From positions 1 through 64,000 of the forward strand of contig NZ_MQTZ01000050.1 of the NCBI RefSeq assembly GCF_001939115.1: a stretch of 64,000 nucleotides of DNA, in the 5' to 3' direction. The stretch is from Leptolyngbya sp. 'hensonii' (lineage in GTDB: Bacteria; Cyanobacteriota; Cyanobacteriia; GCF-001939115). Below are positions 1 to 64,000 of this stretch, one piece after another. How positions within the stretch are numbered: position 1 is the first letter of the stretch; each line of letters begins with the position of its first letter. The position numbers and the translations under genes were made by a program. Under the pieces are notes generated by a model. It did not search any database. It was not told the DNA's origin and worked only from the letters and a program-made list of their open reading frames with translations.

Positions 1-224
1 TCCGATGATACTATCGAGCCTGCGCTTTCGTCCACTCGTGGTGCCGCTGCTTGTTGCAATAAAAAATCCCCGATCTCTGGACCGACGTGTTCCAGCAGAT
101 GCCCTCTCACTGCTGCCTCAATCCCTGCCAATGTTTTCACTTGCTCCGGGTCGGTTTCCTCGTATAGCAAGGCGGCAAGGGCACGGGCGTGGGCTTGAAT
201 TTGGGCTTTTTTCTCAGGGTCCAT
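1..224 (-). CDS. Transposase N-terminus (ISKra4-like), runs off the left edge
   Basis: Reading the minus strand from the ATG at 224-222 gives an open frame of 74 codons that continues past position 1. The start reads MDPEKKAQIQAHARAL, followed by LLYEETDPEQ and GIEAAVRGHLLEHV. This is the helical N-terminal pattern I associate with ISKra4-family transposases of cyanobacteria; the DDE catalytic part would lie outside the window. The plus-strand frame over the same bases is a shadow. Terminal inverted repeats of the element were not recognised in 225-330, so the IS edge is not defined. The family assignment rests on recall of the N-terminal pattern only; the alternative is another transposase or a helical protein of unknown function. 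Confidence 0.6.
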   Translation of the reverse strand, partial: MDPEKKAQIQAHARALAALLYEETDPEQVKTLAGIEAAVRGHLLEHVGPEIGDFLLQQAAAPRVDESAGSIVSS

Positions 225-627
225 AAGCGTGGTTGACCAAAGCAGGAATGCTCAAAGTTTAGCGCGCTCTTTCAAACACAGCTCTAAGCACTTATACTCA
301 TCGCAAAAGTGGGATGCACTCTCATTGATATCCCCTGAACCAAGTTATGGATAGACAAGGCAGGGACGATTTTTTGAACTAAAAAATGAAGGATATTGTA
401 TTCGATTAAAGATAAGCATTGTGTCTAACTAAATGGCTTATTTTTTAGACAAATCTTTTTGGCTGTTCGTCAAATTTTAATAATTAAATTAGTAAAAGAA
501 TTTAAGATTTTCAGCGATCAATTTATCTGATTTTTGATCAATAATTCTTTTTGGCAAATGGCTTGCAAATGATTGGTTGATAGTTATTAAGGGACTTGAA
601 TTAGTCGCAGTCTAACGGGGAAAAACC
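225..627. other. Intergenic region, AT-rich, promoter side of the first phosphoesterase gene
   Basis: About 400 bases without a credible gene between the transposase fragment and the phosphoesterase gene. The left third should hold the end of the insertion sequence. From about 400 the DNA is very AT-rich, as in the promoter regions elsewhere in this window. It includes a small inverted repeat, GATCAA at 516-521 and TTGATC at 534-539. No convincing -35/-10 pair or known regulator box was identified. Confidence 0.5.
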
Positions 628-3600
628 ATGCAAAGGATTATTCATTTCAATCTGCTCAAGAGCAGAGGGTCATTGCTCTTGGCAGGGCTGGCTGCTTTTC
701 TTGCAGCAGTCTTCTTGGGAGCGACAATGGTGCCTGCCATTAGTGTTCCAATTCAAAATGTGCTGGTTGGTAACGTGAATGTGGGTAAGGATGCTGCCGT
801 CTTACCTACAGGACAGCTTATTACTCCGACAGCGGCTCCTGGCTCTACCTTTAGCCGACTTGCCACCGGGTTGCGGGCTGATGGTGCAGCAGATGCTAAC
901 GGAGGAATTACAACCGCCCTCAGCCCTGACGGGAAAACGCTCCTGGTATTGACCAGTGGCTATAATACGGGCTTTAGAACCGAAAGTGGTCAAAGTATCA
1001 CCTATCCGGTTCTCGATCCAGTGACTGGCCAGCCTTCCAGCACAACAACTGGAAAAGCTGAGTGGGTATTTGTCTATGATGTCAGTAGCGGCAATCTGGT
1101 GAAGCAACAGCAGATTAATTTGCCAAATACCTTTGCTGGCATGGTCTGGGCTCCCGATGGTCAAAAGTTTTACGTTTCGGGAGGGATTGACGATCGGGTT
1201 TATGTCTATCGCCGCAATGGCAACACCTTTGTTCCTGATGCCCCCTTTATTCTGTTGGGACATAACTCCAATCAAACCGCACCGCTCCCCTCCTATGACG
1301 GGGGCTTACTGAAAGAAACCCCGGCAGCCATTGCTTCCACGGGTGCTGTGGTCGCGGGTCTGGATGTTAGCCGGGATGGTAAAACCCTGGTGGTTGCCAA
1401 CTTCGAGAATGACTCTATCTCGATCGTGGATACGGCAACCCGCAAGGTGATCAAAGAAGTGAAGTTCTTCGTTCCAGGGAATACGATCGCTACGGGTGAA
1501 TACCCCTTCTGGGTCCAAATCGTCAGTTCCGACAATGGGGCTGCTGCCAAAGTGTATGTCAGCAGCCAGCGGGACAATGAAGTCATGGTTTACAACTTCA
1601 AGCATGATAGCGTTGCTCGCATTCCGGTTGGCAACCAGCCCAATAAGATGCTGCTATCCCCCAATCAACAATTTCTGTTCGTGACCAATGGCAATAGTGA
1701 CAGCGTTTCTGTCATTAGTACCCAGCTTGATCAAGCCTTGCAGACGTTCCCCCTCTCCCGCCCTGGTGAGAAATATAAAGGATCTAATCCTAATTCCCTG
1801 GCCCTCAGCCCCAGCGGCAGTCGGCTCTATGTCACATTAGGTGGCGAGAATGCAGTCGTCGTTGTGGATTTGGGCAACGGGAAAGTCCTGAAGAACGACG
1901 AGGACGAACAAGATAAAGGGCTGCTGGATGAACTCTATGAGATCAGCAAGTCTGGAAAAACCCCACCTGTGCTTGGACGGATTCCGACAGCCTGGTATCC
2001 CAACGCTGTCACGGTAAGCCAGGACGGCAAAAAACTGTTCGTGGTTAACCTGAAGGGAAATGCAGGGCCTAATCCCGCTGGTGGCCGCACGACTGCCGCA
2101 GGCAGAGCACGGAATACAACCTTCCGCAGTGAGTACATTCTGGCACTTCAGAAAGGTGGCATCTCTGTGATTCCCGTGCCCAAGAAGCAAGATCTGGAGG
2201 CTTTAAGCAAGCAGGTTGATTTCAACAACGGCTTCATCTTCCGTGACAAAGACGATCGGGTGATGGATGCGTTGAAGGGCAAGATTAAGCATGTTCTCTA
2301 CATTATTAAAGAGAACCGCACCTACGACCAGGTTCTGGGTGATCTCCCCTTCGGTAATGGGGATCCTCAATTGACCCTCTTCCCAGAAGCCATCACACCG
2401 AACCACCACAAACTGGCCAAGGAATATGTCACCTTCGACAACTTCTATGACAGTGGCTCGATTAGTGGCGACGGTTGGGGTTGGTCTACCTTTGGGCGCA
2501 CCACCGACTACACCGAGAAGACTGTACATGTCCTCTATGGGAACGGTTTCAGCGGTTTAACTTACGACTATGAAGGTAACAACCGCTTTGTCTTACCCGC
2601 CCTGCCCAACAGTGCATCCAATCCTTCCCAGACAACGGTGCGGATCACGTCCTTGCTCGACCCAACTGGCAATTCTTCGATTCTGCCGGGGAGTACGGAT
2701 GTCTCAGCCCCCAGCGGCAACAGTGACTTAAGTCCTAAGGCCAAGGGAGGATATTTGTGGGATACGGCACTGCGAGCAGGTAAAACTGTCCGCATGTATG
2801 GTGCTGCCGCCGACCTGAGTGACTTCTACTACGCCAATGTGGGTGGGTGTGATCCTCTGAAGCCCTGTCCGGGTAACCCTCTCTATCTTCCTATCAGCCG
2901 CACACCATTCAAGGATGGGCTTCCTCAAGGTGCTGCGAGTAAAGTTGTGCTGTTGGATAAGACCGACCTTTACTTCCGGGGGTATGACCAGAAGCAACCA
3001 GAAATCTATTCTTTTGAAGAGTGGAAGCGGGATGTGGAAGCATACAAGAAACAGTATGGTTCCATGCCTAACCTGATGGTGATGGCCTTTGACCATGACC
3101 ACTTTGGAAGTTTTGGTAGTGCGGTGGCAGGTGTCAATACACCAGAATTGCAAATGGCTGACAATGACTATGCCCTGGGCCTGGTGGTGGAATACCTGAG
3201 CCAACAACCCGAATGGAAAGAAACAGCCATTTTCGTGCTGGAAGATGATGCTCAGGATGGTCCCGATCACGTGGATGCCCACCGCTCTCTGGGATACATT
3301 ATCTCTCCCTATACCAAATTGGGTAAGCTGGTCAGCTCCAACTACAACACGGTCAACATGATCCGGACGATCGAAGATGTCCTGGGTCTGGACTACATTG
3401 GCATTACAGATGCGAATGCTCGGGCTATGTCCGACGGTTTCCGCACAAAGCTGGATAAGGCCAGCGTCGCGCCCTATGCCGCGATCGTGCCAGGGAACCT
3501 GTGTAAGGCTCCGGTTGACCCAGCTCTGGTTCCTGCCTGCCAGGATCCGAACGCTCTGAAAACGGCTGCCGTTGGATCGCGCCATGATGCCACCTGGTGG

Positions 3601-3774
3601 GCCAAGGCCACAGAAGGCTTTGACTTCGACCATGTGGATCAGGTGGATTCCGATGGTTTCAACCAGGTTCTATGGTCTGGGATTAAGGGAGAAGAAGTCC
3701 CCTATCCCACGGAACGGAGTGGCTTAGATCTGCGTCGTCAGCGCGATCGCCTGCTGCAAGGACAGAATAGCTAA
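628..3774 (+). CDS. YncE-like beta-propeller / phosphoesterase protein, copy 1
   Basis: 1048 residues. A hydrophobic segment at about residues 14-40 looks like a signal peptide or membrane anchor, so the protein is probably exported. Residues ~60-480 carry YVTN/YncE-type propeller repeats (for example NDSISIVDTATRKV and NGNSDSVSVIS). Residues ~550-1000 are a PF04185-type phosphoesterase domain: KENRTYDQVLGDLP opens it, FDHDHFGSFG lies in the middle and EDDAQDGPDHVDAHR (about 872-886) supplies the acidic and histidine metal ligands typical of the alkaline phosphatase/phospholipase C superfamily. The likely role is hydrolysis of phosphate esters outside the cytoplasm; the substrate is unknown. 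The gene is followed by a hairpin and then a small secreted protein. The same pair is repeated at 4635-8207. Confidence 0.9.
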   Translation: MQRIIHFNLLKSRGSLLLAGLAAFLAAVFLGATMVPAISVPIQNVLVGNVNVGKDAAVLPTGQLITPTAAPGSTFSRLATGLRADGAADANGGITTALSPDGKTLLVLTSGYNTGFRTESGQSITYPVLDPVTGQPSSTTTGKAEWVFVYDVSSGNLVKQQQINLPNTFAGMVWAPDGQKFYVSGGIDDRVYVYRRNGNTFVPDAPFILLGHNSNQTAPLPSYDGGLLKETPAAIASTGAVVAGLDVSRDGKTLVVANFENDSISIVDTATRKVIKEVKFFVPGNTIATGEYPFWVQIVSSDNGAAAKVYVSSQRDNEVMVYNFKHDSVARIPVGNQPNKMLLSPNQQFLFVTNGNSDSVSVISTQLDQALQTFPLSRPGEKYKGSNPNSLALSPSGSRLYVTLGGENAVVVVDLGNGKVLKNDEDEQDKGLLDELYEISKSGKTPPVLGRIPTAWYPNAVTVSQDGKKLFVVNLKGNAGPNPAGGRTTAAGRARNTTFRSEYILALQKGGISVIPVPKKQDLEALSKQVDFNNGFIFRDKDDRVMDALKGKIKHVLYIIKENRTYDQVLGDLPFGNGDPQLTLFPEAITPNHHKLAKEYVTFDNFYDSGSISGDGWGWSTFGRTTDYTEKTVHVLYGNGFSGLTYDYEGNNRFVLPALPNSASNPSQTTVRITSLLDPTGNSSILPGSTDVSAPSGNSDLSPKAKGGYLWDTALRAGKTVRMYGAAADLSDFYYANVGGCDPLKPCPGNPLYLPISRTPFKDGLPQGAASKVVLLDKTDLYFRGYDQKQPEIYSFEEWKRDVEAYKKQYGSMPNLMVMAFDHDHFGSFGSAVAGVNTPELQMADNDYALGLVVEYLSQQPEWKETAIFVLEDDAQDGPDHVDAHRSLGYIISPYTKLGKLVSSNYNTVNMIRTIEDVLGLDYIGITDANARAMSDGFRTKLDKASVAPYAAIVPGNLCKAPVDPALVPACQDPNALKTAAVGSRHDATWWAKATEGFDFDHVDQVDSDGFNQVLWSGIKGEEVPYPTERSGLDLRRQRDRLLQGQNS

Positions 3775-3789
3775 CATCTTGTTAGAGGA

Positions 3790-3820
3790 GGGGTATGGCA
3801 GAAATTGCCATGCCCCTTTT
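3790..3820 (+). terminator. Intrinsic terminator after phosphoesterase copy 1
   Basis: The arms 3790-3800 (GGGGTATGGCA) and 3806-3816 (TGCCATGCCCC) form an 11-bp stem with one G-T pair and a 5-base loop, followed directly by TTTT. An ATG inside the left arm opens the following reading frame early, but its position within the hairpin argues against it as a real start. Read-through into the small gene behind is possible. Confidence 0.8.
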
Positions 3821-3842
3821 ATCGCAATTCAACGCGGGTGAA

Positions 3843-4223
3843 ATGATGCAGTATCCCAGGCTAATCTTCTCTGTTGTGTTGTCAAGTGTTGTTGGTTTAC
3901 AGCCAGTTGCTTTTGCAGAGCCGCAAAAGTTTCCTTCAATCAGTCAACAGCCTGACATCAGTGGAACCGAGGCTAATGATCCACTCTGTTACATCATTAC
4001 CAGTAACGGAAGGACTACTGATCTGACCCGGTTATGTGGATCTAAGCCAAGGGGAACAGTGAACGATCGTCCCACCAATAACTCTAATGCTGCCAGTACT
4101 AATAGTGTTGAGAAAACCAGCCGAGCTCAAACTCAAGTAGGCCCTTCCCCCCTCGGGCTGCTCCCCGTCCCTCGATTGAATCTGAGGAACAACCGGGATA
4201 CACAGTTGGAAGATTATCGGTGA
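3843..4223 (+). CDS. Small secreted protein with CY...LCG motif, copy 1
   Basis: 126 residues from the ATG at 3843 (a second ATG follows at 3846). The frame is open from 3795, but that start lies in the terminator hairpin. The N-terminus has a signal peptide ending near PVAFA-EPQ. After it comes a short segment DPLCYIITSNGRTTDLTRLCG, the only part clearly conserved in the partner protein at 7872-8207; the rest is low-complexity (Asn, Ser, Thr). Two cysteines about 16 residues apart could form a disulfide. Position after the phosphoesterase, repeated in both module copies, suggests a functional link, but no biochemical role is known to me. The motif recurs in small exported cyanobacterial proteins (from memory). 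Confidence 0.7.
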   Translation: MMQYPRLIFSVVLSSVVGLQPVAFAEPQKFPSISQQPDISGTEANDPLCYIITSNGRTTDLTRLCGSKPRGTVNDRPTNNSNAASTNSVEKTSRAQTQVGPSPLGLLPVPRLNLRNNRDTQLEDYR

Positions 4224-4634
4224 TTCAAAGGTTATTTCTGATATCGGAGAAGCATCAACTTTAGCCGATCTTGACCTTAAAAATCACCATTGCTTCAGGG
4301 GCAAATTTCCATTGTTTACCTGCAATACAAATGATTCAATCCCAAACAAAATTACTACACCAAATATATAAAATGCAATTCATCTGTCGCTATTATTTCT
4401 CTCTTTTCCCCTTGCTCAATCGCATCTTTTTCCAGGCTGATAAGCCAACGATTAAAGGGATTGACTGTCAATCGGCTGCTTAACCTTTTCTTCTTATAAT
4501 CCCTGTATTATCAACTCTTGTCCGGTGATTAATCAAGGTTTGTTTGTGCTTATTTTCCTCCGTGCATTAACACTTAAGTACGGTAGTAAGAGTAATCACA
4601 AACGTGAAAATCATCCAATCATTAGGTGACTAAA
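4224..4634. other. Intergenic region with probable promoter for phosphoesterase copy 2
   Basis: About 410 bases. A 70-codon frame at 4271-4483 has no ribosome site, composition or family resemblance supporting it. A perfect -10 hexamer TATAAT lies at 4495-4500 without a good -35 element. A single CTTAACCT at 4479-4486 matches one unit of the cyanobacterial Pho box, which normally needs two or three units at 11-base spacing; the following units are poor, so phosphate control is only a suggestion. Confidence 0.4.
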
Positions 4635-7600
4635 ATGGGTTTGCTCAAGCGTTTTAGACCTCTTAGAGATCAACGCTCCCTGTTTATCATGGGTGTCGTC
4701 GCTTTCTTCTCTGTGGTGGCATTAGGCATCACAGCACTACCGTCAATTAGTTTCCCTCCATCTAATATCCCGGTGAGTAATTTGCCCAATCAGGTTGCAG
4801 TTTTACCTACAGGCAAAGTTGTGACTCCAACCGCTGCTCCCGGTTCGAAATTCAACCCGCTATCAACTGGATTACGCAGTGATGGCAATGCAGATGCCAA
4901 CGGTGCTGTTGCAACAGCGGTTAGCCCAGATGGCAAAACCATGCTGGTATTGACCAGTGGCTATAACCTGAACTTCAGGAATGAAACAACAGGGGCCAAC
5001 CTGACCTACCCGGTGCTCGATCCTGTCACAGGCCAGCCAAGTTCCGTAACAACCAGAAAGGCGGAATGGGTCTTTGTTTACGACATCAGCTCGGAGCAGT
5101 TGGTTAAGCAGCAACAGATTAATATTCCCAATACCTATAACGGAATTGCCTGGGCACCCGATGGGAAGCGGTTCTATGTGTCTGGTGGTATCGACGATCG
5201 CATTTATGTCTATCGTCAGGAGGGCAATACCTTCGTGCCCGACGCACCATTCATCCTGCTCGGTCATAACTCCAATCAAACAGCCCCATTTCCTGCTTAC
5301 GACGGCGGTTTGCTGAACGGCACACCCGCTGACACCGCTTCTGGTGGTCTGGTGGTTACGGGTGCGGCTGTGGCTGGACTGGATGTGAGCAAAGATGGTA
5401 AGACCCTGGTGGCTGCTAACTTTGAAAATGATTCCATCTCCGTTGTAGATACAGCTTCCCGAAAAGTAACTCAGGAAATTAAGTTCTTCACTCCAGGGAG
5501 CCCTGTAGCTACAGGCGAATTTCCTTTCTGGGTTACTGTTGTCAGTAACAAGAATGGGGCTGCTACCAAAGCCTATGTCACCAGTCAGCGAGATGATGAA
5601 GTGCTGTCGGTCAATCTGGCTACTGCTGCGATCGTGCGGATTCCTGTGGGTGAGCAACCGAATAAACTCCTGCTCTCCAAAAACCAGTCTCGCCTGTACG
5701 TTGCCAATGGGAATAGTGACACGGTCTCGGTGATTAATACTGGCACAGATAAGGTTGTGCAAACAATCTCGCTTTCACGACCGGGCGATCGCTATCGGGG
5801 TGCCATTCCCAACTCTCTGGCTTTCAGTTCCGATGAAAGAGCTTTGTTTGTCACTCTGGGTGGTGAAAATGCCGTCGCTGTTGTGGATCTAGGTCCACAG
5901 AAAGAGAAAGACAACGATAACGACAAGGAAAAAGGGTTGCTGGACGAGTTATTCAAGTTTGGCAAACCTGAGAAACCGGCCAAGGTTGTTGGACGGATTC
6001 CAACGGGTTGGTATCCCAACTCTGTGAGTCTCAATGCCAAAGGGAACCGACTCTATGTAGTGAATGCGAAAAGTAATGCAGGCCCTAACCCCAGCAATGG
6101 CCGTACAACTGCCGCAGGTCAGGCGCGGAATACGACCTTCCGGAACGAGTACAACTGGGCTTTAGAGAAGGCAGGTATCTCGACGATTCCCGTTCCCTCT
6201 AGCTTCAAGGTTCTCGATGCTCTGAGCCGTCTGGTGGATCTAAACAATGGGTTTGATCAGCGGGGCAAAGAAGACTTCATGATGAAGTTCTTAGGGCACA
6301 AGATCAAGCACGTTGTTTACGTGGTTAAAGAAAATCGTACCTATGACCAGATTCTGGGCGATCTGCCAGTAGGTAATGGAGATCCAGCATTGACCTTGCT
6401 GCCTCAGCCTATTTCTCCCAACCATCACAAACTGGCCCTGGATTACGTCACACTGGACAACTTCTATGACAGTGGTGAATCCAGCGGTGTGGGTTGGAAC
6501 TGGTCAACCTATGCCGCTACCACGGATTACACCGAAAAGCATCAATCCGTCCTGTATGGAAATGCTGGGTTTAACGGCTTAACCTACGACTACGAAGGCA
6601 CAACTCGGAACATCAATCCCGGCTTACCCCAAACCTCAAGTCAGCCCTCTCCGATTACTGTTCGAGTAACTGGACTGCTTGATCCGTCAGGACAGTCTTC
6701 CATTCTGCCCGGTAGCAAGGATGTGAATGGCCCGGCTGGCAGTGGCAATTGGAACCCGAATGTTGTTGGTGGCTACCTGTGGGATGCCGCCCTAAGAGCT
6801 GGTAAGACAGTTCGCAACTACGGATTTTACATCGATCTGGCTTACTATAATACTTCCTCTGGTCAGGTTGATCCGACCAAGCCCGATCCGGCCAACCCCC
6901 TCTATCTGCCCATCTCGCCGACTCCTTTTGCCAGCAAGATTCCTCAAGCCCCCCCAACCGTTCTGCTGGACAAGACTGATATTTACTTCCGGGGCTATGA
7001 CATGAAGAATGCCGACATCTACTTATTTAACGAGTGGTTGCGGGATGTGAATGTCAATGGGTTGCCTAGCCTATCTCTGGTTCGGTTTCCCCACGACCAC
7101 TTTGGTAACTTTGGTAATGCAGTTGCCGGATTAAGAACGGTTGAAACCCAGATGGCCGATAACGATTATGCCGTTGGGTTGCTGGTGGAAACCCTGAGTA
7201 AGCGTCCGGAATGGAAAGAAACGGCTGTCTTCATCATTGAGGATGACTGCCAGGATGGTCCTGACCATGTGGATTCTCATCGATCGATCGCCTATATCAT
7301 CTCGCCCTACACCAAGCGGAAGGCAGTGGTCAGCACCCGGTACACAACCGTTGACTTCGTCCGAACCATAGAAGACCTACTGGGAATTGGCTATCTAGGT
7401 CTGAATGATGCCAACGCCAATCCCATGTCTGATGTCTTCACCAAGAATGCCAACCTGACACCTTATCAGTCGGTTGTCCCAGGCATTCTGTGTAAGGCTC
7501 CAGTTGATCCGGCGCTGGTTCCTGCCTGCCAGGATCCCAACGCACCTAAGACGGCGGCTGTGCAGTCTCGCCATGATGGCGACTGGTGGGCCAATGCAAC

Positions 7601-7766
7601 ACAGGAATTCTACTTTGGTGTAGAAGACAGATTGGATGAGGAAAAGTTCAATCGGGTGTTGTGGTCGGGTGTCAAGGGTGATGGTGCTCCTTACCCAACT
7701 GAGCGCAGTGGTCAAGACTTGAGCCAGGAACGGGAGAAGCTATTGGCCAATTGGCATAATAGCTAA
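4635..7766 (+). CDS. YncE-like beta-propeller / phosphoesterase protein, copy 2
   Basis: 1043 residues from the ATG at 4635. That start has AGGTGA five bases upstream, which also contains the GTG at 4626 that would add three residues; the ATG is preferred. The protein is a close paralogue of 628-3774 over its whole length: hydrophobic N-terminal anchor, propeller repeats, then the phosphoesterase domain with VKENRTYDQILGDLP, FPHDHFGNFG and EDDCQDGPDHVDSHR. Metal-ligand residues are intact. The copies differ mostly in loops, for example the acidic-basic linker near residue 430, so they are a diverged tandem duplication and not a recent copy. Probable exported phosphohydrolase, substrate unknown. 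Confidence 0.9.
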   Translation: MGLLKRFRPLRDQRSLFIMGVVAFFSVVALGITALPSISFPPSNIPVSNLPNQVAVLPTGKVVTPTAAPGSKFNPLSTGLRSDGNADANGAVATAVSPDGKTMLVLTSGYNLNFRNETTGANLTYPVLDPVTGQPSSVTTRKAEWVFVYDISSEQLVKQQQINIPNTYNGIAWAPDGKRFYVSGGIDDRIYVYRQEGNTFVPDAPFILLGHNSNQTAPFPAYDGGLLNGTPADTASGGLVVTGAAVAGLDVSKDGKTLVAANFENDSISVVDTASRKVTQEIKFFTPGSPVATGEFPFWVTVVSNKNGAATKAYVTSQRDDEVLSVNLATAAIVRIPVGEQPNKLLLSKNQSRLYVANGNSDTVSVINTGTDKVVQTISLSRPGDRYRGAIPNSLAFSSDERALFVTLGGENAVAVVDLGPQKEKDNDNDKEKGLLDELFKFGKPEKPAKVVGRIPTGWYPNSVSLNAKGNRLYVVNAKSNAGPNPSNGRTTAAGQARNTTFRNEYNWALEKAGISTIPVPSSFKVLDALSRLVDLNNGFDQRGKEDFMMKFLGHKIKHVVYVVKENRTYDQILGDLPVGNGDPALTLLPQPISPNHHKLALDYVTLDNFYDSGESSGVGWNWSTYAATTDYTEKHQSVLYGNAGFNGLTYDYEGTTRNINPGLPQTSSQPSPITVRVTGLLDPSGQSSILPGSKDVNGPAGSGNWNPNVVGGYLWDAALRAGKTVRNYGFYIDLAYYNTSSGQVDPTKPDPANPLYLPISPTPFASKIPQAPPTVLLDKTDIYFRGYDMKNADIYLFNEWLRDVNVNGLPSLSLVRFPHDHFGNFGNAVAGLRTVETQMADNDYAVGLLVETLSKRPEWKETAVFIIEDDCQDGPDHVDSHRSIAYIISPYTKRKAVVSTRYTTVDFVRTIEDLLGIGYLGLNDANANPMSDVFTKNANLTPYQSVVPGILCKAPVDPALVPACQDPNAPKTAAVQSRHDGDWWANATQEFYFGVEDRLDEEKFNRVLWSGVKGDGAPYPTERSGQDLSQEREKLLANWHNS

Positions 7767-7813
7767 TTCGCAATAGGGTCACTTTTGGCGCAATCAAGGC
7801 TGCTAATCAAGTC

Positions 7814-7842
7814 AAGGTAGGGGTTGCATAACCCCTACCTTT
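7814..7842 (+). terminator. Hairpin after phosphoesterase copy 2
   Basis: Perfect 12-bp stem: AAGGTAGGGGTT at 7814-7825 and AACCCCTACCTT at 7830-7841, with a GCAT loop and a short T run. It occupies the same place relative to its genes as the hairpin at 3790-3820, so the duplicated module keeps its termination signal although the bases differ. Confidence 0.75.
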
Positions 7843-7871
7843 GTAAAAACTCCCAGTTATCCTGGTGAATT

Positions 7872-8207
7872 ATGCAAACGCACTTTTATCAGATTCTCCT
7901 TCTGACAGTGGTTTTTTCTGGATTCACTCATCAGAAATCCCTCAGCCTGCCTACGGTTTCTGCACCAGCTCCGCCTCTGGATGAGCAAAATCGAGACCTC
8001 AATCAACCGGTCTGTTACCTGCAGACCAGTAGTGGAACGATTGTGAATCTAGAACAACTGTGCGGCACAACCTTTAAGGATAGTCAAGGCAATCAACCCA
8101 CCTCTAATAGGGTTCAATCTGCCAGCAGCGGATCTCCACCTGATAGCAACTTTAATCCAGGTGCTTTTGGAGCCAATAGAGCCTATGCCCAGGATGTTCC
8201 GCAGTGA
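7872..8207 (+). CDS. Small secreted protein with CY...LCG motif, copy 2
   Basis: 111 residues starting at the ATG at 7872. Residues ~5-25 are hydrophobic and end near SLS-LPT, consistent with a signal peptide. The only recognisable block is NQPVCYLQTSSGTIV followed by NLEQLCG, the same pattern as in 3843-4223. The tail is rich in Ser, Asn and Gly and looks disordered. The gene follows the second phosphoesterase after a hairpin, exactly as copy 1 does. I know no function for this group; an exported partner, chaperone or substrate-binding accessory of the phosphoesterase is speculation. Confidence 0.7.
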   Translation: MQTHFYQILLLTVVFSGFTHQKSLSLPTVSAPAPPLDEQNRDLNQPVCYLQTSSGTIVNLEQLCGTTFKDSQGNQPTSNRVQSASSGSPPDSNFNPGAFGANRAYAQDVPQ

Positions 8208-8275
8208 GGAAGTATTACATGCAATGTCTGTACGGGGCTTTGTTGGTCGTTCTGAATAATTAAGGATGAATTAAT

Positions 8276-9337
8276 ATGTTGAAGCAAATTGCACAACTTG
8301 CAGTTTCAGGTCTCTTGTTGGGTACGATCGTCAGTTGCACAGCCAACCCGCCTGCTCAGGATAATGCCTCTCAACAGGCGAATGCCCAGGGCTCAACTGC
8401 TCCAAAAGGTCAGACCAAAAAGCTGACGGTTTACTCCGGGCGAGATGAGAAAATCATGGCTCCCCTGATTGAGAAGGCAAAACAGGACCTAAAAATGGAC
8501 ATCGAGGTCCGTTATGGAGATTCGACTGAATTGGCGATCGCGCTGACGGAAGAAGGGGCGAAAAGTCCAGCAGATGTCTTCTATTCCCAGGATTCTGGGG
8601 CCTTGGGTGCAGTGGCCAAAAATAACCTGACAGCGCAACTCCCTGATACCTTACTGAAACTGGTAGATGAGCAGTTTCGCTCCCCTGAGGGCAATTGGAT
8701 CGGGATTTCTGGGCGGGCTCGTGTGATTGACTACAACACCAAACTCATTAAGCCCAGCGAACTCCCTGCCAGTGTGATGCAGTTAACCGATCCCAAGTGG
8801 CGCGGTAAAGTCGGTTGGGCTCCCACCAATGGGTCCTTCCAGACTTTTGTTAGCGCCATGCGAGTGCTGGAGGGAGAGACTAAAACCCTGGCATGGTTGA
8901 AGGCGATGAAGGCCAATGGTGCGAAGAGTTACGAGGGAAATACGGCCATTGTAGAAGCTCTGGGTCGAGGAGAAATTTCCCTGGGGCTTGTGAATAACTA
9001 CTATCTATATCGCTTCAAAACTAAGGATGCCAACTTCCCCGTGGCCCTTCATCATACGCAGGGTGATGCAGGAGCGTTGATCAATGTGGCGGGTCTGGCT
9101 GTTTTGAAAACAACGGATCAATCCAGTGATGCTGAACAGTTTGTTGCCTATATGTTGAAGCCGGAAATCCAGCAATTTATTACACAACAGTTCTACGAGT
9201 ATCCCCTGGTAAAAGGGATTCCAGTGGCCCAGCAGCAATTGCCCCTAGATCAGTTGAAAGCTCCTAAACTGGATTTGAAAAAATTGGATGACTTGAAAGG
9301 AACCCAAAAGTTGATTCAGGAAGCAGGTCTTTTGTAA
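8276..9337 (+). CDS. futA: Ferric iron ABC transporter, substrate-binding lipoprotein (FutA/FbpA type)
   Basis: 353 residues. The N-terminus has a hydrophobic stretch ending in IVSC, a lipobox with Cys21, so the mature protein is probably a lipid-anchored periplasmic protein. The body follows the class I ferric-binding pattern: LTVYSGRDEKIMAPL at the start, YGDSTELAIALTEEG, ADVFYSQDSGALGA, and VNNYYLYR, in which Tyr242, Tyr243 and Tyr245 are placed like the iron-coordinating tyrosines of FbpA/FutA. It delivers Fe(III) to the permease encoded next. AAGGA upstream of the start is a usable ribosome site. The gene heads a three-gene transporter set; no convincing Fur box was seen in front of it. 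Confidence 0.9.
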   Translation: MLKQIAQLAVSGLLLGTIVSCTANPPAQDNASQQANAQGSTAPKGQTKKLTVYSGRDEKIMAPLIEKAKQDLKMDIEVRYGDSTELAIALTEEGAKSPADVFYSQDSGALGAVAKNNLTAQLPDTLLKLVDEQFRSPEGNWIGISGRARVIDYNTKLIKPSELPASVMQLTDPKWRGKVGWAPTNGSFQTFVSAMRVLEGETKTLAWLKAMKANGAKSYEGNTAIVEALGRGEISLGLVNNYYLYRFKTKDANFPVALHHTQGDAGALINVAGLAVLKTTDQSSDAEQFVAYMLKPEIQQFITQQFYEYPLVKGIPVAQQQLPLDQLKAPKLDLKKLDDLKGTQKLIQEAGLL

Positions 9338-9415
9338 GACTCAAGCTGTATAAATATGCTTTAAATTGTCATATTCCTGATCCTCTGCCTTCAGAAATCC
9401 ACGAACGGTCCCGCA

Positions 9416-11041
9416 ATGCACAAGCTCCCTCTATTTCTTGTGGCTACAGTAGCACTGCCTGCAGTAGCGATTATCTTGCCTCTTGCCTATTTGATTCTCC
9501 GCACGCTCAGCGTCAGTGGCGATCAATTAGTCGCGCTGATTCTGCGCCATCGCACGATCGAGATCATTCTGAATAGCGCTGGGCTGGCAATCATCACTCC
9601 TCTCTGTGCAACCTGCATTGCGGTGCCGATCGCGTTCCTGACCACAAGGACTGATTTACCCTGGCGACGATTCTGGTTAATTACCACGATTCTGCCTCTG
9701 GCAGTTCCGGATTATGTTATTTGCTTTGCCCTGATTGCAACTTTTGGGCCTAAAGGTAGCCTGCTGCAACACCTCGTCGAGCCTCTGGGGATTGAGGTTT
9801 TGCCAGAAATTTATGGCTGGCATGGGGCGATTCTGGCCCTAACGCTCATTACCTATCCCTATCTCCTCTTGAGCGTACAGGCGGGGTTGCAACGGATGAA
9901 TCCTTCTCTGGAAGAAGCGGCGCAAAGTCTGGGCCATGGTCCTTATGCCCGCTTCTTTCGCATTATTCTGCCCCAACTCAGTCCCTTCCTGGCTACAGGG
10001 GGATTAATCGTCGCCATGTATGCCCTGCAGGATTTTAGTGCAGCCACATTGATGCGTTTTGATGCCTTTACGCGAGCTATCTTCATCCAGTACCGTTACA
10101 CCTACGATCGCTACCAGCCCGCAGTGCTGGCTTTGCTCCTGGTGGGACTGATGATGTCATTTTTGTGGCTGGAACATCGGGTGCGATCGCGGGCCGCTTT
10201 TTTCACCCGAACGTCTACCCTCTGCTACACCCAGCCCCTGATTCACCTGGGATGTTGGAAACTGCCAGCTCTGCTATTTTGTTTGGTGGTTGTCCTGCTG
10301 GGTCTGGTTCTTCCCATAGGCGTAACCCTGTTCTGGTTTATTCAGGGCTTGACCCATCAGGGTTGGTCTTACGATATGTCTCCATTTTCTAAATTGATGG
10401 AACTGACCTGGCATTCGATTTGGGCAGCAGGCTGGGCAGCAGTTGTTTCCACCCTGTGCGGTCTGTCGGTGGGCATTCTGGCTGTGCGCTTCCCGCATGG
10501 GTTGACCACCCTGATCGAGCGTTGTAGCTACATTGGGTTTGGCTTGCCGGGGGTTGTCGTCGCTTTTTCGATCGTCTACTGGGGGGCAAACTATGCGCCG
10601 TCCTTTTACCAGACCCTGCCCATGCTAGTCTTCGCTTATCTGGTGATGTTTCTGCCCCAATCCGTGGGGACGATTCGCAGTTCTCTTTTACAGGTGAACC
10701 CACAACTGGAAGACTCAGCCCGCAGCCTGGGGAGGAATGCCTGGCAGACCTTCAAGGAAGTGACCTTACCGCTGATTGCGCCAGGAGTTTTGAGTGGTGC
10801 CGTGTTAGTATTTCTCACAGCCCTGAAGGAATTACCTGCAACCTTACTGCTAGCCCCGATCGGCTTTAATACCCTATCGGTCCACATTTGGAAATCAACG
10901 GAGAGCGTTTCTTACAGTGATGCGGCGGCTGGGGCACTGCTGATGCTCATGATTTCGCTGGGTCTAACCTTACCGCTGTTGTCTCAAAATAATTTGAAGG
11001 AATTACCTGCCGATACCATTCGATTAAGGGATTTTGATTAG
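9416..11041 (+). CDS. futB: Ferric iron ABC transporter, permease (FutB/FbpB type)
   Basis: 541 residues, almost entirely hydrophobic, with two permease halves as usual for FbpB/FutB. Each half carries an EAA loop that docks onto the ATPase: EEAAQSLGHGPYARFF in the first and EDSARSLGRNAWQTF in the second. About 12 membrane spans are expected. It forms the channel that moves Fe(III) from FutA into the cytoplasm. It lies between the binding protein (78 bases upstream) and the ATPase gene, whose ribosome site overlaps this stop codon, so the three genes form one operon. Confidence 0.9.
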   Translation: MHKLPLFLVATVALPAVAIILPLAYLILRTLSVSGDQLVALILRHRTIEIILNSAGLAIITPLCATCIAVPIAFLTTRTDLPWRRFWLITTILPLAVPDYVICFALIATFGPKGSLLQHLVEPLGIEVLPEIYGWHGAILALTLITYPYLLLSVQAGLQRMNPSLEEAAQSLGHGPYARFFRIILPQLSPFLATGGLIVAMYALQDFSAATLMRFDAFTRAIFIQYRYTYDRYQPAVLALLLVGLMMSFLWLEHRVRSRAAFFTRTSTLCYTQPLIHLGCWKLPALLFCLVVVLLGLVLPIGVTLFWFIQGLTHQGWSYDMSPFSKLMELTWHSIWAAGWAAVVSTLCGLSVGILAVRFPHGLTTLIERCSYIGFGLPGVVVAFSIVYWGANYAPSFYQTLPMLVFAYLVMFLPQSVGTIRSSLLQVNPQLEDSARSLGRNAWQTFKEVTLPLIAPGVLSGAVLVFLTALKELPATLLLAPIGFNTLSVHIWKSTESVSYSDAAAGALLMLMISLGLTLPLLSQNNLKELPADTIRLRDFD

Positions 11042-11051
11042 GAGTGGCCTG

Positions 11052-12080
11052 GTGATTTTGCATCTAGAGAACATCATACTACAATACCCCCATACCGAAA
11101 TTCCAGCAGTGGCAGGGGTGACCTTAACACTGGAAACGGGCACCATTATGGGATTGTTGGGGCCATCAGGTTGCGGCAAAACAACCTTGCTTAGGGTGAT
11201 TGCCGGATTTGAGCGATCGCAGGCAGGTAGTGTGATGATTGCAGGGCGGCTGGTTGCGGGTCGAAATACCTGGATACCCGCTGAGCAACGCCAGGTTGGT
11301 GTGGTCTTTCAAGAGTATGCTTTGTTCCCCCATCTCACGATCGCTGAGAACATTGCCTTTGGGTTAAAAGCAGTCAGTCGGAGCAATCAGCAGCAAAGAG
11401 TGGCTCAACTGCTGGCAATCATTGAATTGGAAGGGCTAGAACACCGTTATCCCTATGAACTATCCGGTGGACAGCAGCAAAGAGTGGCCTTGGCTCGCGC
11501 TCTGGCTCCTCAACCCAGGTTGATTCTGTTAGACGAGCCCATGAGTAATCTGGATGTGCATGTCCGGTTGAGATTACGGGAAGAGTTGTTGGAGGTTCTC
11601 AAAACCACAGAAACTTCAGCCATTTTTGTCACCCATGACCAGCAGGAAGCATTGTCGATCGCAGATCAGATTGCAGTCATGCACCAGGGAAAGTTGGAGC
11701 AGATTGGCACCCCTGAAGAAATTTATACCCAGCCAGCTTCCCGTTTTGTGGCTGAGTTTGTAACTCAAGCTAATTTTATCTCGGCCTATCGCCATGGTGA
11801 TTATTGGGAAACAGAAGTGGGTTGTTTTGATACCACCCTGCCCTGTTTAATTCATTCATCGATAAACTCTGGGGTTGCGGAGCTGGTCATTCGCGAGGAA
11901 GATTGGATTCTGCAACCAGATCCTGATGCATCAGTTATTGTCAGAACTCGACATTTTTTAGGCCGGGAATATCGCTACTGTTTGGAAACATTATCCGGCA
12001 GAAAAATATACGCCCGTACATCCCTTGACGTTGCTTTGTCCCCAACCACCCCAGTTCGGCTTCTAATTAACCGTTTATAA
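11052..12080 (+). CDS. futC: Ferric iron ABC transporter, ATPase (FutC/FbpC type)
   Basis: 342 residues from the GTG at 11052. A TTG at 11034 would overlap the permease gene and add six residues, but TAGGAGT at 11039-11045 is correctly spaced for the GTG. Walker A is GPSGCGKTT, the signature LSGGQQQRVALARAL and Walker B LILLDEP, followed by the switch histidine in FVTHDQQEA. The C-terminal ~100 residues form the regulatory region common to FbpC-like ATPases. It powers uptake of Fe(III) with FutA and FutB. The operon appears to end here; no clear terminator was found in the 210 bases that follow. Confidence 0.9.
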   Translation: MILHLENIILQYPHTEIPAVAGVTLTLETGTIMGLLGPSGCGKTTLLRVIAGFERSQAGSVMIAGRLVAGRNTWIPAEQRQVGVVFQEYALFPHLTIAENIAFGLKAVSRSNQQQRVAQLLAIIELEGLEHRYPYELSGGQQQRVALARALAPQPRLILLDEPMSNLDVHVRLRLREELLEVLKTTETSAIFVTHDQQEALSIADQIAVMHQGKLEQIGTPEEIYTQPASRFVAEFVTQANFISAYRHGDYWETEVGCFDTTLPCLIHSSINSGVAELVIREEDWILQPDPDASVIVRTRHFLGREYRYCLETLSGRKIYARTSLDVALSPTTPVRLLINRL

Positions 12081-12291
12081 ATAAATAACCTCAGAAGTTT
12101 GAGTCAAGGCATCCATCTGGCTCCAACTTTCCTCTTCCTGAAAGATTTTAGGAGGGAAATCAGGTTTACTCTCCCATTCCAGATTTGAAAAATTTTTCTG
12201 GATGATGCTGATTCTGCCAGAAATCTGGGTTCTATAAGTAGAATGCATCGCAATGAAATGTCACAAATGCCGGACATGTAGAGGAAAAGCT

Positions 12292-13989
12292 GTGAATCTA
12301 AGAAGCAAAATCATTTCCGGATACGTTTTGGCTCTGGGGATTGCTGTTATCGGAACTACTGCAGGCTTAGGGATCGGGAATCACTATGGCAGGCAAGCCA
12401 TCGTAGCCAGAGAACAGGCTTCCAGCATTCAAAGGCTACTCAGTAACCTGGAGGTTGACATTTTGACAAATCGACCCGCAAAAGAGTTATCCCCCTACCT
12501 CCAGCAACAAGAGGCTTTTCGCCGCAACGCCACCGAAATTACTCAACGGCTGGCAAACATTGAAGCTTCTCTATCCAGACATAACGCCGCTCTCCCCTCT
12601 TCAACCCTGTCTGAGCTGCAACCGGCGCTGGAAAAGGGTGAAAAAACCGTGACCCAATACATGCAAAAATTTCAGACCAGTGTTGCCCAGATTGACCGGT
12701 TGATTGGTGCGGGGCAGATTGCAGAAGCCCGGCAGGTCTTACTGGCCCTGGTTGGCAGCCAGGAATTCTCCCAATTTATCGGGCTGGCAGACCAGTTAAG
12801 ACGGTTCAATCCGGTTGTAGCCCAACAAGAAGATATGGCGAAAGCAGCCCTGGAGCGATCGGAAGTGCTGAGAAATCAGATCACAATCACGGGCTTACTG
12901 TTATCCATTGCGATCGCCGCTTTACTCTCTCTCTATCTCAGTCAGGCGATTACCCGTCCCATCAAGACCTTGACCCAAGTGGCACAACAGGTCACAGAGA
13001 CATCCAACTTTGAGTTGCAGGTCCCCATCACCACGCAAGATGAGGTAGGCATCCTGACCCATTCCCTGAATCATCTGATTCAATCGGTCAGACAACTCCT
13101 CCAGGAAAAACAGGTGGCGGCAGCCCATCTGGTTCAAACCGAAAAAATGTCCAGCCTGGGACAACTGGTTGCCGGTGTTGCCCATGAAATCAATAATCCA
13201 GTTAACTTTATTCACGGCAATCTGGCCCATGCTGATGAATACACCCAGGATTTACTCGGATTGGTGCGTCTGTATCGACAGCATTACCCCGACCCACCGC
13301 TGCTGATTCAGGAGACGATCGAGGCGATTGATCTGGACTTCCTGACCGATGACTTGACCAAGCTCCTGGAATCCATGCGGGTTGGGACCGATCGGATTCA
13401 CGAGATCGTGAAATCCCTGCGCAACTTCTCGCGTCTGGATGAAGCAGAGATCAAGGAAGTTAATTTGCATGAGGGTATTGATAATACGTTGACAATTTTG
13501 CATTATCGGTTGAAAGCAAGAGCCGATCGAGCAGGGATTCAGGTGATCAAAAACTATGGCGATTTGCCCTTGGTTGAGTGCTATGCAGGGCAGTTGAATC
13601 AGGTGTTTATGAATATCCTCTCCAACGCGATCGATGCCTTAGAGAGCCACCAGCCATCACCAGATTCTCCTCTCAAGATTCAAATTACAACTCAGGTGCT
13701 GGAGCAGGATTGGGCTTTAATTCAAATTACTGATAATGGTCCAGGCATGAATGAGAACGTTCGCACCCGGTTGTTCGATCCATTTTTCACCACGAAACCT
13801 GTCGGTAAGGGCACTGGATTGGGGCTATCGATCAGCCATCAGGTTGTCACGGAGAAGCACGGGGGTATTCTGGAATGTTACTCTGAACCCAATCAGGGCG
13901 CTGAATTCAGGATTAAAATTCCCATCCAGCAATTCCCTTCAGGTTCCAAACTGGTGGGCAGGGCACAACTTGCTTTACAGCCCGGTTGA
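12292..13989 (+). CDS. Membrane sensor histidine kinase
   Basis: 565 residues from the GTG at 12292, which has GAGGAAA at the right distance; an ATG at 12253 in the same frame lacks a ribosome site. Domains: membrane span near the N-terminus, a helical periplasmic sensor (~30-190), second span (~200-220), HAMP linker (TRPIKTLTQVAQQVTET), then HisKA with EKMSSLGQLVAGVAHEINNP, where His298 is the expected phosphorylated residue, and a HATPase domain with DNGPGMNE and GKGTGLGLSISHQ. No receiver domain or cognate regulator is adjacent. The kinase core is closely similar to that of the protein at 22757-24076, so the two share ancestry with different input modules. The signal is unknown. Confidence 0.85.
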   Translation: MNLRSKIISGYVLALGIAVIGTTAGLGIGNHYGRQAIVAREQASSIQRLLSNLEVDILTNRPAKELSPYLQQQEAFRRNATEITQRLANIEASLSRHNAALPSSTLSELQPALEKGEKTVTQYMQKFQTSVAQIDRLIGAGQIAEARQVLLALVGSQEFSQFIGLADQLRRFNPVVAQQEDMAKAALERSEVLRNQITITGLLLSIAIAALLSLYLSQAITRPIKTLTQVAQQVTETSNFELQVPITTQDEVGILTHSLNHLIQSVRQLLQEKQVAAAHLVQTEKMSSLGQLVAGVAHEINNPVNFIHGNLAHADEYTQDLLGLVRLYRQHYPDPPLLIQETIEAIDLDFLTDDLTKLLESMRVGTDRIHEIVKSLRNFSRLDEAEIKEVNLHEGIDNTLTILHYRLKARADRAGIQVIKNYGDLPLVECYAGQLNQVFMNILSNAIDALESHQPSPDSPLKIQITTQVLEQDWALIQITDNGPGMNENVRTRLFDPFFTTKPVGKGTGLGLSISHQVVTEKHGGILECYSEPNQGAEFRIKIPIQQFPSGSKLVGRAQLALQPG

Positions 13990-14079
13990 GGGAATGTTTG
14001 AACCGCCCAGGTTCTGTGGCTTCAGCAACTCAGTTGCAGCTATTAGAACAAAATGGGCCTGTGCTGCTTCCAGACCAGG

Positions 14080-15333
14080 TTACTTGGTGGATGCTTCGAA
14101 TTTGGTGGTCGGTTGATCCAAGCGGATGGCCTGTTCCAGAGCTGCCCTTTCCTGGGCTCGCTGGACGTAGGGTTGTAACTGTTCCGGGGTGCAGCCACAG
14201 AGAATACTCAAACTATCCGGTGTCATTCCCCGCATCAGCATCTCCACGCGCCAGGTCTGCTGAGCCTGTTCGAGTTCAGGGGGCTGTCCCATGGGAGTCC
14301 GGATCTCGGCAGTAATCTCCTGCCAGCGAAAACGCATCTCAACCTCAGACAGGGGATGGCCATTTTCATTAATAAAAAGAGCAGGTTGGCTGTCCTTACG
14401 GGTTTTGAGCCATTGGGTCAGGGGATTGTTCGGGTAGGAGCCATAGCGATATCCCATAATCCATTGGTTCAGGGGAACCTGGCGGATCGCCCCCTGGGAG
14501 ATTTGCAGGACATGCTGTTGAGCATCATAAATCGCCTGTGATCGCTGGAGATTAGCCACCTCCCCCGCACTAAGACCTGTCCCAAACAGCACGTAAACCA
14601 GGGCATAGTTTTGGACTCCGGACTTACGGGCTTGTTGCAGGATCGCTCGCACCACTGGAGCAGGTAAATCCAGCACCTTGGACGCCAGATTGGCCTCCAC
14701 CCGAAGCAACCCATTGGAGGGACGAGGCGCAAGATCGCTGGCTGCGTCAGGCAGAAATAGCAGCACCAGATCTTTAATGAACTCCTCCCGATTGGGCCAG
14801 AGATAATGAAATTCCGTCGTAAACTCAACCACGGCATAACCCAGCAAGAGCGTGTTGAGTAACCCAGCCAGTTTGGGGGCCGTCAAGGAAGACTGCACCT
14901 GATCCCTGGCCATCACAGTCGCCAGATATTGGGTCGTGTAGTGATGGATCTGGGTCAACCCACGCCCGATCGCCTCCCGATTCTCAACCGGATAGTGACC
15001 TGCCTCCCCCACCAGCGATCGGACAAATTCTGGGATTTGCTCCAGAGCCTGTAAATGGCCCTGGGCATAAGCCTGTAACGCGGGGGCATATCCAGTGATC
15101 TGATGGGCCTGCCTGCCCAGGGCTTCTCCCAATTGGGTAAACACTTCAGCTTCCTCCAGCACGGCAAGAAGCAAGCCATGCTTGCTCCCAAAACGGCGGA
15201 ACAGGGTGACTTCATTCACTCCAGCCAGATCAGCAATCTGCCGAGTCGTTGTTTCTGTAACGCCCTGGCTAGCGAATAGCTGTAGTGCTGCCTCCACTAG
15301 CCGTTGTCGAGCAGATTTGTGTTGTGCGGCCAT
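14080..15333 (-). CDS. TetR-family regulator fused to a degenerate tyrosine-recombinase-like domain
   Basis: 417 residues from the ATG at 15333-15331. ATG codons further upstream (15360, 15417) fall in the operator/promoter region. Residues ~8-55 are a TetR helix-turn-helix (ETTTRQIADLAGVNEVTLFR), followed by a helical ligand domain to about 200. Residues ~221-401 resemble the catalytic domain of XerD-like recombinases: VYVLFGTGLSAGEVANL matches the box I region, and the end LCGCTPEQLQPYVQRA matches the LLGH...Y region. The box I arginine is replaced by Ser255, the HxxR histidine and arginine are not found and the last histidine is Cys; only Tyr389 lines up. It therefore should not recombine DNA. 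The gene is divergent from desC and probably regulates it and itself. Confidence 0.85.
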   Translation of the reverse strand: MAAQHKSARQRLVEAALQLFASQGVTETTTRQIADLAGVNEVTLFRRFGSKHGLLLAVLEEAEVFTQLGEALGRQAHQITGYAPALQAYAQGHLQALEQIPEFVRSLVGEAGHYPVENREAIGRGLTQIHHYTTQYLATVMARDQVQSSLTAPKLAGLLNTLLLGYAVVEFTTEFHYLWPNREEFIKDLVLLFLPDAASDLAPRPSNGLLRVEANLASKVLDLPAPVVRAILQQARKSGVQNYALVYVLFGTGLSAGEVANLQRSQAIYDAQQHVLQISQGAIRQVPLNQWIMGYRYGSYPNNPLTQWLKTRKDSQPALFINENGHPLSEVEMRFRWQEITAEIRTPMGQPPELEQAQQTWRVEMLMRGMTPDSLSILCGCTPEQLQPYVQRAQERAALEQAIRLDQPTTKFEASTK

Positions 15334-15342
15334 AGGAATAAT

Positions 15343-15359
15343 TGCAAGTTGCACTTGCA
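15343..15359. promoter_or_regulatory. Operator-like palindrome 1 (tetR side)
   Basis: TGCAAGT-TGC-ACTTGCA, a perfect 7-bp inverted repeat with a 3-base spacer, immediately upstream of the chosen start of the TetR-recombinase fusion. It overlaps the likely transcription start of that gene: on the minus strand TTGACC lies upstream and TAAAAT just before the palindrome. A 17-bp palindrome is the usual size for a TetR-family operator, so autoregulation is inferred. Confidence 0.7.
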
Positions 15360-15389
15360 TTTTAGTTGAGAACTTGTTACGGTGGTCAA

Positions 15390-15406
15390 TGTAAGTATTA
15401 CTTGCA
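15390..15406. promoter_or_regulatory. Operator-like palindrome 2 (desC side)
   Basis: TGTAAGT-ATT-ACTTGCA, the same palindrome as at 15343-15359 with one arm mismatch; the centres are 47 bp apart. On the plus strand it overlaps a plausible -10 (TATTAC) of a promoter with TTGTTA as -35, about 100 bases before desC. Binding here would block desC transcription. The shared sequence is direct; the regulator assignment is inference from position. Confidence 0.65.
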
Positions 15407-15513
15407 TCCGATGTCATCTTCCGACGTCATGGATTGAGACTGGACGAACTGGAGATGGGGCAGCTCTGAATCAGGCAGTAACCAGGATGCAGGTTTTCAA
15501 ATAAGGAAGGTTT

Positions 15514-16371
15514 ATGACTTCAAATATCTCAAATACTGGTTCGACATCCTCTGAGTTGCCGCCTCTAGACTGGGTGAGTGTGGGCTTTTTTGGAGTTATT
15601 CACGCTATAGCGTTCACAGCTCCTCTGTTCTTTTCCTGGTCTGCTCTGGGAGTGATGGTTATCCTGCACTGGTTGTTTGGTAGTGTGGGGATCTGTCTGG
15701 CCTATCATCGGCTACTGACCCACCGGAGTCTCCAGGTGCCCCAGTGGTTAGAGTATATCCTGGCCACGATCGGGGCGATGGCGTTGCAGGGAGGTCCAAT
15801 CTTCTGGGTTGCCGGACACCGTCAGCATCACTTGCATACGGAAGACAGGGATAAGGATCCCTATGCAGCCAGTCGGGGCTTCTGGTGGAGCCACATGCTC
15901 TGGCTGTTTTATCCTCGCCAGGAGTTTTTCGATCGAGAAACCTATCGCAAGTTCGCGCCTGATCTGGCCCGTGACCCCTATTATAACTGGCTCGATCGCT
16001 ACTTCCTCTTACTGCAACTTCCCCTGGGTCTGCTGCTGTACGCCCTGGGAGGGTGGTCCTTTGTCATCTACGGCATGTTCCTGCGCGCCGTATCCCTCTG
16101 GCACAGTACCTGGCTGATTAACTCAGCCACCCATGCCTGGGGTAACCGCACTTTTCATGTCGAAGATAGCTCTCGCAATCTCTGGTGGGCTGCCATTCTG
16201 ACCTATGGTGAAGGCTGGCACAATAATCACCATGCCTATCCCAATGTCGCCAAGGCTGGCTGGAAATGGTGGCAGTTGGATATGACCTGGTGGGTAATCA
16301 AGGGATTGGCTGTTATGGGGCTGGCTCGGCGCATTATTCTTCCCCCAACCGAAGCCATCAGCGAACTTTGA
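15514..16371 (+). CDS. desC: Acyl-lipid / acyl-CoA delta-9 desaturase
   Basis: 285 residues. The three histidine boxes of membrane di-iron desaturases are complete: HRLLTH (His65, His70), HRQHH (His102, His105, His106) and HNNHH (His236, His239, His240). Four hydrophobic spans surround them. The DesC/OLE1-type spacing and motifs such as GEGWHNNHHAYP point to a delta-9 desaturase that introduces the first double bond into membrane acyl chains, important for membrane fluidity at low temperature. AAGGAAGG precedes the ATG. The divergent TetR-type gene and two palindromes suggest dedicated transcriptional control, analogous in logic to DesT/FabR systems. Regiospecificity is inferred from the family. 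Confidence 0.88.
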   Translation: MTSNISNTGSTSSELPPLDWVSVGFFGVIHAIAFTAPLFFSWSALGVMVILHWLFGSVGICLAYHRLLTHRSLQVPQWLEYILATIGAMALQGGPIFWVAGHRQHHLHTEDRDKDPYAASRGFWWSHMLWLFYPRQEFFDRETYRKFAPDLARDPYYNWLDRYFLLLQLPLGLLLYALGGWSFVIYGMFLRAVSLWHSTWLINSATHAWGNRTFHVEDSSRNLWWAAILTYGEGWHNNHHAYPNVAKAGWKWWQLDMTWWVIKGLAVMGLARRIILPPTEAISEL

Positions 16372-16482
16372 CATTGCCTGGAATTCTGTGTCGCTGTGTG
16401 TCGCTTTATTGCCATTGACACACAAACCCACTGCAGAGAAACAGGCTCCGCTAAAATTCCTTCTGTCTCAATCTGATGGTTA

Positions 16483-16506
16483 AGGGGTGTCCCATGGGAC
16501 ACCCCT
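16483..16506. terminator. Perfect 24-bp palindrome behind desC
   Basis: AGGGGTGTCCC followed by its exact complement forms a long stem with almost no loop and no T run, 110 bases after desC. It could stop transcription or be an extragenic palindrome. The 14-mer TGATGGTTAAGGGG leads into it (16474-16487) and recurs at 16535-16548 near pfkA. Confidence 0.45.
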
Positions 16507-16605
16507 ATCCTGGTTCTAATCAATTCTTAAAAGTTGATGGTTAAGGGGGAACTTGCCTTCCTCTCTAGGCCTATCAGTTATAACAATGCAGTAGAGAAGG
16601 GAAGC

Positions 16606-17688
16606 ATGGGGGAATTTAAGCGTATTGGCATTCTGACCAGTGGAGGGGATTGTGCGGGTCTGAATGCGGTGATTCGGGCAGTCGTGTTGCGGGCTGTGGG
16701 GTCTTATAACTGGGAAGTTCTGGGAATTCGGCAGGCAACCCAGGGATTGATGGTGGATCCGCCTCAGGCAACCGTGCTGACGCCAGAGCGGGTGGATGCG
16801 TTATTGACGATCGGAGGGACCGTCCTAGGAACCACCAATAAGGGCAACCCCTTTGCCTTTCCCATGCCGGATGGCAGTCTTCTCGATCGCTCCCAGGAGA
16901 TTATCAATGGCTACCGTAAGCTGGGTCTGGATGCCCTGATTGGGATTGGGGGCGACGGGAGCATGGCCATTTTGCAGCAACTGGCCCGTCAGGGCAACTG
17001 GAATCTGGTGGCCATTCCCAAAACTATTGATAACGATGTTGGGATCACAGAGCACTCGATCGGCTTTGATACGGCAGTGAATACGGCAACCGAAGCCCTG
17101 GACCGGCTACACTTTACAGCCGCCAGCCATAGTCGAGTCATGATCCTGGAGGTGATGGGGCGGGATGCGGGCCATATTGCCATCAGTGCCGGGATTGCCG
17201 GGGGGGCAGATGTGATTCTAATTCCGGAAATTCCCTACAGCCTGGAAAATGTTTGTGCCAAGGTTGCCGAACGCCAGGAGCAGGGCAAGAATTACTCCCT
17301 GGTGGTGATTTCGGAAGCGGTCCGGACGGAGGATGGGGAAGTGGTGACCAACACCAACCGTCTGGGCCAGTGCCGCCTTGGAGGGATTGGGGAATATCTG
17401 GCTGACCAGATCTCAGCTTGCAGTGGCGCAGAGACGCGGGTAACGGTCCTGGGGCATGTGCAGCGGGGTGGGGCTCCCTCGCCCCTGGATCGGCTGGTGG
17501 CTTCAGCCTTCGGGGTGGCTGCGGTCGATCTGATTGCAGAAGGCAAATATGATCATATGGTGACCTGGCAGAACCGGCAGGTGGTCAGTGTGCCAATTCA
17601 GGATGCGATCGCCCAGTATAGTGCGGTGGATCCGAAGGGAACATTGGTGAAAACGGCCAGAGGCATGGGAATCTACCTGGGGGATTGA
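16606..17688 (+). CDS. pfkA: 6-phosphofructokinase
   Basis: 360 residues from the ATG at 16606, which has AAGGGAAG close upstream and gives the normal cyanobacterial N-terminus MGEFKRIGILTSGGDCAG; the frame is open from 16534. It phosphorylates fructose 6-phosphate in glycolysis. Diagnostic motifs are GGDCAGLNAVIRAV, GIGGDGSMAIL (phosphoryl donor site), PKTIDNDV (catalytic aspartates) and EVMGRDAGHIA (substrate site). Glycine in GGDGS, instead of the Asp of PPi-dependent enzymes, favours ATP as donor, although the lysine of PKTIDND is the residue also found in PPi types. It lies upstream of the PBP gene on the same strand; co-transcription is possible but not shown. Confidence 0.93.
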   Translation: MGEFKRIGILTSGGDCAGLNAVIRAVVLRAVGSYNWEVLGIRQATQGLMVDPPQATVLTPERVDALLTIGGTVLGTTNKGNPFAFPMPDGSLLDRSQEIINGYRKLGLDALIGIGGDGSMAILQQLARQGNWNLVAIPKTIDNDVGITEHSIGFDTAVNTATEALDRLHFTAASHSRVMILEVMGRDAGHIAISAGIAGGADVILIPEIPYSLENVCAKVAERQEQGKNYSLVVISEAVRTEDGEVVTNTNRLGQCRLGGIGEYLADQISACSGAETRVTVLGHVQRGGAPSPLDRLVASAFGVAAVDLIAEGKYDHMVTWQNRQVVSVPIQDAIAQYSAVDPKGTLVKTARGMGIYLGD

Positions 17689-17762
17689 TCGAGAAGACTG
17701 TTGTCGGTCTCCCTTAAGCTTCGATAGACTCTGGACAGTACAAGATTGCTACGGGATCGACT

Positions 17763-20000
17763 ATGACCCCTCCGCCTCCCCGCCGACCTCAGACCTTCCT
17801 GAATGCGGTCACCCAGGCAGTGCAGACCATGCAGGCCCGGATTGATTTTTCCAAACTGCGGTTGAAGCCTGGTGCCAGAGCGCCAGAACTATGGGTGCAG
17901 GAAGCGGATGCTCCCCAGGCCCAGGTGTATCCCCTCTTGGGCGATCGCTACACCCTGGGACGCAGCTCCAAATCCTGCGATATTGTGGTGCGGAACCCAG
18001 TGGTCAGCCAGGTTCACCTTTCCCTAGAGCGCGATCGACGGCGGCGCACCCCCTTCGTGATTCGGGATGAGCAGTCCACCAATGGGATTTATCGGGGCAA
18101 ACGGCGGATTGCCAGTAAGGTGGTGCGTCATGGGGACATTTTCACCCTGGGACCACCGGAACTGGCTCAGGCCGTGCGTATCCAGTATGTCGATCCCCCA
18201 CCCTGGTATAAACGGGCGATCCATTACGGGCTGTATGGGGTGTCAGGGCTGAGTGCGATCGTTGCGGTGCTGCTGCTGCTCGAATGGGGTAAAATCTCCG
18301 TCTATCCCCTGCCTACAACGGTGCAGGGACCCGTGGTGGTTTATTCTCGGGATCAAATTCCCTTGCGTCCCCCCCGCAATGATAGCCATCGGGAGATGGA
18401 AAAGCTCTCCGGCTACTCCCCTTACCTGCCAATGGCAGTGATCGCGTCGGAAGATACTCGGTTTTACTGGCATCTGGGGGTGGACCCGATCGGCATCCTG
18501 CGGGCTATGGTGACTAATATCACAACCAAAGAACTACGGGAGGGAGCCAGCACCCTGACCCAGCAGGTAGCCCGCAGCCTGTTCCGAGACTATGTGGGTA
18601 CAGAGGATTCTGCTGGGCGCAAATTGCGAGAGGCCCTAGTGGCTCTGAAGCTGGAAATGCTCTATGGCAAGGACACGATTCTCCTGGCTTATCTGAATCG
18701 GGTCTACCTGGGCAGTGGCAATTATGGGTTTGAAGATGCGGCCCAGTATTACTTTGGCAAGTCTGCCAAGGACCTGGATATCTCAGAAGCGGCCACCCTG
18801 GCCGGAATCCTCCCCGCACCCAACACCTTCAATCCGATTCGAAATTACAATGCCGCGATCGAATACCGGGATCGGGTGATCAACCGGATGGCCGAGATGG
18901 GCATGATCACCCAGGAGGAAGCCCAGCGTGCCCGCCGCTCCCGGGTGGAGATCAATCCCAAAGCCCGCCAGGAACTGGAGAGCACGATCGCGCCCTACTT
19001 CTACGACTATGTTTTCGACGAGTTGCAGCAATTGCTGGGGGAGCAACTGGCTCGCGAAGGAAACTTTATTGTCGAAACCAGCCTGGACCCGAAATTTCAG
19101 AAACAGGCAGAAGCAGCTTTAGACAATACCGTAGCTTCAACTGGAGCCAGCTATAACTTTTCCCAGGGGGCGATCGTCACCCTCAACTTCAAAACGGGCG
19201 AAATCCTGGCCCTGGTGGGTGGGGTGAATTACAAGCAGAGCCAGTTTAACCGGGCAACCCAGGCCCAGCGTCAACCCGGCTCAACCTTCAAAATGTTCAC
19301 CTATACGGCGGCCCTGGAACAGGGGGTTTCACCCAATGCCACCTATTCCTGTGCATCGATGACCTGGGAGGGACAATTTTTTGAGGGGTGTGGGTCAGGA
19401 ACTGTTGACCTGACAACCGGGGTGGCCCGATCGATCAACATTGTGGCTCTGCGGGTTGCCCGTGAAATTGGCCTCGATCGGGTCATAGACATGGCTCACC
19501 GTTTGGGCATTCGCTCTAAGCTGAATCCGGTACCGGGGCTGACCCTGGGCCAGAGTGAAGTCACGGTGCTGGAACTCACAGGAGCCTATGGCACCCTGGC
19601 CAATAGTGGGGTAAGGCAAACTCCCCATGCGATCAGCCGGATTCTGGACAGTGGAGACTGTGCAGACCCCCAAAAGCCCAGCACCTGTCGGGTGATCTTC
19701 AGGCAGGATAATCAGGCAGGCCCCCCCGTGCTGCAACCGGAGATCGCAAACACCATGACGAACCTGTTACAGGGGGTGATCAGGGGGGGGACAGGTCGAT
19801 CGGCCTACCTGGGTTTGGGAGAAGCGGGCAAAACCGGCACCACCAACGACAACGTGGACTTATGGTTTGTGGGTTATATTCCCAACCTGTCTCTGGTGAC
19901 GGGCGTCTGGTTAGGTAATGATAACAATTCGCCCACCTCTGGCAGCAGTGCCCAGGCCGCCCAACTCTGGGGAGATTATATGGGTCGGGCGACTCGTTAA
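17763..20000 (+). CDS. Class A penicillin-binding protein with N-terminal FHA domain
   Basis: 745 residues. An FHA phosphopeptide-binding domain occupies ~55-140 (LGRSSKSCDIVV, VSQVHLSLE, STNGIY). A membrane span follows at ~155-175. The glycosyltransferase GT51 domain (~200-380) shows EDTRFYWHLG with catalytic Glu230 and GASTLTQQVARSLF. The transpeptidase (~440-720) has all three active-site motifs: STFK with Ser507, SIN at 557-559 and KTGT at Lys690. The enzyme polymerises and cross-links peptidoglycan on the periplasmic side, while the FHA domain is cytoplasmic and could couple activity to Ser/Thr kinase signalling. FHA-linked PBPs occur in cyanobacteria; the phosphoprotein partner is not evident here. 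Confidence 0.92.
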   Translation: MTPPPPRRPQTFLNAVTQAVQTMQARIDFSKLRLKPGARAPELWVQEADAPQAQVYPLLGDRYTLGRSSKSCDIVVRNPVVSQVHLSLERDRRRRTPFVIRDEQSTNGIYRGKRRIASKVVRHGDIFTLGPPELAQAVRIQYVDPPPWYKRAIHYGLYGVSGLSAIVAVLLLLEWGKISVYPLPTTVQGPVVVYSRDQIPLRPPRNDSHREMEKLSGYSPYLPMAVIASEDTRFYWHLGVDPIGILRAMVTNITTKELREGASTLTQQVARSLFRDYVGTEDSAGRKLREALVALKLEMLYGKDTILLAYLNRVYLGSGNYGFEDAAQYYFGKSAKDLDISEAATLAGILPAPNTFNPIRNYNAAIEYRDRVINRMAEMGMITQEEAQRARRSRVEINPKARQELESTIAPYFYDYVFDELQQLLGEQLAREGNFIVETSLDPKFQKQAEAALDNTVASTGASYNFSQGAIVTLNFKTGEILALVGGVNYKQSQFNRATQAQRQPGSTFKMFTYTAALEQGVSPNATYSCASMTWEGQFFEGCGSGTVDLTTGVARSINIVALRVAREIGLDRVIDMAHRLGIRSKLNPVPGLTLGQSEVTVLELTGAYGTLANSGVRQTPHAISRILDSGDCADPQKPSTCRVIFRQDNQAGPPVLQPEIANTMTNLLQGVIRGGTGRSAYLGLGEAGKTGTTNDNVDLWFVGYIPNLSLVTGVWLGNDNNSPTSGSSAQAAQLWGDYMGRATR

Positions 20001-20026
20001 GGATGGGCAACTCGCAGAGGCGCGGA

Positions 20027-20045
20027 GAGGGCTTTCTTAGCCCTC
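20027..20045 (+). terminator. Weak hairpin after the PBP gene
   Basis: GAGGGC at 20027-20032 and GCCCTC at 20040-20045 with a 7-base loop, 27 bases behind the PBP stop codon. There is no proper T run (GGATCTTTG follows), so termination is only suggested. Confidence 0.4.
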
Positions 20046-20159
20046 CGGATCTTTGTGCCCCTGCAGTTCAGTCTCCACAATTTCTCTACATTTCATTGTT
20101 ACGTTGACGGATGAAGCATAGAGTGATTTGCCTGCTCACATCCCGAACAAGACAATTCC

Positions 20160-20566
20160 ATGAAGTTACCTCAACACCTCTTTTGCCAAAGGGTTGCCTG
20201 TTTTCACTTGCATTCTATTCTTGCCCGATCGATCCCATTGATTCTTCTTACCCTCATCCCCTCGATGGTATCGGGATGTGTAGGACCCTCCACAACCGTA
20301 AAGTCCCCACCCGTTTCCCAGGCAGAATCGGCCCAGGAGAAGCCTGTTTTGCGAATTGGGGTGTTGCCGACCCAGAGTAAAGCCGAGCAGTAAAAAATGA
20401 TTGCCCCCCTAGATGCCTACCTGGAAAAGGCGTTGGGGCAACCGGTGGAGTTTCTGATCGCGACAAGCTACAAAGATGTCGTCGGTATGATGCTCAAGGG
20501 CAAAGTGGATAGGGCTTACAGCAACTGCGGATTCAACTAAACCTGGCAATGGAGGGCAGCAAATGA
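20160..20566 (+). pseudogene. Decayed PhnD-like substrate-binding protein gene
   Basis: The frame begins with a lipoprotein-like N-terminus (LIPSMVSGC) and then KPVLRIGVLPTQSKAEQ, the usual beginning of PhnD/phosphonate-type binding proteins. A TAA at 20391 interrupts it. The same frame continues as KMIAPLDAYLEKALGQPVE and [18 protein letters not shown], again PhnD-like, then stops at 20538 after about 125 codons instead of roughly 300. In another frame, 20516-20566 reads [16 protein letters not shown] and ends in a TGA that overlaps the ATG of the next gene (ATGA). This looks like the original C-terminus, left after an internal deletion with frameshift. Intact genes of this type often sit before sensor kinases, so loss of the sensory partner of the next gene is likely. 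Confidence 0.75.
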
Positions 20567-22743
20567 AAATTTCAACCAAGTTTCTGAGCGTTTCGGCAGC
20601 CTTGGTGGGAGCGATCTCCCTTTTATCCGGTGGTGGCACGCTCTGGAGCAACTATGCCGAAGGGATTGCTCTGAAAAAGTATACGCAAGCAAAACGCCGG
20701 ATTGAATTAACTACCTTGGTGCAAAACCAGTTACTCAAAGAGATTCTCATCGTCAAAGACCATATCCTGTTCCGCAGTACCAGCTTAGAAAAAGAAGCGG
20801 AAGAAGATGTAAATTTAGATGCATTGCTAGAAGAATTAAAATCTCTAGTGCCCACTCCAGAAGTTGAGGCAATTTATCAGCGCGTTCAAAGCTTTGAGGA
20901 CATCGAGGAAAACTTAATTGAGTCGATCAGCAAAAACTCGCCAGGCTCCGCCGCCACGATCCCCAATCTCCAGCAGGATTTCCGCACCATCAACAAGATT
21001 GAACGCGACATCAACTCCTTGTTAGAAAGACTAGAGGAGCAATCCAAGCAGCAGGTCGAGCAAAGCGAGCAAGCGTTGCAGCAGGTGCGCCAGATTAGTG
21101 CGAACCTCTCTTATATCACCATTGCGCTGCTGATCTTAATGGTGTTTGGTCTGTTTTGGCTGATTTTGCGCCCCATAGTTCAATCCCTCAAAAAACTTCA
21201 AGAAGGATCAGCGATCATTGGCTCAGGGGACTTGTCCTACCGACTAAATCTTCGTACCAAGGATGAGATCGAGCAACTGGCCAATGCCTTTAATCAGATG
21301 ACGGCCAGGCTGGCAGAGTCCTATGTGGCCAGGGAAACCGCAGAGGTGGCTAACCTGGCCAAGAGTGAATTCCTGGCGAACATGAACCATGAATTGCGCA
21401 CTCCCCTAAATGGTATTCTGGGCTACGCGCAAATCCTGCAGCGAGATCCGGAGACTACCCCCAAACAACTGAATGGGGTGAATGTGATCTACAAATGTGG
21501 TTCCCATCTGCTCACCCTGATCAACGACATCTTGGATCTATCCAAGCTGGAAGTGCAAAAAATGGAACTCTATCCCCAGGATTTCCATGTTGCAAACTTT
21601 CTCACCACAACCGTGGAAATTTGCCGCATTAGAGCCGAACAAAAAGGTGTTAAGTTTCAGTATCAGCCTTCTTCCCAACTCCCCACAGCTATCCATGCGG
21701 ATGACAAACGTCTGCGTCAGGTTCTGCTCAATCTGCTCAGCAATGCGGTCAAGTTTACAGATGCCGGTACAGTGACCTTCCAGGTTGAGGTGATGGGCAA
21801 ATCGAAGACTTCAGAATCGCAGCAGATGACTAGAATCCGTTTTCTAGTTAAGGATACAGGGATTGGAATTCCTTCAAATAAGTTGAAGACAATCTTTCTG
21901 CCCTTTGAACAGGCGAACAAGCGCGATCGCCAAACGGAAGGAACGGGCCTGGGTCTGGCCATCAGTCAACAAATTGTCCAAATGATGGGGAGTGAAATTC
22001 AGGTTCAGAGCACTCTGGGTCAGGGCAGTAGCTTCTGGTTTGAAGTGGATTTACCCAACGCCACGGATTGGGCAGTTCACTCGGAGTGGTCCCACAGCCG
22101 TATTGTTGGCTATCAGGGCGAACGACGCAAAATCCTGGTGGTGGATGATCATGAGGAAAACCGGCTGGTGGTGCTAAATATGCTGGAGCCCCTGGGGTTC
22201 AAAGTGGTTGAGGCGAATAACGGCCAGGCCGGATTCAACCAGGCGATCGAGATGCGCCCGGATTTGATCATCACCGATGTGGTCATGGCAGAAATGGATG
22301 GTCTGGAAATGACCCGGCGGTTGCGCCAAATCCCGGACTTTGCCCACCTGCCGATTATTGCCTCTCCGGCCAGCCTGTCTCAGGTGGATGTTCAGGACAG
22401 TTTGGATGCGGGTTGCAATAGTTTCTTTCCCAAGCCGATCGAGTTCATGGGCTTGCTCGGTGAATTGCAACGGTATCTGGGGGTGCAATGGATTTATGAA
22501 ACTGAGCAGGAACCCGCGATCGCCGCTGCAACCGAAACCCTGGAATGGGTAGTTCCACCTACCGCAGAACTGAAAGTGCTCCATGAAGCAGCCCAGGGAG
22601 GCTTTATGACGGATGTGCAGCAGGAGGCAAACCGGCTCAAACAACTGGCTCCCCAATATACCTCCTTTGCCAACAAAGTCCTGGAGTTGAGCCAGCAGTT
22701 CGATGACGAAGCAATTATAAATCTGATTGAGCAATACATCTAA
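20563..22743 (+). CDS. Hybrid sensor histidine kinase with receiver domain
   Basis: 726 residues. The ATG overlaps the last stop of the PhnD-like remnant and has GGAGGG six bases upstream. Domains: membrane span (~8-30), helical sensor region with coiled coil (~40-180), second span (~188-208), HAMP (~210-262), HisKA with [12 protein letters not shown] (His276), HATPase with [10 protein letters not shown] and GTGLGLAIS, then a receiver domain with phospho-acceptor Asp572 in [11 protein letters not shown]. The C-terminal ~90 residues after the receiver are helical and lack an obvious Hpt histidine motif. The next gene, 13 bases downstream, encodes a response regulator-kinase, so a phosphorelay between the two is likely. 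The input may have been the now broken PhnD-like protein. Confidence 0.88.
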
Positions 22744-22756
22744 GGAGGGCTTCTCT

Positions 22757-24076
22757 ATGCCAGTTGATGCAACGACCCAAAGCACTATTCTTGTCGTGGA
22801 TGATAACCCGACGAACATTCAAGTGTTGTTTGATGTGTTGAGCGAAAATGGTTATCGAGTTGCGATCGCGAAAAGTGGGGAAGCGGCACTCCAGCGCTTA
22901 CAAGCCTATCAGCCTGACCTGATTTTGCTGGATGTGATGATGCCCGGCATCGACGGGTTTCAAACCTGTGAGCGGCTCAAGGCAGATCCCACCACCCAGG
23001 ATATTCCGGTCATTTTCATGACGGCCCTCTCCGATGCCGTTGATAAGGTCAGAGGGCTCAGTCTGGGAGCCGTAGACTATATCACCAAACCCATTCAGCA
23101 CGAGGAAGCTCTGGCCCGGATCCGGGTACATCTACAGTTGCGCACTTTGACTAAAACCCTGGAGGAACGGGTGGCTGAGCGCACGGCTGACCTGACCCAA
23201 ACCTGTAATGTGCTGAGACAAACGCAGCTCCAACTGGTGCAAAGTGAGAAAATGTCGTCCTTGGGCCAACTGGTGGCTGGAATTGCCCATGAAATCAATA
23301 ATCCCGTGAATTTCATTTACGGCAACCTGACTCCAGCTCAGGAACATGCCCGTGATCTATTCGCCCTGTTTGACCTCTACCAGGAATGCTATCCCCAACC
23401 TGAGGCTAAAATTCAAACCTGGATGGAAGAATACGATCTGGAATTCCTGCGGGAAGATTTGCCGAAGGTGCTCACGTCCATGCAGGTGGGGGCCGATCGC
23501 ATTCGTCAGTTGGTGCTGTCCCTGCGAAATTTCTCCCGTCTGGATGAAGCGGAACTGAAGCCCGTGAATATCCATGAAGGCATCGACAGCACCCTGCTGA
23601 TCCTGCAGTATCGCCTCAAGGCCAGACCTGACCACCCCGGTATTCAGGTGATCCGCAATTATGGGCAATTGCCTTCGGTGGAGTGTTTTTCCAGCCAGAT
23701 GAATCAGGTGTTCATGAATATCCTCAGCAATGCGATCGATACCCTGGAAGAACGGGATCAACGCCGGAGTTATGCAGAGATCAAGGATAATCCCAGCATC
23801 ATTCAGATTCGCACTGAGCTGTTACCCAATCACCAGATGGCGATCGCCATTGCAGATAATGGGGTAGGCATCAGTGAAGAGGTTCAATCCAGAATCTTTG
23901 ATCCGTTTTTCACCACCAAACCGATCGGTAAGGGCACTGGGCTGGGGCTGTCCATCAGCCATCAGATTGTGACAGAGAAGCACCATGGCAAACTGTATTG
24001 TCATTCCACACCGGGTCAGGGCACAGAGTTTGTGATTGAGGTGCCCCTGTGTCAGGTTACCTGCCAGGTGGCTTAA
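22757..24076 (+). CDS. Response regulator-histidine kinase fusion
   Basis: 439 residues from the ATG at 22757, which has a consensus AAGGAGG seven bases upstream; the frame is open ten codons earlier. It has no membrane segment. Residues 8-125 are a receiver domain (ILVVDDNPTN, Asp59 in ILLDVMMPGIDGF, Lys in ITKPIQ). A coiled coil follows (~130-165), then HisKA with EKMSSLGQLVAGIAHEINNP (His178) and HATPase with DNGVGISEE and GKGTGLGLSISHQ. It is probably a soluble phosphorelay component fed by the hybrid kinase encoded just upstream. The kinase half is a close relative of that in 12292-13989. The output target is not encoded nearby. Confidence 0.88.
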   Translation: MPVDATTQSTILVVDDNPTNIQVLFDVLSENGYRVAIAKSGEAALQRLQAYQPDLILLDVMMPGIDGFQTCERLKADPTTQDIPVIFMTALSDAVDKVRGLSLGAVDYITKPIQHEEALARIRVHLQLRTLTKTLEERVAERTADLTQTCNVLRQTQLQLVQSEKMSSLGQLVAGIAHEINNPVNFIYGNLTPAQEHARDLFALFDLYQECYPQPEAKIQTWMEEYDLEFLREDLPKVLTSMQVGADRIRQLVLSLRNFSRLDEAELKPVNIHEGIDSTLLILQYRLKARPDHPGIQVIRNYGQLPSVECFSSQMNQVFMNILSNAIDTLEERDQRRSYAEIKDNPSIIQIRTELLPNHQMAIAIADNGVGISEEVQSRIFDPFFTTKPIGKGTGLGLSISHQIVTEKHHGKLYCHSTPGQGTEFVIEVPLCQVTCQVA

Positions 24077-24245
24077 CCCATAAGTCTCCTTCTGGGGCGC
24101 AACCGCCGCTGCAGACAGTCATACGGGAGAATGTGTTCTAAGTTGAGCGTTGCCAGAGTATCATGCAACTACCGATTATGATTCCTTATTTCCCAACAGG
24201 TCTCATGACCAATGCCCCATTGATCATGAGCTGAGGTACAGTAAA

Positions 24246-24261
24246 TTCAATAAAACTTGAT
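24246..24261. promoter_or_regulatory. ArsR-type operator in front of arsR
   Basis: TTCAA-TAAAAC-TTGAT matches nine of ten arm positions of ATCAA-N6-TTGAT, the operator I recall for Synechocystis ArsR. It overlaps the start region of arsR, as expected for autoregulation. Confidence 0.55.
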
Positions 24262-24604
24262 ACGGCGAATTTTGACTCAGAACACGACTTCCCTCCCATC
24301 AACTTTAATTGTTGCGGGCTTTCATGCCCTCTCCGATCCGCTGCGGTTGCAAGTGCTTGAACTGCTTCGCGATCGAGAACTGTGCGTTTGCGACCTCTGT
24401 GAGGCCCTGACCGTGACCCAATCGAAGCTTTCTTTCCATCTCAAGACTTTGAAAGCCGCCCAGTTGGTACAATCCCGCCAGGAAGGTCGCTGGATCTACT
24501 ATCGCCTCAATTTGCCCCAATTTGTAGAACTGGAGCAGTATCTAGCCGAGTATCGCCGCTTCAGCCAGATACTCCCGGCCCGGATCTGCCGTAAAGATCG
24601 GTAA
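24257..24604 (+). CDS. arsR: Arsenite-responsive ArsR/SmtB repressor
   Basis: 115 residues as opened by the TTG at 24257; a second TTG at 24272 is as likely, since the first lies inside an operator-like sequence and neither has a clear ribosome site. The winged helix-turn-helix follows the family pattern ALSDPLRLQVLELL and TVTQSKLSFHLKTLKAAQLV. The segment ELCVCDLC (Cys43, Cys45, Cys48 in this numbering) is the classic As(III)/Sb(III) site in the DNA-binding helix. Binding of arsenite should release the protein from DNA. It precedes the arsenic operon on the same strand and is transcribed separately or as its first gene; matching operators lie before arsR and before the PstS-like gene. Confidence 0.88.
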   Translation: MIRRILTQNTTSLPSTLIVAGFHALSDPLRLQVLELLRDRELCVCDLCEALTVTQSKLSFHLKTLKAAQLVQSRQEGRWIYYRLNLPQFVELEQYLAEYRRFSQILPARICRKDR

Positions 24605-24607
24605 TCC

Positions 24608-24623
24608 ATCAATTTTTCTTAAT
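24608..24623. promoter_or_regulatory. Possible second ArsR-type site behind arsR
   Basis: ATCAA-TTTTTC-TTAAT matches eight of ten arm positions of ATCAA-N6-TTGAT. It lies 53 bases before the stronger site at 24661. The sequence is AT-rich and chance occurrence is possible. Confidence 0.35.
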
Positions 24624-24653
24624 CTATCTTATTGAGCTTGCCAACTTTATGGC

Positions 24654-24683
24654 TTGACAAATCAACTTAATTTGAAATGATAA
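24654..24683 (+). promoter_or_regulatory. Promoter of the arsenic operon with ArsR-type operator in its spacer
   Basis: A perfect -35 TTGACA at 24654-24659 and TGATAA at 24678-24683 are separated by 18 bases. The spacer holds ATCAA-CTTAAT-TTGAA (24661-24676), nine of ten arm positions of the ArsR operator pattern. A bound repressor would exclude RNA polymerase. Transcription should start near 24690, 30 bases before the PstS-like gene. Confidence 0.7.
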
Positions 24684-24722
24684 GAAAGTCCTCTGATTGA
24701 TCTTCATCGGGTTGGCCTTTTT

Positions 24723-25826
24723 ATGATGGTTGTAAAATTACGCCCAGGATTTGGGACAGTTTCGGTCTGTCTGGTCATCGTTGCTTTGGGGCTGACGGCT
24801 TGTGGTGGACAAAATGATCCAAACCGCAGGACCCAGAATTCCCCAGAATCAGAAGTGACTCGATCGGCAGAGTCCCGTGGAAAAATTTTGATTGACGGGT
24901 CCAGTACGGTCTATCCCATCTCCAACGAGATCGCAAAGGAATATCTCAAAACGAGTGCCAAGGCAGTTGGGATTGAGGTCAAATTCTCCGGCACTTCGGG
25001 CGGATTCAAAAAGTTTTGTGCTGGTGAGATAGACATCAGCAATGCCTCCCGGCCAATTCTGTCGGCAGAGGTGGCTGCCTGTGTTAAATCTGGTGTGGCT
25101 TTCATTGAACTGCCGGTTGCCTTTGATGCTTTGACGATCGTGGTTAATCCCCAAAACACCTGGGCTCAAGACCTGACGATGGCCGAGCTGAAAAAAATGT
25201 GGGAGCCCGCAGCCGAGGGCAAGATCAAGAGCTGGAAGCAGATCCGGGAATCCTTTCCAGATCAGCCCCTGAAATTGTTTGGGGCAGGGAAAGATTCGGG
25301 TACTTTTGACTATTTCAACGACGTAACTAACGGGGATGCCAGTGCCAGCCGCAGCGATTACTCTGGCAGCGAAGATGACGCCGACACCGTCAGAGGGGTG
25401 GAAAGCGATAAGGGAGCGCTTGGTTATTTTGGGTTTGCCTACTACGAGGAAAACCAGGCTCGATTGAAGGCGCTGGCGATCGATAACGGTAAGGGGGCTG
25501 TTTTGCCTTCCCGTGAAGCTGTGGAAAAAGCAACCTATCAGCCCTTCTCCCGCCCCCTCTTCATTTATGTCAATGCCAAGACTGCTCAAGACAATCCAGA
25601 GCTGAAGGCTTTTGTAGAGTACTACCTGTCCCATGCTGGACGAGCCTCCAAGACCGTTGGTTATATTCCCCTACCCAACGAAGCCTATCGCCTCGCGACG
25701 GCTCAATTCACGCGAGGTAAGGTTGGCACTGTATTTGAGGGAGTACCCCAACCCAATGTCACCCTGGCGGAATTGCTGCGGAGACAGGCTGTGTTTGAAG
25801 CATCAGGGGTCAAAACTCAACCGTAA
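24723..25826 (+). CDS. PstS-like phosphate/arsenate-binding lipoprotein of the arsenic operon
   Basis: 367 residues. The N-terminus ends in the lipobox LTAC, giving a lipid-anchored periplasmic protein. The remainder follows PstS: ILIDGSSTVYPISNEIA (oxyanion loop), FSGTSGGFKKFCAGE, ISNASRPI and GAGKDSGTFDYF, which together bind a tetrahedral oxyanion. It is the first gene behind an ArsR-controlled promoter and is followed by acr3, arsC and arsH, with no pstCAB in the window. PstS-like genes within arsenic islands are known; whether this one is selective for phosphate over arsenate, thereby keeping phosphate uptake working during arsenate stress, or binds arsenate, cannot be read from the sequence. 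Confidence 0.85.
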   Translation: MMVVKLRPGFGTVSVCLVIVALGLTACGGQNDPNRRTQNSPESEVTRSAESRGKILIDGSSTVYPISNEIAKEYLKTSAKAVGIEVKFSGTSGGFKKFCAGEIDISNASRPILSAEVAACVKSGVAFIELPVAFDALTIVVNPQNTWAQDLTMAELKKMWEPAAEGKIKSWKQIRESFPDQPLKLFGAGKDSGTFDYFNDVTNGDASASRSDYSGSEDDADTVRGVESDKGALGYFGFAYYEENQARLKALAIDNGKGAVLPSREAVEKATYQPFSRPLFIYVNAKTAQDNPELKAFVEYYLSHAGRASKTVGYIPLPNEAYRLATAQFTRGKVGTVFEGVPQPNVTLAELLRRQAVFEASGVKTQP

Positions 25827-25874
25827 TTGAGCCATCGCTGTTACGAATCTTTTCTGAAGTTCACTAAGTTATCG

Positions 25875-26942
25875 ATGTCGCAACAACTTCCTGTCAAGCA
25901 ACTGTCCTTCCTGGACCGATTTCTCACCCTGTGGATTTTCCTGGCCATGGCGATCGGGGTGGGAATCGGTTATTTCTATCCGGCTGTGGATGCCGTCATC
26001 AATCAGTTTCAAGTTGGGACCACCAATATCCCGATCGCGATCGGGCTGATTCTGATGATGTATCCGCCTCTGGCGAAGGTGCGCTACGAAGAACTGGGGG
26101 ATGTTTTCCGCAATGGCAAAATCCTGGGTCTGTCCCTGGTGCAGAACTGGATCATCGGCCCCGCCCTCATGTTTTTGCTAGCCATCACCTTTTTGCACAA
26201 CTATCCGGAATATATGGTGGGGCTGATTCTGATTGGATTAGCCCGTTGCATTGCCATGGTGGTGGTCTGGAGTGATCTGGCGCAGGGCAATACAGAATAT
26301 ACGGCTGGTCTGGTGGCGTTTAACAGCATCTTCCAGGTGATTTTCTATAGTCCCTATGCTTGGTTCTTCCTGGCAGTTCTCCCGCCCCTGTTTGGGCTGA
26401 AAAGCAGTGTGGTCAACATCAGCATTGCAGAGATTGCCCAGAGTGTCTTCATCTACTTGGGGATTCCGTTCCTGGCTGGTTTTTTTACCCGCTTTTTCCT
26501 AGTGAAAGTGAAGAGCAGACAGTGGTATCACGAGGAGTTCATTCCTAAAATTAGCCCCATCACCCTGATTGCGTTGCTGTTCACGATCGTAGTCATGTTC
26601 AGCCTGAAAGGAAGCCTGATCGTCCAGATTCCTCTGGATGTGGTGCGGATTGCAATACCGCTGATCATCTATTTCTTCATCATGTTTCTGGTCAGTTTTT
26701 ACATGGCCTGGCGGATTAAAACAGACTATTCCAGGGCTGCCAGTGTGGCATTTACAGCAGCAGGTAATAATTTTGAACTGGCCATTGCAGTCGCGGTAGC
26801 TGTATTTGGCATTAATTCAGGGGCTGCATTTGCAGCAGTAGTGGGTCCTCTGGTGGAGGTACCTGTGCTGATCAGTTTGGTGAATGTGGCTTTCTGGCTT
26901 CAACGCCGCTATTTCCCAGACGTGGAATCAAAAATATTGTAA
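25875..26942 (+). CDS. acr3: ACR3-family arsenite efflux carrier
   Basis: 355 residues from the ATG at 25875; the frame opens at a TTG directly after the PstS-like stop, but the ATG gives the usual ACR3 length and N-terminus. Ten hydrophobic spans are visible. Family landmarks are [14 protein letters not shown], the [12 protein letters not shown] motif whose cysteine (Cys125) is required for As(III) transport in studied ACR3 proteins, and [11 protein letters not shown]. It exports arsenite produced by the reductase encoded next. Some cyanobacterial annotations name this gene arsB, but the sequence is ACR3 and not the ArsB type. Confidence 0.92.
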
Positions 26943-26963
26943 TTGCATCCAGGATGGAAACCG

Positions 26964-27371
26964 ATGAAGCGGATCATGTTTGTCTGTAAAAAGAACTCGG
27001 CCCGGTCCCAGATGGCAGAGGGGTTTGCCAGACATCTGGGTACTGGCAAGGTTGAGGTGACCAGTTCCGGGTTGGAAGCCAGTCAGGTGCGCCCAGAAGC
27101 GATCGCAACGATGGAGGAGGCCGGGGTGGATATCCGTCAACAGACCTCAAAGGCTTTGAGTGACTTCAATCCCGAAGATTTTGATGTGGTCATTTCTCTC
27201 TGTGGCTGCGGCGTGAATTTGCCTCCAGAGTGGTTAACTCGCGAGGAATTCGAGGATTGGCAACTGGATGATCCCGCCGAGCAGCCAGAAATTTTTCCGC
27301 GCATCCGGGATGAAATCAGAGCACGGGTGACCCAACTGATTGCCAGACTGGAAGCAGTATCAGGAAGTTAG
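26964..27371 (+). CDS. arsC: Arsenate reductase, cyanobacterial ArsC type
   Basis: 135 residues from the ATG at 26964 (the open frame starts seven codons earlier). The fold is that of low-molecular-weight tyrosine phosphatases: the P-loop is CKKNSAR (Cys8 to Arg14), followed by SQMAEGFARHLG. The pair Cys80 and Cys82 in ISLCGCGVNLPPEW provides the resolving cysteines. This arrangement is that of Synechocystis ArsC, which has the thioredoxin-family fold of the Staphylococcus enzyme but takes electrons from glutathione/glutaredoxin. It reduces As(V) to As(III), the substrate of the ACR3 pump encoded 21 bases upstream. Confidence 0.92.
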   Translation: MKRIMFVCKKNSARSQMAEGFARHLGTGKVEVTSSGLEASQVRPEAIATMEEAGVDIRQQTSKALSDFNPEDFDVVISLCGCGVNLPPEWLTREEFEDWQLDDPAEQPEIFPRIRDEIRARVTQLIARLEAVSGS

Positions 27372-27379
27372 ATCAGCCG

Positions 27380-27847
27380 ATGGACATCGAACAACCTCAG
27401 CCGATTCGGGAGAATTTGTGGTGGGTGATTCCAACCCAACTGGCAGGGGTGAGAAAGCCAGCACCAGAGGAAATTCCAGACCTGCAAGCCGCAGGCATAG
27501 GGGCGATCGTCTCTGTCATGGATGATCCGTCTAACCTGGATTTGTACGAACAGGCTGGTATGCCCCATCTCTGGCTCCCCACCAAAGGTGGAACGGCTCC
27601 AAGCCTGGAACAGGTTCAAGCCCTACAAACCTTTGTGGACGATCAGCATCGCCTCGGCTACGGGGTAGTAGTCCATTGCACCAGTGGCAGACGCCGCACC
27701 GGAACGATGCTTGCAGCCTATCTGATTCAAGCTGGCCGATCCTATGAAGATAGTCTTCAGATCATTCTGAAGGCCAATCCTCAAGTTGAGTTGCGATCGG
27801 CCCAAACTGCTTTCTTGCAAGATCTGGCGACCCATTCAGCCCTATAG
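27380..27847 (+). CDS. Dual-specificity-like protein phosphatase in the arsenic operon
   Basis: 155 residues, starting eight bases after arsC. The signature [10 protein letters not shown] holds the catalytic pair Cys100 and Arg106 of the CX5R phosphatases. The upstream loop that normally carries the general-acid aspartate reads [10 protein letters not shown], where related proteins typically have Asp before GTAP; here Gly70 is found, so activity may be altered (tentative alignment). Placement between arsC and arsH with gaps of eight and two bases means it is co-transcribed with arsenic genes. Its substrate is unknown; a role in arsenate reduction or in signalling during arsenic stress is conceivable. 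Confidence 0.85.
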
Positions 27848-27849
27848 TC

Positions 27850-28491
27850 ATGACTCGTTTCGATCATCCGCCTCGAATTTTGTTTTTGTATGGTTCATTG
27901 CGGGAGCGATCTTACAGCCGATTATTGGCTGAAGAAGCAGCCCGAATTATCCAGGAATTTGGCGCAGAGGTGAAGTTCTTTGACCCCCGCGAGCTTCCCC
28001 TCTATGCCAGCGTCCCTGACACCCATCCCAAAGTGCAGGAATTGCGCGAGTTAAGCCAGTGGTCGGAAGGACAGGTCTGGTCCAGCCCTGAACTGCATGG
28101 CCAGGTTTCAGGGGTGCTGAAAAACCAGATTGATTGGATTCCGCTCAGTATCGGAGCTGTGAGACCGACTCAAGGTAAGACCCTGGCTGTGATGCAGGTC
28201 AGTGGGGGCTCCCAGTCCTTTAATGCTGTGAATACCCTACGCCTTCTGGGGCGCTGGATGCGAATGTTTACCATTCCCAACCAATCTTCTGTCGCCAAGG
28301 CTTACCAGGAGTTCAACGAAGATGGCACGATGAAGGAATCTTCCTATCGTGATCGAGTTATTGATGTGATGGAAGAGCTGTACAAATTTACCCTGCTGTT
28401 ACGAGACAAGGTGGACTATTTGACCGATCGCTACAGCGAACGGAAGGAAAAATATCCTGAGCAGGGAATAGAGCCAATCAAATTGATGTAA
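27850..28491 (+). CDS. arsH: ArsH, NADPH-dependent FMN reductase / organoarsenical oxidase
   Basis: 213 residues. The flavodoxin-like fold begins with [15 protein letters not shown], the FMN phosphate loop of ArsH proteins, and continues with [20 protein letters not shown] and [23 protein letters not shown], both typical of the family. ArsH uses NADPH and FMN; it oxidises trivalent methylated arsenicals and has quinone/iron reductase activity in Synechocystis (from published work on the family). It is the last gene of the arsenic operon, two bases behind the phosphatase gene. No terminator hairpin stands out behind it. Confidence 0.93.
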
Positions 28492-28545
28492 CGGGGTGCC
28501 TCAAGCAGCCTTGCTCACGCTCCTGATTCTCCTGATTCATTCCTT

Positions 28546-28559
28546 CATTCAGCAACGCC
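28546..28559. repeat. Repeat end motif CATTCAGCAACGCC
   Basis: This 14-mer, preceded by TCCTT, recurs as ATTCAGCAACGCC preceded by TCCTTCT at 34208-34220 and in modified form (CATTCAGCAAAGCC) at the inner ends of the 113-bp inverted repeats around the mod operon. It looks like the terminus of a mobile-element-derived repeat family; here only the end is seen. Confidence 0.5.
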
Positions 28560-28663
28560 GATTTTGCTAGTGTTGATGAGCCATTCCTTTACCCTAGCCG
28601 CACAACTGACCCGTTAGCTGGCTACCATTACGCTGATACTCTGATCGGGTTGCCAGTCAGAGC

Positions 28664-29680
28664 CTATTTGTGAGTCTGGGCAAAGTGAGGCACACTAAAC
28701 TTTCGACGGTAGTCTCCTGGCGTAATCCCTGTGATTCGTTTGAATAATCGTCGGAACGAGGCTGCATCTTCATAACCAACGCTCCAACTAATTTGATCAA
28801 TCGATGCATTCGTTCTCTCCAATCGGCGTTTTGCATCCTCAACTCGCAGATGTTGAACGTAAGCGATCGGGGAATAGCCTGTTGCCTTACTAAAACGCCG
28901 TTTGAAGCTACGTTCTGGAATACCTGATTGCTTTACGACTTCAGTGATTGGAGCGGCGATCGAAAAATACTCTGCCAGCCAGACTTGAGCGTCTCGAATG
29001 ACGGCATCTTCGTGATCCATAGGCAGATCAAACACCAGATAGGGAGCCTGTCCATCACTATGCCATTGCAGAGCAAAGAACTTAGACACGGCTTGGGCTG
29101 CGGTAGGACCGACATACCGTACAACCAGGTAGAGTACAAGGTCGTACCACGATGCAGACGCTCCTGACATGACAAACTGGTCATGATCTCCAGCAATGAC
29201 TAAGATTTTTTCAAGCCGCAGATGGACTTGGGGAAAATTTTGCCTAAACGTAGAAGCAAAGGCCCAATGCATGGTTACCTCTCTACCATCCAGTAACCCG
29301 GTTTCAGCGAGCAACAATACACCGGAACAAGCCGAACACAAAGTTGCGCCCTGCGAATGCCTCTCCCGTAACCACTGAACCATGCCAGGATAACGTCCCG
29401 TTTTCCATTCCCCATGCTCAACCATGACAGAAGGGACAATCACGATGTCGGTAGAAGTAACATCTGTGAACGGACGTTGAGCATTAAGAGCCAATCCACT
29501 GGCAGTGATCATTTCTTCATGCGTTGGTGCCACAATCTCGACTTGAAAGGGAGGCGTCTTGGGCAGCGTGTCGTCATAAGTACTCAGTAAGGAAAATGAA
29601 TTCAGCACATCATAAATGCCACTCAAGGTTGAAAACATGGAATCGGGAATCGCCACGATACTGACATGAGTGCTCTTCAT
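28664..29680 (-). CDS. GlxA-like AraC-family transcriptional regulator
   Basis: 338 residues from the ATG at 29680-29678, which has GAGGAAG just upstream; the frame is open to 29803. Residues ~1-190 form a DJ-1/PfpI-like domain (VSIVAIPDSMFSTLSGIYD, LCSACSGVLLLAETGLLDG with the nucleophile-elbow cysteine) and ~220-330 the AraC DNA-binding pair of helix-turn-helix motifs (SFKRRFSKATGYSPIAYVQHLRVEDAKRRLE and GYEDAASFRRLFKRITGITPG, in segments). Such regulators usually control a neighbouring gene. Here the divergent neighbour is a methyltransferase, with 166 bases between the starts. The effector is unknown. Confidence 0.88.
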   Translation of the reverse strand: MKSTHVSIVAIPDSMFSTLSGIYDVLNSFSLLSTYDDTLPKTPPFQVEIVAPTHEEMITASGLALNAQRPFTDVTSTDIVIVPSVMVEHGEWKTGRYPGMVQWLRERHSQGATLCSACSGVLLLAETGLLDGREVTMHWAFASTFRQNFPQVHLRLEKILVIAGDHDQFVMSGASASWYDLVLYLVVRYVGPTAAQAVSKFFALQWHSDGQAPYLVFDLPMDHEDAVIRDAQVWLAEYFSIAAPITEVVKQSGIPERSFKRRFSKATGYSPIAYVQHLRVEDAKRRLERTNASIDQISWSVGYEDAASFRRLFKRITGITPGDYRRKFSVPHFAQTHK

Positions 29681-29846
29681 CTTCCTCGCTCCGATGATGT
29701 TTATGGCTCTGGCATAAATGAACCGGATATGGCTATTTTGCCACTCGATCCAGGGCTTCACAAGCGACACACTAAGAATGTAATGAGCAGGATGCTGCTG
29801 CATTCAGGCTTCATCCAGAAGAATATAAGTCTTGAAGGATACCCAT

Positions 29847-30920
29847 ATGACTGTCACCGAAAAAAAGATCAATGAACAAAAACTGAATCAATTTCTTGAG
29901 CGTGTGGTCAGCGATCTCGCTGCTTCGTCTGGCGGTGTGATGGTCAGCCTTGGCAACAAGCTGGGGCTTTATAAAGCAATGGCTGGGGCAGGTCCTTTAA
30001 GTTCCACAGAACTCGCCCATCGCGCCAACTGTGCTGAGCGTTACGTGCGGGAATGGCTTAATAGCCAAGCGGCTGGAGGGTATGTCATTTATCATCCGTC
30101 CAGCAACACCTACGAACTAACGCCAGAACAAGCCATGGTACTGGCCCATGAGGACAGCCCGGTGTTCATGCCGCCTGCGTGGGAAGTTTCTGCTTCCATG
30201 TGGCTCGATGAGGAGAAAACTATCCATGCCTTCAAAACAGGTGCTGGTGTTAGCTGGGGTGACCACCATAGTCGTCTGTTTTGTGGAGTGGCAGCGTTTT
30301 ACCGCAATGGTTATCGAAGCAGTTTGGTGTCACAGTGGCTGCCTGCCCTAACCGGCGTGGAAGCAAAACTGAAAGCGGGTGCGAAGGTTGCTGATGTCGG
30401 TTGCGGTTATGGTCATTCCACGCTGCTGATGGCAAAAGCCTATCCTCAGTCGCGCTTTTGGGGATTCGATTACCATGCTGAATCCATCCATGCCGCCCGA
30501 GCTCAAGCTCAACAGGAGGGTTTAACCGATCGAGTTACCTTCGAGGTAGCATCTGCACAGGGATACCTTAAACAAGGTTTTGACTTGATCTGCTTCTTTG
30601 ATTGCTTACACGATCTGGGCGACCCGGTGGGGGCCGCGAAATATGCGGCTCAATCCCTTGCTCCCGATGGTACGGTCATGCTGGTTGAACCGTTTGCCAA
30701 CGATCGGGTCGAGGATAATCTAAACCCGGTTGGTCGCCTCTACTATGCAGGCTCTACAACGATCTGTTGTGCCCACTCTCTCTCGGAAGACATGGGACTT
30801 GCCTTAGGCGCACAAGCAGGTGAGGGACGGCTAGCACAGGTCTTTAAGGAGGCTGGCTTTACAACGTTTCGACGCGCCACTGAAACCCCTTTTAACCTGA
30901 TCCTAGAAGCCCGCTTATAG
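29847..30920 (+). CDS. SAM-dependent methyltransferase with N-terminal winged helix
   Basis: 357 residues from the ATG at 29847, which has AAGGA at suitable distance; a TTG at 29832 overlaps that site. Residues ~10-90 resemble the dimerisation/winged-helix part of small-molecule methyltransferases (GLYKAMAGAGPLSSTELA, YVREWLNSQAAGGYV). The Rossmann domain has the SAM loop VADVGCGYGHST, the acidic end of strand 2 (FWGFDYHAES) and CFFDCLHDLGDP. The substrate is unknown; O- or N-methylation of a small molecule fits the architecture. A hairpin terminator follows. The divergent GlxA-like gene is its probable regulator. Confidence 0.85.
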   Translation: MTVTEKKINEQKLNQFLERVVSDLAASSGGVMVSLGNKLGLYKAMAGAGPLSSTELAHRANCAERYVREWLNSQAAGGYVIYHPSSNTYELTPEQAMVLAHEDSPVFMPPAWEVSASMWLDEEKTIHAFKTGAGVSWGDHHSRLFCGVAAFYRNGYRSSLVSQWLPALTGVEAKLKAGAKVADVGCGYGHSTLLMAKAYPQSRFWGFDYHAESIHAARAQAQQEGLTDRVTFEVASAQGYLKQGFDLICFFDCLHDLGDPVGAAKYAAQSLAPDGTVMLVEPFANDRVEDNLNPVGRLYYAGSTTICCAHSLSEDMGLALGAQAGEGRLAQVFKEAGFTTFRRATETPFNLILEARL

Positions 30921-30952
30921 ACAATGCGAGGATGAACCAAGAGACTTACCAG

Positions 30953-30997
30953 CCCAATTTTGGCAGGCCCCCCGCCTGAAATTGGGTTGTTTATTTT
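30953..30997 (+). terminator. Terminator after the methyltransferase gene
   Basis: CCCAATTT (30953-30960) pairs with AAATTGGG (30979-30986), and CAGGC (30964-30968) with GCCTG (30974-30978), with a three-base bulge between the two stems. TTGTTTATTTT follows. Confidence 0.75.
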
Positions 30998-31116
30998 CGA
31001 GAAAGGCTAATGTTCAAAAGCAACGTCACTCCACAAACAAAGAAGGGCGGCGAATCACAAACAGATCAGTAAGCCAATATGCCCAAGGATTGTGGATTCA
31101 ATAACTCCGAGATTTT

Positions 31117-31229
31117 CAGCCCTCACCCTAGCCCTCTCCCAAAGGAGAGGGAACAAGGGTTTTAGCTCCCTTCTCCTGGGGGAGAAGGGTTGGGGATGAG
31201 GGTAATTCATATTTGCATTCAGCAAAGCC
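31117..31229 (+). repeat. 113-bp repeat, left copy (inverted relative to 34063-34176)
   Basis: Built of two internal palindromes (CCCTCTCCCAAAGGAGAGGG and CCCTTCTCC...GGAGAAGGG), it begins CAGCCCTCACCC and ends GCATTCAGCAAAGCC. The reverse complement of 34063-34176 matches it with only three differences that I can count (two substitutions and one indel). Repeats starting with this CCCTCACCCTAGCCCTCTCCC-like sequence are common between genes in cyanobacteria. It abuts the 3' end of modBC. Confidence 0.85.
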
Positions 31230-31233
31230 GGAA

Positions 31234-33057
31234 TTACTTCTGGAGCAACAGCAACCGCAAGGGATCGAGACGAAGCGACCAGGGAAACGGATGATCCTTC
31301 AGGGTATACCACTTCTCTTTGAAGACTTCTGCCTGGAGATGGTAATCCTGATGATGCTGGGCAGGATGGTTGAGCTTCAAAAACAACGTCATCCGATGGG
31401 GGGTCTCACTGGTTTTAACCAGCCAGCAAGGAAATGTATTTTCTTGCTGAGTATCCTCCACAAACATCAATTGATGAGCGCGAATCCCCACAAAATCTGG
31501 GGGAGATGTCAGAGGTTCCAGTAGCTGTAACCGCACACCCCAATCCACTGCTTCGATCTGGTTAACTGCCACAGGAATTGCCTGGGAAAAATTCTTGCAA
31601 CCTGTCAATTGGGCCACACCATAAGTACCGGGATGCTCGAAGATATCCTGCTTGGAACCTGCCGCGATCGGCCTTCCCTGTTCCAGGACCAACAGATCCT
31701 GACAGACCCGATAGGCTTCCTCCAGATTGTGAGTCACAAACAATGTTGTTCCGGCATAGGTTTCAAGCTGCGTCACCAGTTCCTGTTCGATCTGACTCCG
31801 CAGATGGGTATCCAGAGCCGAAAAGGGCTCATCCAGGAGCAGGGCTTCTGGATGGCTGGCCAAAGCCCTAGCCAGGGCCACCCGCTGCTGTTGCCCCCCA
31901 GAGAGTTGATGGGGATAGCGATCGCCCAACCCTGGCAACTGCACGGTCACCAATTGTGCTTCCACCCGCTGTCGAATCCCCTGCTTGGACAGCCCTCTGG
32001 GTAAACCAAAGGCAATGTTTTGAGCCACGGTCATGTGGGGAAAGAGGGCATAGTTCTGCACCAGAAAACCAATCCGGCGATCGCGGCTGGGGAGATTAAT
32101 CTTCTGCTTTGAGTCAAATAATACCCGCCCATTCAACACAATCCGTCCCTCGCTGGGGGTTTCAATCCCGGCAATGCACTTGAGAATCACACTCTTGCCA
32201 GATCCGGAGGAACCCAGCAGTCCCAGAGTTGCACCAGCGGTGTTGAAGCTGGCCTGCAGGCGAAAGCTGGCAAAGGCTTTTGCGACTTCGACATGAAGAC
32301 CTATGGAGGAGCCAGGCAGGACTGGATCGGCAGCCTGGAGCGTCCATGGCTGGGAGGGCGATGTTCCGATCGGGGACTGGCCCGAATGAGATTGGTGACG
32401 ATCGCGCCCCTCCTGCCAGAGGTTCGTCAAGAAAATTCCCGATAACGAGAGGCCCATAATCACCAGGGACCAGAACCAGGCTTCGTGAGGGGCTCCGGCT
32501 TCGACTGCAAAGTAAATGGCCATGGGAATGGTCTGGGTTTGCCCTGGAATATTCCCTGCCAGCATCAGGGTTGCGCCAAACTCCCCCAGAGCCCGGGCAA
32601 AGGCCAGGGTAGTGCCTGCCAGAATACCGGGAAAGGCCAGGGGCAACAGAATCCGCCAGAAAACTCTCCACTCGGAAGCCCCCAGGGTACGGGCCACCCC
32701 CAACAAATTACCGTCAATTTGCTCGAAAGCCCCCAACACAGTCCGATACATTAGGGGGAAGGAAACCACCAAGGCCGTAATCACGCCCCCATACCAGGTG
32801 AAGACGACAGAAAAGCCAAGGGAGCGGGTCAACTGGCCGATCGGCCCATTCCGGCCAAACAGTAGCAATAGCAGGAAGCCAACTACGGTGGGGGGCAGGA
32901 TCAGGGGTGAGACGAAAATGCCTTCGATCAAGGCCCTGCCTTTCCCCCGATAGCCCCGCATCCAGTAGGCTGCTGCAATCCCAGCAAAAAAGGTCAACCC
33001 AGTCCCTAGCAGGGCAACTTTGAGGGAAATCCAGAGGGGGGATAGATCAGCAGGCAT
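31234..33057 (-). CDS. modBC: Molybdate ABC transporter, fused permease-ATPase (ModBC)
   Basis: 607 residues, a fusion of two subunits normally encoded separately. Residues ~1-215 are the ModB permease (five or six spans, EAA-type loop near VARTLGASEWRVFWRILLP). A linker follows to ~245, then the ModC ATPase with Walker A GSSGSGKS, signature LSGGQQQRVALARAL, Walker B LLLDEP and switch FVTHNLEEA. The C-terminal ~110 residues are a regulatory tail without a clear Mop repeat. The fusion is a known cyanobacterial form. It lies nine bases behind modA, on the same strand, and imports molybdate for molybdenum cofactor synthesis. The gene ends against the left 113-bp repeat. Confidence 0.92.
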   Translation of the reverse strand: MPADLSPLWISLKVALLGTGLTFFAGIAAAYWMRGYRGKGRALIEGIFVSPLILPPTVVGFLLLLLFGRNGPIGQLTRSLGFSVVFTWYGGVITALVVSFPLMYRTVLGAFEQIDGNLLGVARTLGASEWRVFWRILLPLAFPGILAGTTLAFARALGEFGATLMLAGNIPGQTQTIPMAIYFAVEAGAPHEAWFWSLVIMGLSLSGIFLTNLWQEGRDRHQSHSGQSPIGTSPSQPWTLQAADPVLPGSSIGLHVEVAKAFASFRLQASFNTAGATLGLLGSSGSGKSVILKCIAGIETPSEGRIVLNGRVLFDSKQKINLPSRDRRIGFLVQNYALFPHMTVAQNIAFGLPRGLSKQGIRQRVEAQLVTVQLPGLGDRYPHQLSGGQQQRVALARALASHPEALLLDEPFSALDTHLRSQIEQELVTQLETYAGTTLFVTHNLEEAYRVCQDLLVLEQGRPIAAGSKQDIFEHPGTYGVAQLTGCKNFSQAIPVAVNQIEAVDWGVRLQLLEPLTSPPDFVGIRAHQLMFVEDTQQENTFPCWLVKTSETPHRMTLFLKLNHPAQHHQDYHLQAEVFKEKWYTLKDHPFPWSLRLDPLRLLLLQK

Positions 33058-33066
33058 GGGGATAGA

Positions 33067-33879
33067 TTAGTTCTTCTTAAACTTAAACACAGGACCAAAT
33101 CCATACTTGCGGAAAATGGACTTCGCTTCTGTGCTAAACAGGAAGTTTTCAAAATCTTTAGCGGCATCCACCGCTTTGCTGTCTTTCAAGACCGCGATCG
33201 GGTAGACGATCGGGGAGTGCAATTTATCCGAAGCCGTTTCCATGATCCGGACATTGGTGGAAGTTTTGGCATCGGTAGTGTAGACCACACCGGCATCCGC
33301 ATTGCCACTTTCAACTGCCGTCAGTACCTGACGCACATTGTTGGCAAAGACCAATTTAGATTTAATCTGATCCAGAATGCCCAGCTTCTTAAAGACCTCC
33401 TCGGCATACTGTCCGGCAGGCACCGTGCGGGGCTCTCCGACGACAATCCGCTGCACTTTGGCATCCGTCAATTGTTTGAAGCTGGTAATGCCGGTGGAAT
33501 GATTCGGCACAATCAGAACCAGGCGGTTAGAGGCCAGATCCCTCCGGGTGCCAGGAACGAGCAGGTTCTTCTGCTCCAGGGCATCCATCTGTTTCTGGGC
33601 AGCAGAGATAAAAATATCCACTGGAGCCCCCTGTTCAATCTGCTGCTGCAACGCACCGGAGGCTCCCAGGTTATAGGCGATCGTGACATTGGGTTTCAGC
33701 TTCTGGTACAGGGGCTTGATGTCCTCTAGGGCATCTTTCAGACTGATCGCTGCTGAGACCAGCACTTTCGGATGGGCTTGGGCCGTGGCAGGGGACGGAG
33801 TGAAGCATCGGATCCCCAGAGCAAACAGCAGGGTCGTGAATGCAAGGCTGAGGTAGGCAAGAATGCGTCGTCTATTCAT
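33067..33879 (-). CDS. modA: Molybdate-binding periplasmic protein ModA
   Basis: 270 residues. A signal peptide (LSLAFTTLLFALGI, cleavage near ATAQA) leads into the ModA body: KVLVSAAISLKDALEDI supplies the oxyanion-binding serine loop, followed by YNLGASGALQQQIEQGAPVD and DIFISAAQKQMDAL. The late segment AGVVYTTDAKT is also typical. It captures molybdate (possibly tungstate) and hands it to the ModBC fusion encoded nine bases downstream. The region upstream (33910-33999) is rich in TTGGTA motifs, the presumed binding sites for the divergently encoded RHH-Mop protein. Confidence 0.92.
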   Translation of the reverse strand: MNRRRILAYLSLAFTTLLFALGIRCFTPSPATAQAHPKVLVSAAISLKDALEDIKPLYQKLKPNVTIAYNLGASGALQQQIEQGAPVDIFISAAQKQMDALEQKNLLVPGTRRDLASNRLVLIVPNHSTGITSFKQLTDAKVQRIVVGEPRTVPAGQYAEEVFKKLGILDQIKSKLVFANNVRQVLTAVESGNADAGVVYTTDAKTSTNVRIMETASDKLHSPIVYPIAVLKDSKAVDAAKDFENFLFSTEAKSIFRKYGFGPVFKFKKN

Positions 33880-33909
33880 GGAAGTGAAAACTGTATCGAA
33901 ATAGGTTCA

Positions 33910-33999
33910 GGTTGGTATGATCTTACCAGCCCCACCAAAGTTACCCGACTAAATTGGTAATGAATTGGTAACTTTACACCGGGATCAGGGATACCAACC
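33910..33999. promoter_or_regulatory. Cluster of TTGGTA motifs upstream of modA
   Basis: Contains GGTTGGTA-N6-TACCAGCC (33910-33931, inverted repeat with one mismatch), AAAGTTACC at 33937-33945 paired with GGTAACTTT at 33967-33975, two direct ATTGGTAA copies at 33953 and 33964 (11 bases apart, one helical turn) and ATACCAACC at 33991-33999. The cluster starts 30 bases before the modA start codon. Repeated, helically phased motifs suit a ribbon-helix-helix regulator. Confidence 0.6.
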
Positions 34000-34062
34000 C
34001 AGCGGGCGGATGGCAGCCAAGTTTTTAGAGGCAAATACCAGAGCCTCTTCCCAAAAGAAATT

Positions 34063-34176
34063 GGCTTTGCTGAATGCAAAATATGAATTACCCTCATCCC
34101 CAACCCTTCTCCCGCAGGAGAAGGGAGCTAAAACTCTTGTTCCCTCTCCTTTGGGAGAGGGCTAGGGTGAGGGCTG
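34063..34176 (-). repeat. 114-bp repeat, right copy (inverted relative to 31117-31229)
   Basis: Runs GGCTTTGCTGAATGC to the reverse of CCCTCACCCTAG and is the near-identical inverted partner of 31117-31229. The two ends with GCATTCAGCAAAGCC face inward toward modA-modBC. Together they enclose about 2.8 kb. A partial extra end (ATTCAGCAACGCC, 34208-34220) follows this copy. Confidence 0.85.
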
Positions 34177-34400
34177 CATAAGGCTCAAGCACGAAAATCA
34201 TCCTTCTATTCAGCAACGCCCTCTCAGGAACCCGGTTTTTTCTGGTCCCAGTTGGGGGCATTGAACCCATCAACCTCACACAGCGCCTGTATCCCATCAG
34301 GATGCCACCAGAGGTATTGCACATCCCGCTTGTGCGGTAGGATCATAGCCAAACACTCACGTAAAACAGCCAATTGAATTGGTTATAGTTTGGTATCGAT
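34177..34400. promoter_or_regulatory. Upstream region of the RHH-Mop gene with phased TTGGT motifs
   Basis: After the repeat and the extra repeat end at 34208-34220 no gene is seen. ATTGGT at 34378 and TTTGGTAT at 34389 are direct repeats 11 bases apart, the same spacing as the pair at 33953/33964 before modA. They lie within 25 bases of the RHH-Mop start codon, a position suited to autorepression. Confidence 0.5.
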
Positions 34401-34853
34401 ATGCCCAGAAAAGAACAAGGATGGGTCACCTTTCAAACTTCTGAAGAAGAACGTCGGATCCTAGAAGCATTTTGCCAGCAATCACAGCGGACCAAGACGG
34501 AGATTCTCCGTGAGCTGGTACGGAGTCTGAATCAGGAGCATCAGTCTACGGAAGAACAACTCCCTGCAGTATCCTCTCCAATGTCCCCGCTTCCGTTTGA
34601 GGATAAGCACACCGACCTGGAAGCTGCCCCCACTAAAAGACCCCTGAAGGTTAGCTCCCGGAATATTTTGAAGGGTGTAGTCACACAGGTGATTACCGGA
34701 TCGGTCAACAGCGAGGTCACCCTGGAGATTGTCCACCGGGTACAACTGACTTCCATCATCACCAAAACTTCTGCGGAGCAACTGGGGTTGGCAGCAGGGA
34801 AGGAGGCTTATGCCGTGATTAAGTCTTCGGATGTGGTGATCGCAATGGATTAA
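34401..34853 (+). CDS. Ribbon-helix-helix protein fused to a Mop (molybdate-binding) domain
   Basis: 150 residues. Residues ~7-45 (GWVTFQTSEEERRILEAF, then SQRTKTEILRELVRSL) form a CopG/MetJ-like ribbon-helix-helix DNA-binding unit. A Ser/Pro/Glu-rich linker follows. Residues ~82-148 are a Mop/TOBE domain beginning LKVSSRNILKGVV, with SEVTLEI and ITKTSAEQLGLAAGKEAYAVIK in the usual order, the fold that binds molybdate or tungstate in ModE and molbindins. The protein is therefore a plausible molybdate-responsive repressor replacing ModE, whose own gene is not seen here. It is divergent from modA, and its Mop half closely resembles the free Mop protein at 36022. Function is inferred from architecture and location. 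Confidence 0.85.
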   Translation: MPRKEQGWVTFQTSEEERRILEAFCQQSQRTKTEILRELVRSLNQEHQSTEEQLPAVSSPMSPLPFEDKHTDLEAAPTKRPLKVSSRNILKGVVTQVITGSVNSEVTLEIVHRVQLTSIITKTSAEQLGLAAGKEAYAVIKSSDVVIAMD

Positions 34854-34865
34854 AGCCCCTGAAAC

Positions 34866-35663
34866 CTATTGCACAGGCTGACTGGGATCTTGAAGCCACA
34901 CGACAATGATGCTTCCGGTCAGATCTTTGGTGGGGATTAGATTAAAGTACCAGGTTGCATGATCCTGTTTCACCTCGTAGACCGTTCCACCTCCGTAAGT
35001 CCCCTTCTCTGCTACCTGAAACTGGCTCTGTTGCCCCTGGGTAACCAGAATGTCTACATAAACCTGCATGGGAGTCTTGGCCTCAATCCAGGTTGTTCTG
35101 AGAATTGTGGGTTGGAGCTTGGGTTGCTGGCCTGCTTGCAAGCTATCGGGTGCAAAGAAGAGGGTTGGATTTGCAAATAGGTCAGGAGAGGCTGATATTT
35201 CATCAGGCGGCTCACTTGAAGTTGCCAACTGGCTGAACAATTTTTCCACACCATTGCCGGACAAGGGTTCAGGAGTTGCAACTGGGGTAAGGGCAGGAGA
35301 GGGGACCCAAGCAGGCGTTGGGCTAGTCGCAGTTGGACTGGTTACAACTGGGGGGTGCTGTGCTACTTGCTGTGTTGCAAAAATAGGTGGGGGATTGAGC
35401 GTTGGGGAGGCGACAGGTAGAGATTGCGCGATCGGAGTTGTAGGACGTATGCCAGTCTGGGAAAGACCTTGCTTCTTAGGCGTAACCAGAGCAACCAATT
35501 TCACCTGGTGAAGTTTCCGGGAATTGGAGAATTGGGGCGATTGGGGCTTTGGGTTGAGATCCTGAGAAATTGGGATGAGCAAAACCAGCAGATGTGCTCC
35601 TAGAGAGCAACATAGAATCGGTCGGAGGAAAAATTTTAACCTAATGAATAAGCTTCTCTTCAT
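34866..35663 (-). CDS. Membrane-anchored proline-rich protein of unknown function
   Basis: 265 residues. One hydrophobic segment near residues 12-33 with positive charges before it suggests a single-pass inner-membrane protein facing the periplasm. Residues ~60-140 are rich in Pro, Ser, Thr and Gln, as in periplasm-spanning linkers. The C-terminal ~100 residues (TWIEAKTPMQVYVDILV to IIVVWLQDP) look folded and beta-rich. The layout recalls TonB, but no TonB C-terminal motif is present. It converges on the RHH-Mop gene (13 bases apart) and its upstream region has facing TTGGTAT motifs, so it may belong to the same regulon. No function is assigned. Confidence 0.65.
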   Translation of the reverse strand: MKRSLFIRLKFFLRPILCCSLGAHLLVLLIPISQDLNPKPQSPQFSNSRKLHQVKLVALVTPKKQGLSQTGIRPTTPIAQSLPVASPTLNPPPIFATQQVAQHPPVVTSPTATSPTPAWVPSPALTPVATPEPLSGNGVEKLFSQLATSSEPPDEISASPDLFANPTLFFAPDSLQAGQQPKLQPTILRTTWIEAKTPMQVYVDILVTQGQQSQFQVAEKGTYGGGTVYEVKQDHATWYFNLIPTKDLTGSIIVVWLQDPSQPVQ

Positions 35664-35690
35664 TATGGCTGGAGATTACCATACCAACTA

Positions 35691-35720
35691 AGTTAGCATC
35701 TCCTCCTCCTGGGTTGGTAT
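35691..35720. promoter_or_regulatory. Facing TTGGTAT motifs upstream of the proline-rich protein gene
   Basis: ATACCAAC at 35691-35698 and GTTGGTAT at 35713-35720 form a perfect 8-bp inverted repeat around 14 bases, starting 28 bases before the gene on the minus strand. It is the same core as before modA and the RHH-Mop gene. Confidence 0.5.
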
Positions 35721-36021
35721 TGAATGCAACTGTAATTCTAATTGGCTTTGTGTTATAGTCAGCGGTCGCCTCTTGAAACAGGTAGAGGATTGAGCGATAG
35801 ACTACTCCTTTATCCACCCTAGTGGTCAGTCAATCAATGATTGACGGGCAGCCACAATCCAGGTTGTTGATTGGGGTTAAATTTTGCGGGTCTTCGACCT
35901 GTCAAAATTTTCTTGACGGAACACTAGTCTCCTGAGGGAAGGGATGGGAGAGGATAGAAGGGGCAGTCCAAATGTTTGACTGTTTTGCTCATCACGAAAG
36001 GTTGCAATTTAGGAGAAAATC
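35721..36021. other. Intergenic region before mop with two palindromes
   Basis: No gene seen. Holds GTCAATCA-A-TGATTGAC (35829-35845), a 17-bp perfect palindrome that could bind a dimeric regulator. It also holds a long hairpin at 35879-35910: AAATTTTG and CAAAATTT outside, GGTC and GACC inside, TTC loop. The hairpin could be a terminator of an unannotated small RNA or part of the mop leader. Confidence 0.45.
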
Positions 36022-36231
36022 ATGAAAGTTAGTGCACGTAACGCCCTGAAGGGAACTGTGAAGTCTGTGGTGACAGGGGTTGTCAATGACGAGGTGACCG
36101 TGGAAATTGCTCCCGGTGTGGAAGTTGTGGCTATGATCACCAAGACTTCGGCTGAGAACTTAAGTCTGGCAGTTGGCAAGGAAGTGTACACGGTCATCAA
36201 AGCCTCAGATGTAATGATTGCTATCGATTAA
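36022..36231 (+). CDS. mop: Molbindin-like single Mop-domain protein
   Basis: 69 residues, the normal size of molbindins such as Mop of Clostridium and MopII. The sequence MKVSARNALKGTVKSVVTG opens the TOBE/Mop barrel, NDEVTVEI forms the second strand, and MITKTSAENLSLAVGKEVYTVIKASDV contains the conserved Ser and Lys region that contacts the oxyanion between subunits. Proteins of this type assemble as hexamers and bind molybdate or tungstate in the cytoplasm as a buffer. AGGAG lies eight bases before the ATG. It is about two-thirds identical by eye to the C-terminal half of the RHH-Mop protein 1.2 kb upstream. A terminator follows, so it is probably monocistronic. Confidence 0.9.
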   Translation: MKVSARNALKGTVKSVVTGVVNDEVTVEIAPGVEVVAMITKTSAENLSLAVGKEVYTVIKASDVMIAID

Positions 36232-36261
36232 ATTCTTCGATCGCTATAATTGCCCCCAATA

Positions 36262-36304
36262 CCCCCAATCAGAATGTACGTCACCTGACTGGGGGTTAGT
36301 TTTG
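36262..36304 (+). terminator. Intrinsic terminator after mop
   Basis: CCCCCAATCAG (36262-36272) pairs with CTGACTGGGGG (36285-36295) with one mismatch across a 12-base loop; TTAGTTTT follows. Confidence 0.8.
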
Positions 36305-36545
36305 ACCAGCAATATCTTTATATGCTTGATCAGTCCGGTTGGTAACAAAACTAGCAGATTTATTGGCTAACTTTTTGCATCCTAAATTGTAGGAGATAGT
36401 AGCAGTTCTGTTTCAGTTGTGAGAGACCAGAGGAGCTTGAGCCTATGGGTTTGTGTCAAGCCTCTCTCACAAATAGTTCAGAACTGCGATCTTGATCTGC
36501 CTATGCTATCCCAATCTGCCAAACTCAAGTCTTGGAGCAATAACC
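36305..36545. other. Short intergenic region with one TTGGTAAC motif
   Basis: GGTTGGTAAC occurs at 36338-36347, about 200 bases before the first cupin gene. No other structure was recognised. Confidence 0.35.
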
Positions 36546-37196
36546 ATGAACTCCTCCAATTTGCCTGCAGATGATCAAGCACCGCCCCCTTCCCCAGCCG
36601 ATCGATTGCTACAGTTGGAGTTACAAGAAGGGATCGGAAAGCTGTTTTATGCATCCTGCGACCCAACCACCCATGATCTGCTGTCAAAGTGTCAGTGGGG
36701 CTTCAGGGCTTCCAATACAGGGCTAACGTTAGAAATCTGCTGTTCTGATGCTGGAATCTATCAGACTATTCACCAAATGAAAACGCAGATGATCCAGGTT
36801 CTGAAAGCGTTGTTCATTGAGGATCCCCAAATCCATATTGATCTCCCAGCGCAACCAGCAGCACCCATAGCACCAACTCCTGCCTTTTTTCAAGCTACAA
36901 TTTCCTGTTCCTTAGCGGAGCAAATTACCTATCGGGATCAGGATATTCATCAAGTTCCGCTGGCCAAAGATCAGCGAGGACAATTCTCGTTAATTTGCAT
37001 TTCCGCTGGGGACGATATTCCCACCCATTCGACCACACAAGGGACTGCGATTTACGTTCTGGAAGGGCAGGGCAAGCTGGAGCAGGGGGGGCAGCCCATC
37101 TCGCTGCAACCTGGGAGCTTTGCCTATGTTCCCCCTAAAACAACCCATACCTTGAAGGCGATCGAAAACCTGGCTTTGCTGTGTGCCTGGATTTAG
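36546..37196 (+). CDS. Protein with C-terminal cupin domain (cupin 1 of the molybdate locus)
   Basis: 216 residues from the ATG at 36546; the frame is open 18 codons earlier without better support. Residues ~20-105 are an unrecognised domain (QEGIGKLFYASCDPTTHDLL, ICCSDAGIYQTI). Residues ~125-216 are a small cupin barrel with PTHSTTQGTAIYVLEGQG and PPKTTHTLKAIENLALLCAW; only one or two of the usual metal-binding histidines are present (His in PTH and TTH), so metal binding is uncertain. The cupin half is clearly related to the stand-alone cupin at 37517. The link to molybdate is position only. Confidence 0.7.
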   Translation: MNSSNLPADDQAPPPSPADRLLQLELQEGIGKLFYASCDPTTHDLLSKCQWGFRASNTGLTLEICCSDAGIYQTIHQMKTQMIQVLKALFIEDPQIHIDLPAQPAAPIAPTPAFFQATISCSLAEQITYRDQDIHQVPLAKDQRGQFSLICISAGDDIPTHSTTQGTAIYVLEGQGKLEQGGQPISLQPGSFAYVPPKTTHTLKAIENLALLCAWI

Positions 37197-37516
37197 GCGA
37201 TTGCGGGTGCAAGAACCAAAGGTCAGACTGCTCACAGCACCATCCACAGGATTTAGACATGCTGGCTTGAAAATATTCGTACCCTGACCCAAATAAATTT
37301 TGAGAGGCCGACTGTAAGCAGACCCCAGTTTGCGAGTACATGCTTAATGTTCAGGACTCACTGAAAATCCTGATGTGGTATCAATGAGCTGTTAGTCGGA
37401 AAAGTCTGACTGAATGGGCATTTACGCCTTCTAAAATTCATCTCTCGATCGCCCCAGAACAGCGTGAATGACAGCAACAGTCAAGTCAATCTGAATTGTA
37501 TTGAGAGGTTGGTATC
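37197..37516. other. Intergenic region before the second cupin gene, with GGTTGGTATC at the start codon
   Basis: No gene seen. GTGGTATCAAT occurs near 37376 and GGTTGGTATC at 37507-37516, directly against the ATG of the second cupin gene and next to its GAGAGG ribosome site. Binding there would block initiation. Confidence 0.4.
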
Positions 37517-37891
37517 ATGGTTACGAGTCCGACAAAATTGAGTGGATTCACCACCCAGATTCATGATCACATTGCGTACATTGAAGCAGGGGTATACCGT
37601 AAAATTATTGCTAAGGATGGGCAACGTCAGGCTGTTTTGGTCTGTCTTAAAGCAGGCACTTATTTGAGCAAACATACCTCATCCCACGATGGGTTTATGA
37701 TTGTAATTGAAGGCCAGGGAACCTTCACCCTGGAGGGAGAAGAAACTACCCTGGAAGCAGGTGTGTTTATTTCCCTACCAGCCAACACAGCTCATGCTAT
37801 CCATGCGATCGCCAATTTGGCCTTTCTCAAAGTGGTGGATAGTCACAATGACTGTCAGGAGCATCCCCCATCTGCAGAGGGTAGCCCCTAA
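37517..37891 (+). CDS. Small cupin-domain protein (cupin 2 of the molybdate locus)
   Basis: 124 residues, a single cupin_2 barrel. Motif 1 reads SKHTSSHDGFMIVIEGQGTF with two histidines and motif 2 PANTAHAIHAIANLAFLKVV with two more, so a metal site is more complete than in the neighbouring cupin. The pattern EGQG...LEGEETTLEAG...LPANTAH shows common origin with the C-terminal half of 36546-37196. GAGAGG lies upstream of the ATG and overlaps a GGTTGGTATC motif. Function is unknown; cupins act as small-molecule binders, isomerases or dioxygenases. Confidence 0.75.
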   Translation: MVTSPTKLSGFTTQIHDHIAYIEAGVYRKIIAKDGQRQAVLVCLKAGTYLSKHTSSHDGFMIVIEGQGTFTLEGEETTLEAGVFISLPANTAHAIHAIANLAFLKVVDSHNDCQEHPPSAEGSP

Positions 37892-37931
37892 TTGAGTGAC
37901 CTTCATGCAGCCTCTTTTACGAGTTTACAGT

Positions 37932-37987
37932 CCTGCTCCCTCAGCGGAGTCGTTCACAAAGTGTCCCCCCAGGGGATAGGGAGCAGG
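37932..37987 (+). terminator. Long imperfect hairpin behind the second cupin gene
   Basis: CCTGCTCCCT (37932-37941) and AGGGAGCAGG (37978-37987) form a perfect 10-bp outer stem enclosing 36 bases with a possible inner CCCC/GGGG stem. No T run follows. It could be a processing or termination structure, or part of a small RNA in the 313-base gap 37892-38204, which holds no other recognisable feature. Confidence 0.4.
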
Positions 37988-38204
37988 AAGAGAGGGTAGG
38001 AATGCAAAATATTTTGGCTGCAACCACATTAGGATTCAGACCTCTGACTGCTCGAAGAAGTCAGTGATCTGTGTTAAAGACGTTATGTCCACTTTGCTCT
38101 GGGAATAAGGAAGATCGCCCTGTCCCCCGGAGTACGCACTCGTACTGATTACAGGTAGGCATTGCTGCGCGACAATAGAGAAGTATCGAGTCGTAACACT
38201 CACT

Positions 38205-38450
38205 ATGTCTCTACCCAACACATCAGGCTGTGCCGCTGCCCTCACGCAGCAACAGCAAACCCTTTACCATCACCTGGATGCCGATGTGGATTTTGATGGG
38301 GTTGATAGTGATGTCGAAGATCCTCAAGACTCAGAGTCTGAGGTGGGCGTCCCAGCTCAACCTGCTAAATCTAAAAATTGTACCGTCGTGGAAAACGGTC
38401 GGGTTGTGGTCAAGCCCCTCTGCCATGGGACAACGGATACCGATCGTTAG
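38205..38450 (+). CDS. Possible small acidic protein
   Basis: 81 residues. The middle is strongly acidic (LDADVDFDGVDSDVEDPQD), and the end has NCTVVENGRVVVKPLCHG, faintly like the C...NGR...LC spacing of the secreted proteins near 4 and 8 kb. Codon third positions look like those of the neighbours, which supports coding. There is no clear ribosome site and no signal peptide, and an overlapping frame exists, so reality is uncertain. It converges on the channel gene. Confidence 0.4.
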   Translation: MSLPNTSGCAAALTQQQQTLYHHLDADVDFDGVDSDVEDPQDSESEVGVPAQPAKSKNCTVVENGRVVVKPLCHGTTDTDR

Positions 38451-38468
38451 GCTGAAAGCGACCCGTAG

Positions 38469-39389
38469 CTATTCCAGAGGCAGCGCATCGTGGAAATGCG
38501 TGTAATCCAGATAGGTTTGCCCGTCAGGGGTAATGTGAAAGATATCGACAAAGCGGTTATTCCATAAAATGTCCTGAGCAGCATAAGTGTGGCGGGCATG
38601 AATCACCTGCATCACCGTTTCATCAATACCGCTCAAAGAGGCCACGATCGCAGCCCTTATCCGCACCAGATCTGTACTGTCAATCCCATAAAGCGGGCTC
38701 TCTGGATCGATGGGATGCATGGCAGTCCAACTGAGGGTAAAGCTGGGGGTGCGGTTTCGGAGCAGTTTCAGCTCATAGAAGCGCCGCATGGCATGCCCTT
38801 CGTCACTCATTTCATCCCGCATCAGATAAACCTGGAGTTGGGCCTCCAAAATCTGATTGCGTCGCTGGTTCCCAGCCCGGAACATCAGAGTTGGGACATT
38901 GTTGTAGGGGGTGATCACTGCAACTTGGCTGAATATCACTCGCGCCGTAGGCCGGGAAAACCGGGCAAAGGCCAGTCCTGTCAAAACAGCGATGCCAACC
39001 AGGGCCACGATCGCTTCGATCGTGACCAGGCTGTGGGCATAAATTGTTTTGGGATACATTGCGCCATACCCAATGGAGGCCAGGGTCTGAACACTGAAAA
39101 AAAACTGATCCAGAAATGATCCTGGCTGGGCATTCGCAATACAATCTCCTCCCAGCATGTAGGCCAGGGCAAACAGGGCGTTAATGGCAATGTAGACCCC
39201 CACCACGATCGCCAGAAAACCACTCCAGGGGATGGTCAGCATCAGGTGGTAGGGATCCCGCCAGTAGGAATGCCAGACCCCTAAACCCATAATTTGGAAC
39301 CGCCCATCCTGCATCCGGATATGAATTCGGGAAGAACGCTTTTGCCGCTGACGCTGGTAATGAATGAATAAAGACTGGAGCCGTTTCAT
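38469..39389 (-). CDS. KirBac-type inward-rectifier potassium channel
   Basis: 306 residues from the ATG at 39389; a GTG three codons upstream lacks a ribosome site. The membrane part has an amphipathic slide helix, two spans and a pore loop with filter TLASIGYGAMYP (Gly107-Tyr108-Gly109). The C-terminal ~170 residues form the immunoglobulin-like cytoplasmic domain of Kir channels (VPTLMFRAGNQRRNQILEAQLQVYL, SWTAMHPIDPESPLYG). Family members conduct K+ passively and are gated by ligands or lipids. No regulator is adjacent; the other channel-like gene of the area is at 40743-42902. Confidence 0.9.
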   Translation of the reverse strand: MKRLQSLFIHYQRQRQKRSSRIHIRMQDGRFQIMGLGVWHSYWRDPYHLMLTIPWSGFLAIVVGVYIAINALFALAYMLGGDCIANAQPGSFLDQFFFSVQTLASIGYGAMYPKTIYAHSLVTIEAIVALVGIAVLTGLAFARFSRPTARVIFSQVAVITPYNNVPTLMFRAGNQRRNQILEAQLQVYLMRDEMSDEGHAMRRFYELKLLRNRTPSFTLSWTAMHPIDPESPLYGIDSTDLVRIRAAIVASLSGIDETVMQVIHARHTYAAQDILWNNRFVDIFHITPDGQTYLDYTHFHDALPLE

Positions 39390-39521
39390 GCCCTGCACTG
39401 AGAGGAAGGAATTTGGACCAACCAGAGGGGGATCCCTCTCATCGCCAGGAACCGTCAGGCCCCTGGTTTGATGTCTCTATCATAGGGTGCGATCGCAAAG
39501 GGAGGGCAAGCCTTGCCCTGA

Positions 39522-40577
39522 TCATGGGGTTGCTTTGGGCTGGAAAGGTGTAAACTTACCCCCCAGACCTTCCACGATCGTCTGGGTATTGGCAATCATC
39601 ATCGTGACATAGGTACTGGCTCCAGACTCTGGTTCCCCCAGGCTATCGGAGAAAAGGGCACGATCGGAGACTTTGACCCCAGCCTCCCTGGCGACAGCCT
39701 CAATCAGCTTAGGATTGACTACAATCTCGACAAAAATTGTCGGCACCTGGCTGGCTTTCACGTTCTCTACCAGTTCCCTGATCCGACCTGCCGATGGTTT
39801 TTCCTCAGTGCTGATCCCCTGCAATGCCCCCTTGACAGGAATGTTGTAGGCGGTAGCATAATACTCCATCGCATCATGGGTGGTCACCAGTTTCCGGGCA
39901 GAGGGTGGAATCGTGGCAATTTGCGCCTTAATCCAGCGATGAATTTGGGTCAACTCGGCCTCCAAAGTTTGAGCATTCTGGCTATACAGATTGGCCTGTT
40001 CCGGCACCAGTTGAGACAACTCTGTTTGAATCACCCGCACCATCTGTGCGCCGTTTTCTGCATTCTGCCAGACATGGGGGTCCGGAACTTTGGCTGCCAC
40101 CTCGTCCTTTTCTCCAGGCTCAGCTTCCTCATGCCCATGCCCGTGATCCTGCGCTTCACCCAGAAGGGGTTTTGGGATCGCTTTTTCTGCCACAGCCACC
40201 TTGACCGCTGGATTAGAGGTGGCCTTGATCAGTTTGATCAGGCTGGGTTCAAAGTCATACCCGGAGTAGAGAATGAGTTGGGCATCTTCGATCGCCTTCC
40301 GATCTGCAGGGGTGGCCCCATAGACGTGTCCATCCAAGCCCGGTTTGAGCAGACAGGTCAGGTCAATTGTACTGGCTGCAATGCGTCGGGTCAGGTCACA
40401 GAGAATTGTGGTGGTCACCACAACCCTCAACCCCTGAGGAGAGCTGGCCACGGAGGAAAGAGGCGTTGAGGCCGGACGGTTCTGGTTGTCAGGGGATGGG
40501 ACCGTACAATTGGTCAATCCGCCCAAGATAACAGCCAGAGCCATAGGCCCCCAGAGCCTACAGGATCGAGTACCCAT
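39522..40577 (-). CDS. znuA: Zinc ABC transporter substrate-binding protein (ZnuA-like)
   Basis: 351 residues from the ATG at 40577, with AGGAAGG upstream; a TTG six codons earlier overlaps that site. The N-terminus is lipoprotein-like (LGGLTNC). It is a cluster A-I metal-binding protein: LKPGLDGHVYGATPADRK gives the first histidine, PDPHVWQNAENG the second, IFVEIVVNPK and SDSLGE the remaining ligands. A short His-rich loop DHGHGHEE precedes the second ligand, typical of ZnuA. A Zur-type box 26 bases upstream supports zinc over manganese. Permease and ATPase genes are not in the window, so it depends on genes elsewhere. Confidence 0.8.
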   Translation of the reverse strand: MGTRSCRLWGPMALAVILGGLTNCTVPSPDNQNRPASTPLSSVASSPQGLRVVVTTTILCDLTRRIAASTIDLTCLLKPGLDGHVYGATPADRKAIEDAQLILYSGYDFEPSLIKLIKATSNPAVKVAVAEKAIPKPLLGEAQDHGHGHEEAEPGEKDEVAAKVPDPHVWQNAENGAQMVRVIQTELSQLVPEQANLYSQNAQTLEAELTQIHRWIKAQIATIPPSARKLVTTHDAMEYYATAYNIPVKGALQGISTEEKPSAGRIRELVENVKASQVPTIFVEIVVNPKLIEAVAREAGVKVSDRALFSDSLGEPESGASTYVTMMIANTQTIVEGLGGKFTPFQPKATP

Positions 40578-40602
40578 CACTTTTACCTTCCTCAAGCAAG
40601 AT

Positions 40603-40617
40603 TGATAACGATTCTCA
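40603..40617 (-). promoter_or_regulatory. Zur-type operator upstream of znuA
   Basis: TGATAACGATTCTCA fits TGATAANNATTNTCA, the cyanobacterial Zur box as I recall it; the plus-strand sequence is shown. It lies 26 bases before the start codon, where a bound repressor would block transcription. Fur-family boxes are similar, so Fur control is the alternative. Confidence 0.65.
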
Positions 40618-40742
40618 TTTTCAGAATCATATTAAGGGGACGTAAATCCCCTGTCAACGACCTCGGAGAACAGAAGGCCGCTGGCAAATCCCGACGCAGC
40701 GTTCTAGCCCAAGTTCTGTACCTGCTGGACTGGATGTTGTCT

Positions 40743-42902
40743 CTAAATGCGCTCCAATCTGATTGGCAGCAGCCTGCCTAACTTTTCCTCTAGGCGGTAG
40801 GCCTGATATTCATAGAGGGAAAGCTGGATATTGCCAGGTAAGTTGTCCATGAATTGTCGCGCCTCGATCAGGTTACAACCTGTAATGTTGGACAAGACAT
40901 TACCCGCATCAAACAGGGACGCTGAATTGAGGGGTTTTTCAGCATAGATCAGCCAGTTGGGAGGAGGGGTGGTGTCCCCGCGCTCGATCCGCTGCAAACT
41001 ACGCAGGGATGAAAGCACTACCAGGGTATCTCCGACTTTGAGCCGAATATCATCGGGTGGAAAGGTCATTCTTAAGGTTTCGCCTGACTCTACAGTACTG
41101 TGCTTCCGGTAATAAACAGGCACTACCCCATACCCATAGGCAACCTGGGCCAGCAATTTACCCTCTAAAGTATCCCCTTCCGTAATCTGATATTCTGTCA
41201 CCAGCACGGTTTGATTTTGACTGCGAAACAACCCCAGGATATTTTCTCCAAAAGCGGCAGCCGCAAAAACTTCCCCGGCCAGCGCATCAGCACATAAAAC
41301 CCTGGCATCGGGGAGTAACTCAGAGACGTTTTCGTTAAATCGCTGGTTATACGTACGAATAACCAGGCCAATGGTTCGCTTCATAGCGAGATCCTTCTGG
41401 GAATTGCCCTGGGATGCCACTTCCCTGGCCATGAGCGCAATCTCCAGATTTAGCATCTGGTCATCTGTGGTGACCACAATACTTTTGGCTGTTGACAGAT
41501 TGACGTGTTCCAGTTCCTGGATAATATTGCCAAAAAATACAGGGGAACCCACCAGGAGATCAGGGTCTTCAGGCTGATTCGTAATTCCCACAATCTCCTG
41601 CTGAAAATCCTGCAGGATCGCAGCGACACGTCGCCCGACTCGCCCCAAACCCACCAGGATAATGTGGTTTTGGAGGGGGATCCGAGGTCGTTGAGAGAGG
41701 AAGGACAAGCGAGAACTCAGCAGATTATCAGCAATCAACCCCAACACACCCAGGACAAACAGCAAGCTAACGATCGTGATCATCAAGCAAATAATCTGCA
41801 CCCCAAAAGGCACCGTACTGGGTTCCAATCCCCCAAAGATGTCGCCATAGCCACCCAGCAGCAGGATAATCCCAACTATCCACGATCGTTGCCAGGTGAT
41901 ACCTGGCACATTGAATTTGAGTAAGACCGCCCCAAGAATCCAGAGTAGCAGGGCTGTCACCAATCCTATCCCAATGATGAATCGGGTTCTTTGAGCCTGT
42001 AGCCATGGCCAGAACTTTGATACCTTCGTTCTCCAGTCTTCCTGGAGCAACGCTTGCAGCCATTGCCAAACTCGCCTGACCCGATCTCGATGGGTCGGTT
42101 GAGCGGCATGGGACGTGAGAGAAGGCTCCTCCAGTTCGGCATAGATCACGGTATCGCCAGCCTTAATCTGCGTCGTTGCCTGCCACTGGTAGAACAAGGC
42201 AGATTCGGATGCTCCGGGTTCAGACGAATTCTGCTCGGAATTTAAAAGACTGACCAATCGATATTTCTTCCGATGCAATCTGGCAGCGATCGCATTTTCG
42301 AACCGTTGATCACCAGGCTGGATCGATTGGCTGAGAACTCGAAACTTCAGATCTTCAATTCTGAACAGCCCTAAGGTTCCCTGACCCAACCCTTCCAGTG
42401 CAAAGGTGGTAGCAGGCAATTCAGTGGGCTCAAACGCCTCAAAGTCCCCCAGATGATGTTTCAGCAATTGGTTCAGGTTTTGCCGGGACGATCGAACCAC
42501 AATTCTCACCTGGGAATTCAATTTCCGGGCCAGAATGGCTGTTTCCACGTTCGTACTTTCATGGTCTGTCACAATCAAAATAGCCCGACAGTTCTTAATG
42601 TCTGCCTGAAGCAAAACCTCCTCATCCAGACAATCTCCCAGGATTAATGCTTCCAACATTTCTGGCAGATGATGAACTTCCCAAGCATTTGGTTTTTGCC
42701 GGTCAATTCCTTTCACCTTAATCTGGTAATCTCTGGTGTTTCCCTGGATTTTTTCCTGAAAGGCAAACGTCTTAATATTGGCAACGGTGTATTGTCCCAG
42801 GCTCCCCAAACCACAAACGATAAATAGATCGGCTGCAGTCTTAGAAGGGGATGGGGGTTCCAGAGGCAACATAGGCAGTATGAGCCTGTTGGCACTTGTC
42901 AT
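40743..42902 (-). CDS. Two-RCK ion channel-like protein with the pore between the RCK domains
   Basis: 719 residues from the ATG at 42902 (a TTG 14 codons upstream is less likely). Residues ~20-130 are a TrkA-N/RCK Rossmann domain (LFIVCGLGSLGQYTVANI), followed by a TrkA-C-like part to ~265. Two or three membrane spans at ~305-400 surround a pore loop LLLGGYGDIFGG (filter-like GGYGD at 350-354, without the usual TVGYGD threonine). A second RCK pair follows (HIILVGLGRVGRRVAAIL, TKSIVVTTDDQ-like region, and two C-terminal TrkA-C segments). The order RCK-pore-RCK differs from ordinary K+ channels and recalls CASTOR/POLLUX-like proteins. Transported ion is uncertain. Confidence 0.8.
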   Translation of the reverse strand: MTSANRLILPMLPLEPPSPSKTAADLFIVCGLGSLGQYTVANIKTFAFQEKIQGNTRDYQIKVKGIDRQKPNAWEVHHLPEMLEALILGDCLDEEVLLQADIKNCRAILIVTDHESTNVETAILARKLNSQVRIVVRSSRQNLNQLLKHHLGDFEAFEPTELPATTFALEGLGQGTLGLFRIEDLKFRVLSQSIQPGDQRFENAIAARLHRKKYRLVSLLNSEQNSSEPGASESALFYQWQATTQIKAGDTVIYAELEEPSLTSHAAQPTHRDRVRRVWQWLQALLQEDWRTKVSKFWPWLQAQRTRFIIGIGLVTALLLWILGAVLLKFNVPGITWQRSWIVGIILLLGGYGDIFGGLEPSTVPFGVQIICLMITIVSLLFVLGVLGLIADNLLSSRLSFLSQRPRIPLQNHIILVGLGRVGRRVAAILQDFQQEIVGITNQPEDPDLLVGSPVFFGNIIQELEHVNLSTAKSIVVTTDDQMLNLEIALMAREVASQGNSQKDLAMKRTIGLVIRTYNQRFNENVSELLPDARVLCADALAGEVFAAAAFGENILGLFRSQNQTVLVTEYQITEGDTLEGKLLAQVAYGYGVVPVYYRKHSTVESGETLRMTFPPDDIRLKVGDTLVVLSSLRSLQRIERGDTTPPPNWLIYAEKPLNSASLFDAGNVLSNITGCNLIEARQFMDNLPGNIQLSLYEYQAYRLEEKLGRLLPIRLERI

Positions 42903-43425
42903 GCATTTTTTACCAGTCTGCCTGAAACTGGCAGATTCTGGCAACTATGGGAAGGCTGCCTGCATCTCCGTCTGTGGCGGCACTTCATCGAATCTTTACA
43001 GGGATCTGTTTCCCAGATTACATAGTCCTGCCCATTCGTTGATGATAGACTCCTAGCGGAAATTGCGTATGGGATAAGGATGAGACTTTATAGATCTCTG
43101 TAAAGTTACAGAGGAGATTTGTAACGAAAAGTGCTTCCGGTGGATCACAGTGTTCACATCTGTCAATACTTTTTCATTCAATTCATATTTTCTTGGCTAA
43201 ATTTCTTCTGAAAAGTTGCGAATTAACCAAATTCTGTTATGCCTTTGTCTTGCGTTTTTTAAATACAACCGGAAGCAGTTATTAATCGCCTTTCAGTCAT
43301 CCAAACTTCTCTCTATAAATCATATTTTTTGCATAGCAGCTTAATGCTGTTGTGCAGTTTTCCTATGCAAATTTTTCAACCTCTCTCACAAATTGCGCTA
43401 AAGCACCCTCAGGAGTTTTTTGACC
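42903..43425. other. AT-rich upstream region of the giant RTX gene
   Basis: Over 500 bases without a supported gene. The left part contains the shared 5' end of the RCK channel gene; from 43080 the DNA is strongly AT-rich and contrasts with the GC-rich coding sequence after 43426. CAGGAG at about 43410 is the ribosome site of the giant gene. No known regulator box was recognised. Confidence 0.5.
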
Positions 43426-46400
43426 ATGGCTACAACCCTTAATCCCGGAGATATTGCGATCGTGGGTTTCCGCTCCGGAACACCCGATGGGCTCGCCTTT
43501 GTTACCTTTAAAGATCTGGACGCAGGCACCATGCTTGGGTTCACCGATGCCTCCTATCAGCAGTCCAACACAGCCGGTAGCTGGCGCGGGACAGAAAACT
43601 TTGCAGTTTGGACAGCCTCAACTCCCATTCCGGCTGGGACAGTGGTCGTGCTGTCTTTCCCGGCCAGTCCAACTTCAGATAACGGGACTATCACTGGGGC
43701 CTTAAGTGGACTCTCTGGGAGTGGGGATCAGATTTTTGTCTACCAGCGGGCCGATGGAACTGTCTCCACCAGTTCCCCCTTTACCGCTGCTGCGACTTCA
43801 ACCACCTGGAATGCGGCCAACGGTGGTTCATTGCTGTTTGGCATTAACTTCGCCTCAACAGGTGGATTTATCACCAGTGGCACTGGAAACCTGAACAGCA
43901 CCAACACCTCCTATGTCCCCGATGCAGGTTCGGGTGCAGGTGCCCTCACCCTGGGTTCCACCGCCCTGAGCATCACCAATTCTGGCATCATTGCCAATGC
44001 TCAATACAATGGGCCTCGCAGCGGCCTCTCGATCGAGGACTTCAAAACTCAAATCTTGAACCAGAGCAACTGGACAGGGGTGGATAGCACCAGTGGCACC
44101 CTGGACTCTGGTGATTTTGCGATCGCGTCCTCCCTACCCAGCGTCACCCTCTCTGTCAGCCCCACCACAGGCACGGAAGCGAATCAAACGGTGATTACGG
44201 TGACAGCCACAGCCTCCAGTGCGGTTTCGGGCGACCAAACGGTGAATCTGGAGGTATCCGGAGCTGGCCTTACCTCCGAAGACTACAGCCTCAGCAGCAC
44301 AGTGATTACGATTCCCGATGGACAAACCACGGGCTCAGTCACCTTCACCATTCAGGACGATACAGCGATCGAAGGCGCTGAAACCGCCGCCCTCACCATC
44401 AGCAATCCTTCCACCGGGGTTGTCCTGGGCAGCACGACCACCCAGGACATCAGCATCACAGATAACGATATTGCCCCTGCTGGAGTCACGATCGCCCCCT
44501 CAGATGGCAGCACCAATGTCACCGAAGGCGGAGCCACGGATGCTTATACGGTAGTTCTGAACAGCCAGCCTACAGCGGATGTGACCATCACCCTCAACGC
44601 TGGAACCCAACTCACCCCCTCCACCAGCACCCTCACCTTCACCCCAGACAACTGGAATGTCGGCCAGGAGGTGACCGTCACAGCAGTAGATGACGCGGTG
44701 TTTGAAGGTCTCCATGCAGGGACGATCGCCCACACCGTCACCAGTGCGGATACCAGCTATAACGGGCTAGCGATCCCAGGAGTCACCGCCAGCATTACTG
44801 ACAATGAATCGGAAACAAACCCTTCGCTGCAAATCCGGATTACGGAGTACATGTACTCTGGTGCGAACGGCGAATTTGTTGAGTTTACAAACATTGGCAC
44901 CAGTGCGGTAGACCTGACAGGCTGGAGCTTTGACGATAATTCTCGGGTACCGGGTTCCTTCTCCTTAAGCGGATTTGGGGTGGTGCAACCGGGCGAGTCG
45001 GTCATCCTGACGGAAAACACGGATGCTGCTTTCCGCACCGCCTGGAACCTGTCTCCCTCAACCAAAGTCATTGGTGGCCTGAACCAAAATCTGGGCCGCG
45101 CCGATGAGATCAATCTTTACAACAACAATAACCAGCGGGTCGATCGTCTCACCTATGACGACCAGACGATCGCCGGATCGGTGCGCACCCAGAACGTGAG
45201 TGGCTGGACGAGTCTGGCGAACCTCGGAGGGAATAACGCGGCTCAATGGCAGCTCTCCACCGTTGGGGATACCCAGGGTTCTCTGACCTCCACCGGCGGT
45301 GACATCGGCAATCCTGGGGGCTATGTGACAGGGGTTGTGCCTGCGGTCATTCTCAGTCAGACGGGCAACAGCACGACGGTGACTGAAGGGGGAGGGACAG
45401 ACAGCTACACCATCGCCCTCACAACCACTCCCACGGCTCCGGTCAATATCACTGTCTCAGCCGGTGCCCAGGCCCTGGTAAGCACGGACGGGGTCAATTT
45501 CTTCTCCTCCCTGGACCTGAGCTTTGACAATACTGCAGCCCAGACGATTACGGTGCAGGCGGTGGACGACGCAACCTTTGAAACCAAGCCCCACGCAGGC
45601 ACGATCGCCCACAGCATCTCCAGTGCCGATGCGGTTTATGCGGGCCTGACCATCCCCAGTCTGGCCATCAGCATCACGGATAACGATACGGCCCCGAATT
45701 CACCGGCGATTCGGATCACGGAATATCAGTACGATGGCAACGGGAGCGAATTCTTTGAACTCACGAATACAGGTGCAACAGCCGTTGACCTGTCGGGCTG
45801 GAGCTACGACGATGACTCTCGTCTGGCTGGAACCTTCTCCCTCAGCCCGTTTGGATTGGTGGCACCGGGCGAATCCGTGATTGTCACCGAAAACACGGCT
45901 GAAGGCTTCCGGAATGATTGGGGGCTCTCCGCATCGGTAAAGGTGATTGGGGGCCTGACCGTGAATTTAGGCCGGGAAGATGAAATCAACATCTTCGACA
46001 ATAACGGCCAACTGATTGATAGCCTGACCTACGGCGACAGCACCAAGTTTCCAGGCACGGGACGGACGCAGAATGTCAGTGCCTGGACAACAGCCGCCAA
46101 TCTCGGCAAAAACGATGTCACCCAATGGCAACTGTCCACTGTCGGCGATGCCCTCAACTCCTTTAACTCCCTGAGTGGGGGCACGGGCAACCCTGGCAGC
46201 TTCAGCGCCAGCGCCACCCCCACCCCAGCCGTCATCATCAACCAGTCGGGGGGGAACACGAACGTCACCGAAGGCGGAGCCACCGATACCTACACCGTTG
46301 TGCTCAGAAGCCAGCCCACGGCTGATGTGACGATCGCCCTCACCCCCAATGCCCAACTGACCCCCAGTGCCCCGACCCTTACCTTCACCCCAGACAACTG

Positions 46401-49400
46401 GAATGTGGCCCAAACCGTCACGGTGACCGCAGTGGATGATGCCCTGTTTGAAGGCAGCCACTCCGGTGCAATCACCCACAGCGCCAGCAGCACTGACGCC
46501 AGCTACAATGGCATCTCCGTTCCCACCGTTTCTGCCACCATTACCGATAACGATACGGCTGTGGGAGCCGTGCCCACGATTCAGGAAAGCACCGCCACCC
46601 CATTCCTCAACCTGGCTGCCACCGGGTCGGGCACGGTGAGTGGGGTAATAGGCGACTCAACAGACCCTGCCAGCAGCCTGGGCATCGATTTCACAATTGC
46701 CGATACAGACACCCCCCTGGACAATCTCACAGTCACGGTCAGCAGCAGCAATCCCTCGGTGGTGCCCAATGGCAACCTGACCCTAACCGGCTCCGGCGGT
46801 ACGCGCAATCTTAAGATCGACCCGACAGGGGTTGGTTTGGCCAACATTGTGGTGTCGGTCAGCGATGGTAACAACGTTGTCAACTACACGATTAACTACG
46901 CAGCCTCGGCAGCATCCGGCACCCCAGCCACCACCCGCTTCCACACCGGCACCAGTGATGCCTCGACCGCGATCGCCCTGGATGCCCAGTACATGCTGGT
47001 GGGGGATGACGAAGACCAGACGATTCGCCTCTACGATCGCAACAATTCCGGCCTGCCCTTGGCCAGCTTCGACTTCACTTCTGCCCTGGGCCTGACAGGT
47101 TCCAGTGAGATTGACCTGGAAGCCTCTACCCGTATCGATAACACCATTTACTGGATGGGTTCCCATGCTAACAACAGCAGTGCCCAGGATGCCCCCAACC
47201 GGGAACGGATTTTTGCCACCCAGTTGACGGGCACAGGAGCCAGTGCCACCCTCACCGCCCAGGGCTACTACCAGTTCCTCGAAGATGACCTGATCGCCTG
47301 GGATAACAGCAATGGCCATGGTCTGGGTGCAGGTTTCCTGGGGCTGTCAGCCAGTGCAGCCGACGGTGTTGGCCCTGAATTCCCCAATGGGTTCAACATT
47401 GAAGGGTTGACGATCGCCCCCGATGGGCAAACAGCTTATGTGTCCTTCCGGGCACCGCAGGAGCCGACTGCAGCCCGCAGTGATGCCCTGATTGTACCCG
47501 TCACCAATTTCACTAGCCTGTTCAATGCGTCAGGTGGAACTGCCGGTTCCACCCAGTTTGGAGCTCCGATATTCCTGGACCTGGACGGACGGGGCATTCG
47601 CAGCATCGAACGCAATGCTACTGGGGAGTATGTGATCATCGCTGGACCTGCCGGAGCCGCCACGGGTACCGCTCCGAATGACTTCCGCCTCTATACCTGG
47701 ACTGGGAATGGGGCAGATGCGCCGGTGTTACGCAATGCCGATTTAACGGCTCTGAATGCGAACGGCAGTTTTGAATCGATCGTCGCTGTGCCTGACAACC
47801 TGACTAGCGGTAGCCAGATTCAGTTGCTGGTGGATAACGGAGACACCATCTGGTACAACAACGGTACGGCTTCTAAAGACCTGTCCCAGGATAACTTCCA
47901 AAAGTTCCGGAGTGAAACGGTCACCCTGGGAAGCCCCTTCAATCCCTTCCCCCTACCAGCGGGAGCGATTTCCCTCGCCAGTCCCTACTCCCAGGATTTC
48001 AATACCCTGATCAGCTCTGGCTCTGCCACCTGGGTGAATAACACCATTGAGGGCTGGTACACCGCCAGAACCGGCACCGGTACGACGATCGTTGCGAATG
48101 ATGGCGGCAGTAACGCCGGTAACCTCTATAGCTATGGCTCCACCGGAAGCACAGAGCGGTCCCTGGGGTCAGTTGGTTCTGGCAATGCCGCAGCAGGCAA
48201 CTTCTTCTGGGGAGGCCGCTTCTTCAATGACACGGGCAGCACGGTCAACACCCTGTACATCAATTACTTCGGGGAGCAGTGGCGCAACAGCGCCGCAACA
48301 GGCCAAACCCTGGATTTCCAATATCAAATCGGGGCCACCGGCCTGACGACGGGCACCTGGACCAACTTTGATCCCCTGGATTTCACCAGCCCGATCACGG
48401 GGGGCACAGCCAGTGCCCTGAACGGCAACCTGGCCCAAAACCGGACCTTAGTTTCCGGGACCCTCAACAACCTGTCCCTGGCTCCGGGACAGGAAATCTG
48501 GTTCCGCTGGTCCGATCCGGATCACCCTGGCTCTGATCATGGTCTGTCCATCGATGATGTGAAGGTTTCCACCAGTCCCCTGGCGGGCATTACCCTGACC
48601 GAATCGGGCGGGAACACCACCGTGAATGAGGCGGGTGAAACTACGGATACTTACACGATCGCCCTCAACACCGCACCTGCGGCCCCGGTCACGATCGCGA
48701 TTGCAGCTCCTGACAACCAGACGCAAATCAGCAGCGATGGCGTGAACTTCTTCAGTTCCCTCAATCTGGCACTCAATAGCACAACGCCACAAACCATTAC
48801 TGTACGGGCAGTGAATGATCTAGCGGTGGAAGGCTCCCCCCATGCGGGCCTCATCACCCATACGGTCACCAGTGCCGATACCAGTTACAACGGCCTTGCG
48901 GTGCCCACGGTGAACGCCAGCATTCTCGACAATGACGTGGCTCTCACCATCACCAAGATCCACGAGATTCAGGGCAGTGGTTCCACGGCTAACTTCCTCA
49001 GTCAAACCAAGACGATCGAAGGGGTGGTGGTGAGTGCGTTCCTGGGCAGCTCTGGACTGAACGGCTTCTACGTACAGGAAGAGAATGCCGATTGGGATGG
49101 GGATGCCGCCACCTCGGAAGGGATCTTCATCTTTGACCCCACGGGCCTGTTCTCTGGTGCTGTTGGCGATAAGGTCCAGGTGACAGGGCTGGTGGCTGAG
49201 TTTACCAGTTCGGCCACAGGAATTACGGGTAGCACCATCAACAGCAGCCTGACCCAACTCTCCCTCGCCAGCAGCGTGGCCACGAAGAGCGTGGTGAATC
49301 TGGGAGCCAGTGCCCTGCCTGATGTCACCAACGTTACCCTGCCGGTTGCCGATGCCTCCATCCTGGAGCGCTACGAGGGCATGTTGGTGAATATCAGTGC

Positions 49401-52311
49401 AGCAACGGGTTCCCTGACTGTAACCAACAACTTTACCCTCGGTCGCTTTGGTCAGGTGGGCCTCTCAGCCGGTGACCGCCTCGACCAGTACACCCAGGTG
49501 AATGCCCCCAGTGTCAGCGGCTATGCCGATTACGTTGCCAACCTGCTCGACAATTACATCATCCTGGATGATGGCAGCAACACCCAAAACCCGGCCAGCG
49601 TGATCCATGCCCGGAATGGAGAGCCTCTGAGTGCGACGAATACCCTGCGGGGTGGGGATACGATCGCCAGCATCAGCGGGGTGCTGGATCAACGGTTTGA
49701 AGGGTACCGGGTGCAGACCACGACTCCAGCTAACTTCCAGGCCACCAATCCCCGTGAAGACAGTGCTCCCGATGTGGGGGGCAGCCTCAAGGTGGCCAGT
49801 TTCAACCTGCTCAACTTCTTCAACGGCAATGGCAGTAACCAGGAGGAATCTGCAGGTGGCTTCCCCACTCCTCGTGGGGCTGAAAGTCTGACAGAATACA
49901 ACCGCCAGATTGCCAAGACCGTCGAAGCCGTTCTGGGCCTGAATCCGGATGTCTTTGGCTATAACGAAATGGAGAATGATGGCTACGGTCCCACCAGTGC
50001 CGTCCAGACCCTGGTGGATGCCCTGAACGCCGCCACGGCTCCTGGGACCTACGCCTTTATCATTCCGCCTGCCGATGCCCTGAATGCCTCCGGGGGCTTT
50101 GGTGGGGATGAAATCACGGTCGGCTTCATCTACAAGACCAGTGCGGTGCGGGTGGCTGAGGGAACCAGCGTGGCAGCTCTGACCACGGGAGCCTTCGCCC
50201 AGGATGATGGCAACCGGGTGCAGCGTCCGGCTCTAGCTGTCACCTTTGAGCAGCTCAATAATGGCACCCCCACCAATGCCACCTTTACAGCGGTGATTAA
50301 CCACTTCAAGTCCAAGGGGTCGAGCGCAGGCGGTATTGGGGATGCTGACGCGGGCGATGGGCAGGGGCTGTCGAACGGTACCCGCACCCGGGCTGCGGAG
50401 GACCTGGCTGCCTGGTTAGCGACCAACCCGACGGGTACAGCCGATGCGGATTACCTGATCATGGGCGACCTCAACTCCTACCGATTTGAGGACCCGATTA
50501 CAACCCTGACCAATGCTGGCTACACCAGTCTGTTCGGGCCTGAATCCTACTCTTACCAGTTCCAGGGCCAGTGGGGGTCCCTGGATCATGCCCTTGCTAC
50601 AGGTAGCCTGACCAGCCAGGTGACGGGTGCCGCCAAGTGGCACATCAATGCCGATGAACCGGTTTCCCTCGATTACAATACGAACTTCAAATCGACCATC
50701 CAGCAGACCAGCTTCTACAACGTCGATCCCTTCGCCTCCTCTGACCACGATCCCCTGGTGGTGGGTCTGAACTTACAACCCACCAATCGGCCCCCGATCG
50801 CCGTCAGCGACACGGTCAATCCGGATGAAGAGACAGCCGTCACTGTCAATGTGCTGAGCAATGACTCTGACCCGGATAACGACACCCTCACCCTCACCCA
50901 GGTGAATGGTAGTGCAGTAACCGTGGGCAATCCCCTTACCCTGGCTTCCGGTGCTCTGTTAACCCTCAATGCGGACAATACCTTCAGCTACAATCCCAAC
51001 GGCCAGTTCGAGACCCTATCCGTGGGCCAGAGTGCGGCGGACAGCTTCACTTACACGATTGCGGATGAAAACGGTGCAACGGCCACAGCGACGGTTGATG
51101 TGACGATCGCAGGGGTTAACGATGCACCGATCGCGAACAACGATAGCGCCACTACTACGGACCTGCAGCCTGTCACCCTGAACGTGCTGGCGAATGATAC
51201 GGATGTAGATAGCGGTGTCTTGAGCGTGATTGGATTTACCAATCCGACGCAAGGTAGCGTCACCCAGAATGGTAACGATCTGATTTATACGCCGATCGTC
51301 GGAGCATCGGGTTCTGATAGCTTCACTTACACCATCAGTGATGGGAACGGGGGCACGGCAACCGCCACGGTTGACCTCTCAGTGACCCTGGCCGATAACC
51401 AGATCCTGGGCACCAACGGGGTGGACTACCTGTTCGGCACCAATCGGAAGGATACAATCCAAGCCTTGGCCGGTAACGACATCCTCTTCGGGGGCATTGG
51501 GGATGACACCCTCCTGGGGGGCGCAGGCAATGATGCCCTGGGTGGCGGCTCAGGCAATGACCTCCTGGATGGGGGGACCGGGGCTGACCTGATGGATGGG
51601 GGAGATGGGAATGACACTTACCAGGTCGATAACCTGAATGATGAGGTGAACGAAGGGTTTAATGCCGGAACCGATCTGGTCTTCTCTTCGGTGTCCTTTA
51701 CCCTGGACAACAACATCGAGAACCTGACCCTTATCGGTGCCAGCCCGATCAATGGCACGGGCAACAACCTGGCCAACATCCTGATCGGCAACGAAGCGAT
51801 CAACATCCTGATTGGCAACAACGGGAATGACACCCTGGATGGGGCTGGAGGGAACGATGGCCTGAGTGGGGGCAATGGTAGTGATAGCCTGTTGGGAGGC
51901 AATGGCAACGATATCCTTCTGGGGGGAGCCGGAGCCGATAGCCTCACGGGTGGAGCGGACAATGACACGTTCCTGTACACGGCCCTCAACCAATCCCTGC
52001 TGAGTGGATTTGACGCCATTACCGATCTGCAAATTGGCAGTGATGTGATTGATGGCGTTAGAGCGGTCAGTGCTGCGAATCTGGCTGAGCTGGGTGCAGT
52101 CACAGACCTGACGGCCTCTGCAATCGGTGCGGTTCTAACAACCGGAAGCTTCCGGGCAAACGGTGCGGCTACCTTTACCCTGGGCGCAGGTAGTGGCACT
52201 CGCACCTTCCTGGCTCTGAATAATGGTGCCGCCGGGTTCTCGGCTGCAACAGACTCGATTATCGAAATCACTGGTTACAGTGGCAATCTGAACAACCTGG
52301 CGATCGTGTAG
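43426..52311 (+). CDS. Giant secreted RTX protein with ExeM/NucH-like nuclease domain
   Basis: 2961 residues from the ATG at 43426. No signal peptide; the C-terminal RTX block predicts type I secretion. In order: N-terminal domain (~1-230); Calx-beta-like repeats (~240-460); lamin-tail domain (~464-620); another repeat and second lamin-tail (~760-910); Calx-like repeat; a propeller/DUF3616-like region (~1165-1500); a beta-sandwich (~1520-1710); OB-fold (~1840-1930); an endonuclease/exonuclease/phosphatase domain (~2118-2450) with VASFNLLNFF, NEMENDG, DLNSYRFEDP and SSDHDP as its catalytic motifs; cadherin-like repeats (~2455-2655); GGxGxD calcium repeats (~2660-2850) and a C-terminal T1SS tail. 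It is probably an extracellular nuclease or phosphatase. Genes for its export follow. Confidence 0.9.
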   Translation: MATTLNPGDIAIVGFRSGTPDGLAFVTFKDLDAGTMLGFTDASYQQSNTAGSWRGTENFAVWTASTPIPAGTVVVLSFPASPTSDNGTITGALSGLSGSGDQIFVYQRADGTVSTSSPFTAAATSTTWNAANGGSLLFGINFASTGGFITSGTGNLNSTNTSYVPDAGSGAGALTLGSTALSITNSGIIANAQYNGPRSGLSIEDFKTQILNQSNWTGVDSTSGTLDSGDFAIASSLPSVTLSVSPTTGTEANQTVITVTATASSAVSGDQTVNLEVSGAGLTSEDYSLSSTVITIPDGQTTGSVTFTIQDDTAIEGAETAALTISNPSTGVVLGSTTTQDISITDNDIAPAGVTIAPSDGSTNVTEGGATDAYTVVLNSQPTADVTITLNAGTQLTPSTSTLTFTPDNWNVGQEVTVTAVDDAVFEGLHAGTIAHTVTSADTSYNGLAIPGVTASITDNESETNPSLQIRITEYMYSGANGEFVEFTNIGTSAVDLTGWSFDDNSRVPGSFSLSGFGVVQPGESVILTENTDAAFRTAWNLSPSTKVIGGLNQNLGRADEINLYNNNNQRVDRLTYDDQTIAGSVRTQNVSGWTSLANLGGNNAAQWQLSTVGDTQGSLTSTGGDIGNPGGYVTGVVPAVILSQTGNSTTVTEGGGTDSYTIALTTTPTAPVNITVSAGAQALVSTDGVNFFSSLDLSFDNTAAQTITVQAVDDATFETKPHAGTIAHSISSADAVYAGLTIPSLAISITDNDTAPNSPAIRITEYQYDGNGSEFFELTNTGATAVDLSGWSYDDDSRLAGTFSLSPFGLVAPGESVIVTENTAEGFRNDWGLSASVKVIGGLTVNLGREDEINIFDNNGQLIDSLTYGDSTKFPGTGRTQNVSAWTTAANLGKNDVTQWQLSTVGDALNSFNSLSGGTGNPGSFSASATPTPAVIINQSGGNTNVTEGGATDTYTVVLRSQPTADVTIALTPNAQLTPSAPTLTFTPDNWNVAQTVTVTAVDDALFEGSHSGAITHSASSTDASYNGISVPTVSATITDNDTAVGAVPTIQESTATPFLNLAATGSGTVSGVIGDSTDPASSLGIDFTIADTDTPLDNLTVTVSSSNPSVVPNGNLTLTGSGGTRNLKIDPTGVGLANIVVSVSDGNNVVNYTINYAASAASGTPATTRFHTGTSDASTAIALDAQYMLVGDDEDQTIRLYDRNNSGLPLASFDFTSALGLTGSSEIDLEASTRIDNTIYWMGSHANNSSAQDAPNRERIFATQLTGTGASATLTAQGYYQFLEDDLIAWDNSNGHGLGAGFLGLSASAADGVGPEFPNGFNIEGLTIAPDGQTAYVSFRAPQEPTAARSDALIVPVTNFTSLFNASGGTAGSTQFGAPIFLDLDGRGIRSIERNATGEYVIIAGPAGAATGTAPNDFRLYTWTGNGADAPVLRNADLTALNANGSFESIVAVPDNLTSGSQIQLLVDNGDTIWYNNGTASKDLSQDNFQKFRSETVTLGSPFNPFPLPAGAISLASPYSQDFNTLISSGSATWVNNTIEGWYTARTGTGTTIVANDGGSNAGNLYSYGSTGSTERSLGSVGSGNAAAGNFFWGGRFFNDTGSTVNTLYINYFGEQWRNSAATGQTLDFQYQIGATGLTTGTWTNFDPLDFTSPITGGTASALNGNLAQNRTLVSGTLNNLSLAPGQEIWFRWSDPDHPGSDHGLSIDDVKVSTSPLAGITLTESGGNTTVNEAGETTDTYTIALNTAPAAPVTIAIAAPDNQTQISSDGVNFFSSLNLALNSTTPQTITVRAVNDLAVEGSPHAGLITHTVTSADTSYNGLAVPTVNASILDNDVALTITKIHEIQGSGSTANFLSQTKTIEGVVVSAFLGSSGLNGFYVQEENADWDGDAATSEGIFIFDPTGLFSGAVGDKVQVTGLVAEFTSSATGITGSTINSSLTQLSLASSVATKSVVNLGASALPDVTNVTLPVADASILERYEGMLVNISAATGSLTVTNNFTLGRFGQVGLSAGDRLDQYTQVNAPSVSGYADYVANLLDNYIILDDGSNTQNPASVIHARNGEPLSATNTLRGGDTIASISGVLDQRFEGYRVQTTTPANFQATNPREDSAPDVGGSLKVASFNLLNFFNGNGSNQEESAGGFPTPRGAESLTEYNRQIAKTVEAVLGLNPDVFGYNEMENDGYGPTSAVQTLVDALNAATAPGTYAFIIPPADALNASGGFGGDEITVGFIYKTSAVRVAEGTSVAALTTGAFAQDDGNRVQRPALAVTFEQLNNGTPTNATFTAVINHFKSKGSSAGGIGDADAGDGQGLSNGTRTRAAEDLAAWLATNPTGTADADYLIMGDLNSYRFEDPITTLTNAGYTSLFGPESYSYQFQGQWGSLDHALATGSLTSQVTGAAKWHINADEPVSLDYNTNFKSTIQQTSFYNVDPFASSDHDPLVVGLNLQPTNRPPIAVSDTVNPDEETAVTVNVLSNDSDPDNDTLTLTQVNGSAVTVGNPLTLASGALLTLNADNTFSYNPNGQFETLSVGQSAADSFTYTIADENGATATATVDVTIAGVNDAPIANNDSATTTDLQPVTLNVLANDTDVDSGVLSVIGFTNPTQGSVTQNGNDLIYTPIVGASGSDSFTYTISDGNGGTATATVDLSVTLADNQILGTNGVDYLFGTNRKDTIQALAGNDILFGGIGDDTLLGGAGNDALGGGSGNDLLDGGTGADLMDGGDGNDTYQVDNLNDEVNEGFNAGTDLVFSSVSFTLDNNIENLTLIGASPINGTGNNLANILIGNEAINILIGNNGNDTLDGAGGNDGLSGGNGSDSLLGGNGNDILLGGAGADSLTGGADNDTFLYTALNQSLLSGFDAITDLQIGSDVIDGVRAVSAANLAELGAVTDLTASAIGAVLTTGSFRANGAATFTLGAGSGTRTFLALNNGAAGFSAATDSIIEITGYSGNLNNLAIV

Positions 52312-52351
52312 TCCTTGATGAACGTATCGGATGGCAGGTTTAGGGCAGATT

Positions 52352-52432
52352 AGGAGACAGGAGACGGAACTCAGGAGTCAGAATTTTAAGCTGTCTCCTG
52401 TTTTCTGCCTCCTGTTTTCTGTCTCCTGCTTT
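52352..52432. repeat. Short tandem repeat and hairpin behind the RTX gene
   Basis: Three tandem 14-bp units of CTGTCTCCTGTTTT type run from 52391 to 52432. AGGAGACAG at 52352-52360 is complementary to the first unit, allowing a 9-bp stem with T-rich 3' side. It could terminate transcription after the RTX gene. Confidence 0.55.
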
Positions 52433-52524
52433 CTGAACACCTAGCCCATTAGATTTCTGTACCTGAATGGGCTAGTCAGGAACTGCTGTAGGATGGAACG
52501 TTAGGGATCAGAAGGAATGCAAGT

Positions 52525-53253
52525 ATGTCATCTGCCCTCCAAGTGGAAGATAAAACCCTCAGTGCAACGGAGTTACTCTCCCTGTTAGCGGGTTATCGAA
52601 TGTTGCCTCAACTGAAGCGAGAATGGTTGATCGATCGGGAAATTAAGTCCATTGACTGCACACCAGACGAGATGGCCCTGGCCCGACAACAGTTTTATCA
52701 GCGTCACCAGCTTGCGGATGACGCAGCCCAGCAAGCTTGGTGTGAGCACTATGGCATGACGATGGCGCAGCTGGAGGATCTGGCCATGCGGGAACTCAAA
52801 ATTGCCAAATTCAAACATCAAACCTGGAATCATCGGGTTGAGTCCTATTTTTTGAGTCGCAAGTCGGGTCTCGATCGGGTGATTTACTCCTTACTCAGAA
52901 CCGCAGATGCCGGTGTGGCCCAGGAACTCTTTTTCCGTCTGAAGGCCGGAGAGCAGTCTTTCGCTGAGTTGGCCAGGGAGTATTCCCAGGGGCCAGAAGC
53001 TCAAACAGGAGGCATGGTGGGGCCAGTTCCCCTGGCCCAACTCCATCCCCAGTTAGCCCAATTAATTTCCGTATCCCAACCTGGACAATTGTTGCCCCCC
53101 ACCCACTTAAGTGAATGGTTCGTCATTGTGCGTCTGGAGAAGCGGCTTTCAGCTCAATTGGATGAAGCCATGCATCAACGCCTGGTGGATGAACTGTTTG
53201 AAAAATGGCTTGAGGAAACTGTCCGGACCCAACCCCTGAACCTGGTGCGTTGA
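52525..53253 (+). CDS. PpiC-type peptidylprolyl isomerase of the type I secretion cluster
   Basis: 242 residues, no signal peptide. The C-terminal half is a parvulin domain: RTADAGVAQELFFRLKAGEQSFAELAREYSQ in segments and GGMVGPVPLAQLHPQLAQLI, the normal Rotamase motif. The N-terminal half is the helical SurA_N-like part. GAAGGA is eight bases before the ATG. In cyanobacteria such genes commonly precede type I exporter genes and may help deliver RTX substrates in unfolded or defined conformations. The exporter ATPase gene starts 18 bases downstream, so they share an operon. Confidence 0.88.
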   Translation: MSSALQVEDKTLSATELLSLLAGYRMLPQLKREWLIDREIKSIDCTPDEMALARQQFYQRHQLADDAAQQAWCEHYGMTMAQLEDLAMRELKIAKFKHQTWNHRVESYFLSRKSGLDRVIYSLLRTADAGVAQELFFRLKAGEQSFAELAREYSQGPEAQTGGMVGPVPLAQLHPQLAQLISVSQPGQLLPPTHLSEWFVIVRLEKRLSAQLDEAMHQRLVDELFEKWLEETVRTQPLNLVR

Positions 53254-53271
53254 ACTGCCCATGATGACGCT

Positions 53272-56226
53272 ATGACTTCTACTGTGGCTTCCATTCAAGA
53301 ATTTCTCAGCAACAGTCCCCCGTTTCAGGAGTTACCGCAACCTGCCCTAGAGCAACTGGCCAGCCGGATGCAACTGCTGCGTTATCGGATGGGACAGCCG
53401 ATCGTCACCCGGTTCTTTTTACCGGCCCAGGTGGTGATTCTGTTTCAGGGAAATGCCCGATCGTTGGGGTATGCTCCCGACTCCCAGGTGCCAGAAACCC
53501 TGGAAATCCTCCAACCTGGAGCCGTCATGGGTTGGGTCTCGTTGATTCGGGAAGTGCCCTGTGAAACGGTGATCGCTTCAACTGAAGTACTGGGGATCAC
53601 CCTGGGAGCCCCTGATTTTGTCAAACTGCTGCAAGACTTCCCTGCCCTACAGCCTGGTTTCTACGATCGCCCCGCCCTGATTGAGGTGTTCGACTTTCTC
53701 TCGACAGAGTTGCAGCGTCAAGCCTATGCCATTGCCGATTTGCCCCAGTTAGCCCTGGCAGCCCTGCCCCAAACCGCCCTCCTCAACCTGTCTACCCGTC
53801 AACTTCCCTCAGAGCAGTTGGACCCAAACTATTTGTGGTTTTACAGTGGTGGCGCAAAGACCAATTTGACGCCGGGGAGCCGCCTGTCCCTGACTGAGCC
53901 GACCCCCCTCCAGATTCAAGGTTCCGGGACAGCCCGACTGGTGGGCATTCCGGCAACAGCCCTGCAGCAGCCAGAACCTGCGCCAATTCCCGAAAAGCAG
54001 GATGCTGGGGAAAGTCCCTGGGCAGATGTGCCCTATGCTCCCGATCGCCCAGCCGAACTGGAAGTAGAAACCCCGCGCACCAAATATCCCTACATTTCCG
54101 GGAGAGGCCCTGTCGATGCAACCCTGGCTTGCTTTCAAATGCTGGCCCAGCACCTGAAGATGCCCTTTCGTCGGGATACTCTGCGGCGGATTCTGGTTAA
54201 TCAGCACGATCGGGCCGGGACTATTTCTCTCCAGGTCTGTGGAGCCATGGCAGAGTTGATGGGCCTCAATTCCCAACTGGTCAAAGTTCCAGCAGTGGCC
54301 GTCAGCCGTCTGCCTGTCCCAGCCCTGCTGCCCTGGCAAGATAGCTTTGCCGTGCTGTACAAAGCTGGCGATCGGGAGCTGATGCTGGGTGTTCCTGAAC
54401 AGGGGGTGCGATCGATGAAGCCCGCAACTTTCATCGAAGCCTGGGGAGAAGAGGGGCAGGTCCTACTCCTTAGCCCTACTCGGGACACCCCCAGGCAGAA
54501 GTTTGGTCTCAGTTGGTTTTTACCCGCCATTCGGAAGTATCGGGGTGTCTTACTAGAAGTCTTTCTGGCTTCCCTGGCCGTCCAATTGCTCCAGCTAGCC
54601 AACCCCCTGATCACCCAGCTGATTATCGACAAAGTGATCATTCAAAATGCCCTGAACACCTTAAATGTTCTGGGCTTACTGGTGATTGGTGCGGCTATCT
54701 TTGAAGCCATCATCAGCAGCTTACGCACCTACCTGTTTGTGAATACCACGAATCGGATTGACCTAGCCTTAGGGGCGGAAGTCATCGATCACCTGCTCCG
54801 GTTGCCGCTGCGCTATTTTGAAAAACGTCCCGTGGGGGAAGTGGCCACCCGCATTAATGAGCTGGAAAACATTCGCCAGTTTCTGACGGGGACAGCCCTG
54901 ACAGTGGTTCTGGATGCCGTGTTTTCGGTGATTTACATCGTGATCATGCTGTTCTACAGCCCTCTGTTGACGGCGATCGCCCTGGCCACCGTCCCCCTAT
55001 TCGCCCTCCTCACTTACCTGGTGTCTCCCATCATCCGCCAGCAACTGCGAACCCGCGCCGAGCGTAACGCGGAAACTGAATCCTACCTGGTGGAAGTGGT
55101 GAGTGGGGTGCAAACCGTGAAAGCTCAAAATATTGAGCTGAATTGCCGCTGGAAGTGGCAGGAGCGTTATGCCCGCTATATCAGTGCTGGGTTCCAGACG
55201 GTGCTTACGGCCACCACTGCCGGGTCCCTGCGGAATTTCTTGAACCAGTTTTCGGGATTATTGTTGCTCTGGATGGGAACAGTGCTGGTGTTGCAGCAGA
55301 AGCTTTCCCTGGGGCAGTTGATTGCGTTTCGGATTATTGCCGGATACACGACAGGGCCATTGTTACGCCTGATTGAACTTTGGCAAAACTTTCAGGAAAC
55401 AGCCCTTTCCCTGGAACGGCTGAGTGATATTCTAGATACGCCCCAGGAGCAGGATGAGGTCGGTCGGCGCAACATTCCCATGCCTGCCATTGCCGGGGCC
55501 GTGCGCTACGAAAACATCACCTTTCGGTTCAGCAATAGTGTTGCCCCCCAACTGATCAATGTTCATCTGGATGTTCCAGCAGGCACGTTCATTGGCGTGG
55601 TCGGTCAGAGCGGAGCGGGCAAGAGTACACTGACAAAACTGCTTCCCCGACTCTACGATCCAGAAGCAGGGCGGATTTTGGTGGATGGCTATGATATCGC
55701 CAAAGTCGAACTCTATTCCCTGCGACGGCAAATTGGCATGGTGCTGCAGGATACCCTCCTGTTCGATGGCACGGTGCAGGAGAACATTGCCCTGACCAAC
55801 CCGGAAGCCACACCAGAGGAAATTGTCGAGGCGGCTCGGGTAGCCTGTGCCCATGATTTCATTATGGAATTGCCCCAGGGCTACAATACGCGCGTTGGGG
55901 AGCGGGGTTCGGCCCTCTCCGGCGGCCAGCGGCAACGGGTGGCGATCGCGCGCACCGTACTCCAGAATCCCTCTTTACTGATCTTGGATGAGGCCACCAG
56001 CGCCTTAGATTACAATACGGAGCGTCAGGTTTGCCAGAACTTGAAGGTCGCTTCCGAAGGCCGCACCGTCTTTTTCATTACGCACCGTCTGGCGACCATT
56101 CGCCATGCAGATCTAATCTTAATGATGGATCGGGGACAAATTGTGGAACAGGGAACCCATGATCACCTCATGGCCTTGAAAGAGCGATATTACTGTCTAT
56201 ATCAACAGCAGGAGGCAGATGTATGA
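53272..56226 (+). CDS. Type I secretion ABC exporter with cNMP-like and inactive C39-like domains
   Basis: 984 residues. Residues ~10-150 resemble a cyclic-nucleotide-binding domain (LQPGAVMGWVSLIREVPCETV). Residues ~275-405 are a peptidase C39-like domain, but where active proteases have the catalytic Cys the sequence reads VDATLACFQM, with Ala283 in the catalytic place and Cys287 kept; it should bind substrate as the HlyB C39-like domain does, without cutting. Membrane domain with six spans at ~415-690. NBD: GQSGAGKST (Walker A), LSGGQRQRVAIAR (signature), LLILDEATSALD (Walker B). It exports a substrate, most likely the RTX protein encoded upstream, with the HlyD-like protein encoded next. 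Confidence 0.9.
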   Translation: MTSTVASIQEFLSNSPPFQELPQPALEQLASRMQLLRYRMGQPIVTRFFLPAQVVILFQGNARSLGYAPDSQVPETLEILQPGAVMGWVSLIREVPCETVIASTEVLGITLGAPDFVKLLQDFPALQPGFYDRPALIEVFDFLSTELQRQAYAIADLPQLALAALPQTALLNLSTRQLPSEQLDPNYLWFYSGGAKTNLTPGSRLSLTEPTPLQIQGSGTARLVGIPATALQQPEPAPIPEKQDAGESPWADVPYAPDRPAELEVETPRTKYPYISGRGPVDATLACFQMLAQHLKMPFRRDTLRRILVNQHDRAGTISLQVCGAMAELMGLNSQLVKVPAVAVSRLPVPALLPWQDSFAVLYKAGDRELMLGVPEQGVRSMKPATFIEAWGEEGQVLLLSPTRDTPRQKFGLSWFLPAIRKYRGVLLEVFLASLAVQLLQLANPLITQLIIDKVIIQNALNTLNVLGLLVIGAAIFEAIISSLRTYLFVNTTNRIDLALGAEVIDHLLRLPLRYFEKRPVGEVATRINELENIRQFLTGTALTVVLDAVFSVIYIVIMLFYSPLLTAIALATVPLFALLTYLVSPIIRQQLRTRAERNAETESYLVEVVSGVQTVKAQNIELNCRWKWQERYARYISAGFQTVLTATTAGSLRNFLNQFSGLLLLWMGTVLVLQQKLSLGQLIAFRIIAGYTTGPLLRLIELWQNFQETALSLERLSDILDTPQEQDEVGRRNIPMPAIAGAVRYENITFRFSNSVAPQLINVHLDVPAGTFIGVVGQSGAGKSTLTKLLPRLYDPEAGRILVDGYDIAKVELYSLRRQIGMVLQDTLLFDGTVQENIALTNPEATPEEIVEAARVACAHDFIMELPQGYNTRVGERGSALSGGQRQRVAIARTVLQNPSLLILDEATSALDYNTERQVCQNLKVASEGRTVFFITHRLATIRHADLILMMDRGQIVEQGTHDHLMALKERYYCLYQQQEADV

Positions 56227-57683
56227 CCTCGCACACCCCGAAGTTCGATCAAGGCTTGATTCTGCAGCAATCCCCTGCCTGGTCGCGAGCCATCCTCTGG
56301 AGCTTACTGGGAGCGATGACCACAGGTGTTCTCTGGGCTTGCTTCGCCAAAATTGACCAGGCGATTCAGGCAACTGGAAAACTGGAACCTACGGGATCTG
56401 TGAAAGAAGTGAAAGCCCCGATCAGTGGTGTCGTTAAAACTGTACACGTGCGAGATGGGCAACAGGTGAAACAGGGGGATTTGCTGATCACCCTGGATAA
56501 CACCAATGCTCGGGCTCAAATCTACTCCCTCAAACGCATCAAATACTCCCTCTTACAGGAAAATCATTTCTACAAAGCCCAACTCAAAGAAGCTTTTCCT
56601 CTCTCTCAAATGGAACTGGCCCGCAGGCAATTGCGGCTTTCACCAGAAATGCTGACCCTGACCCGGAGTCGAGCCGAACTCATTGCTGGGAATCAACTCT
56701 ATCGGGCTCAACTGGATAATTCGCCCCAGGATCTGACACCGGAACAACAGGAGCGATTGATGTCCATCCAAACTGAAGAGACTTCTCGAGTCAGAACGGC
56801 TGAACTGGAAGTGAGTCAGTTAATGCGGGAATTTCAGCAAGCTCAGATCCGCCGCATCAGTGCTCAAAGCACCCTGGCCTTAAATCAACAGGTTTTGCGC
56901 CGGATTGAACCTCTAGCCAAGCAGGGTGCGATCGCCGACTTACAACGGCTACAACAAGTAGAGGAAGTTGAAAAAGCACAGGCTCAGGTTGAACAGTTAC
57001 AGCAGGAAGAAAAACGATTACAATTTGCGATCGCCCAGTCTCGTGCTAAGGTCAGCAATACGATCGCCCTTTCTCGCCGGGACTGGCTCACACAGATTGC
57101 CAATAATAATCAACGCATTGCTGAAATTGACAGTCAACTCACTAAAGCGATCGTTGAAAATAATAAGCGCATTGCCGAAATTGACAATCAGATTAGTCAG
57201 GCTCAAACCAATCTGAAATACCAGGAACTGCGGGCTCCTACAGGTGGAACTGTGTTTGACTTAAAAGCACGCAGTCCAGGATTTGTGGCCAACACCACGG
57301 AGCCCATTTTGAAAGTCGTACCTACGGATGCCCTGGTGGCTGAGATCTATATCACTAACCAGGATATTGGTTTTGTGCAACTCAATGTACCGGTTGATGT
57401 CCGGATCGATTCATTCCCCTTTAGTGAGTATGGAGATATCAAAGGCCAACTCGTTTGGATCGGGTCTGATGCCCTGCCCCCCGATCAAATTCAACCTTAT
57501 TATCGGTTTCCAGCCAGAATTAAACTGGAGCGGCAATCCTTCACCCTCAGTCAAAATCGGCAAATTCCCCTGCAATCGGGCATGTCGGTAACGACTAATA
57601 TTAAGCTCCGGGAACGCCGCGTCATTAGCCTCTTCACAGACTTATTCACCAATAGCACGGAAGGCTTAAGGTTTGTCCGCTGA
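56223..57683 (+). CDS. HlyD-family membrane fusion protein
   Basis: 486 residues. The ATG overlaps the stop codon of the exporter gene by four bases, with AGGAGG seven bases upstream, so translation is coupled. A single membrane span lies at ~22-42, followed by a lipoyl half-motif (GVVKTVHVRDGQQVKQGDLLITLD), a long alpha-hairpin coiled coil (~95-325, containing repeated NNQRIAEIDSQL/NNKRIAEIDNQI segments), the second lipoyl half (LRAPTGGTVFDL) and a beta-barrel. It links the ABC exporter to a TolC-like outer-membrane channel, which is not encoded here. Confidence 0.93.
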   Translation: MTSHTPKFDQGLILQQSPAWSRAILWSLLGAMTTGVLWACFAKIDQAIQATGKLEPTGSVKEVKAPISGVVKTVHVRDGQQVKQGDLLITLDNTNARAQIYSLKRIKYSLLQENHFYKAQLKEAFPLSQMELARRQLRLSPEMLTLTRSRAELIAGNQLYRAQLDNSPQDLTPEQQERLMSIQTEETSRVRTAELEVSQLMREFQQAQIRRISAQSTLALNQQVLRRIEPLAKQGAIADLQRLQQVEEVEKAQAQVEQLQQEEKRLQFAIAQSRAKVSNTIALSRRDWLTQIANNNQRIAEIDSQLTKAIVENNKRIAEIDNQISQAQTNLKYQELRAPTGGTVFDLKARSPGFVANTTEPILKVVPTDALVAEIYITNQDIGFVQLNVPVDVRIDSFPFSEYGDIKGQLVWIGSDALPPDQIQPYYRFPARIKLERQSFTLSQNRQIPLQSGMSVTTNIKLRERRVISLFTDLFTNSTEGLRFVR

Positions 57684-57705
57684 TGGACAGATGCTGACAA
57701 GGAGA

Positions 57706-58527
57706 TTACCCAATCTCCCAAAGTCTGGCGCAGTTGTTTTGCTTCGGAAGACGGATGGTGGGTAACCCTTGCAACCCTTCCCAGAAATTAACAATCTGCC
57801 TGCCTGCGGCCTGAGGATGAAAATAATGAAAGAAATAACTTCCATGGGAGTATTGCCAGAGACAATCGCCCGCCTTAAACCAGGGTTGCCATCCTTGCAA
57901 GAGATTAGGGTCAACAATGACATCATCCAGGCTGCCACAAACCAGGAGGGGCACTGGGACGCCGCCAGGAGGATAGCTGGCCCGTCGATACAAGGTATGG
58001 GGAGACAGGGAACTGCTGAGATCTCGTTCCAGGGTTCTCGCCAGTTGCCGCGCGATCGGACGAGACTTGTAGCCAAATAAGTTATAGACCATCTGGGTCA
58101 AGAGTATTTCACGGGGACAGGGGAGATGTTGAAGTTGGGCATAATAATGGGCTTGCCAATCAACAGCAGGATGAACCCCCACAGAAAAAAGCGTCAGCGA
58201 TCTCACCCGTTCGGGATAACGACGGGCATAGAGTAGCCCCAGTAATCCACCGGTACTGTGTCCCAGCAAGTGAACAGGTGCATCATGGTGCTTGAGATAA
58301 TCATGCAGGAGAACCAGTGCCATCTCTAAAGACATCGCCTCGTCAGGAGTCTGGCAATATTGCCATAAAGAGATCGAACTATGCTGGGATAAAACATTCA
58401 AAAGGGGACGATCGAATCCTTGTAAAGCAGGACTCACATTCAGCCAAAGGGCAGTAGGCAACTGGGACATAGGAACAGTTTTCATCACATCAGGACTAGG
58501 ATCGGGACGGCCAACCAGGGTGGTCAT
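57706..58527 (-). CDS. Alpha/beta hydrolase
   Basis: 273 residues in the longest form; ATG codons at residues 15 and 20 are alternatives since none has a strong ribosome site. The nucleophile elbow is GHSTGG, the acid residue probably in GSLDDVI, and the histidine in YSHGSYFFHYFHP, so the catalytic triad can be assembled. The protein resembles single-domain hydrolases that act on esters or as lipases/thioesterases; the N-terminus LWLNVSPALQGFDRPLL fits the start of the fold. It converges with the HlyD gene (22 bases between stops). Substrate unknown. Confidence 0.8.
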   Translation of the reverse strand: MTTLVGRPDPSPDVMKTVPMSQLPTALWLNVSPALQGFDRPLLNVLSQHSSISLWQYCQTPDEAMSLEMALVLLHDYLKHHDAPVHLLGHSTGGLLGLLYARRYPERVRSLTLFSVGVHPAVDWQAHYYAQLQHLPCPREILLTQMVYNLFGYKSRPIARQLARTLERDLSSSLSPHTLYRRASYPPGGVPVPLLVCGSLDDVIVDPNLLQGWQPWFKAGDCLWQYSHGSYFFHYFHPQAAGRQIVNFWEGLQGLPTIRLPKQNNCARLWEIG

Positions 58528-58651
58528 CCCGATATTGTTTGAGGTTATCGTTTCAGGTAGGTTAGTAAAGGGATAGGAGAGTGATAGATTGCCAGACGAA
58601 TGAACTGACCGCCTATCTACCCCTTTACTCCACCCCCCTACTCCTGAGGAA

Positions 58652-59680
58652 TCAGGCTTCCACAGAATTCAAAGCCCGCTCTATCCGGCGGAAATCAAAC
58701 CCCATAGCCCGCAGGGCATGCCACAGATGTCCCTGCAGGAAAAAGAATGCCAGGAAGAAATGGGTATTTGCCAGCCAGCACCGGGAGGTATGGGCACCCA
58801 AAGGCAATTTCACCGCATCGGCAAAGTAGGGTGCAATGCCTAGCTTGACTTCTAAGGGCGCACCATAAAACTCAACGGGATAAGCCAGAGTGTTGACCGC
58901 ACAGAAGTAAGCCGCCACAAATCCAGCCAGCGCAATACCTCCCAAGGAGTAAGAGAGGATCGCTTCCCCAGAAAAAATTAGCACTTTCTTGGCCCAGTTG
59001 AGTGGGGGCACCAGAATATGCCAGATCCCTCCTGCAATCAGCATCACACCGACATAAACATGCCCACCGACCAGGTCTTCTAAGTTATTCACGCTGGCAA
59101 AGTGGGTTTGATAGCCGTAGATGATGGCTGGGTTGAGGGTCGGCTCCGTCACCACACGGACAGTCTGACTGCCCACATCATAGAGTCCACCCCAGACTGT
59201 GGCTTTAGCAACCAGCAGCAAGGCTCCCATGCCTAAAAAGAGAAGATGGTGTCCCAAAATCAGCCCCAATTGCCTGGGATCATTCCAGTCAAAATGGAAT
59301 TTACGGGCCTGACCCGACGCCGTTTTCAGGTCTTCTGGAACTCTGAGCATATGGAACAATGCCCCTGCACCCAGCACGGCAGAAGAAATGAGATGGACAG
59401 CCCCCACCACAAAGTAGGGATAAGTATCCATCACCTGTCCCCCATTGCCTACACCCAGGCCCAGGGTGGCTAAGTGGGGAAGCAGAATCAATCCCTGTTC
59501 CCCCATCGGGAGGGCCGGATCAAAACCAGAAACTTCAAATAACGTAAATGCGCCAACCCAGAAGGTAATCAACGCAGCTTGCGCCACGTGAGCTGCAATA
59601 AACAAGCCAGAACGATCTGCGAATCGGGCATTTCCAGCCCACCAGTCATACCTCACCGTGGGATTATCGTATGTCTGCAT
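58652..59680 (-). CDS. isiA: IsiA, iron-stress chlorophyll-binding antenna protein (CP43')
   Basis: 342 residues, exactly the usual IsiA length. Six membrane spans carry the chlorophyll-ligating histidines seen in [66 protein letters not shown] and GGIWHILVP. The large lumenal loop of PsbC is absent, which separates it from CP43. The C-terminus ends [16 protein letters not shown] as in IsiA. It forms rings around photosystem I under iron limitation and also acts in energy dissipation. A Fur-like palindrome lies 30 bases upstream. Flavodoxin (isiB), often downstream, is not in this window. Confidence 0.93.
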
Positions 59681-59709
59681 AGATTGATGACGTTGATAAA
59701 GGACCAGAC

Positions 59710-59732
59710 TTATTGAGAAATATACTCAATAA
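59710..59732. promoter_or_regulatory. Fur-like palindrome upstream of isiA
   Basis: TTATTGAG-AAATATA-CTCAATAA is a perfect 8-bp inverted repeat, 30 bases before the isiA start. Its core TGAGAAATATACTCA resembles the Fur consensus. A smaller palindrome CTTTCT-CAATA-AGAAAG follows at 59757-59773. Iron-dependent repression by FurA is the expected role. Confidence 0.7.
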
Positions 59733-60141
59733 AACTCTGGAAATTAGTTTAGAATCTTTCTCAATAAGAAAGAGTTAAGTTCTATTAAGAATGCCTGTGT
59801 AATCCTTCTGGGCTAGCCTACATAATTTGCCAAGGGGGAATTCAGAAGGCTAAATGGCTTGTATGGCAGAAAAAATAACACATACTATTAAGAAATAATC
59901 TCACTTCAATTGGAGAAGCTCCTGGGTCATCCCGATCGTGCCCCCGGCCACAGGTATCAGGGCAGGCCCGTCTGGGGCACGGCCCATCTATACGGGAACA
60001 TCCCGGAAATGAAACAACGCTGAGAACAGGGTGAAAATTCTGCCATTAAACTGTTAGGCCGATCTCATGGAGAACCTCGGATCACCTCATTCTCTACTTG
60101 AAACTCCAGGGGATGATAGGGGCAATTTGGGAGATTGAGCC
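59733..60141. other. Intergenic region between isiA and the GMC gene
   Basis: The part next to isiA is AT-rich and holds its promoter. The part after 59930 is GC-richer and contains the leader of the GMC oxidoreductase gene, with GGGAG before its start codon. No gene was recognised. Confidence 0.5.
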
Positions 60142-61710
60142 ATGACGAATCACAACCACTACGACCTGATTATCATTGGCACCGGGGCTGGAGGGGGAAC
60201 CCTGGCCTACCAGGTAGCTCAGAGCGGTAAGAAGATTCTGATCCTGGAGCGGGGACCTTTCCTGCCCAGGGAAAAGGACAACTGGGATACAAAAGTGGTG
60301 TTCGGCAGCGATCGCTACCACAATCCAGAGGTCTGGTACGATCGGGACGGTAAAGAACTGCACCCTGGCCTGAGCTATGCGGTCGGTGGCAATACCAAAC
60401 TCTACGGCGCAGCCCTGTTCCGCCTGCGGGAAAAGGACTTCGAGAAGTATGCCCACCGGGATGGCATTTCGCCGGAATGGCCCCTGAAATATCGAGACTT
60501 TGAACCCTATTATGTGCAGGCTGAGAAACTCTATCAGGTCCACGGTCAGAGTGGCGAAGACCCCACCGAGCCGTTTCGTAGTGAGGACTATGCCTATCCT
60601 GCGGTCAGTCATGAAGCCCGCATTCAGGAAGTGGCTGAAGCTCTCAGGGCAAAGGGACTGAACCCTTACCATACACCAGTTGGGATTCGGCTGAATGAAG
60701 CGCAACGGTATCTGAGTCAGTGCATTCGTTGCAGTACCTGTGATGGCTATCCTTGTCTGGTGCAGGCCAAGTCTGATGCCGAAATCAGCGCAATCCGTCC
60801 GGTGATGGCACAGGAGAACGTCACCCTGTTGACAGAAGCAAAGGTGTTGAAACTGCTGACCAGTCCCTCTGGGCGGGAAGTCACGGCGGTGGAAGTCGAA
60901 GTTCAGGGAGAACGCCATCAGTTCTCTGGGGATCTGGTGGCGATCGCCTGCGGGGCGATCAATTCTGCTGTCCTGCTGTTGCGATCGGCCAATGATCAGC
61001 ATCCCCATGGCGTAGCCAACCGTTCTGGCCAGGTGGGCCGGAACTTCATGAAGCATGTGTTGGGTTCGGTGATTGGTGTCAGTAAAAAGCCCAATCCCAC
61101 CGTGTTCCAGAAAACCCTCTCCGTGAATGACTTCTACTGGGGGGAAGCAGGCTATGATTACCCGATGGGCCAGATTCAGACCCTGGGCAAGGTGAATAAA
61201 GAAGCCTTGGAAGGCAGTGCCGAGGCTTATGCCCCTCTAACGCCAGAACAGGTTGCTACCCATTCAGTCGATTGGTGGCTGACCACGGAAGATCTGCCCA
61301 ATCCCAATAACCGCATCCTTGTAGAGGGAGATCGGATCATCCTGGACTACACTGAAAACAATTCAGAACCCTACGATCGTCTGCAAGAACGCTGGATTGA
61401 GGTACTCAAGTCGATCGACTGTGGCGATGAAATCCTCTCCCACTGCTCCTACTTCGTCAAAGGCTCCAAAACCTACTTCACGGGCAAATTACCTCTGGAT
61501 GGGGTGGGTCATCAAGTGGGCACCTGCCGATTCGGAGAAGATCCGGCCACCTCTGTCCTGGATCTGAACTGTCGCACCCACGATGTTGATAATCTCTATG
61601 TGGTGGATGGCAGTTTCTTCTGCTCCAGTGGAGCCGTCAACCCAACCCTGACGATCATTGCCAATGCCCTGCGGGTGGGCGAACATCTGGTCGATCGACT
61701 GAACGCTTAA
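60142..61710 (+). CDS. GMC-family FAD-dependent oxidoreductase
   Basis: 522 residues. The N-terminal FAD loop is IIIGTGAGGGTLAYQV, with LILERG as the ribose-binding acid. VGGNTKLYGAALFRLREKDF is the family signature region. The C-terminal domain includes GVGHQVGTCRFG (catalytic His) and VDGSFFCSSGAVNPTLTIIANALR (catalytic Asn). A cysteine group CIRCSTCDGYPC sits in the middle and may bind metal or disulfides. The enzyme should oxidise an alcohol, sugar or similar donor; the substrate is unknown. A DUF1622 protein gene follows 12 bases downstream, probably in the same operon. A 320-codon antisense frame over this gene is spurious. Confidence 0.88.
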   Translation: MTNHNHYDLIIIGTGAGGGTLAYQVAQSGKKILILERGPFLPREKDNWDTKVVFGSDRYHNPEVWYDRDGKELHPGLSYAVGGNTKLYGAALFRLREKDFEKYAHRDGISPEWPLKYRDFEPYYVQAEKLYQVHGQSGEDPTEPFRSEDYAYPAVSHEARIQEVAEALRAKGLNPYHTPVGIRLNEAQRYLSQCIRCSTCDGYPCLVQAKSDAEISAIRPVMAQENVTLLTEAKVLKLLTSPSGREVTAVEVEVQGERHQFSGDLVAIACGAINSAVLLLRSANDQHPHGVANRSGQVGRNFMKHVLGSVIGVSKKPNPTVFQKTLSVNDFYWGEAGYDYPMGQIQTLGKVNKEALEGSAEAYAPLTPEQVATHSVDWWLTTEDLPNPNNRILVEGDRIILDYTENNSEPYDRLQERWIEVLKSIDCGDEILSHCSYFVKGSKTYFTGKLPLDGVGHQVGTCRFGEDPATSVLDLNCRTHDVDNLYVVDGSFFCSSGAVNPTLTIIANALRVGEHLVDRLNA

Positions 61711-61722
61711 AGGTTAATCCCT

Positions 61723-62166
61723 ATGGTCCATGGTTCTCACTGGTTTGCGATCGCAGCAGAGCCTGTCCCATCCACCGAGAGCGCTTTCTGGCTCCGACAC
61801 TGGTTGGAAAGCCTGCTCCAGGAGATCGCCCTCCTCCTGGAAAGCGTACTGGAGTTCATCGCCATCCTGACGATTATCGTTGCGGTGGTGACCGCCCTGC
61901 AGAAAATCTTCCGCCGGGGTCTGCAGGGAAAATGGCAGCCCCTGCATCAGACCATTCGCCTGGAGTTGGGGCTTTCCCTGGCCTTGTCCCTGGAATTTCT
62001 ACTAGCCGCCGACATTGTCGGGACAGCCATCTCCCCCAGTTGGAACGCGATCGCCAAACTCGCAGCCATCACTGGCATCCGCACCTTCCTCAACTTCTTC
62101 CTCCAGCGGGAGGTTCGGGAATTGCAGGAGATGACCCGATCTGCCCACGATCCCCCCGCCGAATAA
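61723..62166 (+). CDS. DUF1622 family membrane protein
   Basis: 147 residues with three hydrophobic segments: near 40-60 (LLESVLEFIAILTIIVAVV), 80-100 (ELGLSLALSLEFLLAADIVG) and a weaker third. The pattern RLELGLSLALSLEFLLAADIVGTA is the DUF1622 core. Function of the family is not established to my knowledge. It starts 12 bases after the GMC oxidoreductase gene, so the two may be co-expressed. Confidence 0.8.
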   Translation: MVHGSHWFAIAAEPVPSTESAFWLRHWLESLLQEIALLLESVLEFIAILTIIVAVVTALQKIFRRGLQGKWQPLHQTIRLELGLSLALSLEFLLAADIVGTAISPSWNAIAKLAAITGIRTFLNFFLQREVRELQEMTRSAHDPPAE

Positions 62167-62181
62167 TCCTGGCCTTTGGCA

Positions 62182-62200
62182 GGCGTTGGATTGCAACGCC
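62182..62200. repeat. Small extragenic palindrome (GGCGTTG...CAACGCC)
   Basis: GGCGTTG and CAACGCC flank GATTG, followed by TCTACAG. Palindromes of this form (TAGAGGCGTTGCA... type) are scattered between genes in many cyanobacteria. Confidence 0.6.
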
Positions 62201-62233
62201 TCTACAGATACCCCCTATCCACGGAAAATCAAC

Positions 62234-63094
62234 ATGCAGACTCCATCCTATCCCTGGCAGCCTCTTGGCGCGATCGATCCCAAAACCCTGACAGATAGCA
62301 GAATCCAGCTACACTACGCTATCCAATTCATGGCTGCAACGGGAGCGGCCCTGGCCGAGCCCCAGCCCGATTACAGTCACACCAGCCTCGCCTGGAACCC
62401 TAAATTCCAGGGATTCGTGACCCTGATCGTCCCCGCCCCTACCCCATTTCGGGTCGGCCTGGAACCCGTCAGCCTAACTTCAGTACTCCTGGACGAACAG
62501 GGCCAGACGATCGCTGCCTTGCCCCTACCCCAGAAAACCCTGGCCGAAGGATTCGATTGGCTCAGACAGGAAATCACCCGCTTGGGTGCGGAGGCCGATC
62601 GAGTCCAGCCCCTTTCCTATCCACCCGATGATTTTCCAGACCACCCGATCGCCCATGGAGCTGCCTTCGATGTCACTGACAAGGCATCCCGCCAGGAGTT
62701 AGCGAACTACTACGCCAATACCCTGGAGGCGCTGCAAACCCTCACCTGTGCTGAAGCCCAAGACATTTCTCCTGTGCGCCTCTGGCCCCACCATTTTGAC
62801 CTGGCTCTGCTGATCACCCTGCCCAGCCTGCCCGATGACACCTCCCGCACCGTTGGCCTGGGCCTCTCTCCCGGTGATACCAGCTACCCTGAACCCTACT
62901 GGTATGTTTCCCCCTATCCCTACCCGGATACCCCTTCCCTGCCTGCCCTGGAAGGGAAGGGCTTCTGGCATACCCAGCATTGGGTTGGGGCTGTGCTAAC
63001 CGCGTCCCAGTTGGGGCAAAACTCTACAACTCAGGACCAACAATTGCAAGCCTTTCTGAATTCAGCTCTGAGCGCCTCGATCTCCCTTTTATAG
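62234..63094 (+). CDS. Hypothetical protein
   Basis: 286 residues from the ATG at 62234, which has GGAAAA upstream; the frame opens 16 codons earlier over the palindrome. No signal peptide or membrane span. Notable segments are WNPKFQGFVTLIV near the N-terminus, VRLWPHHFDLALLITLPS in the middle and GLSPGDTSYPEPYWYVSPYPYP. The His-His-Asp and tyrosine/proline-rich pattern suggests a conserved enzyme-like pocket. I do not recognise a characterised family. It lies 67 bases behind the DUF1622 gene. Confidence 0.75.
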   Translation: MQTPSYPWQPLGAIDPKTLTDSRIQLHYAIQFMAATGAALAEPQPDYSHTSLAWNPKFQGFVTLIVPAPTPFRVGLEPVSLTSVLLDEQGQTIAALPLPQKTLAEGFDWLRQEITRLGAEADRVQPLSYPPDDFPDHPIAHGAAFDVTDKASRQELANYYANTLEALQTLTCAEAQDISPVRLWPHHFDLALLITLPSLPDDTSRTVGLGLSPGDTSYPEPYWYVSPYPYPDTPSLPALEGKGFWHTQHWVGAVLTASQLGQNSTTQDQQLQAFLNSALSASISLL

Positions 63095-63192
63095 CAAAGC
63101 CATTGTGCCCCGCCCAGGCGTTGCCTGCAAAAACCCACCCCGGCCCTGGGGACCACCCCTCCCAAGAGGGGATTTAATCTACACCCCACCCA

Positions 63193-63297
63193 GGTGTTGC
63201 GGGCAACACCTTCATCTATATAAGTAATCGGGTGAGATTAATTAATAAGAAGGGGGGTCTGGGGGCGAAGCCCCCAGGAAGGGGGCACGCCCCCTTC
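63193..63297. repeat. Cluster of GC-rich hairpins before the VOC gene
   Basis: GGTGTTGC-GG-GCAACACC at 63193-63210; TGGGGGC-GAA-GCCCCCA at 63260-63276; and GAAGGGGGC-AC-GCCCCCTTC at 63278-63297. The last two are back to back, a layout typical of extragenic repeats. The preceding DNA (63107-63127) holds a related CAGGC-GTT-GCCTG. Confidence 0.65.
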
Positions 63298-63342
63298 ACC
63301 CCAACTCTCATCCTTAATTTAATTGTGCCGACCTACTTACCT

Positions 63343-64000
63343 ATGAACAAATCCTTTAACCGGCTTTTCCTGGCCTTCTGCGCCACTGCCGTTGTCTTAA
63401 TTCCCCAGGCACGGACCTATCCCCAGCCTCCCCCGGGCAGAATCAGCGGGGTAGCGATCGCCCAGACCCAACCCATCCAGCAAGCGGTGCTGGCTGTGGA
63501 CTCGGTGGGTATCACCGTCTCCGATATGGATCAGGCTGTTCAGTTCTACTCCCAGGTTCTGTCCTTCCAGAAGGTGTCGGATGTGGAAGTTTGGGGATCG
63601 GAGTATGAGCAATTGCAGGGCCTGTTTGGCCTGCGCATGCGAGTTGTGCGGATGCAATTGGGCCGCGAATTTATTGAACTGACAGAATACCTGACCCCCC
63701 AGGGTCGCCCGATTCCACCGGATTCCCGCAGCCACGATCGCTGGTTTCAGCATATTGCGATCGTGGTCAGCGATATGGACAAAGCCTATGCCCGACTACG
63801 CCAGTTCAAGGTCAAACATGCTTCCACTGGCCCTCAGCGCCTGCCCGATTGGAACAAAAATGCCGGCGGGATTCGGGCCTTCTACTTCCGGGATCCCGAT
63901 GGGCACAATCTGGAGATCATCTACTTCCCGCCGGATAAGGGGGATCCGAGGTGGCAAAAGCCAACTGAGCGGCTGTTTCTGGGCATTGACCACACGGCGA
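63343..64000 (+). CDS. Secreted VOC-family (glyoxalase/dioxygenase-like) protein, cut by the window end
   Basis: 219 codons are visible and the frame continues past the window. The N-terminus MNKSFNRLFLAFCATAVVL with a cleavage site near VAIAQ suggests export. The body has two VOC-type beta-alpha-beta-beta-beta modules: DSVGITVSDMDQAVQFYSQVLSF and FQHIAIVVSDMDKAYARL, then YFRDPDGHNLEIIYFP, the end of the second module that contains a typical metal-binding Glu. At the window end a third module begins (LFLGIDHTA). Members are glyoxalases, fosfomycin enzymes or extradiol dioxygenases; an exported one is less usual. Substrate unknown. Confidence 0.75.
   Translation, partial: MNKSFNRLFLAFCATAVVLIPQARTYPQPPPGRISGVAIAQTQPIQQAVLAVDSVGITVSDMDQAVQFYSQVLSFQKVSDVEVWGSEYEQLQGLFGLRMRVVRMQLGREFIELTEYLTPQGRPIPPDSRSHDRWFQHIAIVVSDMDKAYARLRQFKVKHASTGPQRLPDWNKNAGGIRAFYFRDPDGHNLEIIYFPPDKGDPRWQKPTERLFLGIDHTA

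Follow-up and report, generated by a model that had tools for sequence, protein, structure and literature searches.

The small secreted proteins encoded beside two large phosphoesterases of Leptolyngbya sp. 'hensonii' share a short segment, here called the CY-LCG motif or head, with many other cyanobacterial proteins, and the tail after LCG tends, as a correlation, to match the type of the neighboring gene. The reading that we prefer, although tentatively and with a confidence that falls just short of even, is that CY-LCG proteins are exported companions with a common head and a variable tail matched to the neighboring gene type, a relationship that would extend to physical partnership.

The window, meaning the whole stretch of DNA that was analyzed, comprises 64,000 nucleotides (contig NZ_MQTZ01000050.1, positions 1 to 64,000). 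Large protein 1 (628..3774, + strand; 1048 aa) consists of an N-terminal hydrophobic segment, a YncE/lactonase-type beta-propeller and a PF04185 phosphoesterase domain, and large protein 2 (4626..7766, + strand; 1046 aa) possesses the same architecture. In both, the PF04185 domain is C-terminal to the propeller, and both domains score above the Pfam cut-offs (31.7 and 36.2 bits for PF04185, with a cut-off of 23). An earlier note on this DNA had described the large proteins as similar throughout, and they are indeed 64% identical across 1051 aligned columns. The acidic and His residues D824, H825, E872, D873, D874, D880 and H881, candidates for catalytic residues, are invariant among 20 large-protein sequences. 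The same two domains occur in known fusions of YncE/lactonase-type beta-propellers with PF04185. However, the 50 matches listed in a fold search with the large-protein model were all of the propeller type and did not cover the phosphoesterase part. Judged from their sequences, the large proteins are probably exported beta-propeller/PF04185 phosphoesterases with a predicted release of phosphate, and they may contribute to phosphate scavenging. In a quick tree with long branches, copy 1 joins L041, from a contig binned as Competibacteraceae, before it joins copy 2. The duplication of the large gene is therefore apparently not recent.

Each large gene is followed by a hairpin and a gene for a small secreted protein, all of the open reading frames being on the + strand, and this arrangement is as the earlier note had proposed. 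Small protein 1 (3846..4223, + strand; 125 aa from the ATG at 3846) and small protein 2 (7872..8207, + strand; 111 aa) carry the CY-LCG motifs CYIITSNGRTTDLTRLCG (3987..4040, + strand) and CYLQTSSGTIVNLEQLCG (8013..8066, + strand), respectively. Both have a signal peptide, which here and in the other CY-LCG proteins was assigned solely from hydropathy and visual inspection. When the motif was searched as a DNA pattern, the window gave two matches, a number reached in 0 of 100 shuffles. As had been claimed, the small pair share only a limited segment, for they are alignable over just 38 residues around C-Y..LCG, with 37% identity. The tail of small protein 2 falls into the pattern class of other PF04185-linked small proteins, and small protein 1 has no tail class recognized by pattern. 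The hairpins in the two gaps (3786..3820 and 7814..7841, + strand, the second with a perfect 12-bp stem) have folding energies of -25.3 and -19.7 kcal/mol (z of -5.8 and -5.3), and for each 0 of 200 shuffles were equally stable. A terminator scan of the window listed neither of them. A longer alternative frame of small protein 1 begins at 3795, within the hairpin.

The head, with the consensus C-[YF]-x5-G-x4-L-x2-LC, follows the signal peptide in many exported proteins of cyanobacteria. Among 32 aligned members, the two Cys, 16 apart, are both invariant, and the G and L are present in at least 90%. The head hairpin was modeled at residues 49-63 (mean pLDDT of 87 for the block 51-60), so that the head is predicted to form a beta-hairpin with a helical turn; its two Cys probably form a disulfide that closes it. 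The small proteins of the window had no Pfam or NCBIfam match at an E of 1. The 32-member set matched no PHROG at 0.01 and gave only single-member Pfam matches with an E of 0.015 or worse, and four further members had no NCBIfam match at 0.1. Additionally, nothing recognizable as a description of the motif or family was found in the open-access literature searched. The recurrence of such proteins across cyanobacteria, beside exported enzymes of unrelated kinds and metal transporters, suggests that the CY-LCG small proteins represent a so far unnamed family of companion proteins.

The earlier note had tied the small protein to PF04185. In its narrow form, in which the small protein is dedicated to PF04185 enzymes only, this is now very improbable. 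In its favor, adjacency is seen in the window, at L220 and, next to the same large gene, in 5 of 35 testable relatives (L010, L035, L043, L023 and L032), testable meaning that among the best 80 of 128 relatives found the large gene had 1 kb or more of sequence to either side. The frequency among these relatives far exceeds the rough chance rate. In contrast, the same head also accompanies genes of unrelated kinds and occurs in genomes in which a search did not recover the large gene. A profile of the motif matches in 133 of 388 cyanobacterial genomes, versus 8 of 388 for the large gene in a survey restricted to the first candidates of each genome. Moreover, many carriers either have a NicO transporter or an oxidase as neighbor or form part of a protease fusion. 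All three such fusions examined join the head in a single chain to a PF13975 retropepsin-like protease. The small gene was not found in the available flank of the large gene in 30 of the 35 relatives, mostly Nostocales. The proposal that the small protein is a functional partner is partly supported: the adjacency recurs, the motif is not specific for PF04185, and the partnership is one that we infer.

The layout of the pair differs among relatives. In L010, L035 and L043 the small gene is downstream and convergent, while in L023 and L032 it is upstream on the same strand; the variable orientation therefore argues against a single inherited operon layout. Another strong profile match, to a protein that had played no part in building the profile, was located about 1.2 kb away from a propeller-phosphoesterase of a second kind. 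For a close relative of this enzyme (G315), the 18 kb examined contain no small-like gene. In G568, where the large gene and the small gene are both near contig ends, no contig overlap joined the two, and the small gene was found near another phosphoesterase. Two other proposals gained no support. A distinct orthologue subfamily of PF04185-linked small proteins was not recovered, as leave-one-out profiles ranked only L010, L035 and L043 on top, and small 1, small 2, L023 and L032, when left out, did not outrank generic motif proteins. A single origin of the adjacency was likewise not supported by the tree, on which the adjacency label showed no clustering beyond that of shuffled labels (148/500).

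Phosphoesterase genes of other families also occur next to motif genes. In the window genome, five of the seven CY-LCG genes lie beside phosphoesterase genes of four families. Three of the five further motif genes adjoin PF01663 (E of 9e-30), PhoX (8e-89) and PF00149 (2e-11), and the other two, L232 and L272, have no phosphoesterase neighbor. PhoX, PF01663 or PhoA was present in 10 of 39 motif loci (L233-L271), whereas one of 40 control stretches had such a gene (p 0.003). The PhoA, second PF01663, amine-oxidase and multicopper-oxidase exemplars had been taken from the case loci; when only independently obtained exemplars were used, the counts were 7/39 and 1/40 (p 0.026). In a follow-up set of 20 loci (L313-L332), a phosphatase was found at two, against a prior expectation of about 25% (p 0.26 for this set by itself), and NicO at four, including L328, counted by eye, whose NicO overlaps the small frame. 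Thus, the converse outcome considered in the earlier note, a motif unrelated to phosphoesterases, is opposed by the first set but only weakly by the follow-up.

Both sets of loci were hand-picked among the matches listed, disregarding neighbors and not strictly by rank; they include several genomes of one genus (g145), and many loci are orthologues within a genus. Six of the 39 (L262-L267) were already known in part, two having NicO and none a phosphatase, and without them the counts are 10/33 for phosphatases and 3/33 for NicO. L272, which has no special neighbor, was excluded from the 39. Of the control stretches, 31 came from case-set genomes, and the sole control phosphatase match came from outside them. 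This match was found by phmmer; the Pfam control reports only families with at least three members and could hide single phosphatases. The phosphatase-neighbor cases are confined to 4 of 22 genera, and at 60 distinct earlier motif sites (+/-1.5 kb) the phosphatase exemplars matched only in the window genome and beside a known large-gene relative.

It is possible, and to be taken seriously even though we lean against it, that CY-LCG proteins are generic exported proteins piling up in regions rich in exported-protein genes. The adjacency would then be the result of clustering and inherited gene order, and the tails would track orthologue groups rather than partners. The variable gene orientation and the frequency of orthologous loci at motif loci fit this explanation, as do controls that were arbitrary stretches rather than other exported-protein genes. 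Furthermore, no neighbor of the tested types was found at 23 of 23 retropepsin fusions or at 26 of 31 'other' tails, many of these loci having only 1.5 kb of flank. What it accounts for less readily is that the same neighbor family recurs across cyanobacterial families together with a common tail. PhoX, for example, is a neighbor in five of them (f1, f15, f52, f11 and f7). NicO transporters, flavin amine oxidases and multicopper oxidases also recur beside motif genes.

The association between tails and neighbors was examined in 103 pattern-matching ORFs, with classes drawn on the same data and p values that are therefore descriptive. A NicO neighbor accompanies 15 of 22 second-Cys tails versus 1 of 81 otherwise, and PhoX accompanies 4 of 6 YYC tails (0/97 otherwise). 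Similarly, FDDLYG tails have a multicopper oxidase neighbor in three of five cases versus 0/98, and PLAI tails a PF01663 neighbor in four of four versus 1/99. All seven GTGY tails have a PF04185 neighbor (1/96 otherwise), six of the seven members having originally been collected via their adjacency. In the follow-up set of 20, two of three YYC tails had a PhoX neighbor, both in a genus already seen, and GTGY, PLAI and FDDLYG tails were absent.

If CY-LCG proteins are exported companions, the head would serve a function common to exported proteins, such as folding, anchoring or delivery at the cell surface, and the tail would meet the partner enzyme or transporter. A more specific version, which we consider unlikely, is that they are modular exported adaptors. 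The constant disulfide-hairpin head would dock on a common apparatus at the cell surface or in the periplasm, and interchangeable tails would each match one enzyme or transporter (PhoX, PF01663, PhoA, PF04185, NicO, or multicopper and amine oxidases), with retropepsin-like proteases bearing the head in the same chain. An unnamed module whose tail hints at the co-encoded enzyme or transporter would provide a handle on surface phosphatases and metal-dependent enzymes under phosphate and iron shortage, and dozens of 'hypothetical' exported cyanobacterial proteins would become testable partners.

The PhoX, PhoA, PF01663 and multicopper oxidase families are metal-dependent. These neighbors and NicO all bear on metals, and iron ABC and OFeT_1 genes occur near the large gene, which would agree with small proteins that assist exported metalloenzymes in loading or retaining their metal. 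Nevertheless, this role is improbable, as the head has only two conserved Cys, likely a disulfide, and flavin amine oxidases are also among the neighbors.

The window pair is followed by genes of the kind that encode ferric-iron ABC importers of the FbpA/FutA type: a ferric-iron substrate-binding protein (8276..9337, + strand), a permease (BPD_transp_1; 9416..11041, + strand) and an ATPase (11034..12080, + strand). The binding protein is related to solved iron-binding proteins, the best being 7w3w (E of 8e-91). An assignment of 8276-12080 as a 2-aminoethylphosphonate transporter was rejected, since the NCBIfam matches were below cut-off and the solved relatives bind iron. Among the best 80 of 128 relatives, 18 loci have relatives of these iron ABC genes or of the OFeT_1 iron permease at most 10 kb away from the large gene, and 22 have a PEP-CTERM-related protein, a relationship checked against models for two members, within 3 kb of it. 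PEP-CTERM proteins are likewise exported neighbors of the large gene, but they are unrelated in sequence to the CY-LCG proteins, in which no PEP-CTERM-type sorting tail was seen by eye. In one report, slr1908 of Synechocystis is an iron-selective porin under PhoB (PMC11126600).

The SphR box of the cyanobacterial Pho regulon is described as at least three tandem 8-mers, CTTAACCT (PMC1906773). Upstream of the large gene, 30 of 37 regions hold a tandem octamer site equaled by at most 3 of 60 shuffles. For L043, which was outside the weight-matrix set, the score was 25.9, whereas one shuffled window reached 13.1 at most. While most relatives of the large gene thus possess tandem boxes, neither window copy has a Pho box upstream; 31 and 32 of 60 shuffles were as good, and both copies are among the 7 of 37 that fail. 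No convincing Pho-type box precedes small 1 and 2 or 15 other small genes. Among the neighboring phosphatase genes, 4 of 13 have a Pho box equaled by at most 6 of 200 shuffles.

The two large-small pairs at 628-8207 of the window are real and look old. They consist of four plus-strand ORFs: the phosphoesterases large 1 (628-3774) and large 2 (4626-7766), in both of which a beta-propeller is joined to PF04185, and the signal-peptide proteins small 1 (3846-4223) and small 2 (7872-8207), which carry the CY-LCG motif, C-[YF]-x5-G-x4-L-x2-LC. As the earlier note had described, a hairpin lies in each large-small gap, and in each gap its stability exceeded that of all 200 shuffles. The large proteins share 64% identity across 1051 alignment columns, and the small proteins are alignable over 38 residues only. 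In a quick tree, large 1 is nearer to a relative on L041, a contig binned as Competibacteraceae, than to large 2, so the large-gene duplication looks old, a placement made unsure by long branches. The predicted structure of large 1 has a mean pLDDT of 64, and a fold search with this model recovered the propeller among the matches listed.

In other genomes, the motif lies beside the large gene at only some loci. The best 80 of 128 large-gene loci were fetched; in 40 of them a relative reaches 55% identity, and 35 of these 40 have at least 1 kb of flank on both sides. A small gene adjoins the large gene in five of these 35 (L010, L023, L032, L035 and L043); in three it lies downstream and convergent, in two upstream, a layout different from that of the window. 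The available flanks of the remaining 30 yielded no small-like ORF. At the density of motif genes seen in the relevant genomes, the chance of at least five adjacencies is about 5e-9, although this figure is rough because the loci are related and the density was taken from genomes that have the pair. Among 19 large-gene-bearing genomes, one new strong small-protein match was found (71.7 bits, G568); roughly 1.2 kb separates it from a propeller-PF04185 gene of a second type, and a PEP-CTERM-type gene occupies the interval. Relatives of this PEP-CTERM-type gene occur no more than 3 kb from the large gene in 22 of the 80 loci. Two genomes (L197, L198) have, in tandem with the large gene, another propeller-phosphoesterase of about 30% identity.

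The motif is not confined to the large-small pair. A profile built from seven small proteins matched 133 of 388 genomes of the class (E 0.001 or better), but the large protein was found in only 8 (E 1e-60 or better); no genome of family f20 was among the 133. In the window's own genome, a corrected DNA pattern gave 7 sites, against 0 for the reversed control; on translation, six of the 7 encode proteins of exported type and one is probably a chance match, and the profile added one further exported-type gene (C14, read in L232). The motif lies shortly past the signal peptide (median residue 43, 63 ORFs) and is followed by PF13975 aspartic-protease domains (three examples checked), by repeats, by helical tails or by hardly anything. 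Searches of Pfam, NCBIfam and PHROG found no model for the motif.

The neighbours of these genes point to the small protein as a probable companion of several kinds of exported enzymes, beyond PF04185; its contacts, localisation and mechanism we infer. Of the five other motif genes in the window's genome, one abuts a PF01663 phosphodiesterase, one a PhoX phosphatase and one a PF00149 phosphoesterase; the remaining two, in L232 and the TPR-fused L272, lack a phosphoesterase-type neighbour. A further 39 motif loci, fetched regardless of neighbours, were compared with 40 control stretches, of which 31 came from the same genomes. Phosphatases (PhoX, PF01663, PhoA) were present at 10 versus 1 (p 0.003), or 7 versus 1 when the exemplars used did not depend on the case loci (p 0.026). 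NicO occurred at 6 versus 0 and amine oxidase at 5 versus 0. Among the 76 nearest neighbours, Pfam identified PhoX (5), PF01663 (4), PF00245 (2), NicO (5) and amine oxidase (5). In a follow-up set of 20 motif loci, with rules fixed beforehand, NicO recurred at four and phosphatases at two, missing a forecast of about 25%. Both sets pooled gave phosphatases at 12/59 versus 1/40 (p 0.008), from 4 of 22 genera, and NicO at 10/59 versus 0 in controls (p 0.004), from 7. The proposed partnership with phosphoesterases stands as a genomic association, but not as an exclusive one. By eye, an endonuclease/exonuclease/phosphatase-type membrane protein adjoins a motif gene in two related genomes (L314, L271).

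The tail after LCG goes with the type of neighbour, a correlation for which the tail classes were drawn from these same ORFs. Among 103 pattern-matching ORFs, tails with a second cysteine accompany NicO (15/22), helical YYC-ending tails PhoX (4/6), FDDLYG tails multicopper oxidase (3/5), PLAI tails PF01663 (4/4) and GTGY tails PF04185 (7/7, six of them gathered through adjacency). Small 1 fits no class. In the follow-up set, PhoX accompanied two of three YYC tails, both in a genus already seen, and NicO accompanied the single second-Cys tail; GTGY, PLAI and FDDLYG tails were absent. For small 2, the structural model reaches confidence only near the motif (mean pLDDT 64; 87 for block 51-60), with two strands (49-51, 57-59) and a helix (60-63) between the two cysteines. 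In L206, L207, L221 and loci among L173-L193, a NicO transporter stands beside a small CY-LCG protein that has a second hairpin, C-x-x-D-x-x-G-x-[PR]-C; in the first three, a TPR-type and a DUF4331-type gene belong to the same row, a reading made partly by eye.

Three tandem Pho-type octamers, for which a weight-matrix check was also run, precede the large gene in most relatives (30 of 37 upstream regions) and agree with the cyanobacterial Pho box as given in PMC1906773. Neither window large copy has them, and no Pho-type box precedes small 1, small 2 or any of 15 small genes elsewhere. Ferric-iron ABC genes come after the window pair, and at 18 of 80 loci relatives of these or of an OFeT_1 permease are found no more than 10 kb from the large gene. 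An iron porin of Synechocystis is under PhoB control (PMC11126600), which makes a connection between phosphate and iron plausible. In several cyanobacteria, both an OFeT_1 iron permease (PF16955; L043 8951-9688 and relatives) and iron ABC genes occur close to the large gene. On L041 (2662-4898), the large-gene relative adjoins phosphonate genes: a PhnU2-like permease, an HD-domain oxygenase and an HpnW-like oxidoreductase. Elsewhere in the window, reading by eye suggests an arsenic-type cluster at 24723-28491 (PstS-like binding protein, Acr3-like transporter, small phosphatase-like protein, ArsH-like protein) and, at 43420-57683, a repeat protein of 2963 aa in which nuclease-like and RTX-like parts can be made out, with components of type I secretion after it.

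Follow-up and report, generated by a model that had tools for sequence, protein, structure and literature searches.

A TetR-type regulator carrying a catalytically inactive tyrosine-recombinase domain beside a fatty acid desaturase gene in cyanobacteria

The window, that is, the whole stretch of DNA that was analyzed, comprises 64,000 nucleotides from Leptolyngbya sp. 'hensonii' (contig NZ_MQTZ01000050.1, positions 1 to 64,000). Its minus strand carries a gene for a TetR-type protein fused to a domain of the tyrosine-recombinase type. A fatty acid desaturase gene diverges from this fusion gene, and two candidate operators lie between them. On the other side of the fusion gene, positions 8276-12080 encode a binding protein, a permease, and an ATPase with the ordinary look of an iron(III)-type ABC transporter operon, after which comes a histidine kinase gene (12253-13989). 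The features of the locus are as follows:

14080..15333, minus strand: TetR-recombinase fusion gene, 417 amino acids plus stop (open frame, translation, Pfam TetR_N and Phage_integrase)
15154..15312, minus strand: TetR helix-turn-helix, residues 8-60 (Pfam TetR_N at 12-58, E 5.9e-14)
14743..15153, minus strand: TetR ligand-binding/dimerization domain, residues 61-197 (AlphaFold, Foldseek matches to TetR structures)
14677..14742, minus strand: flexible linker, residues 198-219 (pLDDT <50 at 198-216, variable length, high dN/dS)
14113..14676, minus strand: inactive tyrosine-recombinase catalytic-type domain, residues 220-407 (PF00589, profile, AlphaFold, Foldseek, low dN/dS)
14167..14169, minus strand: codon of Tyr389, which occupies the nucleophile position of recombinases
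15343..15359, no strand: proximal candidate operator TGCAAGTTGCACTTGCA (TGCAAGT-TGC-ACTTGCA), a perfect palindrome conserved across loci
15390..15406, no strand: distal candidate operator TGTAAGTATTACTTGCA (TGTAAGT-ATT-ACTTGCA), 47 bp from the proximal one, the pair being conserved
15514..16371, plus strand: divergent gene for a fatty acid desaturase of the delta-9 / DesC type, proposed as the target (Pfam FA_desaturase, E 3e-23)

A preliminary description made from the DNA letters had reported a TetR regulator joined to a dead recombinase domain. Rechecking of the open frame and its translation confirmed the reading frame, strand, and coordinates given there. The start codon at 15333 is favored by the starts of 43 homologues, which align at this position. 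A longer open reading frame beginning at 15417 is disfavored because the proximal operator would then fall within the gene. The TetR helix-turn-helix and ligand domain were also borne out: the TetR_N match scores 52 bits against a cut-off of 24 and is present in all 43 homologues, and AlphaFold places helices at residues 64-193, forming an all-helical TetR ligand/dimerization domain whose Foldseek matches are TetR structures including PfmR, FadR, and DesT (3lsj). Across the family the linker ranges from 7 to 77 residues. Since it is both disordered in the prediction and variable in length, the recombinase domain behind it can be regarded as a tethered module. In the full-length AlphaFold model (pTM 0.52) the mutual orientation of the TetR and recombinase halves is not confidently predicted.

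The recombinase fold of the C-terminal domain is supported by several methods, among them the structure prediction and PF00589 search that the preliminary description had proposed. The Phage_integrase profile PF00589 matches residues 226-343 with an E value of 1.3e-6 and 28.7 bits, above the curated cut-off of 27.1, and it matches 32 of the 43 homologues at E <= 0.01 (best 1.2e-11). These homologues, non-redundant and drawn from cyanobacterial genomes, make up the family alignment A1; a profile of its C-domain part (A2) finds XerA of P. abyssi at E 1.8e-9, followed by Tn1549 Int and XerD. The AlphaFold2 model of the isolated C-domain (pLDDT 94.6, pTM 0.89) was matched by Foldseek to XerA (TM 0.73, E 9e-9) and also to Tn1549 Int, XerH, Cre, and lambda Int, and its 50 best fold matches in the PDB are all tyrosine recombinases. 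A chance resemblance to recombinases is ruled out by the A2 profile, the AlphaFold2 model, and these Foldseek matches. The C-domain of the fusion derives from Xer-type recombinases and has in common with XerA, XerD, and XerH its catalytic-domain fold, a recognizable box I and C-terminal Tyr helix, and the tyrosine itself. Unlike them, it lacks all the other catalytic residues, is attached to a TetR protein, and has no N-terminal core-binding domain; the C-domain begins at about residue 220, straight after the linker.

The profile alignment and the column counts agree with each residue assignment made earlier: Ser255 in box I, no HxxR pair, Cys381 at the last histidine, and only Tyr389 retained. 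At the box I arginine position serine is found in 33 of 43 homologues and arginine in 2. The HxxR pair is represented by E355 and Q358 when aligned to XerA. Arginine at position 358 persists in 5 of 43 homologues, including all three members of a deep lineage (L091-L093), and the histidine that follows the pair is either Gln or His across the homologues. The last His/Trp position (Cys381) is Trp in 11 of 43, and the catalytic hairpin is devoid of lysine. The scattered survival of these residues suggests an enzyme that was once active and decayed gradually. Tyr389 is invariant in all 43 non-redundant homologues, as would be expected of an active recombinase that inverts or excises DNA at the locus. 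Nevertheless, the box I arginine, both HxxR residues, and the last His/Trp are gone here, the full catalytic set is kept in none of the 43 sampled homologues, and gene orientation is constant in every non-redundant locus surveyed. Catalytic residues and constant orientation together rule out an active recombinase or an invertible promoter, and we give this reading practically no chance. The idea of a catalytically dead recombinase fold within a TetR-type regulator is upheld and extends across cyanobacteria, and the best reading of the protein is a TetR-type regulator with a domesticated recombinase tail.

Loss of catalysis was not accompanied by loss of constraint. Median dN/dS (Nei-Gojobori, taken over related pairs that are not independent of one another) was 0.036 for the helix-turn-helix, 0.039 for the ligand domain, 0.81 for the linker, and 0.146 for the recombinase domain. 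The recombinase domain is constrained by purifying selection, less so than the TetR half. Its conservation peaks at segment 284-314, the HxxR-equivalent helix, and the C-terminal Tyr helix, where 11 of 24 positions are conserved at 90% or more, and it includes a nearly invariant, family-specific segment (NQWIxGKRYGSYTxNPLTxWLKSRKD). The missing catalytic residues, a rate of evolution about four times that of the TetR half, and the loss of the domain in the genus of L094 and L233 would all suit a decaying relic without function. Such a relic is nonetheless very improbable given a dN/dS well under that of the linker and 22 invariant C-domain positions across 43 divergent sequences.

Delta-9 desaturases help to set membrane fluidity in cyanobacteria. 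In 86 of 87 loci the regulator gene has a desaturase gene next to it in divergent orientation; the remaining locus (L100) holds a distant TetR paralogue. The preliminary description had called for a survey of such fusions and their neighbors across cyanobacteria; the survey made here located the fusion in 41 of 386 sampled genomes, with one high-scoring copy each, and found the desaturase divergent, adjacent, and in constant orientation in 40 of 40 non-redundant fusion loci. The other neighbors of the pair vary between loci, and no conserved third gene was found among the loci surveyed. The pair also occurs on a plasmid of Gloeothece. On this mobilizable 29 kb element (plasmid pP742403 of Gloeothece citriformis, L221), both operators accompany the desaturase and regulator genes, and neighboring genes encode a light-harvesting-like protein and a protein with an orange carotenoid protein domain. 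In one relative, the gene for the other delta-9-type desaturase (272 amino acids) comes just before a further desaturase gene, this one of the desA type. As it is this other copy that precedes the desA-type gene, the linked desaturase is a separate type of about 285 amino acids. By length, this type corresponds to all4991 of Anabaena PCC 7120 (PMC2593844). The linked desaturase thus appears to match all4991, whose transcript is reported to be lower in a sigE mutant (PMC4390870), and it may fall in the DesC2 (sn-2) group (PMC4390868).

Two copies of a predicted operator with the consensus TGCAAGT-N3-ACTTGCA lie between the divergent genes. Allowing <=3 mismatches, a pair 44-53 bp apart was found in 42 of 43 non-redundant loci, with 37 of the 42 spaced by 46-48 bp, and in none of 860 shuffled sequences. 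The strict core has a chance expectation of 0.02 occurrences in the window, and in the 5.94 Mb genome it occurs only at these two sites, with a single 1-mismatch site elsewhere. In the genomes of relatives, extra strict matches were about as frequent as those of a reversed-pattern control. A larger regulon was rejected on these control-level matches and the lone 1-mismatch site, and from sequence the regulator seems to serve its own locus alone. Most loci (e.g., L120, L118, and L094) conserve two further intergenic sequences, probably promoter elements: one resembling TTACAGT next to the distal operator, which the window itself lacks, and a TAACA sequence between the two operators.

Desaturase linkage and paired operators, both missing from the preliminary description, together name a likely regulatory target. 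Only 10 bp separate the proximal operator from the start codon of the regulator gene, which would also agree with a regulator that acts only on itself or on other genes and has the desaturase as a passenger neighbor. We consider a passenger quite improbable, because the desaturase adjoins in every non-redundant locus surveyed despite differing other neighbors, the two genes move together even on a plasmid, and none of the other desaturase copies tested has the operator.

Relatives without the recombinase domain help to assign the operators to one half of the protein. The TetR part stands alone in L094 and L233, which belong to one genus, and in seven genomes of family f26. L094, L098, and L099, which lack the domain, occupy the same desaturase locus, and all domain-less cases keep the palindrome TGCAAGT-N3-ACTTGCA. 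Because these relatives carry the same palindrome, it is most likely the TetR half that reads the operator. In f26, six genomes belonging to one genus carry one operator each, while two operators are found without the domain in L256 (f26), L094, and L233. Operator pairing is therefore independent of the recombinase domain and was dropped as a hallmark of it. Apparent domain loss in L249 and L250 was not counted, since parts of the domain are readable beside broken frames in fragmented assemblies, where frame errors are likely. A related TetR paralogue family without the domain (L100 and L162-L168) is about 30-34% identical. In L100, an operator-like palindrome with a 4-base spacer lies upstream, and the next gene resembles an HlyD-type efflux component.

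The clade that bears the domain (support 96/89 in the TetR tree) includes L094 and has f26 as its sister. The simplest history is one gain of the domain after the f26 split and one later loss, for which the evidence is moderate, as the root rests on long branches. A single acquisition of the domain early in the evolution of cyanobacteria is probable. Among up to 8 scored candidates per genome in 386 genomes it has no close unfused relative; E values jump from 2e-69 to 3e-9, where the matches are proteins of ordinary recombinase length. A scan of viral contigs and of 50,697 phage records gave no relative that could be a phage or viral source, and the single plasmid match is the desaturase-regulator unit itself. 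One fusion beside a desaturase comes from a metagenome-assembled genome labelled Chloroflexaceae (L036, JAAUTE010000129.1); it nests among cyanobacteria in the tree, and either misbinning of a cyanobacterial contig or recent transfer is the probable explanation. The genome of L088 (G308) has 39 Phage_integrase matches at E <= 1e-10, compared with 2 to 11 in the other seven searched.

Taken together, a somewhat probable reading is that of a dedicated, autoregulated factor for the adjoining delta-9-type desaturase, with a domesticated recombinase domain for which assembly is the favored role. The TetR half would dimerize and bind the palindrome at both sites between the divergent genes, and the dimers would thus control the regulator and desaturase promoters together. 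Control would probably be by repression relieved by a fatty-acyl signal, as is usual for TetR regulators of lipid genes. The conserved C-terminal Tyr helix may make protein contacts that join or stabilize the TetR dimers on the two operators, or it may bind a partner.

For the recombinase domain itself, for which the preliminary description had suggested a second DNA contact or oligomerization, a role in assembly or protein contact is proposed tentatively. It is favored by the good conservation of the C-terminal segment, by the missing core-binding domain, and by the failure to find a cis-site specific to the domain, as the operator is shared with domain-less relatives. In recombinases, the C-terminal segment links protomers. 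Counting against assembly, relatives that lack the domain (L094, L233, and L256) have paired operators too, and segment 284-314, the most conserved part of the domain, is not known as an assembly surface. Nor does the spacing of 46-48 bp obviously favor plain side-by-side contact: at about 4.5 helical turns, two dimers would sit on roughly opposite faces of the DNA.

The recombinase fold is a DNA-binding fold, and a flexible tether would suit a second DNA-contact module that adds affinity, bending, or looping near the operators. Conserved basic residues (K236/K237, R264, R284, R296, K310, R312, K313, R368, R392, and K396) point the same way. By a crude comparison, the median net charge of the domain is +3, against +8 for 13 ordinary recombinases (range -2 to +20). 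However, the fusion is without a core-binding domain, and no cis-element was seen that is specific to loci with the domain, the TTACAGT-like element being present in domain-less L094 as well; a second DNA contact is accordingly doubtful. The domain could instead serve to sense or dock another protein or a ligand rather than to assemble the regulator itself. There is a precedent in TnsF, in which the catalytic-domain remnant of an inactivated recombinase domain is reported to contact TniQ (PMC10293859), and the nearly invariant family-specific segment could be such a site, but no conserved third gene at the locus would encode the partner, and we think docking unlikely. To return to assembly, a bolder version is that the domain was captured once by a desaturase-linked TetR and is now an assembly or looping module, so that dimers on the paired operators form a higher-order desaturation switch. 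This picture is speculative and doubtful in its entirety.

The preliminary description knew of no system of this kind, and no description of a TetR-recombinase regulator was found in the literature searched; most subscription journals lay outside its coverage, which makes this weak evidence of novelty. The same literature yielded no dedicated regulator of cyanobacterial delta-9 desaturases, of the TetR type or otherwise. The locus offers a candidate desaturase regulator with a precise operator in many lineages. It also provides a natural series in which TetR alone and TetR with a dead recombinase domain occur with the same gene and operator, and this series could reveal what a transcription factor gains from a domesticated recombinase fold. 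If the bolder version above is true, a bacterial transcription factor has been built from a domesticated recombinase.

Among known systems, DesT of Pseudomonas and FabR of E. coli are TetR-family regulators of unsaturated fatty acid synthesis. The fusion is similar to them in being of the TetR type, in its proposed target, a desaturase or unsaturated fatty acid gene, and in its local, palindromic candidate operators. It differs in its 190-residue recombinase-derived domain and in its operator sequence, and it is not a FabR equivalog, scoring 29.9 bits with that model against a cut-off of 151. Reuse of an inactivated tyrosine-recombinase domain to bind DNA or protein is known from yeast Ndc10 and crypton-derived proteins. 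It is also seen in TnsF of Tn6022-like transposons (PMC10293859). These proteins act in transposon targeting or at centromeres, or are eukaryotic, in contrast to the fusion, a bacterial TetR regulator that stands beside a metabolic gene.
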